From contig CM043698.1 in the NCBI GenBank assembly GCA_023935145.1, positions 71,421,501-71,485,500 of the forward strand: a DNA stretch of 64,000 bases, in the 5' to 3' direction. The translations under genes were made by a program, and so were the position numbers. The notes beneath the pieces were generated by a model. It had not been told where the DNA came from and did no database searches. It saw nothing but the letters and a program-made list of their open reading frames with translations. The DNA comes from Bretschneidera sinensis. Its lineage: Eukaryota > Streptophyta > Magnoliopsida > Brassicales > Akaniaceae. Shown here piece by piece: positions 1 to 64,000 of the stretch (position 1 is its first letter; every line of letters begins with the position of its first letter).

Positions 1-1000
1 CAAGATGACAGATAAATAATGTCAGACTTAGTCATAAAGTTGTAAAAAGCTCAAAAAAATACTCACGAGCATTGTCACTACGGAGCATCTTAACAGATAA
101 GTTAATTGGGTTTTTATCTCAGCACAAAAGGCACAAAAAATAGAAAACAACTCAAAACAGTCTTTCATTAAACAAAACTAGGTAAGCCTGAAATAATCAT
201 CCACAAAGGTAACGAAATACCGAAATCCAAGTTTGGAAGTCACACAACTTGGACCCCAAATATCATAACGCACTAACATAAAAGGTCTAGACACACAATT
301 ATTAATTTAGAAAGGAAACGACACACGATGCCCAATTGACACGACTCACATTCTAAAGACGAAACCTGACTCAAAGTAAGAACTAACTTTTTTCAGCTTC
401 TTTAAGGACAGACGACCAAAACGACAATGTATCTGAAATAGGGACATGTCAATCGAGCAAGCAATGGGTGATGGGATAGGATCAAAGTAATACAGGTCGT
501 TCGATTTATGCCCGCCACCAATTGTCTTCCTTGTTTTCAAATCTTGGATAAGAACAGAATTAGGAAGAAAAGTAACATAACAGTTAAAACGTTTTGTAAG
601 CTAACTAATAGATATCAAATTATACTGAGAAAAATGAGTATAAAGGACAGATGATAAAGACATAGAAGAACTAGAGTGCATAATGCCAATGCTACTTACA
701 GTGGTTTTAAATCCATCAGCAAGAGTAACATAAGGCAAAGATGAAGAGTGATAAGAAAAAACTAGAGAAAACATCAATGGTACTTGACAAATGATCAATA
801 GTTGCAGAGTCAATGACCCAAGGTCTAGATGAAGAGTTACTAGACGATAAACAATCTTCTAGTGTACCTTTCTGGGTAAAAAGAGTAGTCGAGTAAGATG
901 TCTAGTTGCCTTATAGCGTAAGAACTCAACATACTCATCTTTGGAAATCATCATCAAATTTGAGGTAGGTCCACACTCAACAGAATCAGAAGTCATAACA
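1..1000 (-). pseudogene. copia pol fragment: protease, pre-integrase and integrase core
   Basis: Translated from the minus strand, the region near 790-840 reads PWVIDSATIDHL, where copia proteases normally have a DSGA active-site motif, so the glycine step is missing. It is followed by VTLADG and a segment ending QYNLISIS, typical of the region between protease and integrase. Around 346-540 there is a pre-integrase segment (HCRFGRLSLKKLKK). Toward the left edge, FVTFVDDY and LRSDNAREY match the first two acidic positions of the DDE integrase core. These assignments rest on motif recognition against the copia family. The reading frame is broken more than once and the third integrase acid and RT lie outside the window. 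Confidence 0.8.
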
Positions 1001-1009
1001 TTAGCAATC

Positions 1010-1880
1010 ATGGGACAACCAACTAATTTTCAACACGTTTCTCGAGTATACCCAGAACGATGGCAGTATGTACATTGTCGAAGTGAACCTCGACCACCAC
1101 CACGACCAACAGAATTACCACCACAATCAAATTAAGTGCTATTACGATAACTACCACGACCTCCTCTACCACCATGTCCTCCTCTACAACCACGACTACT
1201 ATTAGAAGCACAGCCTCTACTAGTATTATTACCATACGCTCGGCCACCTTGCCAAGCTTGAGTAACCAAGGCGAATTTGTCAACTAAAGATCCGTTGTCG
1301 CTAGTTTGAGAAACTGCACGCAGCACACGAGCATAAGTCTCAGATCATGTAGGAAGTTTTGTCTTTCCTAGTATTTGGGATTGAACCGGTTCATACTCAA
1401 TTTTTAGACCAGCCAAGAATGTGAGTACCTTGACTTGCTTTGGTGTTTTTGCATGGCCTATACATCAGCTGAAATATGCACCAAAGTACGCAATTCTAAA
1501 GACATCCTCTTCATATCAACAAAATATTCAGTAGCATCTCGATCACCTTGCTGGCCATGGAAGAACTTGGTATTCACATCATATATCCGATTAAGGTTAC
1601 TAGAATACAGCAGACGGACATACTCTCAAACTTCCTTGTAGGTGTCAAGACGTGTACATAAGTCAGGCAATTTGGGGCTCCATTGAATTCTATAACAAAG
1701 TGATGAGTAAGGAATCCTCTTGTTCCCATGTATCAAACAAGCGAATCATCAATATAAAGTCTTCGTTTTCCATGACCAGTGATATACTTATACACTGCCT
1801 TGGACCATTGAATGTAATTACTACTATGCAACTTTCAAGTTGTAATAATATGAGGAATCGGCTAGGGAGAGACATCGGAG
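1010..1880 (-). pseudogene. copia gag with damaged zinc knuckle
   Basis: On the minus strand the beginning of gag is recognisable near 1870-1770 (NYIQWSKAVYKYITGHGK), followed by the usual helical gag domain and a Gly/Arg-rich linker around 1090-1220. The CCHC knuckle near 1030-1080 reads CTYCHRSGYTRETC. The histidine expected between the second and third cysteines is Tyr, and the Trp that normally follows the last Cys is a TGA stop. The protein would have bound RNA in the virus-like particle, and this copy could not do so normally. At least two frame changes occur between the start and the knuckle. Confidence 0.75.
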
Positions 1881-2188
1881 ACAATTGGATTCTATAATGA
1901 TTTCGTAAAAAAAAATAAAATAAAATAACACAAAACAAAATTCCTCCAGACGGAAAATAAGGTTAAGAGAGAGAGAGGGACATACTTTTTTTAATTGTTG
2001 CCCTTTTTTTACTGCTTTTTTAGTACGAATCTATTTATCAAGCTTTCTCGGCTACCTGTTCACACTATCTGAAAATAGTGTCGTGAACAGTACCGTGTCG
2101 TGAACAGTATCCAAACAGTGCCGTGGACACTGCTTTTTGTGAGAAGGAAGTAAGAAAAAAAATTATTCTAGATCCCAAGAAAGATCTT

Positions 2189-2200
2189 GCTCTGATACTA
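2189..2200 (-). promoter_or_regulatory. copia primer-binding site (initiator tRNA-Met type)
   Basis: Directly next to the LTR the minus strand reads TAGTATCAGAGC, one base from the consensus TGGTATCAGAGC complementary to initiator methionine tRNA. This marks the 5' LTR and fixes the element's orientation. Confidence 0.85.
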
Positions 2201-2380
2201 TGTTGAAAATAAGAACAAAAAAAAATTGTCTTATTGAATGAATAGAATACAATACAACAGTCCAATATATAGACTTATGAATACTAAATTTAATAGGACC
2301 AGGATACAATGATTAGATAAGATAAATATAATCTAGGCCTACTATGAGACATAATAAGAATCTTACTAGGATTCTCAACA
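2201..2380 (-). repeat. 5' LTR of the copia element (180 bp)
   Basis: The segment starts and ends with an inverted pair: on the minus strand it begins TGTTGAGAATCC and finishes TATTTTCAACA, giving TG...CA termini. The primer-binding site follows at once. At 180 bp it is short for a copia LTR. Confidence 0.85.
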
Positions 2381-4773
2381 ATAACCATAGCTTGTCCTCA
2401 TAATTTACTAACAGTCATTAGTTTTGCAAAAAGAAAAACACAAAAGATGACTAACCACAATTCAACTCCACTCACTGTTGACAAGTAACGAAGAATATAA
2501 AAGATATTAGCCAACTAACAAGTGAACAAAACAGCCACAAAAAGCATATCTAAGCTGCAAAATTGACAAGGAAGAATATAAAATACTCATAAGACTACAA
2601 ACAAATGAAATAGCCATAATCAGACCTAATACTAAAGATCTATGAGGGCTTTAGGCAAGAAGAGAGAATTTGCACAAAACCAGTACTGTCAATGAGGCCT
2701 AAATAAGCCAGCCAATGAACTCCCCAACTCCATTCAGTCCGATTCAGATTTGTTAAAGTGATTTTATACAACTCTCAGATTATGGTTCGGAGAGCATTCC
2801 AAGACCAAACAGCTAAGTTTTGATCATGTACCGCTACAATTACGGAACAAGATTGCGGTTATCCTTCACATTGATCAGTACTGTTCATATTATATGTTAC
2901 TGCTATTGATAATATTAGCTCCTGAATAGACTTGTACCTGGGTGCTAGTCAACCAGGTTCAGTTCCAACCTGGAGCTACATCAAAAGGAATCTACCATTC
3001 TAATCACTTGCGACAAGTTCTTTTTTCAAATCATTCGGATTAATGTACTCCACTGGCTCCTTATGAGTTACCCCTTCATCCTCAAAGCACAACCCTCATA
3101 CAATTGTTAGTCTACAACACATGACAAATCAATGTAAACCAGCATTTCCACATTTTTTTCTCAGATGGTATTTCTCTTAAATGAATTATTATCAGATGCC
3201 CATCTTAGCATCTTAGTTTTACTACTAACTTTATGAACTGGCTTCTTACATAAAAAATAGAATGCAAACGCTGAAACAGACTTGCAATTTAAATCAAGTG
3301 TGAAAATGACTCTTATGTTCAAATCCTTGAAAACAAAAATATATTGAAGACGAAAATTAAGGAGCCAAAAATAAGAGAACTGTGGTTTATATTCTAGCAT
3401 TTAAATAATTGTCAGACCCCATTTAATTTATAGTTTAGCACGGTGATGTTTCTACCGAAACTCATGGACAAAGCATAAATCGAAACCAAATATCAAAAAT
3501 TGGTGTAAGAAAACTCAACCAAATAGCATTTCGCAATTCAAGGTTCAAAGATAACAAGAAATAACCTGCTGATTACTTTCTAAAGAATTAATATAAAAAT
3601 TCGTGGAAATTGAATCATAACAATCAACGAAATAATACAAACGACGGAATTTACTAACATTCAAGCTACAAAGTAGGTAGGGCAAGCAGCAAAGACCCAC
3701 AGCATATCCTACCTCTCAATAGAGTAGCACAGCATGTACCTGTAAGCACCTTTAAAGCTACGGTTGTCACGCAAGGCAAATATGGATATAACAAGAAGAA
3801 TTTATAAAACAAAAAATGGATATAACAAGAAGACATAAAAGGAACTTCAGATTGAACCAATATAGTGCCAACTTTAAACAGCTTAAAATATATACCAGAA
3901 AAGAAGACAAATATCACAGTACCTTTTTAAGTACTCACCCACAGGAGAATACCTTGTAAGTACATAAACAGTAAATAAACAAGAATAAAAAAATATATGA
4001 GAACAGATAAGCATCTCAGTGAATTACAAATACATGCAAACTTGAAGATTCAGCAGAAAATTTATAACAAGGGCTTAAAAAATATGAAATCAGTAGTTGC
4101 AAACAAAATCATTCAATAGGGTAATTAACTCCCTTGCAGAATCAAAAAGTGGACGAGTAAGCAAGACGAAGAACAAGAAAGAGAGAGACACCCATTTATT
4201 TTGCCAAACTTGCCACCCCAACGAAACAGAAATTTTAACTTCTCAAATCTTGCAACACAAAGTGAATTAATCATATTTACATCAAAGGAATTAAGCCAAT
4301 TAATCCAGTGAAGGTCGAAGTTATGGTAAGGAAGCCGTAAATTGGCCCATTAACAACTTTGACCCTCCTCTAGGATAAGGCCTCTTTCAAAAACAATATG
4401 AAAGGGAAACCACTTCCAAAAGCTTATCATAAAGAACACGCAAAAAATTACATCTGACAGTGCAATCCACCAACTTTTACCAATAAGGGACCTAAAAGAT
4501 CTAAGAAGTCATAAGTGACGGTTGCCAGTGTGAGAGAAATTCCACCTTATGCCATTTTTCTTCACTAGTCTTGGATAAGTTTTCTTATAGAAAAATACAC
4601 AAAAAACAAAGCACTCCGTATAAACAAAAAATTCATCATGTTTACCTCTGATAAAATTATATGAAACCACACATAACAAAGTCAACCAAATCTTTTAAGT
4701 TGTTCAGTGGAATGGGTAACAAGTCATACACCAAGTAGATGTTAGAGGAGAAGAGATATCAGTAATGACTCAC
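2381..4773 (-). other. intron sequence of the PRP40A-like gene downstream of its sixth coding exon
   Basis: No exon with the expected second WW domain of PRP40A was found here on the minus strand. The stretch is AT-rich, without a convincing open frame or a recognisable transposon apart from the adjoining copia LTR. It begins with a consensus donor (GTGAGT) next to exon 6. The intron therefore runs at least to the window edge and holds the copia insertion. Confidence 0.6.
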
Positions 4774-7700
4774 CTCAATTGGTGTCATCAAGTCGTAAGG
4801 CTTCTCCCAACTAGATTGCCTTGTCCTCTTGTTGAAATAATATCTAAATATCCAGGACAGGAGCTATATTACAATGTAAACAAATAATTTCAACCGAAAA
4901 AATCAGTTATGTATCAAAAGAGTCTAAACAAAGCAAAATTTCATATATGAACAATGTGGAAGGAGAAAGTGTGTCAAGTTTAAGAAATGCCATGTCAGCA
5001 GACACATTGTCTAAATTATATAAAATCTGTTGCAATAAATGAACAACATATAATGCACCTTAAAATTGTCACAAAAGACATTATTTTCCAGTGAATTCAA
5101 TTCATCAGATATGACGCAGTGGCCTCTTTCCATGTCTGAAAGTCCCTACAACATGTGCCTCAAGGAAAAATAGGAAGAACAACAAAACAAGCCCCGTATA
5201 GATTCCACACTATTTTAAAAACTCAATTATCAAGGCCCAAAAACTTGTAATGGTAACCACCCCCCCCCCCCCCAATTTGTTAAAACATGGTAAGGCTAAG
5301 AAGGTTCCTTTCTATAGATAGGAAATCTTTTGATTTTGTGGAGGAAGGTGAAGGGATTGACATGTTGAGAATTTCTGAATATTTATGAGGACATCACATA
5401 TCCATCTACTTGAGAATGGGGAAGGCAAAATGGCAAAGAGAGGCTTGAAGATGTTTAGATTGGAGAAAGGAGATGGCTCATGGATTAAGAAGTATAAGGA
5501 AAGAGATTGCTCCTTGTTTATGGTCTAAAGGAAATTATTTTGTAAATGCGGAAGAATTGCTTAAATTTTACCATCTTGTAGATAGTCCTTGTAAATCGGG
5601 CTGCACTCCTTTGGTGTTTTTTATACAAGTTCTTTTATAAATGAAATGCGTATTAAAGAAAGAAAAAAAAAACACACCAAGAGGATGCAACCCAGGTACA
5701 AAATCTATCAATGGGATTGAAACTCCACAAAATCTACTATATCTATTTCATTTACAAAAGAATTCCCTTTGACCCAAAAATTAAGACCGGTGAACCACAT
5801 TTCCCTAATTACATCAATAGAACTCTCAAAACCTTCAAAAGCTCTACGATTCTTCTCATTCCAAACTATCCAAAAAATAAAAAGAGATCATAAAGTACGC
5901 TTACTTAAGGTTCTTAAAGGCATGAAACCCACTCCAAGCCCACACTTCATCTATCATGGATCTGACAAACACCCAAGAGACCCCCAAAACCTTAAGCCAA
6001 CTCAAAGCTTTGGCCAAAGAACACTCCAACAAAAGATGAAACATGGAAATGAAACATCGGTCCACCAACAACCTCCCCCTCCTTTGCAAATTATCTAAAG
6101 TGAGAATCTTCTCCCAAGAGGCTTCCAAACAAACAAAAAAAAACCCCACTTTCTTTGGGGCGCCAAAACAACAAATTGCTTTCCACAGGATGTTGGAGGA
6201 ACTATCCGCAAGAGTCCCCGCTACAACAATCTTATAGAAAGATTTCACTTCAAAACCTTTGTCCTCATTGCATCCTCTTTTGATAAATGCAACTTATAGC
6301 TATACAAAGTTTCCAAAAAACTGTGCATCTTCGCAACCTCTCAATCATGAACATTTCGGATTAAAGGCACATACCACGAGATAACACCATTGGCCACCGA
6401 GATGCATGAAGAAATGAAAGCTTATTTATCCCTCACAATTGCAAAAATCTCTGGGAACAGTGTTCCCAAACCACGTATCATGCCAAAGTCGGGTTCTCCT
6501 CCCATCACAGAAAGATATGGACCCAAGGCTTCCCATCCATTTTCGCACTCCTACACCATATGCACCCTTTCTTTCCTAGACATCCACCCACAAGAATCCA
6601 TCCCAAACTTAGCTTCCACCACCTTCTCCAAAAGTGATCATTTTTAACAAGAAATCTCTATAACCATTTCCCCAACAATTTACTTATCAAAAATAAAGGC
6701 GTAGGGTCAATGATGTTAAGAGGTCAATGAAGATAGGTCCAAATGTATTAGTAATTTTTTTTCCTATAGGGATGGAAGCGCTTACATGGTGGAAGGCAAT
6801 GGGGTTTCTTGAAAAACTAAGTTGTCATTGTTCTTCATTGGCGATAGCATACTTAGTGTTGTTGCACTCCATCTGTCAGTGTTGAGGGGAAATCAAGACA
6901 GGATTTTGGTTAATTATGGTGCTCCGTTTATCAGTATCTGTCATGACCAATTGAGATCAGGCAGCTGTCGGCATGTCTTTAAAACTGAACAGGGAGGCAT
7001 ATCAAGGGTGGCAGCTCACTCACTAGCCCATTCGTGACCCAACCTCAAGGAAGGGTTTGGAGGGGGCTTACGACTGTCTCCACTTATGGCCGATAAACTA
7101 ACCAAGTTGGTGCAGCATGGTATTTATGGGCTAGAGGAAGTGGAATTGATTACCGTGGACAATGGGGTGGACTTTGTGGAATTTGTATATTGATATTGAA
7201 GAGTGAAAGCAGGTTGAGGATAGGCAATGTCAATGGTTAATCGACTCATAATTAGATCAAGATGAATTTCAAGAAAGGGTGTCAAATTGTGTCCTTATTA
7301 ATGTAAAGAAGGTAACCAAAATCATAAGTGTCTCCTTTGATGGCTTTGAAAACAAAGCAATTAGTTTATTGGAGGAGATAGAAAAGAAGGGAAGAGTGGC
7401 TGAGGGTGAAAAAGAACTTCTCTTGTCGTAGAACTGAGGGATTAGTAGGAAGCTTAAAAGATTAGAAGTCAATGTAAACTACAATAGAGGTGAGGGTTTT
7501 AATGGGTACAAAGAGGAATAAGAGGGGAGAGGGGAGAGGGGAGAGGGGGAGGGGGGAGGGGGGAGAGGGGGAGGGGGGAGGGGGGAGGGGAAGGAGGACA
7601 TTGAATATGGGTTTGAAAATCATCTCTTGGAATGTGGGATTTGAATGATCTTCACAAAAGAGCCAATATGAAATTATCTAACGAAATGGAAAGATGGCAT

Positions 7701-8905
7701 TGTTTGTTTGCAAGAGACTAAAATGGTGAGATTAATGATTCGAAAGTGAGAAGTGTGTGGAAAGCGCTACACGAAATGGGAGCCTAAGGGGCCATCAAGT
7801 AATGTGGAATGAGAGTGTTTATGAATTGGTGCATATGTGATGGGTTATCATCCAATGTCTTGTGTTTTTCAGTTAATTGATACTTGCAATAGGCGGATCT
7901 TTAATGGTGTTTATGGCCTGAGGAAGCGTCATGCTAGAGGGATTTTGTGGCAAAACTTAGTGGAGGAGATGGGAATTTCCATGGGTGGTGAGGAGGATTT
8001 CAACATGGTCCTTTCCTCTCGTGAGAATACCATTGAATCATCATCAATCATTGTCATAGAAGAAATCTTGATTTCATTACAGACTATAGTCTACTGGGAT
8101 TTATCGAGTGGCTCCGTTACTTGGACCAACTTCGGGGCCCTTTCATTTCTAGGATTGACCGTTTCTTGGTATCATGAAAGTTGGGAGGTGAATTCCCTAA
8201 TGTGGTCCAAAAAATTACCTAGACCGAAATCATATCACTTTACTATTCTCCTTGAAGTTGAAGGTATGCAATAGGATCCAACTCCTTTTCGTTTCAAAAA
8301 AAATGTGGCTTAAAGTAGTGGGTTAGAAGAACCTCATTAAGGGTCAATTTTGAGGGCGGGCATTTCCAAATTTGATGTGCCTAGGAAGTTGAAGTCTCTT
8401 AAAACTGAATTGAAAAGGTGCAAGAAGGGGAATCTAGGGAATGCGAATGTGAGAATGGATGTTTTGATGGAAGAAATCTCATTGATGGAAAAGAAGGTGT
8501 GCAGTGGACTCTCGAATGAGGAAAGGGAGAGGAGATTGATAGTGAAACATAAGCTTTCGAAAAAAGATCACCATAGAAAAAAATTCTTGGAGACAAAAAG
8601 TCTAAAGCTCTATGGCTCAAGGAAGGGGATAGATAGGTCGTGTTCAGTTTCAAAAAATTGAGATGTTTTCCAATAAATTTTCCACAAAAAAATTTCCAAT
8701 CGAAAGACATAATTAGATGATAATATACTTCTTCGTTTTTTTGGAAAACAAATTAGGATGTTTTCCGTGTTTTCTAGCAAATTCAAAACCAAGTTTACTA
8801 GAAAACTCAGCTCTCCAAATTTCTCTCAATGGAGGAAGAAAAAATGCCTCGGTTTTACTGCCCCATCTCCCCTTGGAAGACATCAAAGATCTTCCTCTCT
8901 TCGTC

Positions 8906-8960
<55 letters not shown>

Positions 8961-11900
8961 CTTACTCTGTAATTGCTACACAATGCTACTTTTATGTGGT
9001 TGATGCTTATAGGACGTTGTAGTTCAAACTTGGTTGAGAAATGCAATTACCATACAAACATGGAGAACAAAGGCTTTCCATGAAGAGCATTTCAACTGTG
9101 CTTTTTGAGAAGATAAAGCGAAGACATAAAATAAGAAAATGAGGTGGGTTTTGGCATGGAACTTTACTGTCACATTGCTTTTATTGAATGGTTGTTTTTT
9201 TCAAAACAATTGTAGAACCATTTGATTTATTTAGTTTTTTATACAATTTAGTAATAATTTACTATAGTAATATTTTGTGATAAAAATTAAAATATCTAAC
9301 CATAGTATCTTATCAAAAAATATCTAACTATAGTAATAATTATAGCTGTTTTTCAATTTGTATGTAAAATAATTATAAATTGGATTTAGAAATTTAATTT
9401 TCAAATTAAAATTGTATATAATAGATATATCTTCTTAATTATAAAAACAAAAACATATTTTTCAATTTTCCATTTCCATGGTGTGTTTTTCTCATTTTCC
9501 ATTCTCATAAAACTGTTTTTTTTTAATTTCAGTAACTAAACATGTTTTCCACATATTATCTTGGAAAACAAAAACAGAAAATAAAGATAAAAAAGTGGAA
9601 AGGAAAATGTTTCCAAGTTTCCATACAGTTACTAATGCCCATAGCAGTCTGGGAGATAACACCTTTTTGAGTAAGATCAACGTTGATGGGGAAAATTATG
9701 ACAATGAGAGGGAAATGAAGGAAGCTATTAGCGGTTTCTACAAGAATCGCTATAAGAAGTCTTGCAAGAGAAGGTAGTCTCATGATGGTATGGAGTTTGA
9801 CTATATTGAAGGAAATATGTCCCATTGGTTTGAGAGGCCTTCTGAAGAAGAGGTTCTTTACATTCTTAATGATTGCAATGGAAACCAAGCGTCGGGCCTC
9901 AATGATTTCACAATGGCAGTCTTGTAATGAATTGAGATGTGTTTATACATCTTAAGACACTTTGAAGATCTTCATAATGTCAGTTAGTTTGTTGAATGTC
10001 TCAACACTACCTTTGAGGCTCGTACCCCAACAAGAGTGGCGCCCTAACATAAGAGAATTTAGGGTTGTTAGCCATGTGGGATGCATTTATGAACTCTCTT
10101 TTTTATAAGTACAAAAAATTGATAAGTGGGGATGCATTTATGAACTCATTTCAAAAGTGCTCGCTTTGAGGATAAAATAAGTGATCGTCATTTCAAAACG
10201 CTTTCATTGAATGTAGACAAATCTGGATGCTGCTTTGATTACTAATGAGGTTGTGGATGCTCATGTAAAAGAGATGGGAAGAAGTGTTATTTGTAAGCTT
10301 GATGTGGAAAAGGCTTACATCCATTTTTGTTCAGACTTGTTATTTATATTACGAAGAGGATAGGATTCAGAAACTCATGGTGCAAGTGAATTAGGAATGC
10401 ATTTCCACCGCTTCATTTTCCATCTAGATTAATGTTTGCGTTTCCGGTTTCTTTCATGCCTTAAGGGGCTCCATCTAGGAGATCCTTTGTCACCTTCTCT
10501 CTTCACTCTGGTGATGGAGGTCTCAAGTAAAATGGCGTCTAGAGCAATGGTTGAGGATCTCTTGAGCGATTTCAAAGTGGATAAGAACGTAAAGGAAGTT
10601 CTTGTGTCACATCTTCTTTTTGCCAATCACACCATTATTTTTTGTGGAGCAAAGGTGGAGTAAATTCTCAATTAGGTGTGTTTTATTTGTTCTGATGCGA
10701 TGTTTGGAGTTAACATCAATTTTAAAGAAAGAAAAGTGATCTAATCTCTCTTGGTGAAGAGGTGGATGATGTTTCTTGGAAAAAGAGTTGGGATGCATAA
10801 TAGGTTATCGTCTATTGTTTTACTAAGAACTCCCTTTGGGTGCTAAATCCAAGGAGAAAAGTGTATGGGATCCCATTAGAGAAGTTTAAGCCAGTTGGAA
10901 GAAGCACTATCTTTTGAAGGGAAGGAGATTAACACTTAATGCTCTCAAGTCTCCTCATATTTATATCTCTTTTCCCAATTCCTAGTTTGATAGCTAGGAG
11001 GTTGGAAGGTGTTCAAAGAAACCTTCTTCAAGGAGATATGTGTGGGGAATAAAAGTAGCACTTGGTAAAATGGGATATTGTCAAACAATCCATTGATGGA
11101 CGAGGCTTAGACTTGAAGACCCTCCCTCCCTCTCTCTCTCTCTCTACATATATATATATATATGATGCCTTTCTTGGAAAATGGTTGTGGAGGTTTATGG
11201 TTGAAAAAGTCCTTTTTTTGACGAATGATTAATGTTATATGTTTGGATCAAAACGGTTATGTTTCAAAAGTAGTACAAGAGTCCTATGGTGTGGGAGTTT
11301 GGAAGTGGCTAGAAAGGGTTGAGGGCTTTTCAACCCCTTTATTTGTGTATTGGTGGACCAACACGTTTTGGTATGACGACTGGTGTGCAGAATCCCCCCT
11401 AAAAGAATCAATTGCAGGAGGTCTTTTCCTTTGTATGGGAGAAAGATGCTTTGGTTAATTCTTGTTATTCTCTTACGAATGGTGAGATTGAGTGGAATAT
11501 CCCCTTTAGTCGGAATCCCCATGACGGGGAACTCAACTGTTGGGAGCCTTTTGAAGCGGTCTATAGCATGAGATTGGAATTACAAGTGAGGAAAAAGTGA
11601 TATGTAAGCTGAAAAAAGAGGGTAAGTTTGAGTTGAAGTCTTCCTACAAGGCTCCCCTCAATGACCTTCCCAGTGAAGGGAGATCCAACTTTCCGTATAA
11701 AGCCATTTGGAAGACAAGTGTTCCCACAAAAGTAGCTTTTTTTGTGTGGTAGTCAACTTGAGGAAAGATGTTGACCATTGATACCCTTCAAAAGAGAGGA
11801 AAGATTCTTGCTAATCGTTGCTATTTTTGCAAGGAGAAGACTGAGCCCATTCATCATCATTTGTTGCAGTGTTGTTAGACGAAGCAACTATGGGTTTTGG

Positions 11901-14900
11901 CTCTCATGGTTCTTGGCCTTCACTGGGTTGTTGTCAGGTCCTTGTAAGATGTGATTTGGACATGTCTTGGGATTCAAACTTCTAGAGAAAGAAGGAAAGT
12001 CATTGTAATCATTCCTTTGCTATTTGTTTTTTTTTTGGCCTGTGTGGAATGAAATGAATAGAAGGAATTTTGAAGGGAGACGAGAACCATTGATTCCTTT
12101 CAGGATAGATGGCTAAACACTTTAAATTGTAGCCTGAATGAGTTAATAGAATTTTTTTTTCTGTAAATATATCCTTTTGGTGCCCTTCTATATTATAACT
12201 TACCAAAATAAAAGCAAAAAATCCCACACCCACCCCAAAAGGGGGAAAAAAAAAGGAAATGGGAATAGAGGTTCTCATTCCCAAATCTAGTTAGGTGTCA
12301 TAATCAAGGTAGCCAACGGCGAAAAGGCACTCTCAAGACATTACATCCCAATATCGCCTAATTTGGTGGACTGTGTGGAGAGAAAGGAATCCGAGGGCGG
12401 CCTTTGAAGGTTTTGAAAGTTTAATTGTAAATATAAGAGATAGTTGGTTCAATACTCTTAATTTTTGGGTTAGAGGAAATTACTTTGTAAATAATGATGA
12501 TCTTATAGATTTTGTAGATTTTCTTCATTGTATTTAGCCTTTTGCTTTTTGGTGCACCTTCTTGGTGCTTTGTAATAAATTTTTGCTTATCAAAAAAAAT
12601 ATATATCGCCTGAGCCAATGGGCACCAATAAGGCACTCTCCCGAGTGATAGAGGCATTGATTTCTAAAACTCTTTGATCAGTATATTAGAAACAAAAGTA
12701 TATTTTTACATGATAAAACTTATAATGTGAGCATATATAAATGATATAATCACACTATAAAAGGCTATCCTGTTATAATAACCCCAACCAAAGAAGCTAC
12801 AATAATGCCATGATAAAATGCACAACCAAAGATAACACATTACATTAACCATAAATTGCAGTAATAGTGTTTGTGTTCTGATGCAATAATTTTATTCCCA
12901 TTATTAAATGTTTGTTTCCGTCCCTTCATATCAAGGAGGTTTTGCATTTTTACCATTTTTTTATGTGAAAACATTTGCCTAAAAAAATCATGTAGTATGT
13001 ATAAAGAACACTCCAAATCTGCAATGAAATCAGAAAAGATAAGCAGGCCCTGATAACCTGCAATAAAATACCTTCTTCCATCAGCAGAAGTATGCTCTAT
13101 CCAATCTGTTTGGACCTTTTCAGAGGGTTTAGGCTGTACACTAGCTGCCTGAAAATTTTATGAAATTGCGCTATAAAATGTTTGTACAAGTAACCATCTA
13201 AATAGACAATGAGTAAAAAACAGAAAACGGAGGAAAAAAGATTGTTACCGGGACAGTAACAGTGGTAATTGAAGGTTGTTCACCGGTGTGTTGCACAGGT
13301 GTAACAGAGGCAGTGCTCTGGCTAACAGATAACCCCTGTTGCCCTCCAGCAGGAATAGCTGGTGCAGTCATTTGAGTTATGGGCTGATATTGAGTCACTG
13401 ACTTAACAGGCATTGGCAGCTGACCACGAGAAGATGGTGCAAACTGCAAAAATAAGATTCTCTGAAGTCAAGTACTCAGATCTTAAAGCAAGCCATATCA
13501 ATTAATCATGAGTACATTCATGATGCCTTACAGAAAATGATGAAGAAAGAGATACTCCTGGGCCACCTAAACCAGGCGCGTAGTTATTTGGAGTTTGAAC
13601 ATTAGGCTGAGGATATGATGGTCCAGACATGATAGGCCTGTTTGGCAGAGCATTTGGTATAGATATTGCCTGTAGCAGAGGTGGAACATGACCTGGTTGG
13701 CTAGGTCTTGCAGGTAACTGCTGCACCAATGGAGAAAACTGGGGTTGATGAGGTTGAGAAGGCAATCCAGGATTCATCACAGTTATACCTCGGGCAACAG
13801 GCTGAAAATGTTGAGAAGCCACCGGAATGAATTGTTGTGGCTGCTGTGCTGGAACTGCAGGTCGGAACTGCAGGCAAAAAGGCAATACTAATTGCAGAAG
13901 GTTTCTCTAGATCTGTGTTCAAATATATACATATATATAAATAAGTGTTACCCAAACTCTGAAAGAAGAATCATTACCTGAAAAGACAAGGATGGAACAA
14001 AACTTCGAGGAGGATCCATGGAGCCAATATTAGGAGGTGGAGGAGGCTTTTCCAACAAACAGAGAGCAGCAGTTAGCATGTGATAAGTTCATTGACTAAT
14101 ATTCAACTTTCAAAAATAAGTAGTAGATGCAAAGCATCTAGTCCTCTATTGAGGTTATGCATAATCTCAAGGTGAAAAGGACCTACCACATATTCTAGAA
14201 CCATGAATATATTGAGAAATTAACACAAAAGGAATAAAGAAAAAACCATAAGGTAATAATGTTAATCGTTATCTAATCTTACATAACTAAAAAATAATCA
14301 CAATAAATAATATGTTTAAACAAATTTTAAATGCATGCTCGCTTTGACTCTTTTGCAATTATAATTCTCGCGAATTTTGGACCCATAAAAGTCCAAAGAT
14401 TTTGCTTCAGAAGAGATGAGGGAGTGAAAAGAACTAACTTAATACATTTGTAATCCAATGTCGATGAAACCACAACCAACTAGTACATTCTAACCCCAAA
14501 CCATGATGAATACAAAGAGGCACAGAGACTCTAAACATATCCCAAAATATCTGTGATCCATTCTGTGAAATAAAGAATCACATCATTATAACCTCTAAAA
14601 GTATTAATTATGGAAAGATCACAATTTCCAACAAAATAAGGATTTGAAAAGAAGTGTCAAATTGTCACATTTTAGGGGGAGAAAGCCCAGCCACTGGTTA
14701 CTGTATTAGGAACATATCTAGGACATAAAATGACCCACCATGAACACACACATAAGTTTCATTAAGGCTTCAACCCTTAAAAACATGAGCATCACCAACG
14801 AAAGCCTAACACATTGTCACACAAAATGACTCCATTACCTAGATATTAAGAAAAATTAATGCAAAAGAAAAAGAAAGAGTAAGTTCAAGATAAACACATC

Positions 14901-15013
14901 ATATAACTATGAAAGGTAAAGGAAACATAAAATCTAATGATATACAGCAACTATGGGAATATATTTCCTCCCAATACTACCTGTATGCCAGGAAATTGAG
15001 GGTTGTTAGCCAT
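4774..15013 (-). CDS. PRP40A: PRP40A-like pre-mRNA-processing protein, first six coding exons (3' end outside window)
   Basis: Exons on the minus strand: 14981-15013 (ATG, 11 codons, [11 protein letters not shown]), 13978-14046, 13532-13867, 13249-13443, 13072-13148 and 4774-4843. All inferred introns have GT and AG ends and the frame is kept; the 77-nt and 70-nt exons share one split Arg codon. The first 200 residues are Pro/Gln/Ser-rich, as in plant PRP40A ([28 protein letters not shown]). The last two exons give most of WW domain 1 ([11 protein letters not shown] then [15 protein letters not shown], both Trp present), ending LMTPIE. PRP40 is a U1 snRNP-associated factor whose WW domains bind proline-rich partners such as SF1/BBP and the RNA polymerase II tail. 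The second WW domain and FF repeats must lie beyond position 1. No frameshift or stop is seen in the exons. Confidence 0.88.
5260..5273 (+). repeat. poly-C tract (14 C)
   Basis: An uninterrupted run of C sits just before the first LINE ORF1-like sequence in the intron. Confidence 0.95.
5485..5672 (+). mobile_element. LINE 3' end fragment with poly-A tail
   Basis: The sequence encodes [13 protein letters not shown], matching [13 protein letters not shown] of the LINE tail at 12475-12510. It then runs through a 3' UTR (TGCACTCCTTTGGTG) to an A-rich tail at 5654-5672. It meets the next LINE fragment tail to tail. Confidence 0.6.
5673..6690 (-). mobile_element. 5'-truncated LINE fragment, minus strand
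   Basis: It is clearly related to 15290-16390 along its whole length, starting with a 3' UTR (plus strand: GGATGCAACCCAGGTAC) and extending into ORF2. The minus strand at 5901-6248 encodes the C-terminal reverse-transcriptase-associated zinc-finger region ([33 protein letters not shown]). The similarity to the second copy stops at about 6675-6690, which is taken as the 5' truncation point. It lies in the same orientation as the host gene. Confidence 0.75.
7521..7597 (+). repeat. purine-only G-rich tract (GGGGAG-type repeats)
   Basis: About 77 bases consist only of G and A, mostly runs of four to six G separated by single A or AGA. It sits between the LINE ORF1-like region and the ORF2 start at 7606. 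Runs of this kind can fold into G-quadruplexes; that is inference. Confidence 0.9.
7606..8640 (+). pseudogene. LINE ORF2, endonuclease part
   Basis: The start [11 protein letters not shown] at 7606 is the hallmark beginning of the apurinic-type endonuclease of plant L1 ORF2. VCLQETKM follows about 90 bases later (Gln-Glu-Thr-Lys, with the catalytic Glu). An internal segment at 7900-8020 ([17 protein letters not shown]) matches the family's VYG and GDFN blocks, with GDFN altered to EEDFN. The frame then shifts several times. Toward the end, [11 protein letters not shown] leads to the conserved linker before the reverse transcriptase, where the sequence is cut by the insert at 8638. The enzyme would have nicked target DNA to prime reverse transcription. 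This copy is inactive. Confidence 0.75.
8638..9612. mobile_element. insert of unknown type within LINE ORF2 (possible hAT-like MITE)
   Basis: LINE coding sequence stops after ALWLKEGDR and resumes with [10 protein letters not shown] near 9613, where uninterrupted relatives have GDR/K-NTxFFH-(x)-ANAH. The 0.97-kb AT-rich insert has weak terminal similarity: GTGTTCAGTTTC near 8641, and on the other strand CATGTTTAGTTACTG ending near 9543. No clear target duplication was found, so the exact limits are uncertain. It carries a CT/ATCT microsatellite. Confidence 0.45.
8908..8962 (+). repeat. (CT)n followed by (ATCT)n microsatellite
   Basis: Alternating CT over about 34 bases passes directly into five or more ATCT units. 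Confidence 0.95.
9613..12010 (+). pseudogene. LINE ORF2, reverse transcriptase and C-terminal zinc region
   Basis: After VTNAHSS the linker FYKN and [24 protein letters not shown] (the 'GxDG' entry to the RT domain, here GLND) is seen at 9740-9910. [12 protein letters not shown] and [11 protein letters not shown] near 10225-10315 correspond to RT blocks A-B. At 10610-10645 the catalytic motif, normally FADD, reads FANHTIIF, so both catalytic aspartates are gone. [18 protein letters not shown] and NRCYFCKE with HHHLLQC at 11700-11880 form the C-terminal zinc-finger-like domain. Many stops and shifts are present. Direction and order agree with the endonuclease part upstream. Confidence 0.75.
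11121..11163 (+). repeat. CCCT/CT and (TA)n microsatellite
   Basis: CCTCCCTCCCTCTCT is followed by ACATATATATATA, inside the decayed LINE. Confidence 0.9.
12360..12602 (+). mobile_element. short 5'-truncated LINE 3' fragment with target-site duplication
   Basis: The 243-bp piece encodes the last part of LINE ORF2 ([31 protein letters not shown]), a 3' UTR and a short A tail. It is flanked by the 9-bp direct repeat ATATCGCCT at 12351-12359 and 12603-12611, and the flanking sequence reads across when the insert is left out. This is a typical target-primed insertion product. Confidence 0.85.
14047..14980 (-). other. first coding intron of the PRP40A-like gene
   Basis: It is bounded by GTAGTA after the 11-codon first exon and GGAAAAG before exon 2. 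No open frame, element or RNA gene was recognised in this 0.93-kb AT-rich stretch. Confidence 0.7.
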
Positions 15014-15322
15014 TCAGCAACCTGATAAGCCTCAGCACACAACTACAAAACCAGCAAACAACACTATCAAGTTAGCGATCCACCTCTGAGTTCAAAGGGA
15101 TGCAATTTAAAAAAGAGGTTTAGATCTGATGGCACAAAAAGCCATGTTTTGGCAGGTATTGTAGCGTCAAAAAGTAAAATATGGAAGGGTATGAGACTTC
15201 ATTAACATATGTAAAATTATGAATAAGGTTTGATGGTTATCAAAAGAAGTATTTTTTTTACAAGTGAATAAAATATATAAAAAAAGAAAAGCATGCCAAG
15301 GGGGTGCAACCCATGTACAAGA

Positions 15323-17310
15323 TTATCTATAGGAGAGAGACTCAACAAAAGCTACTATATCTATTTCATTTACAAAAGAATTTCTTATGACCCAAAAAAT
15401 GAGGACATTGAACCAACTTTCCCTAATTACAAATAAAGGTCCCTCAACCCTATCAAAAGTTCTACGATTCCTCTCAATCCAAACTAACCAAAATATAGAC
15501 GGAATCATAGAGTAAGCTTTCTTAAGACTCTTTGATGTCTGAAACCCATTCCAAGCCCAAATTTCATCCTTCACGGAGCCTGTGAAAACCTAAGACACGC
15601 CCAAAACCATATAAACCATCTCCCAAAGAGCTCTAGCCAAAGAACATTCCAACAAAAAACGAAACATGGTTTCTCCACAACTTTTGCAAATGAAACACCG
15701 ATTAACCAACACCCTCCCTCTTTTTTTTGTAAATTACCTAAAGTAAGAATTTTCTCCCACCCGGCTTCCCACCCGAAAAAAAACACACTTTCTTCAGGAT
15801 ACCAGAACACGAAATTGCTTTCCAAGGGAAATTGGAGGAGCCTTCCGAGGAATCCCCATCCACAAGAATCTTATCGAAAGATTTCACCTCAAAGCCTTTA
15901 CCCTGACTATCCCTCCATCTAACCACATCCTCCTTAGACAGATCCATCTTATAGCTATACAAAGTTTTCAATAAACTTTCCACCCTCTCAACCTCGCAAT
16001 CTTGAACATTACGAATCAAAGAAACGTCCCACGAAATATTACCATTAGACACCAAGAAACACGAAGAAGTAAGAGCTTCTTTATCCCTCACAATTGCAAA
16101 AATCTCCGAAAACCGATCTTTAAAATGAGTGTTCCCAAACCAAGAATCATGTCATCGCCTAGTTTTCCTCCCATTACCCACCAACACTGAGAGACATGGA
16201 CGCAAGTCTTCCCAACCCATTCTTATCCATTTCCACACCCCTACACCACAAGCCCATTTCCCCTTTTTTGTCATCCACCCGCAAGAATCCATTCCAAACT
16301 TAGCTTCCACCACCTTTCTCCAGAAGTGATCCCTCTCCCCAAGAAATCTCCAGAGCCATTTCCCCAAGAGGGCTTTATTGAATAAGGTGAGAGACTTAAA
16401 ACCAAGAGCCCTCTTTCCATTGGCTGCTTAACCACTCCCCATCTCACCAAATGATATTTATACTCCTCCCCTGTATTGCCCCATAGGAATCTCCTCTAAA
16501 TATCCTCCAACCTCTTAGCCACAACACTAAGGTTAGGAAATAGGGACATCAAATAAATAGGCAGACTGGAAAGAGTGGTTTTAATGAGAGTAAATCTTCC
16601 TCCTTTAGAGGGTCAGCAATTCTTCCACCGGCTAACCGTTTTTCAAACCTCTCCACAATTAGATTCCAAACGCTTACATCTTTAAACTTGGCTCCAAGAG
16701 GGAGACCAAGATAAATAATAGGGAGAGATCCTACATTGCACCCCAACAAAGTAGCAAGAAGAGGACCATTTATGTTTTCACCAAGTGGAATTAAATCACT
16801 TTTACTAAGATTGACCTTGAGCCCCGACACCGCCTCAAAACAGAGAAAAACACATCGAAGATGTAAGATTTGTTTAGAATCTGCCCCGTAGAAGAAAATT
16901 GTGTCATCTGCAAAAAAAAAAAAAAAAAAAAGATGTGACACTCAAACAAAATCCCATCTCTCCCCACCTTGAAGTCACTCAAAAGCCTTACATCGACCGC
17001 CTTCACTAACATTTTACACAAAGCCTCCATAACCAAAATGAACAGAAAATGAGATAAGGGATCACCTTGCCTGAGACCCCTCGAGGTTTTAAAGTTACCA
17101 GAAGAACAACCATTAATGAGGATCAAAAAGGAGGCCGAAGAAATACACTTAAAGATCCACTTGCACCATTTCTCCCCAAAACCCATTTTCTTCAAGAGGT
17201 AAATCACAAAACTCCAACATACACGATCAAAAGCCTTCACCATGTCAAGCTTGCAAATCACCCGTCCCCCTCTATCTTTTAAGTGAGCATCCATTACTTC
17301 ATTAGCAATC
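15323..17310 (-). pseudogene. LINE ORF2: reverse transcriptase and zinc-finger region
   Basis: From 17310 downward the minus strand reads SLIANEVMDAHLKDRGG and VICKLDMVKAFDRVCW (RT block A, first catalytic Asp), INGCSSGNFKTSRGLRQGDPLS (block B) and FADDTIFFYGA (block C with both catalytic aspartates). LKVNLSKSDLIPLG and YLGLPLGAKFKD follow. The C-terminal part (15571-16091) has NFPWKAISCSG and KILTLGNLQKK of the zinc-finger-like domain, ending with RNRRTFDRVEGP at about 15440. The endonuclease and beginning of RT are missing because of 5' truncation. A 20-base T run before FADD and several stops break the frame, so this is an inactive copy that is younger-looking than the plus-strand LINE. 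Confidence 0.85.
16912..16931 (+). repeat. A20 homopolymer inside the LINE reverse transcriptase
   Basis: The run encodes consecutive Phe on the minus strand immediately before the FADD catalytic motif and shifts the frame between the two halves of the domain. Confidence 0.9.
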
Positions 17311-17320
17311 AAAGAAGTAT

Positions 17321-18961
17321 CTATATGGCATGAAAGTTCAATAACCACGCACCACATAGCTCTAACCATAGAAAGGAGACAAGTAAATGTCAATCATGCA
17401 CTAATGAGCTGCCCAATCAAGCGATCAAAAGTACAAAATAGTTCCATAAGCTTTAGACACAGATATATGTGTTTCCAGATTCATTTTTGCAAACTAGTCA
17501 GCAAAATTACACGGCCATCATAACTGTAACAACAAGAGAAGAAAGTAATCTAGATATTTTATGTGTTAGGAACTTTATTGTATCTTTTGGTTGCCATGAA
17601 AGAATATGTATAATCTTTTAATCTCATGTTTCAAATCCAGGACCCTCCAATCAATCATCAATTACAAACCACCTTTGAAACTTGCTCCATATTTTTCGCA
17701 TCCTCTAATAAAAAAAAAAATGGAATATTTAAAATATAAATAAATACTTACTATTGTTTTCTTCATTTTTCTCAAAAACTAAGATCACTAATTTATGGAC
17801 TTCCGATAATAGAAATCTGTAATTATGAATCGCGCTGGAACACGTTAGCAGGACAAATATATGGAGCTTTATTGTCTCGCTTCAGTATTAAATAAATCTT
17901 TTTTAGAAGGGATATAATGATTAAATCCTCTAGTCTTTGCTTTTTACTTTATGTTTGGCATTTGAAGAAATCAGAACTATTAAGAAACACGTAAAACAAC
18001 GACAATAACATTTGGAAACATCTGCTTCACAGAGAGAATCCCAGATTTTTTTTCAGCCTCTGCACTTTTTCTCGCATCTTTTGACAACCAATAAAAGGAA
18101 AAGAAATCATTAAGCTTGACTACTATATCACACCAGCCAATACAAAATGACCACGCCACATCACATATCATGTGATGTCACTTACAGCTACTCTATGCAT
18201 TTAACACGCAGAGCACAAATAGATGCAAGTGGGTAACATAACATAAGAGATACACGTAGGAATTGTGCATCCGCTGATCACACTGCCTACATGGAACAAC
18301 AGTTCTACAATATAACAGCTTCAAAAGGAGGGTGCTCCTAGATTGATTAAGACATATAATAAACATTATTAAAGCAACACCACTTCCAAAGCTAGAAAAA
18401 GAAGACATGAATAATTAAAACCTAATCTCTAAAGATCACCCAGCGAAGCCATAAAAACATGAATTCCCAGACTAGGTATCTCTTAAATATCCAAAAGAGA
18501 TTCCAGTAAGATCCAGAAGCAAAAATGTAGGAAGCAATATAGCACTCACCAAAACCTACATACACATACAAGTACATACAAAAACGCCCAATGTCTGGGG
18601 GATAAATTTCAAGTAGTATAATGTAATACCAATGATATCATAATCTAGAAAAAATAACCTAATTCCTAAGATTTGACCTAAAAACTCAAAAAGTAACAAA
18701 CGTTGACAACATATCACTCCAATTCTAAGCAGATAATAACAAAAAAAAACTCACTCCAATTATCAAACAAAAAGAAACTCTAACCCTAATTGCACCGATC
18801 AATAACTCAGCGTCAAAGAGAAAAATCAAATACAAAACTATGAACAGTTGTTGCTAAGCACCCACAAAATAAATACTGCATATGTTATCAAGTTAATGGA
18901 GGGTAATTTGATTATTCAAAAGATAAAATTTATAAGAGAGAGATATATAAGAGAATGTTAC
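17321..18961 (-). other. putative 5'-UTR intron of the PRP40A-like gene, no coding signal
   Basis: No recognisable gene or element was seen. If the 5'-UTR exon at 18962-19065 is right, this stretch together with the LINE and the sequence down to about 15043 forms one 3.9-kb intron. Confidence 0.45.
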
Positions 18962-19065
18962 CAGTATTTGTTGAAGGAATCTGAAAGAGGCGCTAGAGGT
19001 GATAAGTACGAAGTGAAGAGTATGAGAGGAATCCCCGCGTTTCTTTGGTTTTATTCTCAGGTAAA
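18962..19065 (-). other. putative noncoding first exon (5' UTR) of the PRP40A-like gene
   Basis: The minus strand downstream of a TATA-like box has a C/T-rich leader (CTTCACTTCGTACTTATCAC) ending at a good donor, ACTG/GTAACA, at 18961/18962. A matching acceptor, TTTTGTAG, lies at 15043-15050, about 30 bases before the ATG. A 5'-UTR intron would explain why no promoter is visible next to the start codon. No transcript evidence is available. Confidence 0.4.
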
Positions 19066-19090
19066 ACTGGAAGGAGGCAAAACAGGTTGT

Positions 19091-19097
19091 TTATATA
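19091..19097 (-). promoter_or_regulatory. putative TATA box for the PRP40A-like gene
   Basis: The minus strand reads CATATATAAAC, a good plant TATA context, about 30 bases upstream of the presumed transcript start and leader. The assignment depends on the 5'-UTR exon model. Confidence 0.4.
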
Positions 19098-19777
19098 TGC
19101 GTTCAGATTTCTGAGACAGGAAGATATTTGCAAATTGCAGACCTTTTTTCTGCAGCTGGCCTTGCTCAAGTTTCGTATAAATAAATTTAATACCATTTTT
19201 CTTTCAAGGAAAATAAATCTAATAGATTTATTTTTAAATGTGTTAGACTAAATATAAAAGATTTATTTATCTAATAAATATATTAAAATCTAAAGTATAA
19301 ACCTTACATTTTGTTTTTTAATCAATAACTATCGAGTGACATAGATTCGGTTCCGTAAGAGTTATTACAGAACAAAAAAAAGTTTACTAGTAATTTAAGA
19401 AAATTTGAGTAGTAATTTTTGTATTTAAATTTTTTCATTTTAATTTTTTTGAAACAATTACTAATCAATTTCTTTGTTATTACTAATGAATTTTTTTAAT
19501 TTCGTATAACATAGAATCGAATCCGTTAGATCATCACTCAAAACTATCACTGCATGCATATTTGAGAGATTTTCTTTCTAGTGTTTTGGCTTTTATTATG
19601 CTTTTGAGTTAATTTATGATGTCAGCATTAATGTTGGTATTCATTTCCCTTCAATACATTACCAAGAGGAAATCAATTGATATAGAATTTTGGTTATATA
19701 AAGTGTCAAAAATCTTCAATCGTAAAAGTAATTTATATATATATATATATATATGGCAATAACATAGTACTATGACT
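19098..19777. other. intergenic, AT-rich, with a (TA)n tract at 19733-19754
   Basis: No open frame or element was recognised. Any upstream promoter elements of the PRP40A-like gene would lie here. Confidence 0.5.
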
Positions 19778-20648
19778 TTCAGAGGCGAGGGCGTTGGGTG
19801 AGGCATTTTGCCTCAATGAGGCGAGTCGTAAGTCCCGAGATGTTGGGACGTAAGACTTTTGAAACGTTGGGGTGTTTTGAATAAAATAGTATTAATTAAA
19901 TTATAAAAATATTAAAAATTTGAAATAATGTAAATAAATTAAAAGAATTTGTTGCAAACCATTAAGAGCTCAAGCCTAGAAGCTGAGCCTAGCAGGAGTC
20001 ATGGGTTTAGGGCTGCCAAACGCCCTATGGGCTTTCTAAGTGTAATCTAGAAAAAGGGACCTAGGATAGGCCTTTTAAAATAGCCCAAGAAGAAGAAGCT
20101 GCTTCTTTTCTCCCTCCCAAATCCAGATTCAGACTTGCGAAGCGTTGGATCGCGACTTGCTTTTGTCCCCCTATGAATTGTGACCGTAGGAACCCTTCCG
20201 TGCAGCCGCCAGCGAATTTAACAACCACAAAATCTTTCGGCGAGCCACTACCGATAAGTTTTGTCCCTGTTTTGTTGATTCCTCACCCCCTTCTTTGTCT
20301 CCTTCTGCTCCAGCTTCCAAGATTGCCTTGGATGGTTCTGGGCTTGTCCGTTTATGTTGGCCTGAGTTTGACGAAGGTGAGATTGCTCTTGAGGTGCTCG
20401 TTTCTGAGTAAATTGCAAGCAGGGACGGTTATTTCCTCCTCAAGTCCTCTGAGGAAAGGCCTTGTTCAAGACCAAAAATTTACGAGGTGTGCACCCGTTG
20501 TGCAAAAAATGCACGTTTTCGAATCGGGTGAACGCCCCAACAGTAAAAATGGACGCCCAATAAACTAAACGCCTAAATGGTGGCGCCCCGGGGTGTTTTT
20601 GGTCTGCCTCACCCAGGGCATGCCCCACCACCGCCCTTTAATACACTG
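19778..20648. mobile_element. candidate DNA transposon-like insert with 9-bp direct repeats
   Basis: ACTATGACT occurs at 19769-19777 and 20649-20657, directly flanking an 871-bp insert that is more GC-rich at both ends than its surroundings. The ends share weak inverted similarity (GAGGGCGTTGGGTGAGGC on the left, AAGGGCGGTGGTGGGGC read inward from the right). A 9-bp target duplication fits Mutator-like elements. A 131-codon open frame at 20173-20568 has no recognised relative. No transposase is visible. Confidence 0.45.
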
Positions 20649-21206
20649 ACTATGACTACTATCTGATGTGTTATTATTTTATTTTTTTCTACTTTCGTTC
20701 TTTTCACTTAGGTTTGTTATCCAATTCCACCGATTTAGTAGAAACTGCTACAGAAGCTAGGTCAAACAAATATTCAATAATTGCTTTATTTGGTCCCCTA
20801 TTATGCCTTGCCTTCTCTTCTATGGATGTTTGTTTTTCCCTATAAGTCCTTTTAGGGCCTGTTTGCTTTGGGGTACAGATATGGGATTGGATTAGTTAAT
20901 TCCACATGAACAGTTAGTCTCATGTTTGGTTGGAGGGACTAGTTGTTCCTTTGGGACTAAATTGGAACTAATCTAATCATAATCCCATGTTTTATGCTAT
21001 TATGTATTTTTTTTCTCTTCTTTATTTTTTTTCTTCTTCATCTCCTCATTCATTGTCCTTTTCCTCCCCCTCTTCCTCCTCATCTTCCTTCTTCCTCTCT
21101 CCTCTTTCACCTTCTTCATTTCTTCTTCTTCTTCACACATTATGCCTCATTTTCTCCTCCTTCACAGATCGCACCGACTCTCCTCGTCCTTCCTTTCTTC
21201 TCCTCT

Positions 21207-21709
21207 TGTTACACAACTAGACTTAGACTCTTAATCAGCTGTGAGAGAAGTACAACAACAACTAAACTTGAACAAGAAACAAAAGAAGGAAGAAGAAAAT
21301 AAGCCAAGTGTTGAGTAAGGAGCAAAGTAAGACACTGAAGGAAGGGACATTGCAGGGCAGGCACGCCAATCCAATAGAAGAAAGAATACTCCCTGTTGGC
21401 AAAAGGATTATATCCTGTAAGGGAGTTAGCTAGAAGACTAAGGAGCTAGCTAGAGTTAGTTAAGTTGTTAGAGCTGCTAGAACGGAATAATTATGTTATA
21501 ATAGAATTAGTAGATAGTTAATTCTGTTAGAGCAGTATTGTACTAGAGAAGTATAAATAGAAGTAAGCATTGTAAAGAGAGGCATCTTGTAAAAATTCAA
21601 AACAACTTTTTTTGTAAGGAGTCATCTAAGCTCGAATCAAAGACCAATCAATACAATTTCTTTCATTCGTCTTGCTGATTTTTCTTGTTCTTATCACTGG
21701 GTCATAACA
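21207..21709 (+). repeat. 5' LTR of the gypsy element
   Basis: It starts TGTTACAC and most probably ends GTCATAACA, giving TG...CA ends, followed by ACTGGTGCTTTCATT as the probable primer-binding region. A TATA-like AAGTATAAATAG lies at about 21550-21560. The alternative end at 21689, where similarity with the 3' LTR stops, would leave non-canonical termini. Confidence 0.75.
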
Positions 21710-21810
21710 ACTGGTGCTTTCATTCACCCTCCCAATTCTTCTCCTTCAACCATCAATCTTTCCTCCATTCTTAAATCTACTTTCAACTTTTAGTTTACTA
21801 ACAAGTACAA

Positions 21811-22863
21811 ATGGAAGAAGACACGAGATGGTCTAAGATGGATGACTCCATCATGCAACTACAGCAAGGACATATCAGACAACAACAAGAGATTAATGAA
21901 CTCAATCGTGATCAAGCTGAGTTCTGTGCAGAAACGGCAAAGACCTTTGAGGCACTGTACAACTCTATCAAGATGATCATGGCATCATTAGATCCCAATT
22001 CACAAAGAAGCAATGTACTGCCACAAGAATAAGAGAATCAAGAAACATAGAAGAATAATCAACAATCCTTAGCATTCAAGAATATGACACTAGATGTACC
22101 AAAATTTGATGGCTCGGATCTTACTGGATGGATCTTCAAGATTGAGCAATTCTTTGATTTTCATAATACACTTGAAGACCAAAGATTGCTAATTACTTCA
22201 TTTCACTTAGAAGGGCAAACACTTTCTTGGTAACAATGGTGTTATGCAAATAGACTGATTAAAGATTGGAGAAGGTTTCTGCAAGTAGTTGTTCAAAGAT
22301 TTGGTGCTTCTGAATATATGGACTATATAGGAGAATTGGCAAAGCTAACACAGGAGTCTACTGTCACTGCCTCTCAAACTAAATTTGAAGCATTATCCAA
22401 CAAAGTAATAGGCCTGCTAGAATCTTTCTTATTAAGCTTCTTTATATCTAGTCTCAAACTAGAATTGAGAAGAGAATTATTAGTAGTTAAGTTTGATTCC
22501 TTACTACAAGCTATGGCATTAGCAAAGTTACATGAAGAAAAATACAATGAAATTAGGCACATGGTTAGACAACCATGGCAAAGACATTAAGGAGGATCTG
22601 TATCATTCAGAAACAACACTCAAACTCGGTTGGGGAATCATCCCAATCAGATGGTTTCCAAACTAGTTAATAGTCACAAACTAGTACTAGATCTACCTAT
22701 GAGAATATTGAATTCAAAAGAGTTACAAGCAAGAAGGGAGAAGGGTTTATACTACAATTGTGATGATAAATACAAACCTGGGCACAAATGCAAGCCTAAG
22801 TTCTACATCATGACAGTAGAAGAAGGAGAAGACAACAGTGAGGAAGACTATCAAGAAACATAA
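21811..22863 (+). pseudogene. gypsy gag
   Basis: The frame begins MEEDTRWSKMDDS with a coiled-coil-like Gln/Glu-rich segment, then KNMTLDVPKFDGSDLTGWIFKIEQFF, the conserved entry of the retrotransposon gag domain, and FHLEGQTLSW. The zinc knuckle at 22741-22793 reads YYNCDDKYKPGHKC; the first Cys of the CCHC set is replaced by Tyr. In-frame stops occur near 22030, 22230 and 22590. Gag would form the particle and bind the element's RNA. Confidence 0.85.
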
Positions 22864-22974
22864 GAACTTCTACTCTCTGGCCAACTTGATCCTACTGCAT
22901 TACCTTAAGTAAGTCTACATACCTTATTTGGTCATTTGAATCCTAGTACTATTAGACTCAAAGGTAGAATTGCA

Positions 22975-25132
22975 AATCAAAATATTTTATGTGTTAATTG
23001 ATAGTGGTAGTACGCATAACTTTGTGCAAGAATATATAGCTACTAGATTAGTATTAATCATCCTCCCAACTAAGCAATCCAAAGTTTATATTGGGAATAA
23101 TGACTACTTAATATGTAACAAGAAGTGTGTGTAAGTCCCTATGAAATTACAATCTCATGAGTTTAGATTGGATCTATTCATACTGCCTGTACAAGGAGCA
23201 GAAGTGGTCTTGGGTATCCAATGGTTGGCACTATAGGGACCAATCATTATTGATTACAAGCTCCTGACATTGGACTTCACATAAGAAAGAAGATAGATAC
23301 ATTTACAAGGGGAATCATTACTGGGAGATGAACCACTAGCCACTCAACAATTAAGAAAATTGTGTTACTATGAAGGTGTGGCATATTGTTATCAACTTAC
23401 TACTCTAAAAGGAAGTTAGCTTGAACAGTTACCTCTAATACCTCAAAACATTGAAGCAATCTCACAACAGTTTGAAGGGATTTTCAATGAACCAAGGACC
23501 TTACCACCTTCCAGAAAGTATGATCACCACATTCATTTACTACCTGGAGCTCCACCAGTAAATGCGAAGCCCTACAGGTATCCACAGTTTCATAAAAATG
23601 AGATAAATGCATTAGTCAGAGAAATGTTGCAAAATGACCTTATCAGAATAAACCACAACCCCTTCTCTTCACCAGTCTTTTTAGTGAAAAAGAATGATGG
23701 TTCTTGACCTTTTTATATTGATTATAGGGCTTTAAATGCCATTACAGTGAAGGAAAAGTTCTCAATCCCCACCATAGATGAATTACTAGATGAACTATAT
23801 GGATCAACAATTTTTTTCCAAATTGGACCTCAGGGCAAGGTACAACCACATTAGAATGAAAGAAAATGGCATCTATAAGATAGCATTCAAAACACATAAG
23901 GGCCATTATGAGTTCAAGATGATGCCTTTTAGACTGACAAATGCACCTTCAACATTTTAAGCTCTTATGAATCATATTTTTAAACCTTATCTTAAACAAT
24001 TTGTAGCTGTTTTCTTTAATGATATCTTAGTATATAGTAAATCATTGATTGAGCATGAACAACACTTAACTTAAGTTCTGAAAAGTCTACAAAGTAATCA
24101 TTTATTTTCAAATAAAAGTAAGTGTGTTTTCTGTCAATTTTTTTTTGAATATATAGGACATATAGTATCTCATAAAGGGGTACAACCAGATTTCAAAAAA
24201 GTGCAAGCAATGGTGGAGTGGCCTATTCTAAAGACACTTTAGCAACTGAGGTTCTTAGGGCTTATGGTTACTATATAAAACTTGTAAAAGGGTATGCAAC
24301 CGTAGCTCACCCTTTAACAAATCTATTGAAGAATGACTCCTTCATGTGGGACACAATAGTTGATATTGCTTTTGACAACTTGAAACAAGCTATGCTTCAA
24401 ATGCCAGTCCTATATTTGCTTTATTTCTCAAAGGTTTTTGAGCTGGAAACTGATGCTTCTGCTTTTGCTTTTGGTAATAGGTTTATATTAACAAAAGAAG
24501 GGCATCATATTGCTTACTTTAGCAAGAAACTTACTACTACCATAACCAAAGCTTCTACCTATGTTAGAGAGTTATTTCCATCACCCAAGCAATCCACAAG
24601 TGGAAGTAGTACCTTTTTAGGAGAAAATTTTTTATACTCATTGACCACAGAAGTTTGAAGAACTTGATGAATCAGGTTATTCAAACACATGAGCAACATC
24701 AATACTTAACAAAACTACTAAGTTTTGACTTCACCATAGTCTATAGAGCTGGTAAAGAGAATTTTCCTACAGATGCACTTTCTAGATTACCTTGCAATTA
24801 AAAAACATAAGTATTTGTCACCATGGTTGCCAAGCTACATCGTTTCCCTAAGTCCATCATTTCAAATAGAGATAAATTGTTCCTCAGTCTATTCTGGAAA
24901 GCCTTATTCAAGTTAAGTGGGACTGCTCTCAAAATGAGTACAACCTATCATCCACAAAATGATGGCCAATAAGAGGTTTTGAATAGGTGTTTAAAATAGT
25001 ATTTGAGATGTTTTATCCATGAGAATCTTACTAAATGGTTGAAGTTTCTCCATTGGGATGAGTTTTGGTATAATACTTCCCTTCATTCAGCAATTGAAAT
25101 GACACTTTTCCAAGCTCTCCATGGTAGGATAC
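22975..25132 (+). pseudogene. gypsy pol: protease, RT, RNase H and partial integrase
   Basis: Protease: VLIDSGSTHNFV at 22993-23028 keeps the catalytic DSG. Reverse transcriptase runs from about 23500 (PYRYPQFHKNEIN, FSSPVFLVKKNDGS) to 24210. The active-site block at 24011-24045 reads [11 protein letters not shown] instead of FFDD or YVDD, so the first of the two paired aspartates is Asn. RNase H starts near 24420 (ELETDASAFAFG) and ends with ALSRLP near 24800. It is joined directly to the middle of integrase (SIISNRDKLFLSLFWK, TTYHPQNDGQ), so the zinc-binding part and first catalytic acid of integrase are deleted. The solo LTR insertion at 25133 then interrupts the integrase (HGRI). Multiple stops are present. 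Confidence 0.85.
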
Positions 25133-25478
25133 TGTAACAACCTATCCTGGGTTGGCCACCCCCGAGACGGTGACGTCACTTTTTGAAATCCTAGCACGAC
25201 ACATATATGCAACAATATAAAAACATCAACTGAATTATCAATATACATAAATCCTCAACCCTGAATAGGGAAAATACATCATTCAGATCTCAACTGAACA
25301 TTTTTTTACAACATATTATGTATGAATATTTACAAATATTTTTTTTCTTATTACTCTGAGGAAGTGGACCACGTGGCTTACAGATAATGGCTTCATCTGA
25401 ATCTTAGCTCACCAAACTATCTGTCCTACCTACTACCTGAAATCATTGTACAATGAAGAGAGAGCTTCACAAGCTCAG

Positions 25479-26391
25479 TGTTGGTATTTGTCTAAGGTTT
25501 GAACAAGGTTGAAAGAGGTTCAAGCACTTATCCTTGAAGCCTCAACACACTTGGAGTGTGCCTCAGCACAAAGCAGTAAAAATAGGTGTGCATCAGGTCA
25601 AGCTGCGGCCCAAACTACCCCAGGCCGCGGTGCCCAGAAGGTAGAGGTTTGTTGAGGAGGTTCAAGCCGCGACGCAGCCTAACCCAGGCCACAGCACCCA
25701 GAGGGACAGCAAGTGTACCCTACTCTAGGCCGCACCTTACCCTGTTTCAGGCCACACCTTGAAGGCACACATAGTCCATTTGATTCAGCCTTTGTTAAGT
25801 GCGTGGAGACATGTCCAAAATGCATAGGATCACTAAGGATTGATCAAGGGGCATGGTTGATTGTTCATCTAGATCTAAGAGTGAAGAATGACACTCAAGA
25901 TTGGACAAGAAGTTGGTGCACTATATAAATGCCACCTAACTTCATTCTCAATAACAATGTGATATAACTTGTGATCAAAAGTGAGAGAATTGTAATGAGT
26001 ACAAAGACACAAAACAAGAGAGACTCATTTGTAAGGCTGGTTGTTTAGAAGAGTGAGTAGAATAGAAAGATGATTGAAGGGCTTGTAAAGGGAATTTTCT
26101 TAGGAAAATACCAGGGTTAGTTCTTATCACTTTTTGTTTCTTCTTCTTTGTTTCTTCAAGAACCTAGGCTTCTTGGAGAGGGGTTTCTGTGATTGTAAAA
26201 GAACCACTGATTAGTGCAGAGACTTCAGGTGAACTCACGGAGACGTAGACTATTGTCGAACCTCGATAACAAATCGCTTGTGTTCTTCTCTTTCTTGCTT
26301 TCGTTTGCTGTTTCGTTTCATTACAAGTCATTCTAGACTTTGGTGTTTGGAAGATCACCACCTGGGCATCTTATCAAGGTGATTTCTAACA
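25479..26391 (+). repeat. 5' LTR of the nested copia element (913 bp)
   Basis: It starts TGTTGGTATTTG and ends TTTCTAACA. It contains a GC-rich stretch with repeated GCCGCGGCGCCCAG-like words near 25600-25700. A TATA-like GCACTATATAAATG lies at about 25917-25930. Confidence 0.9.
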
Positions 26392-26392
26392 G

Positions 26393-26404
26393 TGGTATCA
26401 GAGC
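26393..26404 (+). promoter_or_regulatory. primer-binding site, initiator tRNA-Met
   Basis: TGGTATCAGAGC matches the consensus exactly, two bases after the 5' LTR. Confidence 0.95.
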
Positions 26405-26638
26405 TTGCACAACTGGGTGTCGGAGCAAGAACAGAAGGTATCGGAGCAAGACTCCAAGAATCAAAGAATAAACTTCTTGGGTGATTCAAGAACGGAGTAA
26501 AGATCAAGATCAGATCGTGTTCTTGAGGTTGATTCAAGAACAGTATTGAGATCAATCTTCGATCATGTTCTTGAGGTTTAGAAGAAGTTGAAAAGCATTT
26601 GTGGCTGTTGCACATATTTGGGATCATCTCTGCAAGAT

Positions 26639-27638
26639 GGGTTCAAATTTCGTTGTTGAGAAGTTTGATAAAAAGGAAGATTTTTCCCTATGGAAGTGGA
26701 AGATCAAGGCTTTTCTTATGCAATAGAAGGTGGACTTGGTTATTGGAGAAGATGATGTTTTTCTAGCAAGTATCACAGAGGACCAGCAGATTGAGATGAA
26801 GAAGATGGCTTACAGTACCATTTTCTTGCACATGTCGGATAGTGTCACAAAGGAGTGCGGAGACTCGAAAGATCCTGCTGTCATATGGAAGAAACTAGAT
26901 GAGTTGTTTCTTACCAAAACTCTCCCTAACAAGATTTATCTTCTTAAAAGTATCGTTGCTTTTAAAATGGATCCTAATAAAGAGTTGCAAGATAATCTTG
27001 ATGTCTTTAATAAGCTAGTTCAAGATTTGGCTAGTTGTAATATTAAATTCTCGGATGAACAATTGGCTGTTATGTTATTAAATTCTCTTACTGATTGTTT
27101 TGATAGTTTAATTAATGCAATTGAATATGGAAGAGATACACTAACCAAAGATATTGTGGTCAATGCTATAAAGGCTCATGATTTCAAAGCTAAAAGAAGG
27201 GAGGCATCAAGTGGGGAAAGACTATTCGCAAGAGGAAGGCTAGCAACTCGGAATGGCAGTAGCAACCATGGTAACTACCGGGAGAAATCAAGAAGTAGAG
27301 GGCAGAGCCATGGGAGAGCACATTCCAAACCAAGATTTGGACAAAAGAGGTGCTTCTATTGCAACAAGGAGGGTCACTTCAAAAAAGATTGCAATAAGAG
27401 GTTATGGGATGAGAGAGAGAGAAGTCATACCAACAATGGAGAGGCTTCAGTTGCCAAAGGAGAACAACAAGATGATGTTCTTATTGTGTGCTCTAATGTA
27501 AGCAGGAGGCAATGCAGTGAGAAGTGGATTCTGAATTCTAGGTGCACTTATCATATATGCCCTCACAAGGAATGGTTCAAGAATTTCAAGGAGATCAATG
27601 ATGGAAGGGTCTTCTTAGGTAATGACAATTCTTGCTAA
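26639..27638 (+). pseudogene. copia gag with intact CCHC knuckle, and start of protease
   Basis: The start MGSNFVVEKFDKKEDFSLWK is typical of Tnt1-like gag. One TAG stop follows at about 26725; after that 302 codons remain open. The zinc knuckle CFYCNKEGHFKKDC (27351-27392) is intact. The protease site at about 27526 reads WILNSRCTYHICPH, where relatives have WILDSGCTYHMCPH. The catalytic Asp is Asn and the following Gly is Arg. A TAA ends the frame at 27636. Confidence 0.9.
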
Positions 27639-30625
27639 GTGAGGGGGATTAGAGACATCAAGTTGAAGATGTTTGATGGAGTCACAAGGCTGCTGTGGAA
27701 TATGAGGAATCTTTTAGATTTGAAGAGGAATTTGATCTCATTGGGGCAGCTGGATTCCATGGGGTATACATACAAATTAGAAGGAGGAAAGATCAAGGTG
27801 ACCAAGGGATCTTTGGTAGTGATCAAAGCAGCTATAAAAGATGGACTCTATGAGATGATCGAAGAGACAGAAATCAAGGATCAAGCAGCAAGCTTGATGG
27901 CTGAGATGGATAAAGCAATACTTTGGCATAATCGCTTGGGATATATGAGTGAAGAAGGGCTGCAAGTTCTCAGCATGGATGGTCTACTTGGTGAAGACAA
28001 AGTAGAGAAATTGGATTTCTGTGAGAGTTGCATTCTTAGGAATATCGGGTCAGCTTCAACACCGAAGTGCACAAGTCTAAGGGCATTCTTGAATACATTC
28101 ATTCAGACCTTTGGGGACTAGCAAGAACAGCAACACAGTGAGGTAACTTTTACTTTCTGTCTTTAATTGATGATTATTTAAGAAAAGTTTGGGTTTATTT
28201 GCTTAAAAATAAATCAGATGCTTTGAATAAATTTGTTTTGTGGAAAAAGTTGTTGGAGACTCAAACGGGTAGGGTAGTTAAGGCTTTACGAACCGATAAT
28301 GGCTTAGAATTTTGTAATAAGAATTTTGATAAATTCTGTGAATTAAATGACATTCTAAGGCATAGAACGGTTTTAAAAATACCTCAGCAAAATAGAGTTG
28401 CTGAGAGGATGAATAAAACCCTTATGGAAAAAGTTAGGTGCATGTTAATAGGATCCGGTTTACCAAAATATTTGTGGGGGGAAGTTGTGTCTACTGCTGT
28501 ATACTTGGTAAATAAATCACCCTCTAGAGCTTTAGAGCTTAAGACTCCCATGGAGATGTGGAGTGGAAAACCCCCTGAGTTGAGCAACCTTAAGACTTTT
28601 GGGTGTGCTGCATTTGCACATCAAAAGGATGATAAACTTAACCCAAGGTCTAGAAAATGTGTATTTCTACGGTATGGTGATGGGGTTAAGGGATATAGGT
28701 TGTGGCCTTTAGAAACTAAAGGAATGAAACTCATTATAAGTAGAGATGTTGTTTTTAATGAATTGTTATTTCCTTACTTAGAGAAAACTAACCCTACAGA
28801 GGTTAGTGAGCAAACCAGTCCGGAATTTATGGAGTATCGTATCAAGGAGAATTCAGTTTAGGTAGAGCAAAGAAGGCAAGAGGGTTCGGACCAGGTAGAG
28901 CCCACTAATGAAGGCCAAGCTCAAGAAACTCAAGAAAATACTGAATTGGAAGAGGTTAATGCAGCAAGTCAGAATGACTACCAGCTCACAAGGGACCGAG
29001 AAAGGAGGGTGGTTAGACCACCTTTGAGATATGGGTTTGCAAATGCTAATGTAGCAGCTCTTTGGACAGAAAGAGGAATAGTTGAACCAGAAACTTACAT
29101 GGATGTCATAAAGTGTAAGGATTCGTCAAAATAGCAATTAGCTATGGAGGAAGAAATGGATTCTTTGAGGAAGAACAACTCTTAGGAATTGGTGCCAAAA
29201 TCAGAAAAATAGAGAGTTGTGGATTGTAGATGGATCTACAAGATCAAAGAAGGGGATACTCCAGGAGATGAAGTCCGGTATAAAGCTAAGCTGGTGGTGA
29301 AGGGATTCACACAAAAAAAAGGCATAGATTTCACTGAAATCTTCTCACGATTATGAAGTACAAGACGATACGGATAGTATTGGAAATGGTGGTCCAATTT
29401 GATTGGGAAGTTGAGCAAATAGATATGAAGACAACGTTCTTACATGGGGGTCTTGATGAGACCACCTACATGAGGCAACCCGAAGGCAATAAGGAAAGAA
29501 GGCAGGGAGAGTTGGTGTACAAATTGAAAAAATCTCTCTATGGCCTGAAGTAATCACCTCGGCAATGAAATAAGATGTTTGATTCCTTTGTAATCAGCTT
29601 GGGTTTCATGAGGAGCTACTATGACTCGTGCTTGTACTACAAGGGGCAGAAGGTAGAGGAAATGGTGATCATCCTGATCTATGTTGAAGATATGTTACTG
29701 AAAATTAAAGGATCAACTCAGGGAGGAGTTTGAGATGAAGGATCTTGGCCATGCACAGAAGATCCTTAGGATGTGCATCATCTGGGAAAGGGAGAGAAAC
29801 AGATTGAAGATCTCTCAAACTTCCTACATAGGGAAGTTGATATCTAAGTTCTCTATGGAAGATAGCAAACCAGTGATGGTTCCCCTTGCTAGTCATTTCA
29901 AGTTCTCCAATGATCAATGTCCGAGATTGGAGGCGGAGAAGAAGGAAATAGAAAAGGCCCCCTACTCTAGTGTGGTTGGTTCTGTAATGTTCACCATGGT
30001 AAGCACTAGACTTGATATTGCTCATGCAATTAGTGTTCTCAGCATATTTAAGAGTAATCCCAGAAAAGAGCATTAACTTGGGATGAAGTGGTTATTGAGA
30101 TACTTGAAGGGAAGCCCAGAAGTGGGGCTAGTTTATGAGAAGAGGGGTAAGTTCATCTGCCTTAAGGGTTATGCTGATTCGGACTATGGAGCAGACCGGG
30201 ATAAAAGAAGATCAATTACCTTATACTTCTTCAACTTAAACGGATTTTGTGTAAGTTGGAAGGCTCAAATGCAGCCTGTGGTAGCACTCTCAACAACCGA
30301 GGCTGAGTACATAGCAGTAACGGAAGCCATAAAGGAGGCTATGTGGTGCAAAGGGTTATTGGAAGAGTTGAAGGTCCTAAAAGAGCAGGTTATGGTGTTT
30401 TCGGATAGTCAAAGTGCATTGCACTTATGTAAAAATCTAGTATTCCATGAGAGGACAAAGCACATGGATGTTCGGTATCATTTCATTCGAGAAAATGTTA
30501 TAGAAGGATGCATTCATGTGGACAAGGTAGCCACAGAGGAAAATCCTACAGATTTAGGCACCAAGGTTCTACCCCTATGTAAGTTCAATCATTGCCTTGG
30601 ACTATTTAAAATTGGAGTCGGTTGA
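27639..30625 (+). pseudogene. copia pol: integrase, reverse transcriptase, RNase H
   Basis: Pre-integrase LWHNRLGYMSEEGL is at 27922. The integrase core segment VKALRTDNGLEFCN (28275-28318) contains the second acidic residue, followed by the downstream IN region (NRVAERMNKTLMEKVRCML). RT begins near 29140 (MEEEMDSL, KAKLVVKGFTQKKGIDF). Its active-site block at 29668-29700 reads IYVEDMLL where relatives have YVDD. RNase H is long and clean (30083-30625: [50 protein letters not shown]). Frameshifts occur at about 28120-28190 and 29350-29700, with several stops. Confidence 0.9.
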
Positions 30626-30704
30626 TTGATGACTCAAGATAAGTTTGGATCTTGAGTTTTTTGCACAATGGTTCAAGTTTAAACACTTAGACAAAGGTAG
30701 AGAT

Positions 30705-31597
30705 TGTTGGTATTTATCTAAGGTTTGAACAAGGTTGGAAGAGGTTCAAGCACTTGTCCTTGAAGCCTCAGCACATTTGGAGTGTGCCTCAGCACAAAGC
30801 AGCAAAAATGGGTGTTCATCAGGTCAGGCCGCGGCCCAGGCTACCCCAGGCTGCGGCGCCCAGAAGGTAGAGGTTTGATAAGGAGGTCCAGGCCGCGGCG
30901 CCCAGAGGGACAGCAAGTGTGCCCTGCTCTAGGCCACATCTTGCCCTGTTTCAGGCTGCACCTTGAAGGTACACATAGTCCATTTGATTCAGCTTTTGTT
31001 AAGTACATAGAGACATGTCCAAAATGTATAGGATCACTAAGGATTGATCAAGGGCCATGGTTGATTGTTCATCTAGATTAAGGGTGGAGAATGACACTCA
31101 AGATTGGACAAGAAGTTGGAGCACTATATAAAGGGCCACCTAGCTTCATTCTCAATAACAATGTGACACAACTTGTGATCAAAAGTGAGAGAATTATAAA
31201 GAGTGCAAAGACACAAAACAATAGAGACTCATTTGTAAGGCTGGTTGTTTAGAAGAGTGAGTAGAATAGAAAGGGGATTGAAAAGCTTGTAAAGGGAATT
31301 TTTTGGGGAAAATTCCAGGGTTAGTTCTTATCATTTTCTGTTTCTTCTTCTTCTTTGTTTCTTCAAGAACTTAGGCTTCTTGGAGAGGAGTTGCTGTGAT
31401 TGTAAAAGAACCATTGATTAGTGCAAAGAGTTCAGGTGAACTCACGGGGACGTAGACTATTGCCGAACCTCGATAACAAATAGCTTGTGTTCTACTCTTT
31501 CTTGCTTTTGTTTGCTGTTTCATTTCATTACAAGTCATTCTAGACTTGGGTGTTTGGAGATCGCCACCTGGGCATCTTGTCAAGGTGATTTCCAACA
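30705..31597 (+). repeat. 3' LTR of the nested copia element (893 bp)
   Basis: It matches the 5' LTR from TGTTGGTATTTA to TTTCCAACA, preceded by a purine-rich stretch (GACAAAGGTAGAGAT) as polypurine tract. It lacks about 20 bases of the GC-rich block present in the 5' LTR. Confidence 0.9.
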
Positions 31598-32101
31598 CTT
31601 AGTGAATTAAATTTGCTAGAAATATTCGTTTATATACTCCCAGTTACATCTTATAATTCAATTACTTCTAATAATCTTCCGATATCCATTCATCTCTTTC
31701 CTCAAATAATTCAATAACAATAGTCTATAATCACTACTCAATTTCATAATTCCCCCATTAAACAATCTCTTCTTAAGTTACTCATCAAACATATCAATCT
31801 TTCAATCATATATTTAATCATCTCTAAATTCTCAATTCAACATCATAATTTACCTCGTTATGAGGTTCACAGCATGTAATCAATCACTCAAACAATTCTC
31901 ATCATAACATACTTCTATATTTTCTTCTCATCATATTTGTCTCTCTGTGAGACTCATTCATCTATCAATAAATTTACACTCAAGAATAACACTTTAGCAT
32001 CTCAAGAATAACAATCAATATTTAAAGCAAATGCAATGCGTGAATTTAAATGTTATTATTGTTTGGGAACGTCTTCCCACATGTCGACATGTTTTAGCTT
32101 A

Positions 32102-32297
32102 GATCGGCTGCCTTCCCGGTTCTTTCATTCTCATTTAGATTGGCTGCCTTCTCGGTTCTTTTATTCTCATTTAGACAGGTTGCCCTCCCAGTTCTTTTAT
32201 TTTCAGTTATATTGGCTGTCACAGTTTCATTTAGACCGGCTGCCTTCTTAGTTCTCTTATTTTCATTTAGACCAACTGTCTTCTCGGTTCTTTTATT
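32102..32297 (-). repeat. 36-bp minisatellite in solo LTR copy A
   Basis: Five to six units of about 36 bp with the core GGCTGCCTTCTCGGTTCTT, one unit shortened. The same words occur on the opposite strand in copy B near 60000-60240. Confidence 0.85.
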
Positions 32298-33166
32298 TCA
32301 TGCATATACATATGAATAATGATATGAATCATATGAACAATAATAAAAAAAAAATAGGCATACATTCAGGCATTCAAATTGACTATCCTGTTTCTTCTCA
32401 AATTATTTTTTTGATCAATTTCACTAAATTCTTCTCCTCAAATATCATATCAGATCATCAACCCTAGCTCGTGAAGAATTCCATTTATCACATTTATTAT
32501 TAATTTGACCCATTATTCTAATAATATTACTTCTCATATAATAATTCTCTACATATCAATTATTTCTATCATACCCATCAACCAACTTTCATCTATTATC
32601 AAATCATAAATTAATGATTTATTCAAGTACTATCACTATTATTTCATATTTATCTTGATTACTTAAAATAAATCTAACTCACCACGTAGCACTTAGAGCT
32701 ACCTGTGGATCACCTCCTTGTCTTTTCTGTTATTCTCAGTAATTTCTCCTAATTGTTGATCATCAATACTTGACATAATATTTATATTAAAATTTCCAAT
32801 TAATTCTTCAGTTCTTCCATAATTCACCCCCTTTGAAAATTTCCACATTGAATTCCAGGAAATTTCATGTATGCTAAATTTCAAAAATAAAATTCACATT
32901 ATTACCTTTTGTTTTTCTTAGAGCTTTTTGTGATTCTCTGTAAAATTCTCCTATAAACCACTTCAAAATTTTACTCTTTCAACTTTTTGTTCAGTCCCCA
33001 AGTGTTTAAAGAAATAAAGTAGTTTGTATTGAAGAAAAAAGAAAACCAAACAGGATTTGGTAAGAAAAATTAAAATAAGTAAAACTATATATAAATATTA
33101 ACCAAACCGCCCATTTTTGTGCCTCTGTTGTCCATCCCCTTTAAATTGTGCTTAGTGTCCAAGTGA

Positions 33167-33194
33167 TGCAACACCTGGACTTCCAGGTGTTGCA
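33167..33194. repeat. 28-bp palindrome in solo LTR copy A
   Basis: Arms TGCAACACCTGGA and TCCAGGTGTTGCA with a 2-base loop. Further ACACCTGGAC words follow at about 33234-33245 and 33268-33280. In LTR orientation it lies upstream of the TATA-like motif. Confidence 0.9.
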
Positions 33195-33468
33195 CACCCA
33201 CTCTTTTTTTTCCTTTTTCTTTTTTCCTTCACGTTACACCTGGACAAAGTTTCTTTTTCTTTTCACGCTACACCTGGACAACCCTTTTTTCTTATTTTTT
33301 TTTATTTTTTTCTTCTCTTCTTATCCACAAGCCTGTACACTTCCATTTTTTTAAAAGAATTATTTTATTCAACAATAAATCTTTCATGTATATATTATTT
33401 TATTTCCATGTAATATCTATCAAATTACTTCTTTACCCTTACTTTAAGAATACAGGTATTACAGATAC

Positions 33469-34076
33469 CTCCAACTATTCTTCACTATTTGAAAGGTTTA
33501 TCCAATATAGAAGTAGTTGATTAAGAGTTATCAAACATATCTCTACTCTTACAAGAACTAAAGAGCAACTTAGAAAATGCTCAATTAGAGATGAAAGTTA
33601 ATGATGATAAACATAGACTAGAAAAAGACTATGCAGTGGGGGATAAAGTCTTGGTGAAATTATAACCATACAAACAAAATTCATTAGCACAAAAGTCTCA
33701 TAGTCATCTTAACAAAAAATTTTATGGACCTTATAATATTAATAAAAGGGTTAGAAAAGTAGCCTACACATTAGCTCTACCCTTACATAGCTACATCTAA
33801 CCTTCCATGTATCCTTACTAAAGCTCTTCAAATGAGAGCTTCTCACTCCCTCTCACTAATTACCACCTGTGAGTTACCAAAATAAACCTGTCATTATTCC
33901 AACAGTGATACTTAGTCAGAGAAAGATATGGCACAAAGGAAAGCTACTTCCTCAAGTTTTGGTCCAATGGCAAGGACTATCACTTGAAGACTTTACTTGG
34001 AAAGATTTTTCTACCATCACCACTATGTATCCTAGTCTTAACCTTAAGGGCAAGGCTATTTTTTATGAGTGGGGAA
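33469..34076 (+). pseudogene. gypsy integrase C-terminus and chromodomain
   Basis: The reading resumes after the solo LTR with PPTILHYLKG, exactly where the upstream piece stopped. It continues through KDYAVGDKVLVKL and KFYGPYNINKRV of the integrase C-terminal domain to a chromodomain-like stretch at 33905-34050 (QVLVQWQGLSLEDFTWKD). Chromodomains mark the chromovirus branch of Ty3/gypsy and are thought to guide insertion to particular chromatin. Stops occur near 33660 and 33800. Confidence 0.8.
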
Positions 34077-34560
34077 TGTTACACAACTAGACTTAGACTC
34101 TAAGTTAGTTATGAGAGAAGTACAACAATAACTAAACTTGAACAAGGAACAAAGGATGGAAGAAGATAATGAGCCAAGTACTGAGCAATGAGCAAAACAA
34201 GACACTGAAGGAAAGGACATTGCAGGGTAGGTATGCCAATCAAACAGAAGAAAGAATACTCCCTATTGGCATAAGGATTATATCTTATAAGGGAGTTAGC
34301 TGGAAGATTAGAGAGCTAGCTAAAGTTAGCTAAGTTGTTAGAACTGTTAAAAATGAGTTAATTATGTTATAATAGAATTAGTAGTTAGTTAATTATGTTA
34401 GAGCTATATTGTACTATAGAAGTAAAAATAGGAGAAAACAATGTAAAGAGAGGCATATTGTAAAAATTCAGAACAACTTTTATTATATGGAACCCTCTGA
34501 GCTCAAATCAAAGACTAATCAATACAGTTTCTTTAATTCGTCTTCTTGATTTTTCTTGTA
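34077..34560 (+). repeat. 3' LTR of the gypsy element, apparently short at its 3' end
   Basis: It matches the 5' LTR from TGTTACAC to TTTTTCTTGT but lacks the last 20 or so bases (the stretch ending GTCATAACA). The flank CCTCT begins at once. Substitutions between the two LTRs are numerous enough to be seen by eye, so the insertion is not recent. Confidence 0.75.
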
Positions 34561-35242
34561 CCTCTCTCATTCTCCTCTTTCATTTTTCTCCTTATTCACA
34601 GATCGTGCTACCTCTCCTCCTCTTTCTTCCTCTCTCATTCTCTTCTTCCTCCCTTCTCCTCCCCACGCTTCCTCTTCCCTTCTTTTTCCCCTTCCTTCCC
34701 CTCATCTTCTGCACCTTACCTTTCCCTTTTCCTTTCCCTTCTCATTCTCTTTCTCTTCTATTTTTTCTTATTCTTCCTCCATATTTGCAAATCAATACCC
34801 AAATCAACACCACTAAAGAAAAATGGAGGAGGAAGAGAAAGAAGATGAAGGAGCAAGAAGGGAAAAAAAACTCATCTTTGTTTTTCAAAGACAGAGGATG
34901 AGGAAGACCAAATGATGCCAAACTTTACTAAGGTTATATTAATAAAGGTTTTATAATAAAATATAAGAAATGTATTTTAATCTTTATATTTTTTATCCCA
35001 CTTTAATCCCAATCTTGAGCTTTTACGAACCAAACATAGAACTAAAATAGTCTCACTTTAATCCCACATAAACCTATCCCACTATAATCATGTCCGTGAA
35101 CGACATGGACCCTTAATGTTGTTGCTATGATCTTTTGCACAAATCTAGTGATAGATATGTAATATTAAATGAGGAATTTGTCTATTCTTTGTGGACGATA
35201 ACTAGGAAAGTCAGGAGTGCATACAATCGATACATGGATCCA

Positions 35243-38101
35243 AGTTATTTCATGACAATATCTTTTAGTTGACTTTGGCTTCCCGTCTATTTTTGACATA
35301 CAAAAATTTGATTACCAAACCGAGATGTTAACGGTAAACTTTCTTCAATACGAGAGCGAAGAAACCTTTTGATTTTAGTTCTTGTTGCTCGAACTCATTA
35401 TGACAAATAAAAGCAAACAACCTTATATATATTAAAACAAAAAAACGATAATATAATAAGTTTGGCAATATGAGAAATGCACTGTCATACACCATAAACA
35501 ACTAATCCAACCTGAAATTTGCTAACCAGCCTAATAAAATATATGATTTTATACTAGAAAAAAATGGGGATAGTTTTATTATAAAAGTGAATTATTTATG
35601 AAAGTTATTTGCTTCAGTACCTAAACTTGTTGAAATATATCTTGAATTTTGTGAGGCTCGTATGTGTTGTTTATATGTGTGACTTTCATAGTGCTCAATT
35701 GAATATTTTTGAAGTCACGAAGTAAGAGTGTGGTAAATTGTTATAAGAGCTTACACCATTGAAAAGTCTCATAATAATCTGAACAAATTTTTTTAGTTAT
35801 TGCATGACAATCTCTTTTAGTTGACTTTGGTTTCCCATCTGTTTTTGACATACAAAAATTTGATTACCAAACTGAGATGTTAACGGTAAACCTTCTTTCA
35901 ATACGAGAGCGAAGAAACCTTTTGATTTTAGTTCTTGTTGCTCGGACTCGGTTATGATAAACAAAAGTAAACAATCTTACATATATTAAAACGAAAAAAA
36001 GATAATATTATAAGTTTGACAATATGAGAAATGCACTGCCATGCACCATAAACCACTAATCCAACCTGAAATTTGCTAACCAGCCTAATAAAACATATGA
36101 TTTTATACTAGAAAAAAAGGGGATGGTTTTATTATAAAAGTGAATTATTGATGAAAGTTATTTGCTTTAGTACGTAACTTTGTTGAAATATAACTTGAAT
36201 TTTGTAAGACTCATATGTGTTGTTTATATGTGTGACTTTTATAGTGCTCAATTGAATATTTTTGAAGTCATGAAGTGAGAGTGTGGTAAATTGTTATCAG
36301 AGTTTACACCATTGAAAAGTGTGAGATTACATTGAAAAGTCTCATAATAATCTGAACAAAAAATTCTAGTTATTGTATGAAGATCTCTTTTAGTTGACTT
36401 TGGCTACTCGTCTGTTTTTGACATACAAAAATTTGATTACCAAACCGAGATGTTAACGGTAAACCTTCTTTCGATACGAGAGTGAAGAAACCTTTTGATT
36501 TTAGTTCTTGTTGCTCGGACTCGGTTATGACAAATAAAAGCAAACAGTCTTACATATATTAAAACGAAAAAATGTAATATAATAAGTTTGACAATATGAG
36601 AAATGCACTGCCATTCACCATAAACCACTAATCCAACCTGAAATTTGGTAACCAGCCTAAAACATATGATTTTATACTAGAAAAAAAGGGGATGGTTTTG
36701 TTATAAAAGTGAATTATTGATGAAAGTTATTTGCTTCAATACGTAAACTTGTTGAAATATAACTTGAATTTTGTGAGGCTCATATGTGTTGTTTATGTGT
36801 GACTTTCATAGTGCTCAATTGAATATTTTTAAAGTCACGAAGTAAGAGTGTGGTAAATTGTTATCAAAGTTTATACCATTGAAAAGTGTGAGATTACATT
36901 GAAAAGTCTCATAATAATATGAACAAAAATTTTTTAGTTATTGCATGACGATCTCTTTTAGTTGACTTTAGCTTCCCATCTGTTTTTGACATACAAAAAT
37001 TTGATTACCAAACCGAGATGTTAATGGTAAACCTTCTTTCAATACGAGAGTGAAGAAACCTTTTGATTTTAGTTTTTGTTGCTCGGACTCGGTTATGACA
37101 AATAAAACAAACAGTCTTACATATATTAAAACGAAAAAAAGATAATATAATAAGTTTGACAATATGAGAAATACACTGCCATACAGCATAAACCACTAAT
37201 CCAACCTGAAATTTGCTAACCAGCATAATTAAACATATGATTTTATACTAGAAAAAAGGGGGATGGTTTTATTATAAAAGTGAATTATTGATAAAAGTTA
37301 TTTGCTTCAGTACGTAAACTTGTTGAAGTATAACTTGAATTTTGTGAGGCTCGTATGTGTTGTGTATATGTGTGACTTTCATAGTGCTCAATTGAATATT
37401 TTTGAAGTCACGAAGTAAGTGTGTGGTAAATTGTTTTCATAGTTTACACCATTAAAAAGTGTGAGATTACATTGAAAAGTCTCATAATAATCTGAACAAA
37501 TTTTTTTAGTTATTGCATGACGATCTCTTTTAGTTGACTTTGGCTTCCGGTCTGTTTTTGACATACAAAAATTTGATTACCAAACCGAGATGTGAACGGT
37601 AAACCTTCTTTCAATACAAAAGCGAAGAAACCTTTTGATTTTAGTTCTCGTTGCTCGGACTCGGTTATGGCAAATCAAAGTAAATAGTCTTACATATATT
37701 AAAACAAAAAAAAGATAATATAATAAGTTTGACAATATGAGAAATGCACTGTCATACACCATAAACAACTAATCCAACCTTAAATTTGCTAACCAGCCTA
37801 ACAAAACATATGATTTTATACTAGAAAAAAAGAGGGATGGTTTTATTATAAAAGTGAATTATTGATGAAAGTTATTTGCTTCAGTGCGTAAACTTGTTGA
37901 AATATAACTTGAATTTTGTGAGGCTCGTATGTGTTGTGTATATGTGTGACTTTCATAATGCTCAATTGAATATTTTTGAAGTCACAAAGTGAGAGTGTGG
38001 TAAATTGTTATCAGAATTTACACCATTGAAAAGTGTGAGATTACGTTGCAACAAACTGTATATCTCAATATTGTTATTAGAGTTTACATCATTGAAAAGT
38101 G
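35243..38101 (+). repeat. five tandem copies of a repeat of about 570 bp
   Basis: The word AGTTATT(G/T)CATGA recurs at 35243, 35795, 36368, 36936 and 37508, giving spacings of 552-573 bases, and the intervening sequence is alike throughout (for example TTTTGACATACAAAAATTTG in each unit). There is no long open frame. Most units contain TTGTTATCAGAGTTTAC, which resembles a tRNA-Met primer site. The last unit merges with a short local duplication (ATTACGTTGC.ACAAACTG at 38040 and 38107). Confidence 0.9.
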
Positions 38102-38463
38102 TGAGATTACGTTGCGACAAACTGTATATCTCAATTCTTTGTTATTTCGTTCAAACAAGAGTGTAATATCGATGACAATGACACCAACGTGGTGAGCCTA
38201 CGAGTTTTTAAATTATATTCACATAATAGTGTGTCTTAAGTGCTATATATTTGCACGATTGTTGTAGTGCTCAATTTAGTATCCTTTTAAGTAACTGAGT
38301 TGGGTATAACAAATTTATCAATCCATTTGATTGTGGAATGAAATATTGAATATCATATCATTGACACATTAATATATAATTCAATTTAAATCCAAATGAA
38401 TTAATTTTTTTAACTAAATTAAGCATGGATATCCAGGGAAAATCGAATTTATTGAAGGAAGAT
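38102..38463 (+). repeat. 362-bp direct repeat, left copy, bordering the endogenous virus
   Basis: It begins TGAGATTACGTTGCGAC and ends GAAGGAAGAT. It is nearly identical in order and equal in length to 55220-55581. To its right, virus sequence begins; to its left lies the tandem array. Confidence 0.9.
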
Positions 38464-38466
38464 CTT

Positions 38467-39954
38467 CTCAACTGGCATATACCCAAGCAAAATATTAATG
38501 GGATATATCAAATAGGAACATTTGATTTCAAAACTGATTATTCAATTAAGACAACAGAACAAACTTATTCCATCAAAAACGAAAGTGAGAGTATTAAATT
38601 ACTTTCTTTATCAGCAATCCAAAAACGCAAACAAGAAGGATTTAGATATTTACACTTAGAATTGGTCCAAGTAGCTATCAAACCTTTATATCGATTGGGC
38701 ATAGATACTCCTGTTATGATGATGTTTAGAGATACCAAACATCTTAACTTTTCAAATTCATTGTTATCATTGATACAATCAAATTTACATAATGGACCAG
38801 TTTATTTCAACTGTTATCCAAATTTCACCATAGACTTGCATGATCCTAATATTCTTGACACATTAACCTTAGATATCCAATTAAAAGGTCTGGACATCAA
38901 AACTGGAACAAAAAATCTAATATTGATATTTAAGGTGTTTTATAAAGTCATGAAAACTAAAGTTAATCCCAAAGGCCTTCTTTAAACCAAACCAGGAAAA
39001 ACTCTATTATTAGAGGTAAACACTTTTCATGCCAATACTATAACCCCCAAACTTTTGAAATGGGATCAAATTACGATCCCTGACTGTTGGAAATTTGATG
39101 AATTATGCCCTACAGGAAACATTGTTAATAGCAATGTTTCCCAAATTGAAGAAAACAGATATGGAAGTGTTGTTATTAGGTTTGCACCTAATACACCTCT
39201 TCATCCTCCTCGTAATTCCAGAATATCTAGTTCTAGAAAATTTAGATCTCCATCATATGAAAACCCCCAAATTATTCCCCCAAGGAATAGCTTTGACGTT
39301 TCTTCTTCTAGAAACTCTCTAAACCTTGTAGGAGTGAATTTCGATCCTATAATTCCCAAAAGCTTTTATACAGAAACTAATTCCTTCAAATCAGCTATTG
39401 ATCAATCTCAAATAGCAGAATCCTCCAAACAGGCTTTAAGAAACCCTTCTCCTACTAAGTCTGATATGTATGTATATGATGAACTAAATGTCATCATGAG
39501 TTCAAATTTTGAGATTGACAAAATTAAATTGAAAAATGATTTCTTATCTGAAGCAAATAAAGCAAAATCAGATTGGTTTATAGCAAACTTTTCTGAGGTA
39601 TCAAGATCTCAAATTAGAGAAGAATGGTACAATCATATGAAAGAAATACAAAGTAATATGTATTTCTATGATTTCTTTGAAATATATACATTTAATAATA
39701 AAATTTATAATCCTTTTACAAAAAATCATCCTGATTTAGAAAACGCCAAAGAAATAGATGTTATTCAACAGTTAGAACAATTGTGGACAACAACTAGTAA
39801 CCAAACATCTTTATCTGTACATCCCCCTTTACAAGAGATAACTGTCAAAATTCCCCATTTACAAACTCAAATCATAGCCTCTTCCTTTAAACAAGGATCT
39901 GGCGCTGATGATCGAGAAGTTAAGTTTAAAGACATAAATAATATTTACTGCTAA
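38467..39954 (+). pseudogene. pararetrovirus ORF1, movement-protein region (first copy)
   Basis: The region aligns residue by residue with the second copy at 54180-55213. It carries features of caulimovirid movement proteins: a beta-rich core (YFNCYPNFTIDLHD, LTLDIQLKGLDIKTGTKN) and the closing IPDCWKFDELCP segment, followed by a Ser/Arg/Pro-rich linker (39150-39330). A TAA at 38983-38985 stands where the second copy has a Gln codon. Another TAA ends this part at 39952-39954. The ATG at 38425 that opens this frame belongs to the 362-bp flanking repeat, not to the virus, so the true viral start is not visible here. Movement proteins widen plasmodesmata for cell-to-cell spread; this copy is broken. 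Confidence 0.75.
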
Positions 39955-41995
39955 AACAACTATACTAACCAAAACCTACATACTTTGTCTACTTAAGTAG
40001 AGTCCATGTCTACTACCATAAACTCAATTGACCAAAAGATTAGTACACCAAGTCCAAAAGCCCCCGCGAGAGAATTCACTACGCCTATTCAAAAACCTAT
40101 CACACCCCAACTATCAAAACCAATTTTCACTCCACCCAATATTGACCGAGAAAACTTAATAAGACTTAAAAATGATACCAATAAAGAATTATTACGAGAA
40201 ATAGATGATAAATTAAAAGTATTAACAATTAATAACCAAATAGAAAGACCCTCAAACAATATTAATATAATAGAACAAGATATTATCAATGAAATAAAAG
40301 ATTCTGTTAATAATTCAAGACCCAGTGAAATTAACAAAATTTATAGAAGAAATTTTAGAGGCACCACTACCACAAACTAGAAATTACTACCCAAGACCTA
40401 CACCACCTGATCTTCAATATGAAGATGCCTCTAATGATGCAAGATCAAAATATGATGACAGTTCTATTTGTGAGTGGAATATTGATGGTCAAAGTGAACA
40501 TCAAATATTGAATATACTCCAAGAAATGACAATAGCAGCTACGGCCTACAAAACAAAACCTGATAATTCTGATAAGAAAATTGCTTACATCCTTACTGCT
40601 GGTTTCACTGGTGCATTAAGAGGATGGTGGGATAATTACTTATCAGATCAAGATTGTCATGATGTTCTTGAAGCCGTAATTCAAACTTACACAACCCAAA
40701 CATTTCAAGATTCTGAAACTGAGAATACAACTTCTAGGACTATACCAGTATACCAAGAAAATGCTGTTGAAACTCTCATATTTGCCATCACCAAACACTT
40801 CATAGGAGACCTAGAAAAATTTCAAGAAAGAAATTTGGAAATACTTTCAAATTTAACCTGTCCAACTTTACAAGACTTTAGATGGTATAGAGATGTTTTT
40901 CTTGCCAAAGTCTTTATTAGAAAAGGTTGCAATAATTCATATTGGAAAGAAAGATTTATATCCGGACTTCCGAAATTATTTGCAGAAAAAGTGAGAAGAA
41001 GGATAAGAGATAAGAATAATGGATCTATACCATATGATAACCTCACCTATGGTGATCTAATCAACTTCGTGAATAACGAAGGATTACCTATATGCACCGA
41101 TCTCAGATTAAAATCAAAAATGAAATCAGAATTAAGCCAAAGCAGAAAAGAATTAGGATCATTTTATAGCCAATATGGCTATGAAACCCTAAGAGCCCCT
41201 TCTGCTATAAACAAAAGGAAAAGAAAATTTTTCAAGAAACAAAATTATAAAAAGCCTACAAAGATTTTCCCTACATCAAAAAATTATAACAAAAAGACTA
41301 CGAAGAATAAAACTCAAAGTCCATCAAAAACTTGCTTCAAGTGTGGAAGGCTTGGACACTGGGCAAAGAATTGTAGAGTCAAACAAAAAATCAATGAATT
41401 AGATATCGAAGAGTCTATGAAACAGCAATTAACCAAGATCATGATAAATGACTCCCAATCAGAAAACAAAGATTCATCTTCTGATAATGAGGAGGTCATT
41501 TATGAGATTCAAGAAAATACAGATTCTAAAGAGTCCATTGACTCACAATGTGATTGTGAAGATGGCCTCTGCTTTTGCAAATCTGTTAATATGATCACCT
41601 CGCAAAAAGAATTTCTTTTAGACATAATAGACAAAATAGATGATCCAGTAATAAAAAGAGATTATTTGACAAAATTAAGAGATCTTATCCATGAAGAAAA
41701 TAAAACCAAGAAACCTGAGCCATATAGCCTTGAAAGAATTTTTGAAAAACGATTCCAAAAGACCAAAGTAGCAACTACCCAGGATTTACAAACAGAAGTA
41801 AATTTGATAAAAGAACAAACCAAAGAAATTCAAAAAGATACTATTGAATTAAAAGTAAAAATGATCAACTTAGAAATCAATAACTTGAAAGAATCAATTA
41901 CGACACAAGTCAATAAAACCGAAGTTCCTGAAACTTCCACCTGCCAAAACCTAATCAATATTAATGATGAATCCAAAGATGGTTTTGTTAATTGA
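39955..41995 (+). pseudogene. pararetrovirus ORF1, capsid (coat protein) region
   Basis: The frame of the previous part continues with an in-frame TAA near 39994, then 125 codons from 40006. A frameshift in 40325-40380 moves to a frame open for 556 codons. Typical capsid features are GWWDNYL, a segment resembling other caulimovirid coat proteins (YWKERFISGLPKLFAEKVR), a Lys-rich stretch and the RNA-binding knuckle CFKCGRLGHWAKNC at 41333-41374 with all four ligands intact. The C-terminal third is acidic, then coiled-coil-like (KEIQKDTIELKVKMINLEI). A TGA at 41993-41995 separates it from the protease in the same frame. Confidence 0.8.
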
Positions 41996-43972
41996 ATAGA
42001 AAGGATGCATTACCAGAAATGGTACATCAACATTTCTATTGTCATTAACAAAGAATACCATCTCAACACCACTGCCCTTGTCGATTCCGGTGCTGACCAG
42101 AACTGCATCAAAGAAGGTCTTATACCTACAAAATATTATGAAAAAACCACTAAAAGGTTAAACACTGCCAGTGGTTCAAAATTAAATGTAGAATACAAAA
42201 TCACAAACTCTTATATATGCAATGACGGATATTGTTTAAAGGCTCATTTTGTCCTGGTAAAAAATATACATCAAAACATTATTTTAGGAACACCCTTCCT
42301 AACCCAAATCTATCATTTCTATGTCAACCATCAAGGAATAGAAACTAATATTTTAGGACAAAACTTATTCTTTCCATTCTTACAACCTGTTGACACCAGA
42401 GAATTAAATTTACTCCAAAATAATACTTTGTGCAAACAAATAAATTTAATACAGAGTAACAAGGCTCATATAAACTTTCTCAAAGAAGAAATAAATTATC
42501 AAAAAATTGAACAACAGATTCAACAATCACAAATCCAATCCCAGATTAAAGAGCTTGAAGAATTGTTCAAAAAGGAAATCTGTGCTGATCGTCCCAATGC
42601 TTTTTGGGAACGAAAAAGACATATAGTTTCTTTGCCATATGAACCAGGCTTTGATGAGAAGAATATTCCATCTAAGTCCAGACCTATACAGATGAATCAA
42701 GAATTATTAAAATATTGTCAAGAAGAAATCAAAACCCTTTTAGGCAAAGGTCTTATTAGACCAAGCAAATCCCCCTGGAGCTGCTCTGCCTTTTATGTTC
42801 AGAAACAAGCTGAACTCGAAAGAAGAACTCCAAGACTTGTCATCAATTACAAACCACTCAATAAAGTCCTGCAATGGATTAGGTATCCAATACCTAATAA
42901 AAGGGATCTTCTCAACAGATTACATGATGCAACTATATTTAGCAAATTTGATTTAAAATCAGGATTTTGGCAATTACAAATAAATGAAAAAGATAAATAT
43001 AAAACAGCTTTTAATGTCCCATTTGGTCATTACGAATGGAATGTAATGCCCTTTGGACTAAAAAACGCACCTTCAGAATTCCAGAATATTATTAACAATA
43101 TCTTCAATGATTATTCCAAATTTAGTATCACATATATTGATGATATATTAATATTTTCAAAATCAATAGATCAACACTTTTAGCATTTGAAAACATTTTT
43201 CCAAATCATCAAGACTAATGGATTAGTCTTGTCTATGACAAAAATGAAATTATTTCAAACAAAAGTTAGATTCTTAGGACATGTAATTTATCAAGGAACT
43301 ATCAAACCTATTGATAGGTCTATTGAATTTGCAAATAAATTTCCCGATGAAATAAAAGACAAGACTCAATTACAAAGGTTTTTAGGATGCTTAAACTACA
43401 TATCTGACTTCTTTCCTCAGCTCAGACAAATCTGTGAACCGTTATAAAAAAGGCTTCGCAAGAATCCTATCCCATGGTCACAACAACACACTGATGTGGT
43501 CAGATTACTTAAATCCAGGGTTGTGAGTCTTCCTTGCTTAGGAATTCTTAATCCTCAGGCAAAAATCATCATTGAAACAGATACATCTGATATAGGATAT
43601 GGAGGTATTCTCAAACAAATCCTTCCTCAAAACTCTAATGAACAAATTGTCCGATTCCATTCTGGCATATGGCTTGGAGCACAAAAAAATTATTCTACTA
43701 TCAAAAAATAGATTTTATCAATTGTTTTATGTATTTCCAAATTCCAAGATGATTTATATAATAAAACCTTTTTATTACGAGTAGATTGCAAATCAGCAAA
43801 AGAAATTTTACAAAAGGATGTTCAAAATCTTGTTTCTAAACAAATATTTGCCAGATGGCAAGCAATATTGAGTGTCTTTGATTTTGATATTGAATACATC
43901 AAAGGAGAGAACAATTCCCTGCTTGACTTCCTCACACGGGAATTTTTGCAGAATCCAAGTGATAAAGCATGA
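41996..43972 (+). pseudogene. pararetrovirus ORF1, protease, reverse transcriptase and RNase H
   Basis: One frame carries, in order: an aspartic protease with TALVDSGADQNCI at 42070-42108; reverse transcriptase with LVINYKPLNKVL, FSKFDLKSGFWQLQI, TAFNVPFGHYEWNVMPFGL and the intact catalytic YIDDILIFSKS at 43133-43165; and RNase H with IIETDTSDIGYGG (43567-43605) and FDFDIEYIKGENN near its end. In-frame stops at 43181-43183, 43445-43447 and 43709-43711 break it, all downstream of the RT active site. The final stop TGA at 43970-43972 overlaps the ATG of ORF2. RT would copy the pregenomic RNA in the capsid. No integrase follows RNase H, which separates this from Ty3/gypsy. Confidence 0.88.
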
Positions 43973-44261
43973 GTACAAATCAGAAAGGGAAGCAGAAGGT
44001 GCCATCACCTTCAAACAAACCTCAAACTCTGGCAGATTATGCCACAAAAAGCCAAAACCAAAATCAAAACCAAATCCTAATGCAGCAATGAACCCCACAA
44101 AGACCAAACAGATTTGTCTCCCTTGAAGAATTCCCAAATCTTTTACCCTTATCTTATGCTCAAACATTATCTTCTCAACAACCGTCACCCACTCAAAACC
44201 CCAGCCAATATATCCAAAAACCACATCATGAATATATTAGATGTGCAAGCCTTGATAGACC
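43969..44261 (+). pseudogene. pararetrovirus ORF2, 5' part
   Basis: The ATG at 43969-43971 overlaps the ORF1 stop as ATGA, an arrangement that suggests coupled reinitiation. The segment is Gln/Asn/Ser-rich at first (QNQNQNQILMQQ), has one in-frame TGA near 44090, then FVSLEEFPNLLPLSYAQ. It is cut at 44261 by the gag-only retrotransposon and continues at 52792. Function is unknown; I recognise no domain. In florendoviruses a second ORF of unknown function lies in this position. Confidence 0.65.
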
Positions 44262-47200
44262 TGATTATGCCCAAAGTATAACACGGTTATTATAGTACGG
44301 CTTTGGGGTGTCGATTCCACAGGGAAACAAGTTAAGTACAAAGGAAAATGTGTGAACCTTAAAACGAACAATAAAAGTTACACGAAAGATTTTTGGGTTT
44401 TGATGGTGAAATAATGTAAGAAAAATTGCATAAATATAAAGAAAATATAAATAAGAAATAACAAGGTTCCGGGAATCCTCCTTAGGTTCGTTCCCTATTT
44501 CCACTCTTGATTCAATTGATTTTATCTCGATTGCAAGTTTCACATCCCAAACAAGCAATCAGAATATATTCAATCAAGCACATTTATAACTCTAATATAA
44601 TTGCTACAAATTACTCATTGATTTTGGTTCAAGCACACATGACCGATCTTGAAGATTATCAAGAAACGATAATATATCTTAAAAGAAAATATCACAGTAA
44701 TGGACAATCAATAAAATAAATCTACCGGAATCAATCACATCCAAACAACCTCAAAGGAGGAGAAGGATGCAATCACTGGATTAAGAGAGTCTAAAAGAAG
44801 AAGAATAAAAAGTACATCTATCACATGAACTCAAATCCTTCTTACTTAATCGATGAATAATTTACAAACAATATTCAACAATAAATCTATACAACCGAAT
44901 CAAGAATAGGAAATAAGGAACAATAAATCCCTAAGGATTCATCCTTTTCCCTTGTATGAAGACTAGTTGGCCATGGAAATCAAGGTGGAAGAACAATAAG
45001 GATGCTCTCCCCTTGATTTGGCTATGAAGTTCAAGGTGGATGAACAATATGGATGTTCTCCCCTTGATTTGTAGCCAAAGAAAACTTGGAAAGAAAATGG
45101 AAGAATGCTGGATTTGGATCCCTTGGATCCTCTCTTTTTTCTCTCTTCATTGCTTTCTCTCTTCAATTCTTTGAATGCCCGGCTGCACACTCCTTAAGGA
45201 GGTATTTATAGATTACAAGTAGTAGCTAGGGGTATTTTGGTCTTGTAAAAATGGCACTTGCTCGCCCTAATCAGGTCAAGAGGCGAGTGGGCCATACTGT
45301 GCGTCTGGGCATGCTGTGTGTTTGGGCCTGCTGTGCTGGCCTGAACTGTTTCCACTAAAACTGCCATAACTTTCTCTAGAAAAATCCTTTTTACGAACTG
45401 TTTGATTCTCCAGAAAATAGACTTCCGGATCTTTCTAAGCATATATAGCTCATCTCCTGGTTCTTCCTACATCAATACAGTTTAATCTAAAAATTTGATT
45501 GATCTGTACGAGAAATTCTGGCAATTTAGTGTCAGCTTGTATGCAGAAGTGCACACACTAGTGTGCCTACCCTTAAATTGCTCCAAAGTGATGCACACAC
45601 TTGTGTGCAGTCTTCTGACTCACTGTAATTTATTATTCCAATCTTGGTTTAGACGAAAATCATCTTTAAGTCATGTTTGGACATGTCTAAATCTTGAACA
45701 AATACCAACATCAACATGCAAGAACTTTTGGCGCTTTAAACATAGATTGCTTTATCATCTCTTTTGGACTCAAAGCACCAGAAAATGCATCGAAATAGAT
45801 CAATGATCCAAAAAGGATAATTTAGAATTGTTAAGGTAAAAACGAGTAATAAAACCCTAGATCAACCTTAGCATGCTAACAAATAAGTATTGTTTAGATG
45901 CATTTTATGGTTCTTATCACAACCCCCAACTAGCTTATTGCTAGTCCCTAGCAATTCAAGTGAAAGACAAGAGATGAATTCTTTATTTAGAAATCAAAGC
46001 AAAATACAGCAATGCTGGCGTTAACTAAGAGTGATTCAAAAATCTTTGTCTCAAAAATCATGCATAACATACAACACATAGAATCATTAAACATCACTCA
46101 AGTCCAAGAATAATCCAAATGTCAATCTTAGAATCGTTATCGACTCTTAACATCCATCTTACCACAATACATTAGTCCGAACACCCAGATGATTTTATGC
46201 ACAACGTAGCATGAATAGAAGTCTTGGCCTCTAAAAACATATTAAATTGCATGACATCAATCACAAATCAAGCTCCATAAGCTCACTTTTCAAATCACTC
46301 TCCGCTATGTAGAAAAATCACACTACATCGGATCAATAGGTCTTTAATAAGCTTGCAACGTTAGGCTAGATTAAAGGTCAAGAAAGAACGGGAAAGTTTA
46401 AACAAATAAAAGAACTAAGTCTCTTAATTTAAACATAACCATTTTATGCACAAGATAACCTTACTTCAACACTCAACTCTTTCAACCATTTTTCGAGCAT
46501 TTCTCACAATAAATCATCATTTTCTTTTTTTCTTTTCTTTCTTTGTCATAATTCACATTTTTCTTTTATTTTGGCATAAGACCATTCACCTTCTCTTTCA
46601 ATCTTTTTTTTTTCTTTTCCACAACCCCCAACTTATCTCTTTTAATGTACTTGGGTAATGGTAGTAATATTTTCTCATATTTCCACCCTTACTCCTTTTA
46701 AGTGCTTCTCACAACATGTGTATAACTAAGTTCTTTTAAATGAAAAGTAAGGATAAAATATCTTTTGGCTCATAAAGGTAAGTAAATGGTTTATCGAAAG
46801 AAACAAGGCTCAATTTTTCTTTTCAAGAAAAAGGATCAAATAGGTGACAAGCGATAAATATAACAAGGTTAAGTTAAAACGGCTCAAACGGTCCAAAAAT
46901 GGCCTACATCATATCCTAAGTAGTGTGCATGCTATGATTTTCGCCTCAAGTGATTATCAAATAAGTTCTAGAGGTTGTTGAGACCGCAAAAGTATTCACA
47001 AAACAATCGCACATAAAACTTCTCCAAATGCTTTAGACTAATCATGCAAACTTACCACAAACCAGAGTCTCAAACCAAAGAAAAATTGACACTTAATTTA
47101 TTCTCAAAGCGAAGCAAGATTTTACTTCTTCTAAATGTTATATGCTATCTCGATTAAGCTCTTATCATTGACATGTGAATTGACTACAAGGCTAACTCAA

Positions 47201-47373
47201 AGCATGCTAAAAACAAACAAAAAGGTAAAATGACATAAAGCAGTTCAATGAAAAATAGGAATATGTTTCCTCCACCCCCAACTTAAAATAGACATTGTCC
47301 TCAATGTGAAAGCATAAGATAAGGAAACTCCCTTTGTAGCCAAAAGTGCACAGAAGCTGAAAATTGTGTACCA
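44262..47373 (-). repeat. 3' LTR of the gag-only element
   Basis: On the minus strand it starts TGGTACACAATT and ends GGCATAATCA. It contains three similar words (GAACAATA.GGATG.TCTCC near 44993-45065) and several CACAACCCCCAACT blocks (45918, 46620, 47272) whose complements look like polypurine tracts. Confidence 0.85.
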
Positions 47374-47818
47374 CCATATGAACTGCTTCGTATATTTGTC
47401 CTTGAAAAAGAAATACAAAAGTAAAACTGGAAAACAACAAAATACTAATAATAAACCAGAAAAATAATTAAAAACAAAAAATAAAAGGATATGCTTTGGG
47501 GTGCCTCGCATGAGCGCTAAGTTTTACGTCTTCAGCAAGACTCTCTTATTCTCTCCTAGACAAACATGAGTTGAATGCAGCAACAATTGCTTTACTGTTA
47601 AATTTGCTGCTTGTGTGCTGTGGAGAGACCTTAAAGATGTCATCAGTAACATCTGCAGATTTTGGCTCGATATATGCTCCTGTGAAGCCATGGGTGAGGG
47701 TATATACTTGGTGGTTGTTGTCCACATCCTCTGATTTGTTCGGTGTTGGGATGTGTAACGACTTACCACTAAGTGTCTCAATGGCATTCACCTCCTCTTT
47801 CTTCTGTTGCGTTTGGTG

Positions 47819-49243
47819 CTAACCATAGGATGTGGACTGAGCTTGGGAAGGGAACTTACCTCGCTCAGTCACACTCAAATAGCTCATCAGCTTGGAAACT
47901 TGGCTCTTTATCTCTTTATGTTCTTCAACAACCTGCACAATTAAAGATTCAAGCCTTTGATTTGTCTTCCCATGTACTTCAATAAAAGTATGGAAAGTGT
48001 CTTCTAAAGAACTCCTAGAAGATACAGGTGCATGATATGGTTCATGATATGGTGCAGAGGGTTGTGCAAGCTGCTGGTTTTCAGACTTCCAGCTGAAATT
48101 TGGGTGATTTCGCCATCCTGGATTATAGGTATTAGAGAAGGGTGCAGAAGGCTTCGTGTACATGCCTAAGGTGTTACATTGTTCCTTATACATCCCTCTC
48201 ATCTCAACAAATGTGGGGCACTCTTGGGCGAGATGGTCTACTCCACCACACACAAAACATGGTTCAAAAGATTTTGCATGAGTAACCACGTGTGTTGGCT
48301 TTAAGCTCTTAGTCTTTAATACCTCTAGTTCTCTAGTGAGCATTTCGACCTTGGCCTTAAGGTTATCTTTTTCCCTAACATGGTGAATTCCACTACCATT
48401 TGGGTGCTCTATAGGTCGTGACCTATTTGTGCTTTCAGTAGCACTAGGTCCAGTCCAAGTGTGAGCTTTTTCAGCAAGCTCATTGAGGTACTCTATGGCC
48501 TCATCAGGATCTTTCTCCAAGAACCCACCATTACACATCATCTCTACAAATTAGCGTTCTCTATAGGTAAGACCCTCATAGAAATAGCTCACTAAACGCC
48601 AATTCTCATACCCATGGTAAGGGCACATACTCAATAACTCTTTAAATCTCTCCCAAGACTGATACAAAGTCTCGCTGTCCTTTTGTGCAAAGGTGGAGAT
48701 TTTCCTTTTCAAAGCATTGGTCTTATGTTGGGGAAAGTATTTATTGAAAAAAATTCGAGTCAACTCAGTCCACGACCCAACAGATCGTGGTCTTAGTGAG
48801 TATAGCCAACTCTTAGCTCTATCCTTCAAAGTGAAAGGAAAGAACTTAAGCCTAACAATGTCATTGGTTTCATCGTGACTATGAAAAGTCGCAACTACTT
48901 CCTCAAACTCTTTAATGTGCACATATGGGTTTTTGTTATCAAAGCCATGAAAAGTAGTGAGTAATTGAATCATTCCTGGTTTAAAATCTAGTTGGCGAGT
49001 ATTGGCTGGAAACATGATGCATGATGGTGTGGCTGTGCGTGTAGGGTGGAGGTAATCCTGAAATGCCCTGGCAACATTTTCATTACGATTATCGACCATG
49101 TTAACAAAATCCTCTAAATTTTCTGATGGGGGTGCACTATGGTTTGATCTAGGCGATGTTTCACCAATGGAGGTGGAAGGAGAGGGTAACTCTAATTCGG
49201 GTCCTCTAATGAATCTACCTCGCGAATCTCTCGGTTTAAGCAT
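47819..49243 (-). pseudogene. gag of the gag-only element (Athila/Tat-like), one internal stop
   Basis: From 49243 the minus strand reads MLKPRDSRGRFIRGPELELP, then the retrotransposon gag domain (KPGMIQLLTTFHGFD, LKDRAKSWLYSLRP, NKYFPQHKTNALKRKI, ETLYQSWERFKELL). A single TAA at about 48551-48553 interrupts it; the same frame continues for 240 codons with a coiled-coil segment and a knuckle CFVCGGVDHLAQEC. After 47819 another frame gives VNAIETLSGKSL, similar to the ..TLRSGK.. start of Athila-type protease, then ends. Gag would assemble particles. Keeping a nearly intact gag while pol is absent is the TR-GAG pattern. Confidence 0.85.
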
Positions 49244-49263
49244 GCACCAATTAATTTAGAGGG

Positions 49264-49545
49264 GAAACTAAATAAAAAAAATAGAATAATAAATAAATAA
49301 ACAAATAAATAAAAAAACAGAATAATAAACAAGTAAATAAAACAGAATTATAAACAAAATAAAAAAAACAGAATAATAAACAAGTAAATAAAACAGAATA
49401 ATAAACAAATAAATAAAATAGAATAATAAATAGATAAATAAAACAGAATAATAAACAAATAAATAAAACAGAGTAATAAGCAAAAAAACAGAATAATAAG
49501 CAAAAAAATAAAAAAGAATAATAAACAAATAAATAAAACAACAAT
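49264..49545 (+). repeat. low-complexity A-rich repeat between gag start and primer site
   Basis: Imperfect units of about 28 bases built from ACAGAATAATAAACAAATAAATAAA. Long open frames on the minus strand here (Leu/Phe/Tyr only) are artefacts of composition. Confidence 0.85.
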
Positions 49546-49657
49546 AAAGGAATGATATGACTATATTTACAAACTGCTTAAAAGAAAGATATTTACGATT
49601 TTTTTTATTTGATCGTTACACTCAAAGTTGACAAGTTTCCTTGTACTTAAAAGTGTT

Positions 49658-49675
49658 TCCCCGGCAACGATGCCA
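49658..49675 (-). promoter_or_regulatory. primer-binding site of the gag-only element (tRNA-Asp type)
   Basis: The minus strand reads TGGCATCGTTGCCGGGGA five bases after the LTR end. It is one base from TGGCGCCGTTGCCGGGGA, the tRNA-Asp site known from Athila/Tat elements. It proves minus orientation. Confidence 0.85.
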
Positions 49676-49680
49676 AAATT

Positions 49681-52600
49681 TGATTACGCCCAAAGTATAA
49701 CACGGTTATTATAGTACGGCTTTGGGGTGTCGATTCCACAGGGAAACAAGTTAAGTACAAAGGAAAATGTGTGAACCTTAAAACGAACAATAAAAGTTAC
49801 ACGAAAGATTTTTGGGTTTTGATGGTGAAATAATGTAAGAAAAATTGCGTAAATATAAAGGAAATATAAATAAGAAATAACAAGGTTCCGGGAATCCTCC
49901 TTAGGTTCGTTCCCTATTTCCACTCTTGATTCAATTGATTTTATCTCGATTGCAACTTTCACATCCCAAACAAGCAATCGGAATATATTCACTCAAGCAC
50001 ATTTATAACTCTAATATAATTGCTACAAATTACTTATTTATTTTGGTTCAAGCACACATGATCGATCTTAAAGATTATCAAGAAATGACAATATATCTTA
50101 AAAGAAAATATCGCAGTAATGGACAATCAATAAAATAAATCTACCGGAATCAATCACATCCAAACAACCTCAAAGGAGAAGAAGGATGCAATCACCGGAT
50201 TAAGAGTCTAAAAGAAGAAGAATAAAAAGTACATCTATCACATGAACTCAAATCCTTCTTACTTAATCAATGAATAATTTACAAACAATATTCAACAATA
50301 AATCCATACAACCGAATCAAGAATAGGAAATAAGGAACAATAAATCCCTAAGGATTCATCCTTTTCCCTTGTATGAAGACTAGTTGGCCATGGAAATCAA
50401 GGTGGAAGAACAATAAGGATGCTCTCCCCTTGATTTGGCCATGAAGTTCAAGGTGGATGAACAATATGGATGTTCTCCCCTTGATTTGCAGCCAAAGAAA
50501 ACTTGGAAAGAAAATGAAAGAATGCTGGATTTGGATCCCTTGGATCCTCTCCTTTTTCTCTCTTCCTTGCTTTCTCTCTTCAATTCTTTGAATGCCCGGC
50601 TGCACACTCCTTAAGGAGGAATTTATAGATTACAAGTAGTAGCTAGGGGTATTTTGGTCTTGTAAAAATGGCACTTGCTCGCCCTAATCAGGTCAAGAGG
50701 CGAGTGGGCCGTGCTGTGCGTCTGGGCCTGCTGTGCGTTTGGGCCTGCTGTGCTGGCCTGAACTATTTCCACTAAAACTGCCATAACTTTCTCTAGAAAA
50801 ATCCTTTTTACGAACCGTTTGATTCTCCAGAAAATAGACTTTCGGATCTTTCTAAGCATATATAGCTCATCTCCTGGTTCTTCCTACATCAATACAGTTT
50901 AATCTGAAAAGTTGATTGATCTGTACGAAAAATTCTGGCAATTTAGTGTCAGCTTGTATGCAGAAGTGCACACACTAGTGTGCCTACCCTTAACTTGCTC
51001 CAAAGTGATGCACACACTTGTGTGCAGTCTTCTGACTCACTGTAATTTATTATTCCAATCTTGGTTTAGACGAAAATCATCTTTAAGTCATGTTTGGACA
51101 TGTCTAAACCTTGAACAAATACCAACATCAACATGCAAGAACTTTTGGCGCTTTAAACATAGATTGCTTTATCATCTCTTTTGGACTCAAAGCACCTGAA
51201 AATGCATCGAAATAGATCAATGATCCAAAAAGGATAATTTAGAATTGTTAAGGCAAAAGCGAGTACTAAAACCCTAGATCAACCTTAGCATGCTAACAAA
51301 TAAGCATTGTTTAGATGCATTTTATGGTTCTTATCACAACCCCCAACTAGCTTATTGCTAGTCCCTAGCAATTCAAGTGAAAGACAAGAGATGAATTCTT
51401 TATTTAGAAATCAAAGCAAAATACAGCAATGCTGGCATTAACTAAGAGTGATTCAAAAATCTTTGTCTCAAAAATCATGCATAACATACAACACATAGAA
51501 TCATTAAACATCACTCAAGTCCAAGAATAATCCAAATGTCAAACTTAGAATCGTTATCGACTCTTAACATCCATCTTACCACAATACATTAGTCCGAACA
51601 CCCAGATGATTTTATGCACAACGTAGCATGAATAGAAGTCTTGTCCTATAAAAACATATTAAATTGCGTGACATCAATCACAAATCAAGCTCCATAAGCT
51701 CACTTTTCAAATCACTCTCCGCTATGTAGAAAAATCACACTATATCGGATCAATAGGTCTTTAATAAGCTTGCAACGTTAGGCTAGATTAAAGGTCAAGA
51801 AAGAATGGGAAAGTTTAAACAAATAAAAGAACTAAGTCTCTTAATTTAAACATAACCATTTTAAGCACAAGATAACCTTACTTCAACACCCAACTCTTTC
51901 AACCATTTTTCGAGCATTTCTCACAATAAATCACCATTTTCTTTTTTTCTTTTCTTTCTTTGCCATAATTCACATTTTTTTTTTATTTTGGCATAAGACC
52001 ATTCACCTTCTCTTTCATTCTTTTTTTTTTTCTTTTCCACAACCCCCAACTTATCCCCTTTAGTGTACTTGGGTTATGGTAGTAATATTTTCTCATATTT
52101 CCACCCTTACTCCTTTTAAGTGCTTCTCACAACATGTGTATAACTAAGTTCTTTTAAAAGAAAGGTAAGGATAAAATATCTTTTGGCTCATAAAAGTAAG
52201 TAAATGGTTTATCGAAAGAAATCAGGCTCAATTTTTCTTTTCAAGAAAAAGGCTCAAATAGGTGGCTAGCGATAAATATAACAAGGTTAAGTTAAAACGG
52301 CTCAAACGGTCCAAAAATGGCCTACATCATATCCTAAGGAGTGTGCATTCTATGATTTTCGCCTCAAGTGATTATCAAATAAGTTCTAGAGCTTGTTGAG
52401 ACCGTAAAAGTATTCACAAAACAATCGCACATAAAACTTCTCCAAATGCTTTAGACTAATCATGCAAACTTACCACAAACCAGAGTCTCAAACCAAAGAA
52501 AAATTGACACTTAATTTATTCTCAAAGCGAAGCAAGATTTAACTTCTTCTAAATGTTATATGCTATCTCGATTAAGCTCATATCATTGACATGTGAATTG

Positions 52601-52791
52601 ACTACAAGGCTAACACAAAGCATGCTAAAAACAAACAAAAAGGTAAAATGACATAAAGCAGTTCAATGAAAAACAGAAATATGTTTCCTCCACCCCCAAC
52701 TTAAAATAGACATTGTCCTCAATGTGAAAGCATAAGATAAGGAAACTCTCTTTGTAGCCAAAAGTGCACAGAAGCTGAAAATTGTGTACCA
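49681..52791 (-). repeat. 5' LTR of the gag-only element
   Basis: It matches 44262-47373 along its full length with few differences. Confidence 0.85.
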
Positions 52792-53640
52792 CAAAATTTT
52801 CCCTGCAGGTTTTCACTTTATTCCTGAGGATTCAAAGAAAACCCAAAAATTCTATGAACTGATACTGATTGATTCTCAGTCAGCAGAGATAACATACACA
52901 AAAGACCCAACAAATTCCGACTTTATTACCTACTCCAAATGCAAAATACTCAAGGTGGTTTCCCCAGAAAAAATCAAAGACCATTACCAACCAAAAGCCT
53001 TTTCCATACCATTCGTGCCTCCCACCTATAATTATCATGACTATCAAATGACATGGTACAACATGTTCTTCATTAGACCCAAATCACATTCATGGTTCAT
53101 ATTTTTTGACAAAAAATGCAAAATTGATCTTCCAGTATGGTTTTTCGACTTGTGGATTTTGTTTGGCAACAGTCTAGCCATTCTGCCTCCTCCTATCAAA
53201 GAAGCCCTCATTCATTTCAAAGAAAACACCACTGAAGAAAAAAATATTCTCATGAAATGCTTTTTCATTCAATTTTCTCTATTCCATGGATTATTTCATG
53301 GGATTATGTTATTACAGGAACCCTTTCAGACATCTTGGCCATCAAAAGAAACTTCAAAGTTAAATGGTGGGCAAAATATGACTGCTCACTGGCCACCATC
53401 CAAGTTATTAAAAATTGGTTTTTTGACAATCCTCGTTATTTCAAAAATTACCAAAACAGACAAAATTCAAGTTCTTCTGGAATTAAGAAATTATCAAAAC
53501 AAGAAAAGAAGAAAAAATTGTTAGAAGAGCTGTCTCAATTATCTGATAGTGATGATAGTACCCAGTCTCCAGATGATGACCTCAACAAGACTCCTGAACA
53601 GTATGCTCAGGACCCGTATGACGCATTTGATCTCTCTTAA
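52792..53640 (+). pseudogene. pararetrovirus ORF2, 3' part
   Basis: Directly after the retrotransposon the frame reads HKIFPAGFHFIPEDSKKTQ and stays open to about 53260, where a frameshift occurs. The other frame then runs to a TAA at 53638-53640. The region is rich in aromatic residues (WFIFFDKKCKIDLPVWFFDLW). The C-terminus has a Lys-rich then Asp/Ser-rich tail (KKLSKQEKKKK, SDSDDSTQSPDDD). No enzymatic motif is recognised. Together with the 5' part, ORF2 would have about 380 codons. No second copy of ORF2 is present in the window for comparison. Confidence 0.6.
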
Positions 53641-53900
53641 AAAAAAAAAGCAAAAAGGATGCCCGACAAAGCATCTCTGAAAAATCAAAAAAGCAACAGG
53701 TGACCGACAAAGCATCTCTAAAAAGCAAAAGCCAAAGCTGAAGATTCAAAGCATCTCTGAAAAGCAAAAGCAAAAGCTGAAGATTCAAAGCATCTCTGAA
53801 AAGCAAAAGTAAAAGCTGAAGATTCTCCCAAAGTATTTCTGCAAAGCAAAAGCAAGAAGAAAATAAATGATTCCCCTGTCAAAGACATGATTTCTCTGAA
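53641..53900 (+). promoter_or_regulatory. repeat-rich viral intergenic region, enhancer candidate
   Basis: Four or five imperfect repeats of about 39 bases (core GCATCTCTGAAAAGCAAAAG, then AAAGCTGAAGATTC) follow the ORF2 stop and lie about 40-230 bases upstream of a TATA box. Repeated motifs in this position are typical of caulimovirid promoter enhancers. Function is inferred. Confidence 0.6.
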
Positions 53901-53938
53901 CACAGATTTCAAACCATTTGAAGTCCACCAAAAAGCCC

Positions 53939-53946
53939 TATAAATA
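53939..53946 (+). promoter_or_regulatory. viral pregenomic RNA TATA box
   Basis: CCCTATAAATATG lies about 300 bases after ORF2 and about 230 bases before the second movement-protein region, the expected site of the full-length RNA promoter. The leader at 53970-54179 has no long frame. I did not find a clear tRNA-Met primer site there. Confidence 0.6.
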
Positions 53947-54179
53947 TGTATTCAGATAATATAATGGCTAGAGTTGATTCTGAGAGAGCTTTACTTGTAA
54001 AAGAGCGAGTGTGTGATCAGTTGTGAGAGTGAGATCAGTTGTTTGCTTGCTGTTTTACACTGTAAGCTTCTGTCTCTTTCAAACTCATATCTTGTAATTT
54101 CTATTTCATATATAAATATCAAAAGTTTATATTTTCAAAGTTTATATTTCAATAATTACAGTTATTGTTTTCGATCCTG

Positions 54180-55213
54180 CTCAACTGGCATATACCCAAG
54201 CAAAATATTAATAGGATATATCAAATAAGAACATTTGATTTCAAAACTGATTATTCAATTAAGACAACGGAACAAACTTATTCCATCAAAAACGAAAATG
54301 AGAGTATTAAATTACTTTCTTTATCAGCAATCCAAAAACACAAACAAGAAGGATTTAGATATTTACACTTAGGATTGGTCCAAGTAGCTATCAAACCTTT
54401 ATATCAATTGGGCATAGATACTCCTGTTATGATGATGCTTAGAGATGCCAGGCATCTTAACTTTTCAAATTCATTGTTATCATTGATACAATCAAATTTA
54501 CATAATGAACCAGTTTATTTCAACTGTTATCCAAATTTCACCATAGACTTGCATGATCCTAATATTCTTGACACATTAACCTTAGATATCCAATTAAAAG
54601 GTCTGGACATCAAAACTGGAACAAAAAATCTAATATTGATATTTAAGGTCTTTTATAAAATCATGACAACTAAAGTTAATCCCAAAGCCCTTCTTCAAAC
54701 CAAACCAAGAGAAACTCTATTATTAGAGGCAAATACTTTTCATGCCAATATTATAACCCCCAAACTTTTGAAATGGGATCAAATTACGATCCCTGACTGT
54801 TGGAAATTTGATGAATTATGCCCTCCAAGAAACATTGTTAATACCAATGTTTCCCAAATTGAAGAAAACAGAGATAGAAGTGTTGTTATTAGGTTTGCAC
54901 CTAATACACCTCTTCATCCTCCTCGTATTTCCAGAATATCTAGTTCTAGAAAATTTAGATCTCCATCATATGAAGACCCCCAAATTATTCCCCCAATGAA
55001 TAGCTTTGACGTTTCTTCTTCTAGAAACTCTCTAAACCTTGTAGGAGTGAATTTCGATCCTATAATTCCCAAAAGCTTTTATACAGAAACTAATTCCTTT
55101 AAATCAGCTGTTGATCAATCTCAAATAGCAGAATCCTCCAAACAAGCTTTAAGAGACCATTCTCCTACTAAGTTTGATATGTATGTATATGATGAACTAA
55201 ATGTCACCATTAC
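54180..55213 (+). pseudogene. pararetrovirus movement-protein region, second (redundant) copy, truncated
   Basis: From CTCAACTGGC on, it repeats 38467-39496 with scattered substitutions and no stop in about 340 codons. It lacks the TAA found at 38983 in the first copy. Unlike the first copy, it is preceded by genuine viral leader (GTTTTCGATCCTG). No ATG is seen in frame at the start of the conserved region. It breaks off after DELNVT near 55210, followed by about 10 bases of unmatched sequence and the right 362-bp repeat. It cannot encode the C-terminal linker or capsid. Confidence 0.85.
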
Positions 55214-55219
55214 TAAGTC

Positions 55220-55581
55220 TGAGATTACGTTGCGACAAACTGTATATCTCAATTCTTTGTTATTTCGTTCAAACAAGGGTGTAATATCGATGACAATGAC
55301 ACCAACGTGGTGAGCCTACGAGTTTTGAAATTATATTCACATAATAGTGCGTCTTAGGTGCTATATATTTGCATGATTGTTGTAGTGCTCAATTTAGTAT
55401 CCTTTTAAGTAACTGAGTTATGTATAACAAATTTATCAATCCATTTGATTGTGGAATGAAATATTGAATATCATATCATTGACACATTAATATATAATTC
55501 AATTTAAATCCAAATGAATTAATTTTTTTAACTAAATTAAGCATGGATATCTAGGGAAAATCGAATTTATTGAAGGAAGAT
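55220..55581 (+). repeat. 362-bp direct repeat, right copy, bordering the endogenous virus
   Basis: It has the same limits as 38102-38463 (TGAGATTACG to GGAAGAT). Here the ATG of GCATGGATATC is followed by a TAG at once. Confidence 0.9.
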
Positions 55582-56361
55582 GTCAAGATGATTATACCTT
55601 AATTTATTGAAAAGCCAAAACTTAGATGAAGTTACTTATCTCTTAAAAAATAAATTTTGACATCAAACTTTACTATTCAATAAAACTCATATAATAGATT
55701 AATTACACAAAATTTCAACAAAAAGTTATTACTGTAGTGTATGATGTAACCTATATTTCATTAACGGTTTAAAACTTATCAAATTTTGTATGAAAAATTA
55801 TAGCTTAAATCGTAGATTAAAATTTACGAAAGTACGTTGATTTTTTGTAATTTTAAAATTCACATGATTGTATTTTAGATGATATGTCATAATCATTATT
55901 TGTTTTGTTATAAAATTGATTTTGTTATAAAAAAAAAAAACTTCACAAGCTTCATGTAAAAAATTTCACATAAAGTTTGCTTTTATTAAAAATATTTATT
56001 TAAATGGAGATGACTATACCTTAATTGTATGCAAGTAAATCAATGTTTCGTGTACAAGACATTTAGTTAAGTTTCGGCATATATTGTATATTGATATGGA
56101 TCGATTGAAATAAAATGTCATGTACACAAAATGTCGATTTACTTGCCTATTTAATTGCTTATGAGTAAGGATCGAAATTTAAACATATTTAATTGTATCT
56201 TATCAAAAAGTGAATATTTAAATGCATATATAAACTTTTTTGTTGATAAATAATTTTATATTATATTTTTTAAAATAAAGATACTAAATATAACATTAAA
56301 TATTATAACATCTAAGTAATTCAATATTAAACATAGTAAAAATATATAATACATTGACACT

Positions 56362-56402
<41 letters not shown>

Positions 56403-56834
56403 CTTAATAATTAAAAAATATAGCATAAAAATTTATTATTTAAATAGTGCTATACAAAATAAATAATAATAATATAACATAAAAATATTAAAAAAAATAA
56501 ACTATAAATTAAGTAATATAATACATATTTAAATAAAAATATTCAAAATAAAAATATAACAAAATACATTAAATAATTGCATATTATTATAGAAAATATT
56601 GATATGTAAGATCATTAATTTTAATATTTTGAAACAAATCATCAAAAAATGTTTTAAAAAATGATTAATTACTATGTAATAAAATTTAGTCAATTGATGA
56701 AATAAAATAAATTTCGAAAAGGAATAAGTTTAGAATATTTAATATCTATACAATTTTTTAATTTAAGTTTTATCACATTAAAAAATTCATCAATATAATC
56801 ATTTTTATTTACATTATTGATTCTTAATTTTATA
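55582..56834. other. very AT-rich stretch with a (TA)n tract, no gene
   Basis: No open frame or recognisable element was seen. An uninterrupted (AT)n run lies at 56365-56401, about 430 bases left of the second viral fragment. Confidence 0.6.
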
Positions 56835-57456
56835 AATGTTGGTGGTCATAAATCTGAACTTTATCAAAGTAGAAAAGAATTAAGATCATTTTGTGCTAAT
56901 ATAGTTATAAAATATTAAAATCCCCTTCTACAAATGAAAAAAAAGAATAAAAAAAAATCTTCACAGGAAATAGATTTAATAAAACTTTTGATCAACTGAA
57001 AAAAAGGGTTTTCAAGTTTACTAAGAAAAAACAAATTCTTCCAAAGCTTGTTATAAATGTGAAAAAATTAGGCATTGGGCAAAGAATTGTAAAGTAAATT
57101 AAAAAAAAAAAACAATGAACTTAATATAGATAATGATTTTAAGGATCATTTAACAAAATTAATAGTTAATAAATCTAAATAATAAGAATATGAGAATTCA
57201 ACTGAAGATTGTGTTTTTGCAAATAAAAAAAATACTTCAGATGATTCTTTTTTCAGAATCAGAATGTGATTGTGAAGAATGAATATGTTATTGCAAAACA
57301 ATTAATAAAATAGAGGATCCAGATATTAAGAAGGAATATTTACTTAAGCTTAAAGTTATTACTGTTTAGAAAAAGAAATTATAAGAAACTGAACCCTACA
57401 ATATGAATAAAATATTTTCTCCACATTCTTTGAATACTAAACCAGTTATTATTCAA

Positions 57457-57940
57457 GATTTACAAAAAGAAAACTCAGATATGAAAACATAAATCAAAAC
57501 TCTCAAGTTAGATAATTTAGATATTAGAACAAAAATTTTATCTCTTAAAACCTCTAATTTTACAAGAACTTCTCATGAATAATTTTTGAATATTACTTTA
57601 TAAAATTTGACTAATCTTTTCGATAATAATTATATTAATGTAATTAAGAGGATTCAATTTCAAAAATGGTATGTCGAAATATTAGTATATAAAAATGGTA
57701 TGTCGAAAGATTTACAAAAAGAAAACTCATATATGAAAACATAAATCAAAACTCTCAAGTTAGATAATTTAGATATTATAACAAAAATTTTATCTCTTAA
57801 AACCTCTAATTTTACAAGAACTTCTCATGAACAATTTTTGAATATTACTTTATAAAATTTGACTAATCTTTTCGATAATAATTATATTAATGTAATTAAT
57901 AGGATTCAATTTCAAAAATGGTATGTCGAAATATTAGTAG
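57457..57940 (+). repeat. tandem duplication of about 252 bp inside the second viral fragment
   Basis: GATTTACAAAAAGAAAACTC begins at 57457 and again at 57709, and both copies run through AATTTCAAAAATGGTATGTC. The duplication lies just upstream of the protease. Confidence 0.9.
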
Positions 57941-58330
57941 GAATAAATAAAGAATATCACCTCAATACAGTTGCACTTATTGATTCTAGTGCGGATCACA
58001 ACTGTATAAGAAAACGACTTATTTCAACATCTTATTATGAAAAAATCAATGAAAGACTTAATGCTGATAGTGGTTCTAAACTTCAAAGTAGAATATAATA
58101 TTTCAAAAGCTTATATTTGTAACAAAAAATATTGTGTTAAGATATCTTTCATTCTAATTAAAAATATTAATCAACCAATTATACTTGGAACACCATTTTT
58201 TTACATAAATTTATCATTTTGTTGTTGATCAAGTAGGAATTCATACTACAATAATGGGTCAAAAGGTTTTTTTTGAATTTATGTCTTCAGTAGACATAAA
58301 ATAATTAAATTTACTTTAAGATAATACAAA

Positions 58331-58447
58331 GGTGATGTTTGGGTGGAGATTAAATCTCCACTTAAAGCAATTTTTCTTTTAAATCTCCACTCAATTTTTA
58401 AGAAAAGTTGCTTTAAGTTGAGATTTAATCTCCACCAAAACATGGCC
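58331..58447. mobile_element. small foldback element (MITE-like, about 117 bp)
   Basis: The left arm (GATGTTTGGGTGGAGATTAA onward) and the right arm read on the other strand (CATGTTTTGGTGGAGATTAA onward) agree over about 45 bases to TTTTCTT, leaving a short centre. It splits the viral segment between DNTK and the QINLIQ block. The target duplication could not be fixed. Confidence 0.75.
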
Positions 58448-58718
58448 AATATATAGACAAATTAATTTAATTCAGAACAAGAAAGCATATACAAGAAATT
58501 ATTTATAAAAGAATTGAATAAAAAGTTCAAACCTATGTGTAATATCCGTATTCATGAATTAAGGGTAAAGAAGTAATTTGATAAATATGTCATGAATTTT
58601 AATTAATATATTTATGTGAAGGATTAATATTGAATAAAATAATTCTTTAAAAAAAATGTGAACAGTAAAATATGAATAGTAAATCGTGAATAGTAAAAAG
58701 GGTGAATAGTAAAAAAAA

Positions 58719-58740
58719 TCTGGGACGTGAAAGTCCCAGA
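58719..58740. repeat. palindrome in solo LTR copy B
   Basis: TCTGGGAC and GTCCCAGA face each other across six bases, about 270 bases upstream of the TATA box. Just before it, GTGAA(C/T)AGTAAA recurs four times between 58659 and 58715. Confidence 0.8.
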
Positions 58741-59011
58741 TCAAAGACAAGAATAAATAAAATAAAAGAAAAAGAAAAATGAAAAAGGAAAAAGTAAAGG
58801 AAAAGAAGGAAAGAAAATATAAAAAAAAAATGGTGCTTCCACCATTACTTAGTGGAGGTTTTTTTATAAAAAAAAATAAAAAGAGACAAAACAAAATGAT
58901 GAGAGAGTTAGGTGGGAGGGGGGTGGCTGCTGAAGACTAATAAAAAGAAGAAAAAAAAACGTGGAGTTTGTTTTTAGAAAGTAGAAAGTTAGGTAGAGGG
59001 GCTGAAGCTCC

Positions 59012-59024
59012 TATATATATATAT
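59012..59024 (+). promoter_or_regulatory. TATA box of solo LTR copy B
   Basis: CTCCTATATATATATATGTG is followed by a leader-like stretch. It is the only strong TATA context in this LTR. Confidence 0.55.
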
Positions 59025-60039
59025 GTGTAGAAACTGAAATCGTTCAGTTTCTTTCTTTCAAATTTTTGTATTCTCACAATATTTGGAGACCTAAAGAAAA
59101 GTCAAAAGAGTAAAATTTTGAATGGATTTTCTACGGAATTTCATAGAGGATTATGAGAAGCTATCAGTAATTATGAGGTAATAGTATAATATTTATTTTT
59201 GAATTTTTAGCATATATAAAATTTCTGGAGCTTAAAGTGGAAATTTTCGTAAGGAGTGGTTTACGATGAATTTAAGAAATAATTAGAAATTTAATATAAA
59301 TATTATGTCAGGTGTTGACTATTTACAACGGGAAAAATTTCTGAGAAGAACCGAAAAAAGCAAGAAGGTGATCCACGAGTAGCTTTAAATGCTACGGGGT
59401 GAGTTGGATTTACTTTAAGTAGTCTAAATGAAAAATCAATTATTTGGTGATAATATTAATTTTAATTATTTAAGTATGCTTGGGTGATAGATGAAAAATT
59501 AATTTATGGGTATGATAGAAAATTTAGACATGTAGAAATATTTTTCGGTGAGAGATGATATTTTTAGAAATCATAAGTTTATTTGAGAATAAAAGCAATA
59601 AATAAATTATTGATGAGATATATTGATGTTTTAATACGAGTTATGACGAGATGAATTTTAATAGATCTTGACAAATTTTGGTGGATGATTTGAGGTGAAT
59701 TTTAGTAGATCTTGACAAATTTTGGTAGATGATTTGAGATGAAATTTAGTGGATCTTGACAGACTTTAATTGATTATTTGATGTGATTTGGGAAGAGAAG
59801 AATTTAGTAGAATTTTTATATAATCTGATAAAAATCAGGATGATTGGATGTAAGAAATTTTTTAAAGAAACTTTGTTATATAAAATTTGTGGATAATCAG
59901 GATAGCCAAATTAAGTAGTTTGAATCTTTATATTGTTTTTATATTACTGTTTATATTACCGTTTCATATCATTGTTCATGCGCATATGCATTTAATAATA
60001 TAACCGAAAGAACCGGGAAGACAGTCGGTATAATGAAAT

Positions 60040-60179
60040 AACCGTGACAGCCGGTATATGCTGGGATGAAAAGTGAAAACCGTGACAGCCAGTATATGCT
60101 GGGATGAAAATTGAAAACCGTGACAGCCGGTATATGCTGGGATGAAAAGTGAAAACCGTGACAGCCGGTATATGCTGGA
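60040..60179 (+). repeat. 38-bp minisatellite in solo LTR copy B
   Basis: Units start at 60040, 60078, 60116 and 60154 (AACCGTGACAGCCGGTATAT), the last partial. Related 35-base words with AACCGGGA.GCAGCC follow to about 60240. Confidence 0.9.
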
Positions 60180-60330
60180 ATTAACCGGGAAGGCAGCCGG
60201 TCTAATGAGAATAAAAGAACCGGGAGAGCAGCCAGTCTAAGATAATAACAACCTGTCGACAGGTGGGAAGACGTTCCCATCATAATCATTCATGCATCTG
60301 CACCTGTTTTAATTATCGTTGCATTTTTTT

Positions 60331-60595
60331 GAGATGATGAGATATAGTATATTAATTGTGAATTAAATTATAGATGGCTGGGTCTCATAAAAAGAGACAG
60401 CTATAATGATGAGATTTTTGAGATGATGAGATGTTGTATATTAATTGTGAATTAAATTATAGATGGCTGAGTCTCATAAAAAGAGACAGCTATAATGATG
60501 AGATTTTTGAGATGCTGAGATGTGATACTTTTTGTGAATTTAATTATAGAAGGTTGAGTTTCATAGAAAGAGACAGTAGGGTGATAAGACTTATC
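60331..60595 (+). repeat. 89-bp tandem repeat, three copies, in solo LTR copy B
   Basis: Units start at 60331, 60420 and 60509 (GAGATGATGAGAT, then TTATAGATGGCTG and AAAGAGACAG). The third is the most diverged. Confidence 0.9.
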
Positions 60596-61096
60596 TAAAT
60601 GATGGATTTTTTTTTGATATGAATCTTATTACGAGATAATTAGGAGAGAGTTGATAGTCTTAAGGTGAACCAATGATTGAAAAGAAGAGATTGATAATAG
60701 AAAGTTGTCATCAGGTTATGCAAAAAAAAAAAAATTAATATTAAAGGATTATTGATGGAGTTTGGAATACTTTCAGTAAATTTAATTCACTGAGCTTGTG
60801 AAGCTCACTCCTCACTGTACAATGATTTTTAGGTAGCAGGCTTGGCAAATAGTTTGATGAGTTGAGGTTCAGAAAAAATCATTTTCTGTAAGCCGCGTAC
60901 GTGTCATCATCCTCAGACTAATGAGAAAATAAAAACGAAAAATTTATTTGTAAATCCTCATGTATTTTACGGATTGATGTAAAGTTCTATTGGTAATATT
61001 TATTTTTATTGTTGCATATATGTGTTGTGCTGGGATTCTAAAAATGTGATGACATTGTTTCGGGGTGGTCAACCCGGGATGGGTCGTTACACTATG

Positions 61097-64000
61097 CCAT
61101 CTGGTAGTTATGGTAAGTGTATATTTGAAGGTTGAAGGAGACTGAAAATAACTTTTCTTTATAAAGGGAATTGTGTCAGTTTGAAGGATTAATTATTTTA
61201 AGGATTTTGCACTTGGAGAAGGCTGTTTTCGAATGATCATTTTTATATGAAGTGTGTTTTATTTTAACGGATTTGGGTCTTTGAAATATCTTTTGGAATA
61301 AAATGAAAACCTACAGAAAAATTTTGTTAACAATTGTAGATATTGTACCTTTCTGCCGATACCCCACGACTATGAGCTTATTACCCATGACAATTCATTC
61401 CCTTCGAGGAAAGATGAATAAGCAAGGGTACAGATTGAAGTGGATTGACATATGGAAGGATAAGTGCCTACTAGATCTAACTAATCCTTTTATGGGCTTT
61501 TAAGTGTTTGACTAGCAACTTTATCATTGTTTATGGCGTTAGGCCTTACTGAGGGACTTTTTTGAAGGGACATATCATCTAAGCATAAAGCAAAGATAGT
61601 AGATAAACTAGAGTCACAATTTGACCTTAAAGGGGGACAAAATCCCTTATCGTTAGTCAACAAGAGATTGAGGTACGAGAGAAGAAATTAAAACTTCCCC
61701 TCTCGCTTAGGTTGAAACCTAACCTTCGTGTTCTTGGAAAAATATTTAATAATTAAACAAGACTATTATCATTACACACTAGCATACAACCATATGCAAT
61801 AACAATTTATATCACACCAATTAGCAAAACATCGATTATAGTAAAACAAAAAGTAATAACTATGTATGAAAACTACATTAATATATAATCAAATGAAAAG
61901 AAATAATTACGACAAAAAAACAATCTAAGAACAAAGAAAACATGTTAGTCCAAAAAATCATAAGAACAAATAACCAAGAAAAGAATCAGAAAATCACGAA
62001 ACAAGAAAATAAGTGTTAGATCAGCCTGTCGAGTTCAGACAGGACCTGAACGGTTAGAGTCCAGTGTCGATCGGCCCAGTAAGGAACTTATCGGCTTCCC
62101 TGTAGCGAGTTTAGGCAAATTTCGAGCTTTTGGTAGAAAACTCTATTTTGGCCAATTTTGATGCAATTTTAACTAAGTAAAAATCATACAAACATATAAT
62201 CATGCAAACCATCTTAAAAATATTATTTTTATAACATGCAATTTTAATTGACTATAAAATATAAAAAAAAAACCCCAATCTATGTGTCATGTGAGTTTCG
62301 ATGTGATCCTAAATCATGTTTTTTTAGTAAAAAAAAATCTATATGGCGTACTAAGTAATTTAAATTTATGGAGGATCAAAATAAACAATCGTCGTGCTTG
62401 TGATTTTAACTAAATAACTAAGATATTAACCTTTTTGACGATTCGATCTCTTTGCGTGTTACGAAGGGATTAACGATGAGTTAATACCGGATTTGTTTAT
62501 GAATTTCCACGTGTGGTGTGGATTGTCTTTATATCTTTGATTTGTTGCACACTGATAAATGAACGCACATAAGATTTTAATTTAGATTCAAAAAATAATG
62601 AAAATAATGCTTGGGTTTGTGTTTGAGACTTTTGAAAGTGGTGGGATTTGGGTGGATGGTAAGATTTATGAAAAAAAAAAGGATTTATAGGTTTTGGGAA
62701 TGGAAAAATATTGAAGAGATTTTCTAGATAAAGTTGTAGGAATTTTGGTGCCTAAAGATTGTTCCTATCTGTTTTGGTATTTTGGTGTTTGTAAGAGATG
62801 GTTTATAAAATAAAAATTGAGAGCTATAGTTTTAATTAACAAACAGTCAATATGCATTAGATTTAATCCAACAAGGGTCAGGGTTTCTTGGGGAGGTGGA
62901 AAAACTAGGGTTCCTTGGGGAGGTGTAAAAACTAGGGTTTCTTGGGGAGGTGTAAAAACTCGGGTTCTAGAAAGTTAGAGGTGGAAGGGAAAAATTACAG
63001 CAACGCAGAAAGTCAGGTCCAAGACTCGACCGACCAGCCGAATGGCATAGCCAATCGACTAGGTCCTGGCCCTCTAATCATTTATTTTTATTTATCATCT
63101 TGTTTTGTCTTATTTTGATCCAATCTTATTTCGTTCAAATTTTCTTAATCAATTATTGTCCAAAATTAATTTTCCATCATACATTCATCTTTTTTGGACC
63201 AAAGTTTCATCATTGAACTTCACTCGTTATTCATTTTGATATTTGAAATGAAATTGGGTGTCTACAGTAATATCATAAATTTGTTGAGTATCTATTAGTA
63301 TTTCTTAAAGGCTGGTTATTTGAATTGTCGTATTGTATGGTTTGACCATATAATGACTTCTAAATTCGTTATTGGCTAAAGTTGAGTTGATAGATAGGGA
63401 AGTTTTTGGTTGAATTTGTAAGGCTTGAGAATAACTAAGGATTTGTTTGGATTTGAAAGGTTGGGAAATTCTTCTAAAGATTTAAATCTATTTGGATGAT
63501 CGATGGTTGGCATTTGAGAATAAATTTGAGTATTTTGGGGAAAAGATGTTTAAGGAATGATCATGGCATAACCCGTATGGCTTTGAGATTTTTTTTTTTC
63601 TATTTTGGGATGGGGAATTAGGTTTTGAAGATGACAACCTTATTGGGGTCAAGTCCCCATATTATTTCTCTCTTATTTTACCTTGGAAGAATTCACGAGT
63701 AAGAAAACCTTAAAGAGAATTTGACTCTCTTTTGATAAATTCATTCAAAAAAAATATATAAAATTGTTTTCCATCGAACAAATATTTGTTTTGGAACCAG
63801 ATTTTGAACATATTTTTGTAAAATTTCTTTTACTAATTTGCAGTCTATTCTTAATAAAAATATTTTGTTAGACAAGTCATCTTAAAATTCGGATATGCAC
63901 AATACTATTGATAAAATCTCCTTTTTGATGGTTTGAGTAATTCTTTTGAGGGCCTTACCATATGCCTAAATAAAACCTAACTATTTGTTCTTGAGAATGC
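61097..64000. other. no gene recognised; possible further LTR sequence
   Basis: Short open frames such as 61303-61503 have no recognised relative. TCTACA at 63261-63266, read on the minus strand, gives TGTAGACACCCAATTTC, a start seen in some plant Ty3/gypsy LTRs, but no matching left end or target duplication was found. The remainder is AT-rich. Confidence 0.4.
62880..62960 (+). repeat. 27-bp repeat, three copies
   Basis: AGGGTTTCTTGGGGAGGTG followed by (G/T)AAAAACT occurs three times head to tail. Confidence 0.9.

What the first reader, a model, noticed from the sequence alone, without database searches (positions are those of the whole stretch)
38464..55219. Terminally redundant endogenous pararetrovirus of about one genome unit plus 1.0 kb
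The movement-protein region occurs at 38467-39496 and again at 54180-55210, with capsid, polymerase, ORF2 and regulatory region between them. Subtracting the retrotransposon, the repeat distance is about 7.18 kb, a normal circular genome length for Caulimoviridae. The locus therefore records integration of a longer-than-unit or concatemeric DNA rather than a random fragment. The first copy has a stop at 38983 that the second lacks, so the copies have decayed separately or arose from different molecules.
Basis: partly seen in the sequence, partly recalled or inferred. Interest (0 to 1): 0.75.

Follow-up and report, generated by a model that had tools for sequence, protein, structure and literature searches.

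The report
Plant virus relic with repeated ends
A decayed plant virus sits in this plant chromosome as slightly more than one genome length, and the stretch of plant DNA it landed in is itself duplicated on both sides, which points to capture of viral DNA while a chromosome break was being patched.

Summary
A caulimovirid relic lies at 38464-55210; its first 1,034 bases recur at 54177-55210 (37 differences in the 1,029 compared). Three things were missed.

(1) The flanks are duplicated too. Host DNA at 38102-38463 recurs after the second copy at 55220-55581 (8 differences in 361). It resembles the neighbouring host tandem repeat, and a search of the 1.21 Gb assembly found it only here. The relic sits inside a ~362 bp target-site duplication.

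(2) 7.18 kb is not the native unit. Same-strand pairs elsewhere are spaced 7,651 and 7,673. Here 410 bp (primer-binding site, leader, ORF1 start) are missing at the unit-unit joint and 42 bp at the retrotransposon.

(3) Both copies can be placed as starting at the same viral base, and the joint lies at the primer-binding site, where 7 of 10 breaks in 30 copies fall.

Junctions show 5-base microhomologies and a templated filler, as in break repair. The copies decayed independently after integration (dN/dS 1.4; 20 left-private and 15 right-private changes). One source molecule or two cannot be told.

Longer-than-unit florendovirus loci are in print: a well-resolved member of a known kind.

The parts
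35243..38051 (.). host tandem array, about five units of ~567 bp, in which the virus landed
   Evidence: in the 1.21 Gb assembly the search gave 13 matches: five units and one short piece at this locus, and 7 short weak matches elsewhere
38102..38463 (+). left copy of the duplicated host target (X), diverged end of the array
   Evidence: 97.5% to 55215-55581; 8 differences in 361; alignment to the 3' part of all 5 array units (X from 38157 or 38197-38199 to 38315-38350), empirical P<=0.01 each of 200 shuffles, units not independent; three matches in the genome, all at this locus, one of them 48 bp
38459..38463 (+). 5-base microhomology AAGAT at the host/virus left junction
   Evidence: X' ends GGAAGAT and then host; 24 of 26 other copies read AAGAT at this viral point
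38464..39497 (+). left terminal repeat: movement-protein region without its N terminus; stop at 38983
   Evidence: (PF01107)
39498..43972 (+). rest of ORF1: DUF7588, coat, zinc knuckle, protease, RT, RNase H; further stops at 39952, 39994, 41993, 43181, 43445, 43709 and a frame change near 40.3 kb
43969..44261 (+). left part of ORF2, overlapping the ORF1 stop, in another frame; stop at 44089
44262..52791 (-). nested LTR retrotransposon in which only gag was found; LTRs 44262-47373 and 49681-52791 (75 mismatches in 3,111); no target-site duplication, 42 bp of viral DNA missing at the site
52792..53640 (+). right part of ORF2 (frame change within 53.24-53.52 kb)
53641..54181 (+). intergenic region with 39 bp repeats and TATA-like box; ends 6 nt before where other copies have the tRNA-Met primer-binding site
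54177..54181 (+). unit-unit joint with 5-base microhomology CTGCT; 410 bp present in other copies are absent
   Evidence: 410 in L007, L009, L016, L018, L020; joint found once in the genome at <=3 mismatches
54177..55210 (+). right terminal repeat (movement-protein region, no stop)
55211..55219 (+). filler TACTAAGTC, templated: with the next 3 bases a 12-mer that also lies at 39453-39464
   Evidence: 0 of just under 20,000 decoy 150-bp windows match as long; in the right copy itself the match is now only 8 bases
55220..55581 (+). right copy of the duplicated host target (X'), then unduplicated host

Best explanation
An episomal florendovirus-type caulimovirid DNA was captured while a chromosome break was repaired at the end of a local host tandem array. 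The host target was opened with ~362-base staggered ends that were filled in, giving the X/X' duplication (inferred). The viral DNA carried an end at its primer-binding-site discontinuity. That end was joined through CTGCT to a second viral end inside the movement-protein gene, losing 410 bp. The same second end joined the left host end through AAGAT. The far viral end (39497) joined the right host end after a short templated copy. Shown: the duplications, microhomologies, filler, 410 bp loss, near-identical start of both copies, clustering of breaks at the primer-binding site, and independent later decay. Inferred: order of steps, enzymes (polymerase-theta-like end joining), staggered-break fill-in. 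The copy is not a transcription unit for a whole genome: its only intergenic region lies near the right end, ORF1 and ORF2 carry stops, and a retrotransposon splits ORF2.
For: Flank duplication 38102-38463/55220-55581. X resembles the host array and was found only at this locus. X (8/361) and MP (37/1,029) divergence is compatible with one event (Fisher P 0.23). Nonsynonymous/synonymous ratio between copies 1.37, 31 N and 6 S. Templated filler. Joint found once in the genome. In 30 places holding the end of the intergenic region, 7 of 10 breaks in the next 395 nt fall in the first 25 nt, at the primer-binding site, P 4e-7 (our own joint is one of the 7).
Against: No empty site could be inspected, so the target duplication is inferred from one haplotype. 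LEFT shares two minority states with L007, one of them also in three other copies, and groups weakly with it (89/78), RIGHT weakly with L006 (86/46), a hint at two molecules that is not significant. The other 6 of the 7 breaks at the primer-binding site are each followed within about 75 nt by another viral piece, so joining of separate viral pieces is common here. An in-frame ATG stretch in X resembles one MP homologue (P 0.007-0.02 for the best of 14), which briefly suggested that X is viral; other copies have a different N terminus. The coincidence of start bases was noticed after the fact.
Confidence: 0.75

Rival explanations
1. Two linear viral molecules, each broken at the same movement-protein position, were joined tail to head and integrated together, like ordinary concatemer capture.
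For: Two same-strand pairs at unit spacing; viral pieces broken at the primer-binding site run on into other viral pieces in 6 of 6 other cases; weak variant signal LEFT+L007, RIGHT+L006.
Against: Needs two molecules broken at nearly the same base. None of the other 28 loci begins there: 26 run on natively for at least 70 bp upstream and 2 start further inside the gene.
Confidence: 0.3
2. The right movement-protein copy was added after integration by tandem duplication or gene conversion from the left copy.
For: Explains why both copies begin at the same base (38464 = 54177).
Against: MP divergence (3.6%) is not lower than X (2.2%) or LTR (2.4%) divergence; the copies share only one minority state, which three other copies also have.
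Confidence: 0.08
3. X was already a tandem duplicate of the host array and the virus entered exactly between its two copies.
For: The locus is duplication-prone: five array units and a 66 bp duplication.
Against: Array units are 91-93% alike and X aligns to them only over about 120-200 bp with gaps, while X and X' are 97.8% alike, as young as the viral repeat.
Confidence: 0.12
4. X is the viral leader and ORF1 start, and the right end is a shuffled viral piece.
For: In-frame ATG directly before MP; similarity to one homologue.
Against: Twenty-six other copies have another sequence there; X resembles the host array and was found nowhere else in the genome.
Confidence: 0.02

Closest known systems
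Endogenous florendoviruses (Geering et al. 2014, PMC4241990)
   Same: 7.2-8.5 kb unit, ORF1 with MP-CP-zinc finger-protease-RT-RNase H, separate ORF2 in another frame, greater-than-unit-length loci (a 1.2-mer in Prunus persica), capture at breaks proposed
   Different: The passages read there describe short stretches gained or lost at insertions; here a ~362 bp target duplication, a templated filler and a joint lacking the primer-binding site are resolved. ORF2 homology to a named florendovirus could not be tested
Endogenous Petunia vein clearing virus and other tandem caulimovirid integrants (review PMC10377300, passages)
   Same: head-to-tail arrangement longer than a unit
   Different: Here the joint is deleted and the only promoter region lies near the right end
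Patch-mediated tandem duplications in plants (passages of PMC7971508; Vaughn and Bennetzen 2014 and Schiml 2016 seen only as references)
   Same: tandem duplication of the broken target, in rice observed beyond 1 kb
   Different: Here viral DNA (about 8.2 kb without the retrotransposon) lies between the two copies
T-DNA integration in plants (PMC8395108, passages)
   Same: microhomology and filler DNA at junctions
   Different: incoming DNA is viral, with one end at its own primer-binding site

Membership tests
Caulimoviridae | 30K movement protein in the same element | tested here: met
   PF01107, E 2.4e-17 left and 2.2e-18 right
Caulimoviridae | caulimovirid coat domain with zinc knuckle | tested here: met
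   PF22909 E 2.7e-13, PF00098 E 2e-6
Caulimoviridae | RT of caulimovirid type rather than Ty3 | tested here: met
   best PDB sequence is 'Enzymatic polyprotein' 8r0s (150.9 bits; that this is cauliflower mosaic virus is recalled) against 'Transposon Ty3-G Gag-Pol' 7q5b at 106.6 bits. The tree has only one 85-residue Ty3 row on a very long branch and does not test this
Caulimoviridae | no integrase | tested here: met
   no integrase domain in the 10 stop-to-stop pieces scanned; 43973-44261 was not scanned
Caulimoviridae | tRNA-Met primer-binding site in the virus (judged on sister copies) | tested here: met
   exact core site in 18 of 30 places examined in the assembly. It is absent from this locus at <=2 mismatches, where the joint has removed it
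Florendovirus | ORF1 domain order MP-CP-zinc finger-AP-RT-RH in one polyprotein | tested here: met
   order along 38464-43972, with stops and one frame change
Florendovirus | second ORF, different frame, 45-58 kDa | tested here: met
   ORF2 begins at 43969 in another frame than the end of ORF1; counted by length only, over its frame change, about 394 codons or roughly 45 kDa, so borderline
Florendovirus | ORF2 homologous to florendovirus ORF2 | tested here: inconclusive
   0 of 77 candidates at E<=0.001; no named ORF2 at hand
Florendovirus | unit 7.2-8.5 kb | tested here: met
   7,651 and 7,673 between same-strand pairs
Florendovirus | RT in the florendovirus clade | not testable with these tools
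   no row named as florendovirus or petuvirus among the 120 listed of 2,454 homologues
Florendovirus | (TA)n repeat within 1 kb (an association, not a requirement) | tested here: met
   (AT)18 at 56365, 784 bp from X'; one of 4 such tracts in 64 kb, so weak
Petuvirus | single ORF, no ORF2 | tested here: not met
   ORF2 present; but a citrus caulimovirid nearer to petuvirus resembles florendoviruses in layout (PMC4241990), so layout alone does not exclude kinship

The most novel reading that the evidence does not exclude
Virus and host were opened in the same way: nicks on opposite strands, with filled-in 5' overhangs. A linear viral DNA with one end at the primer-binding-site gap closed on itself through CTGCT with only one strand sealed, so its other end stayed a nick at 38464. 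A second nick on the opposite strand at 39497 opened the circle with 1,034-base overhangs, whose fill-in made the terminal redundancy from one molecule, while 362-base overhangs in the host made the flank duplication. This would explain why both copies start at the same base, and gives a general route by which circular pararetroviruses become slightly longer than one unit without replication or concatemers.
Probability: 0.25. Interest if true: 0.6.

Novelty: new member of a known kind. Interest (0 to 1): 0.45.

Why it matters
How pararetroviruses without integrase enter plant chromosomes, and why many loci are longer than one genome, is inferred mostly from decayed copies. This locus keeps both junctions, the target duplication, a templated filler and the joint between units, and a many-copy family in the same genome shows that breaks cluster at the primer-binding site. 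That turns 'captured during break repair' into a testable set of junction predictions.

Tried and rejected
X as viral leader: raised by an in-frame ATG and an N-terminus-like stretch, rejected by other copies, array resemblance and the genome search.

Finding named florendovirus or petuvirus references: three protein searches, a viral-contig scan (none) and plasmids (three bacterial records) gave none. The RT tree has unnamed or plant-named rows and one Ty3 row of 85 residues containing a stop (12% of columns), so it is no family test. The right MP piece has no PDB relative by sequence at E<=1.

One search failed by a script error and was redone.

Not done: self-dotplot of the unit with the retrotransposon taken out, and a full-length ORF1 tree; pieces were compared apart instead.

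Not answered: the genome search was busy. The right host flank search did not complete, so only X and one array unit were searched in the genome.

Not tested: whether other virus loci have flank duplications; host species.
Full report
WHAT IS THERE. BLASTN of the window against itself gives the reported repeat, 38461-39497 against 54173-55210, and a second one not reported: 38097-38463 against 55215-55581. Read at the junctions, the order is host array - X - virus - X' - host. X ends at 38463 and X' at 55581, and the right viral copy is followed by nine filler bases and X'. Pfam (10 stop-to-stop pieces) finds MP, DUF7588, DUF7746, caulimovirid coat domain, zinc knuckle, protease, RT and RNase H in caulimovirid order; the two ORF2 pieces match nothing above a Pfam cut-off. 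The RT piece is closest among solved structures to 'Enzymatic polyprotein' 8r0s (150.9 bits), ahead of 'Transposon Ty3-G' 7q5b (106.6 bits). 2,454 proteins match it, best 62%; those of the 120 listed that carry an organism name are plants. Stops and a frame change break ORF1, ORF2 has a stop and a frame change, and an LTR element in which only gag was found splits ORF2.

X IS HOST DNA. X was suspected to be viral because it supplies an in-frame ATG before MP, and the stretch resembles one homologue (P 0.007-0.02 for the best of 14, 0.06-0.22 for the sum). Three results reject this. X aligns with the 3' part of each of the five array units, over about 120-200 bp with gaps (empirical P <= 0.01 each, not independent). 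In the 1.21 Gb assembly X gave three matches, all at this locus, one of them 48 bp; the full array unit was found only here, with 7 short weak matches elsewhere. The tool warns that such counts are lower bounds. Of the other 28 virus loci fetched, 26 have a different, mutually alike sequence upstream of MP and 2 are truncated further in.

THE UNIT AND ITS JOINT. In other copies 410 bp (exactly so in L007, L009, L016, L018 and L020) separate the end of the intergenic region from MP; in the right copy here these are missing. The joint is CTGCT, shared by both sides in most copies. The lost segment begins six bases before the tRNA-Met primer-binding site of other copies and runs past the ORF1 start. 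With up to three mismatches the joint was found once in the genome, here, so it is not a widespread viral variant. The LTR element has no target-site duplication (AGACC against CAAAA), and the two other copies inspected hold 42 further bases at its site. 7,183 + 410 + 42 = 7,635, against same-strand spacings of 7,651 and 7,673 elsewhere.

BOTH COPIES START AT ONE BASE. At the left junction host and virus share AAGAT (38459-38463), so the first viral base lies within 38459-38464. At the joint the first MP base lies within 54177-54182, which corresponds to 38464-38469. The two meet at 38464 = 54177 and can differ by at most ten bases; for independent breaks in 7.6 kb this is about 0.003 (my arithmetic, after the fact). 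The end of the right copy, 55210, is followed by TACTAAGTC; with the next three bases it forms a 12-mer that also lies 33-44 bases before the break point in the left copy (39453-39464), with 0 of just under 20,000 decoys matching as long; in the right copy itself, which differs from the left at 55174, the match is 8 bases. Microhomology and filler are found at plant end joining (PMC8395108, passages); that locally templated filler is typical of polymerase theta is recalled.

THE JOINT LIES AT A NATURAL VIRAL END. Thirty places match the last 20 bases of the intergenic region with up to one mismatch. In 7 of these 30 (ours included) the viral sequence breaks within the next 25 bases, that is at the primer-binding site; of the 23 that continue, 3 break in the next 370 (uniform expectation 0.63, P 4e-7). 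Copies may be partly related by descent, so P is approximate. In the other 6 of the 7 another viral piece follows within about 75 bases, often inverted, so ends at this site were mostly joined to other viral DNA. On the left side 3 of 11 copies without an adjoining intergenic region (two of the 11 are the halves of one inverted pair) begin within four bases of the start of the site. Caulimovirid DNA carries its minus-strand discontinuity there (established knowledge).

WHEN. X differs at 8 of 361, MP at 37 of 1,029, the LTRs at 75 of 3,111. X and MP are compatible with one event (P 0.23). The LTR element must be younger than the virus because it lies inside it; its divergence is lower than that of MP (P 0.046) but not of X (P 1.0). 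Between the MP copies 31 changes are nonsynonymous and 6 synonymous, ratio 1.37; neutral placement gives 26.8 +- 2.5 changed codons against 31 seen. So the differences arose mostly in the chromosome. Among 28 MP rows (LEFT, RIGHT and 26 of the 28 other loci fetched; two truncated ones dropped), 20 of 37 differing sites are left-private, 15 right-private, and 2 have both states in more than two other copies; LEFT and RIGHT share one minority state, also in L006, L007 and L009. The tree puts LEFT, RIGHT, L006, L007 and L009 in one supported group (99/92) but does not pair LEFT with RIGHT; holding them together is not rejected (p-AU 0.186). LEFT shares two minority states with L007, one of them also in three other copies. 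One or two source molecules cannot be decided.

HOW IT PROBABLY CAME ABOUT. A broken host site with long complementary ends was filled in, giving X and X'. Tandem duplications are the commonest source of insertions in the rice comparison of PMC7971508 (passages), mostly short but some beyond 1 kb, and arise at breaks with complementary overhangs in mouse and human cells (PMC8355091, passages). The viral DNA entered with one end at the primer-binding site joined to another end within MP, and with that same MP end at the left host junction. The simplest single-molecule version is a circle closed on one strand and opened by a nick on the other (the section on the most novel reading); the two-molecule version is ordinary concatemer capture. 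Every step after the sequence facts is inference.

WHAT IT IS LIKE. [quoted passage not shown] (PMC4241990; outline, section 4 part 1, section 10 and passages read). Tandem and rearranged integrants are described in the passages read of PMC10377300 and PMC1899175. Layout, ORF2 size by length and unit length fit florendoviruses; clade membership was not testable. Searches for print on target-site duplications of endogenous pararetroviruses (listings only: 8, 13 and 4 papers) showed no title or opening of an abstract that reports one, which is weak evidence of absence because only open-licence papers are held.

LIMITS. One assembly of an unnamed plant; no empty allele; the right host flank was not searched in the genome; only 40 of 695 and 40 of 681 candidates were scored.

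Noticed in passing
C2:71486846-71488390 of the assembly (L068 from 1547, L065 1-1491), 1.3-2.9 kb beyond the window end: A 1.54 kb copy of window 52076-53618 (LTR end plus the adjoining ORF2, with the same LTR/ORF2 junction; 98% over 1,491 bp, 94% over the first 53) sits inside an older inverted EPRV, like a templated patch copied from this locus.
   Followed up: partly
56820-58328 (+) and 61098-63999 (-), continuing past the window end: Pieces of an older caulimovirid, about 69-79% similar to this one, in both orientations (coat/protease on +; RNase H and ORF2 on -), so the region is an EPRV cluster.
   Followed up: partly
44262-52791: LTR retrotransposon with 3.1 kb LTRs, only gag found inside, minus strand, no target-site duplication and a 42 bp loss at the site: its two ends may come from different insertions.
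   Followed up: partly
G000 C4:71573284, 71574373, 71575462: Another virus locus in which MP segments recur at exactly 1,089 bp spacing three times; where sequence was held, the repeated segment runs from the leader to mid-MP.
   Followed up: no
30 loci L035-L064: Breaks of viral copies cluster at the tRNA-Met primer-binding site (7 of 10 breaks in 395 nt); in the 6 other than ours another viral piece follows within about 75 nt.
   Followed up: yes
35243-38135: Local host array of about five ~567 bp units plus a 66 bp tandem duplication, found in full only here in the genome.
   Followed up: partly
26393-30625 (+), 16791-17393 (-), 22234-24658 (+): Copia element with an exact tRNA-Met site at 26393, an RVT_1 fragment (probably LINE, recalled), and a Ty3-type fragment.
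   Followed up: no
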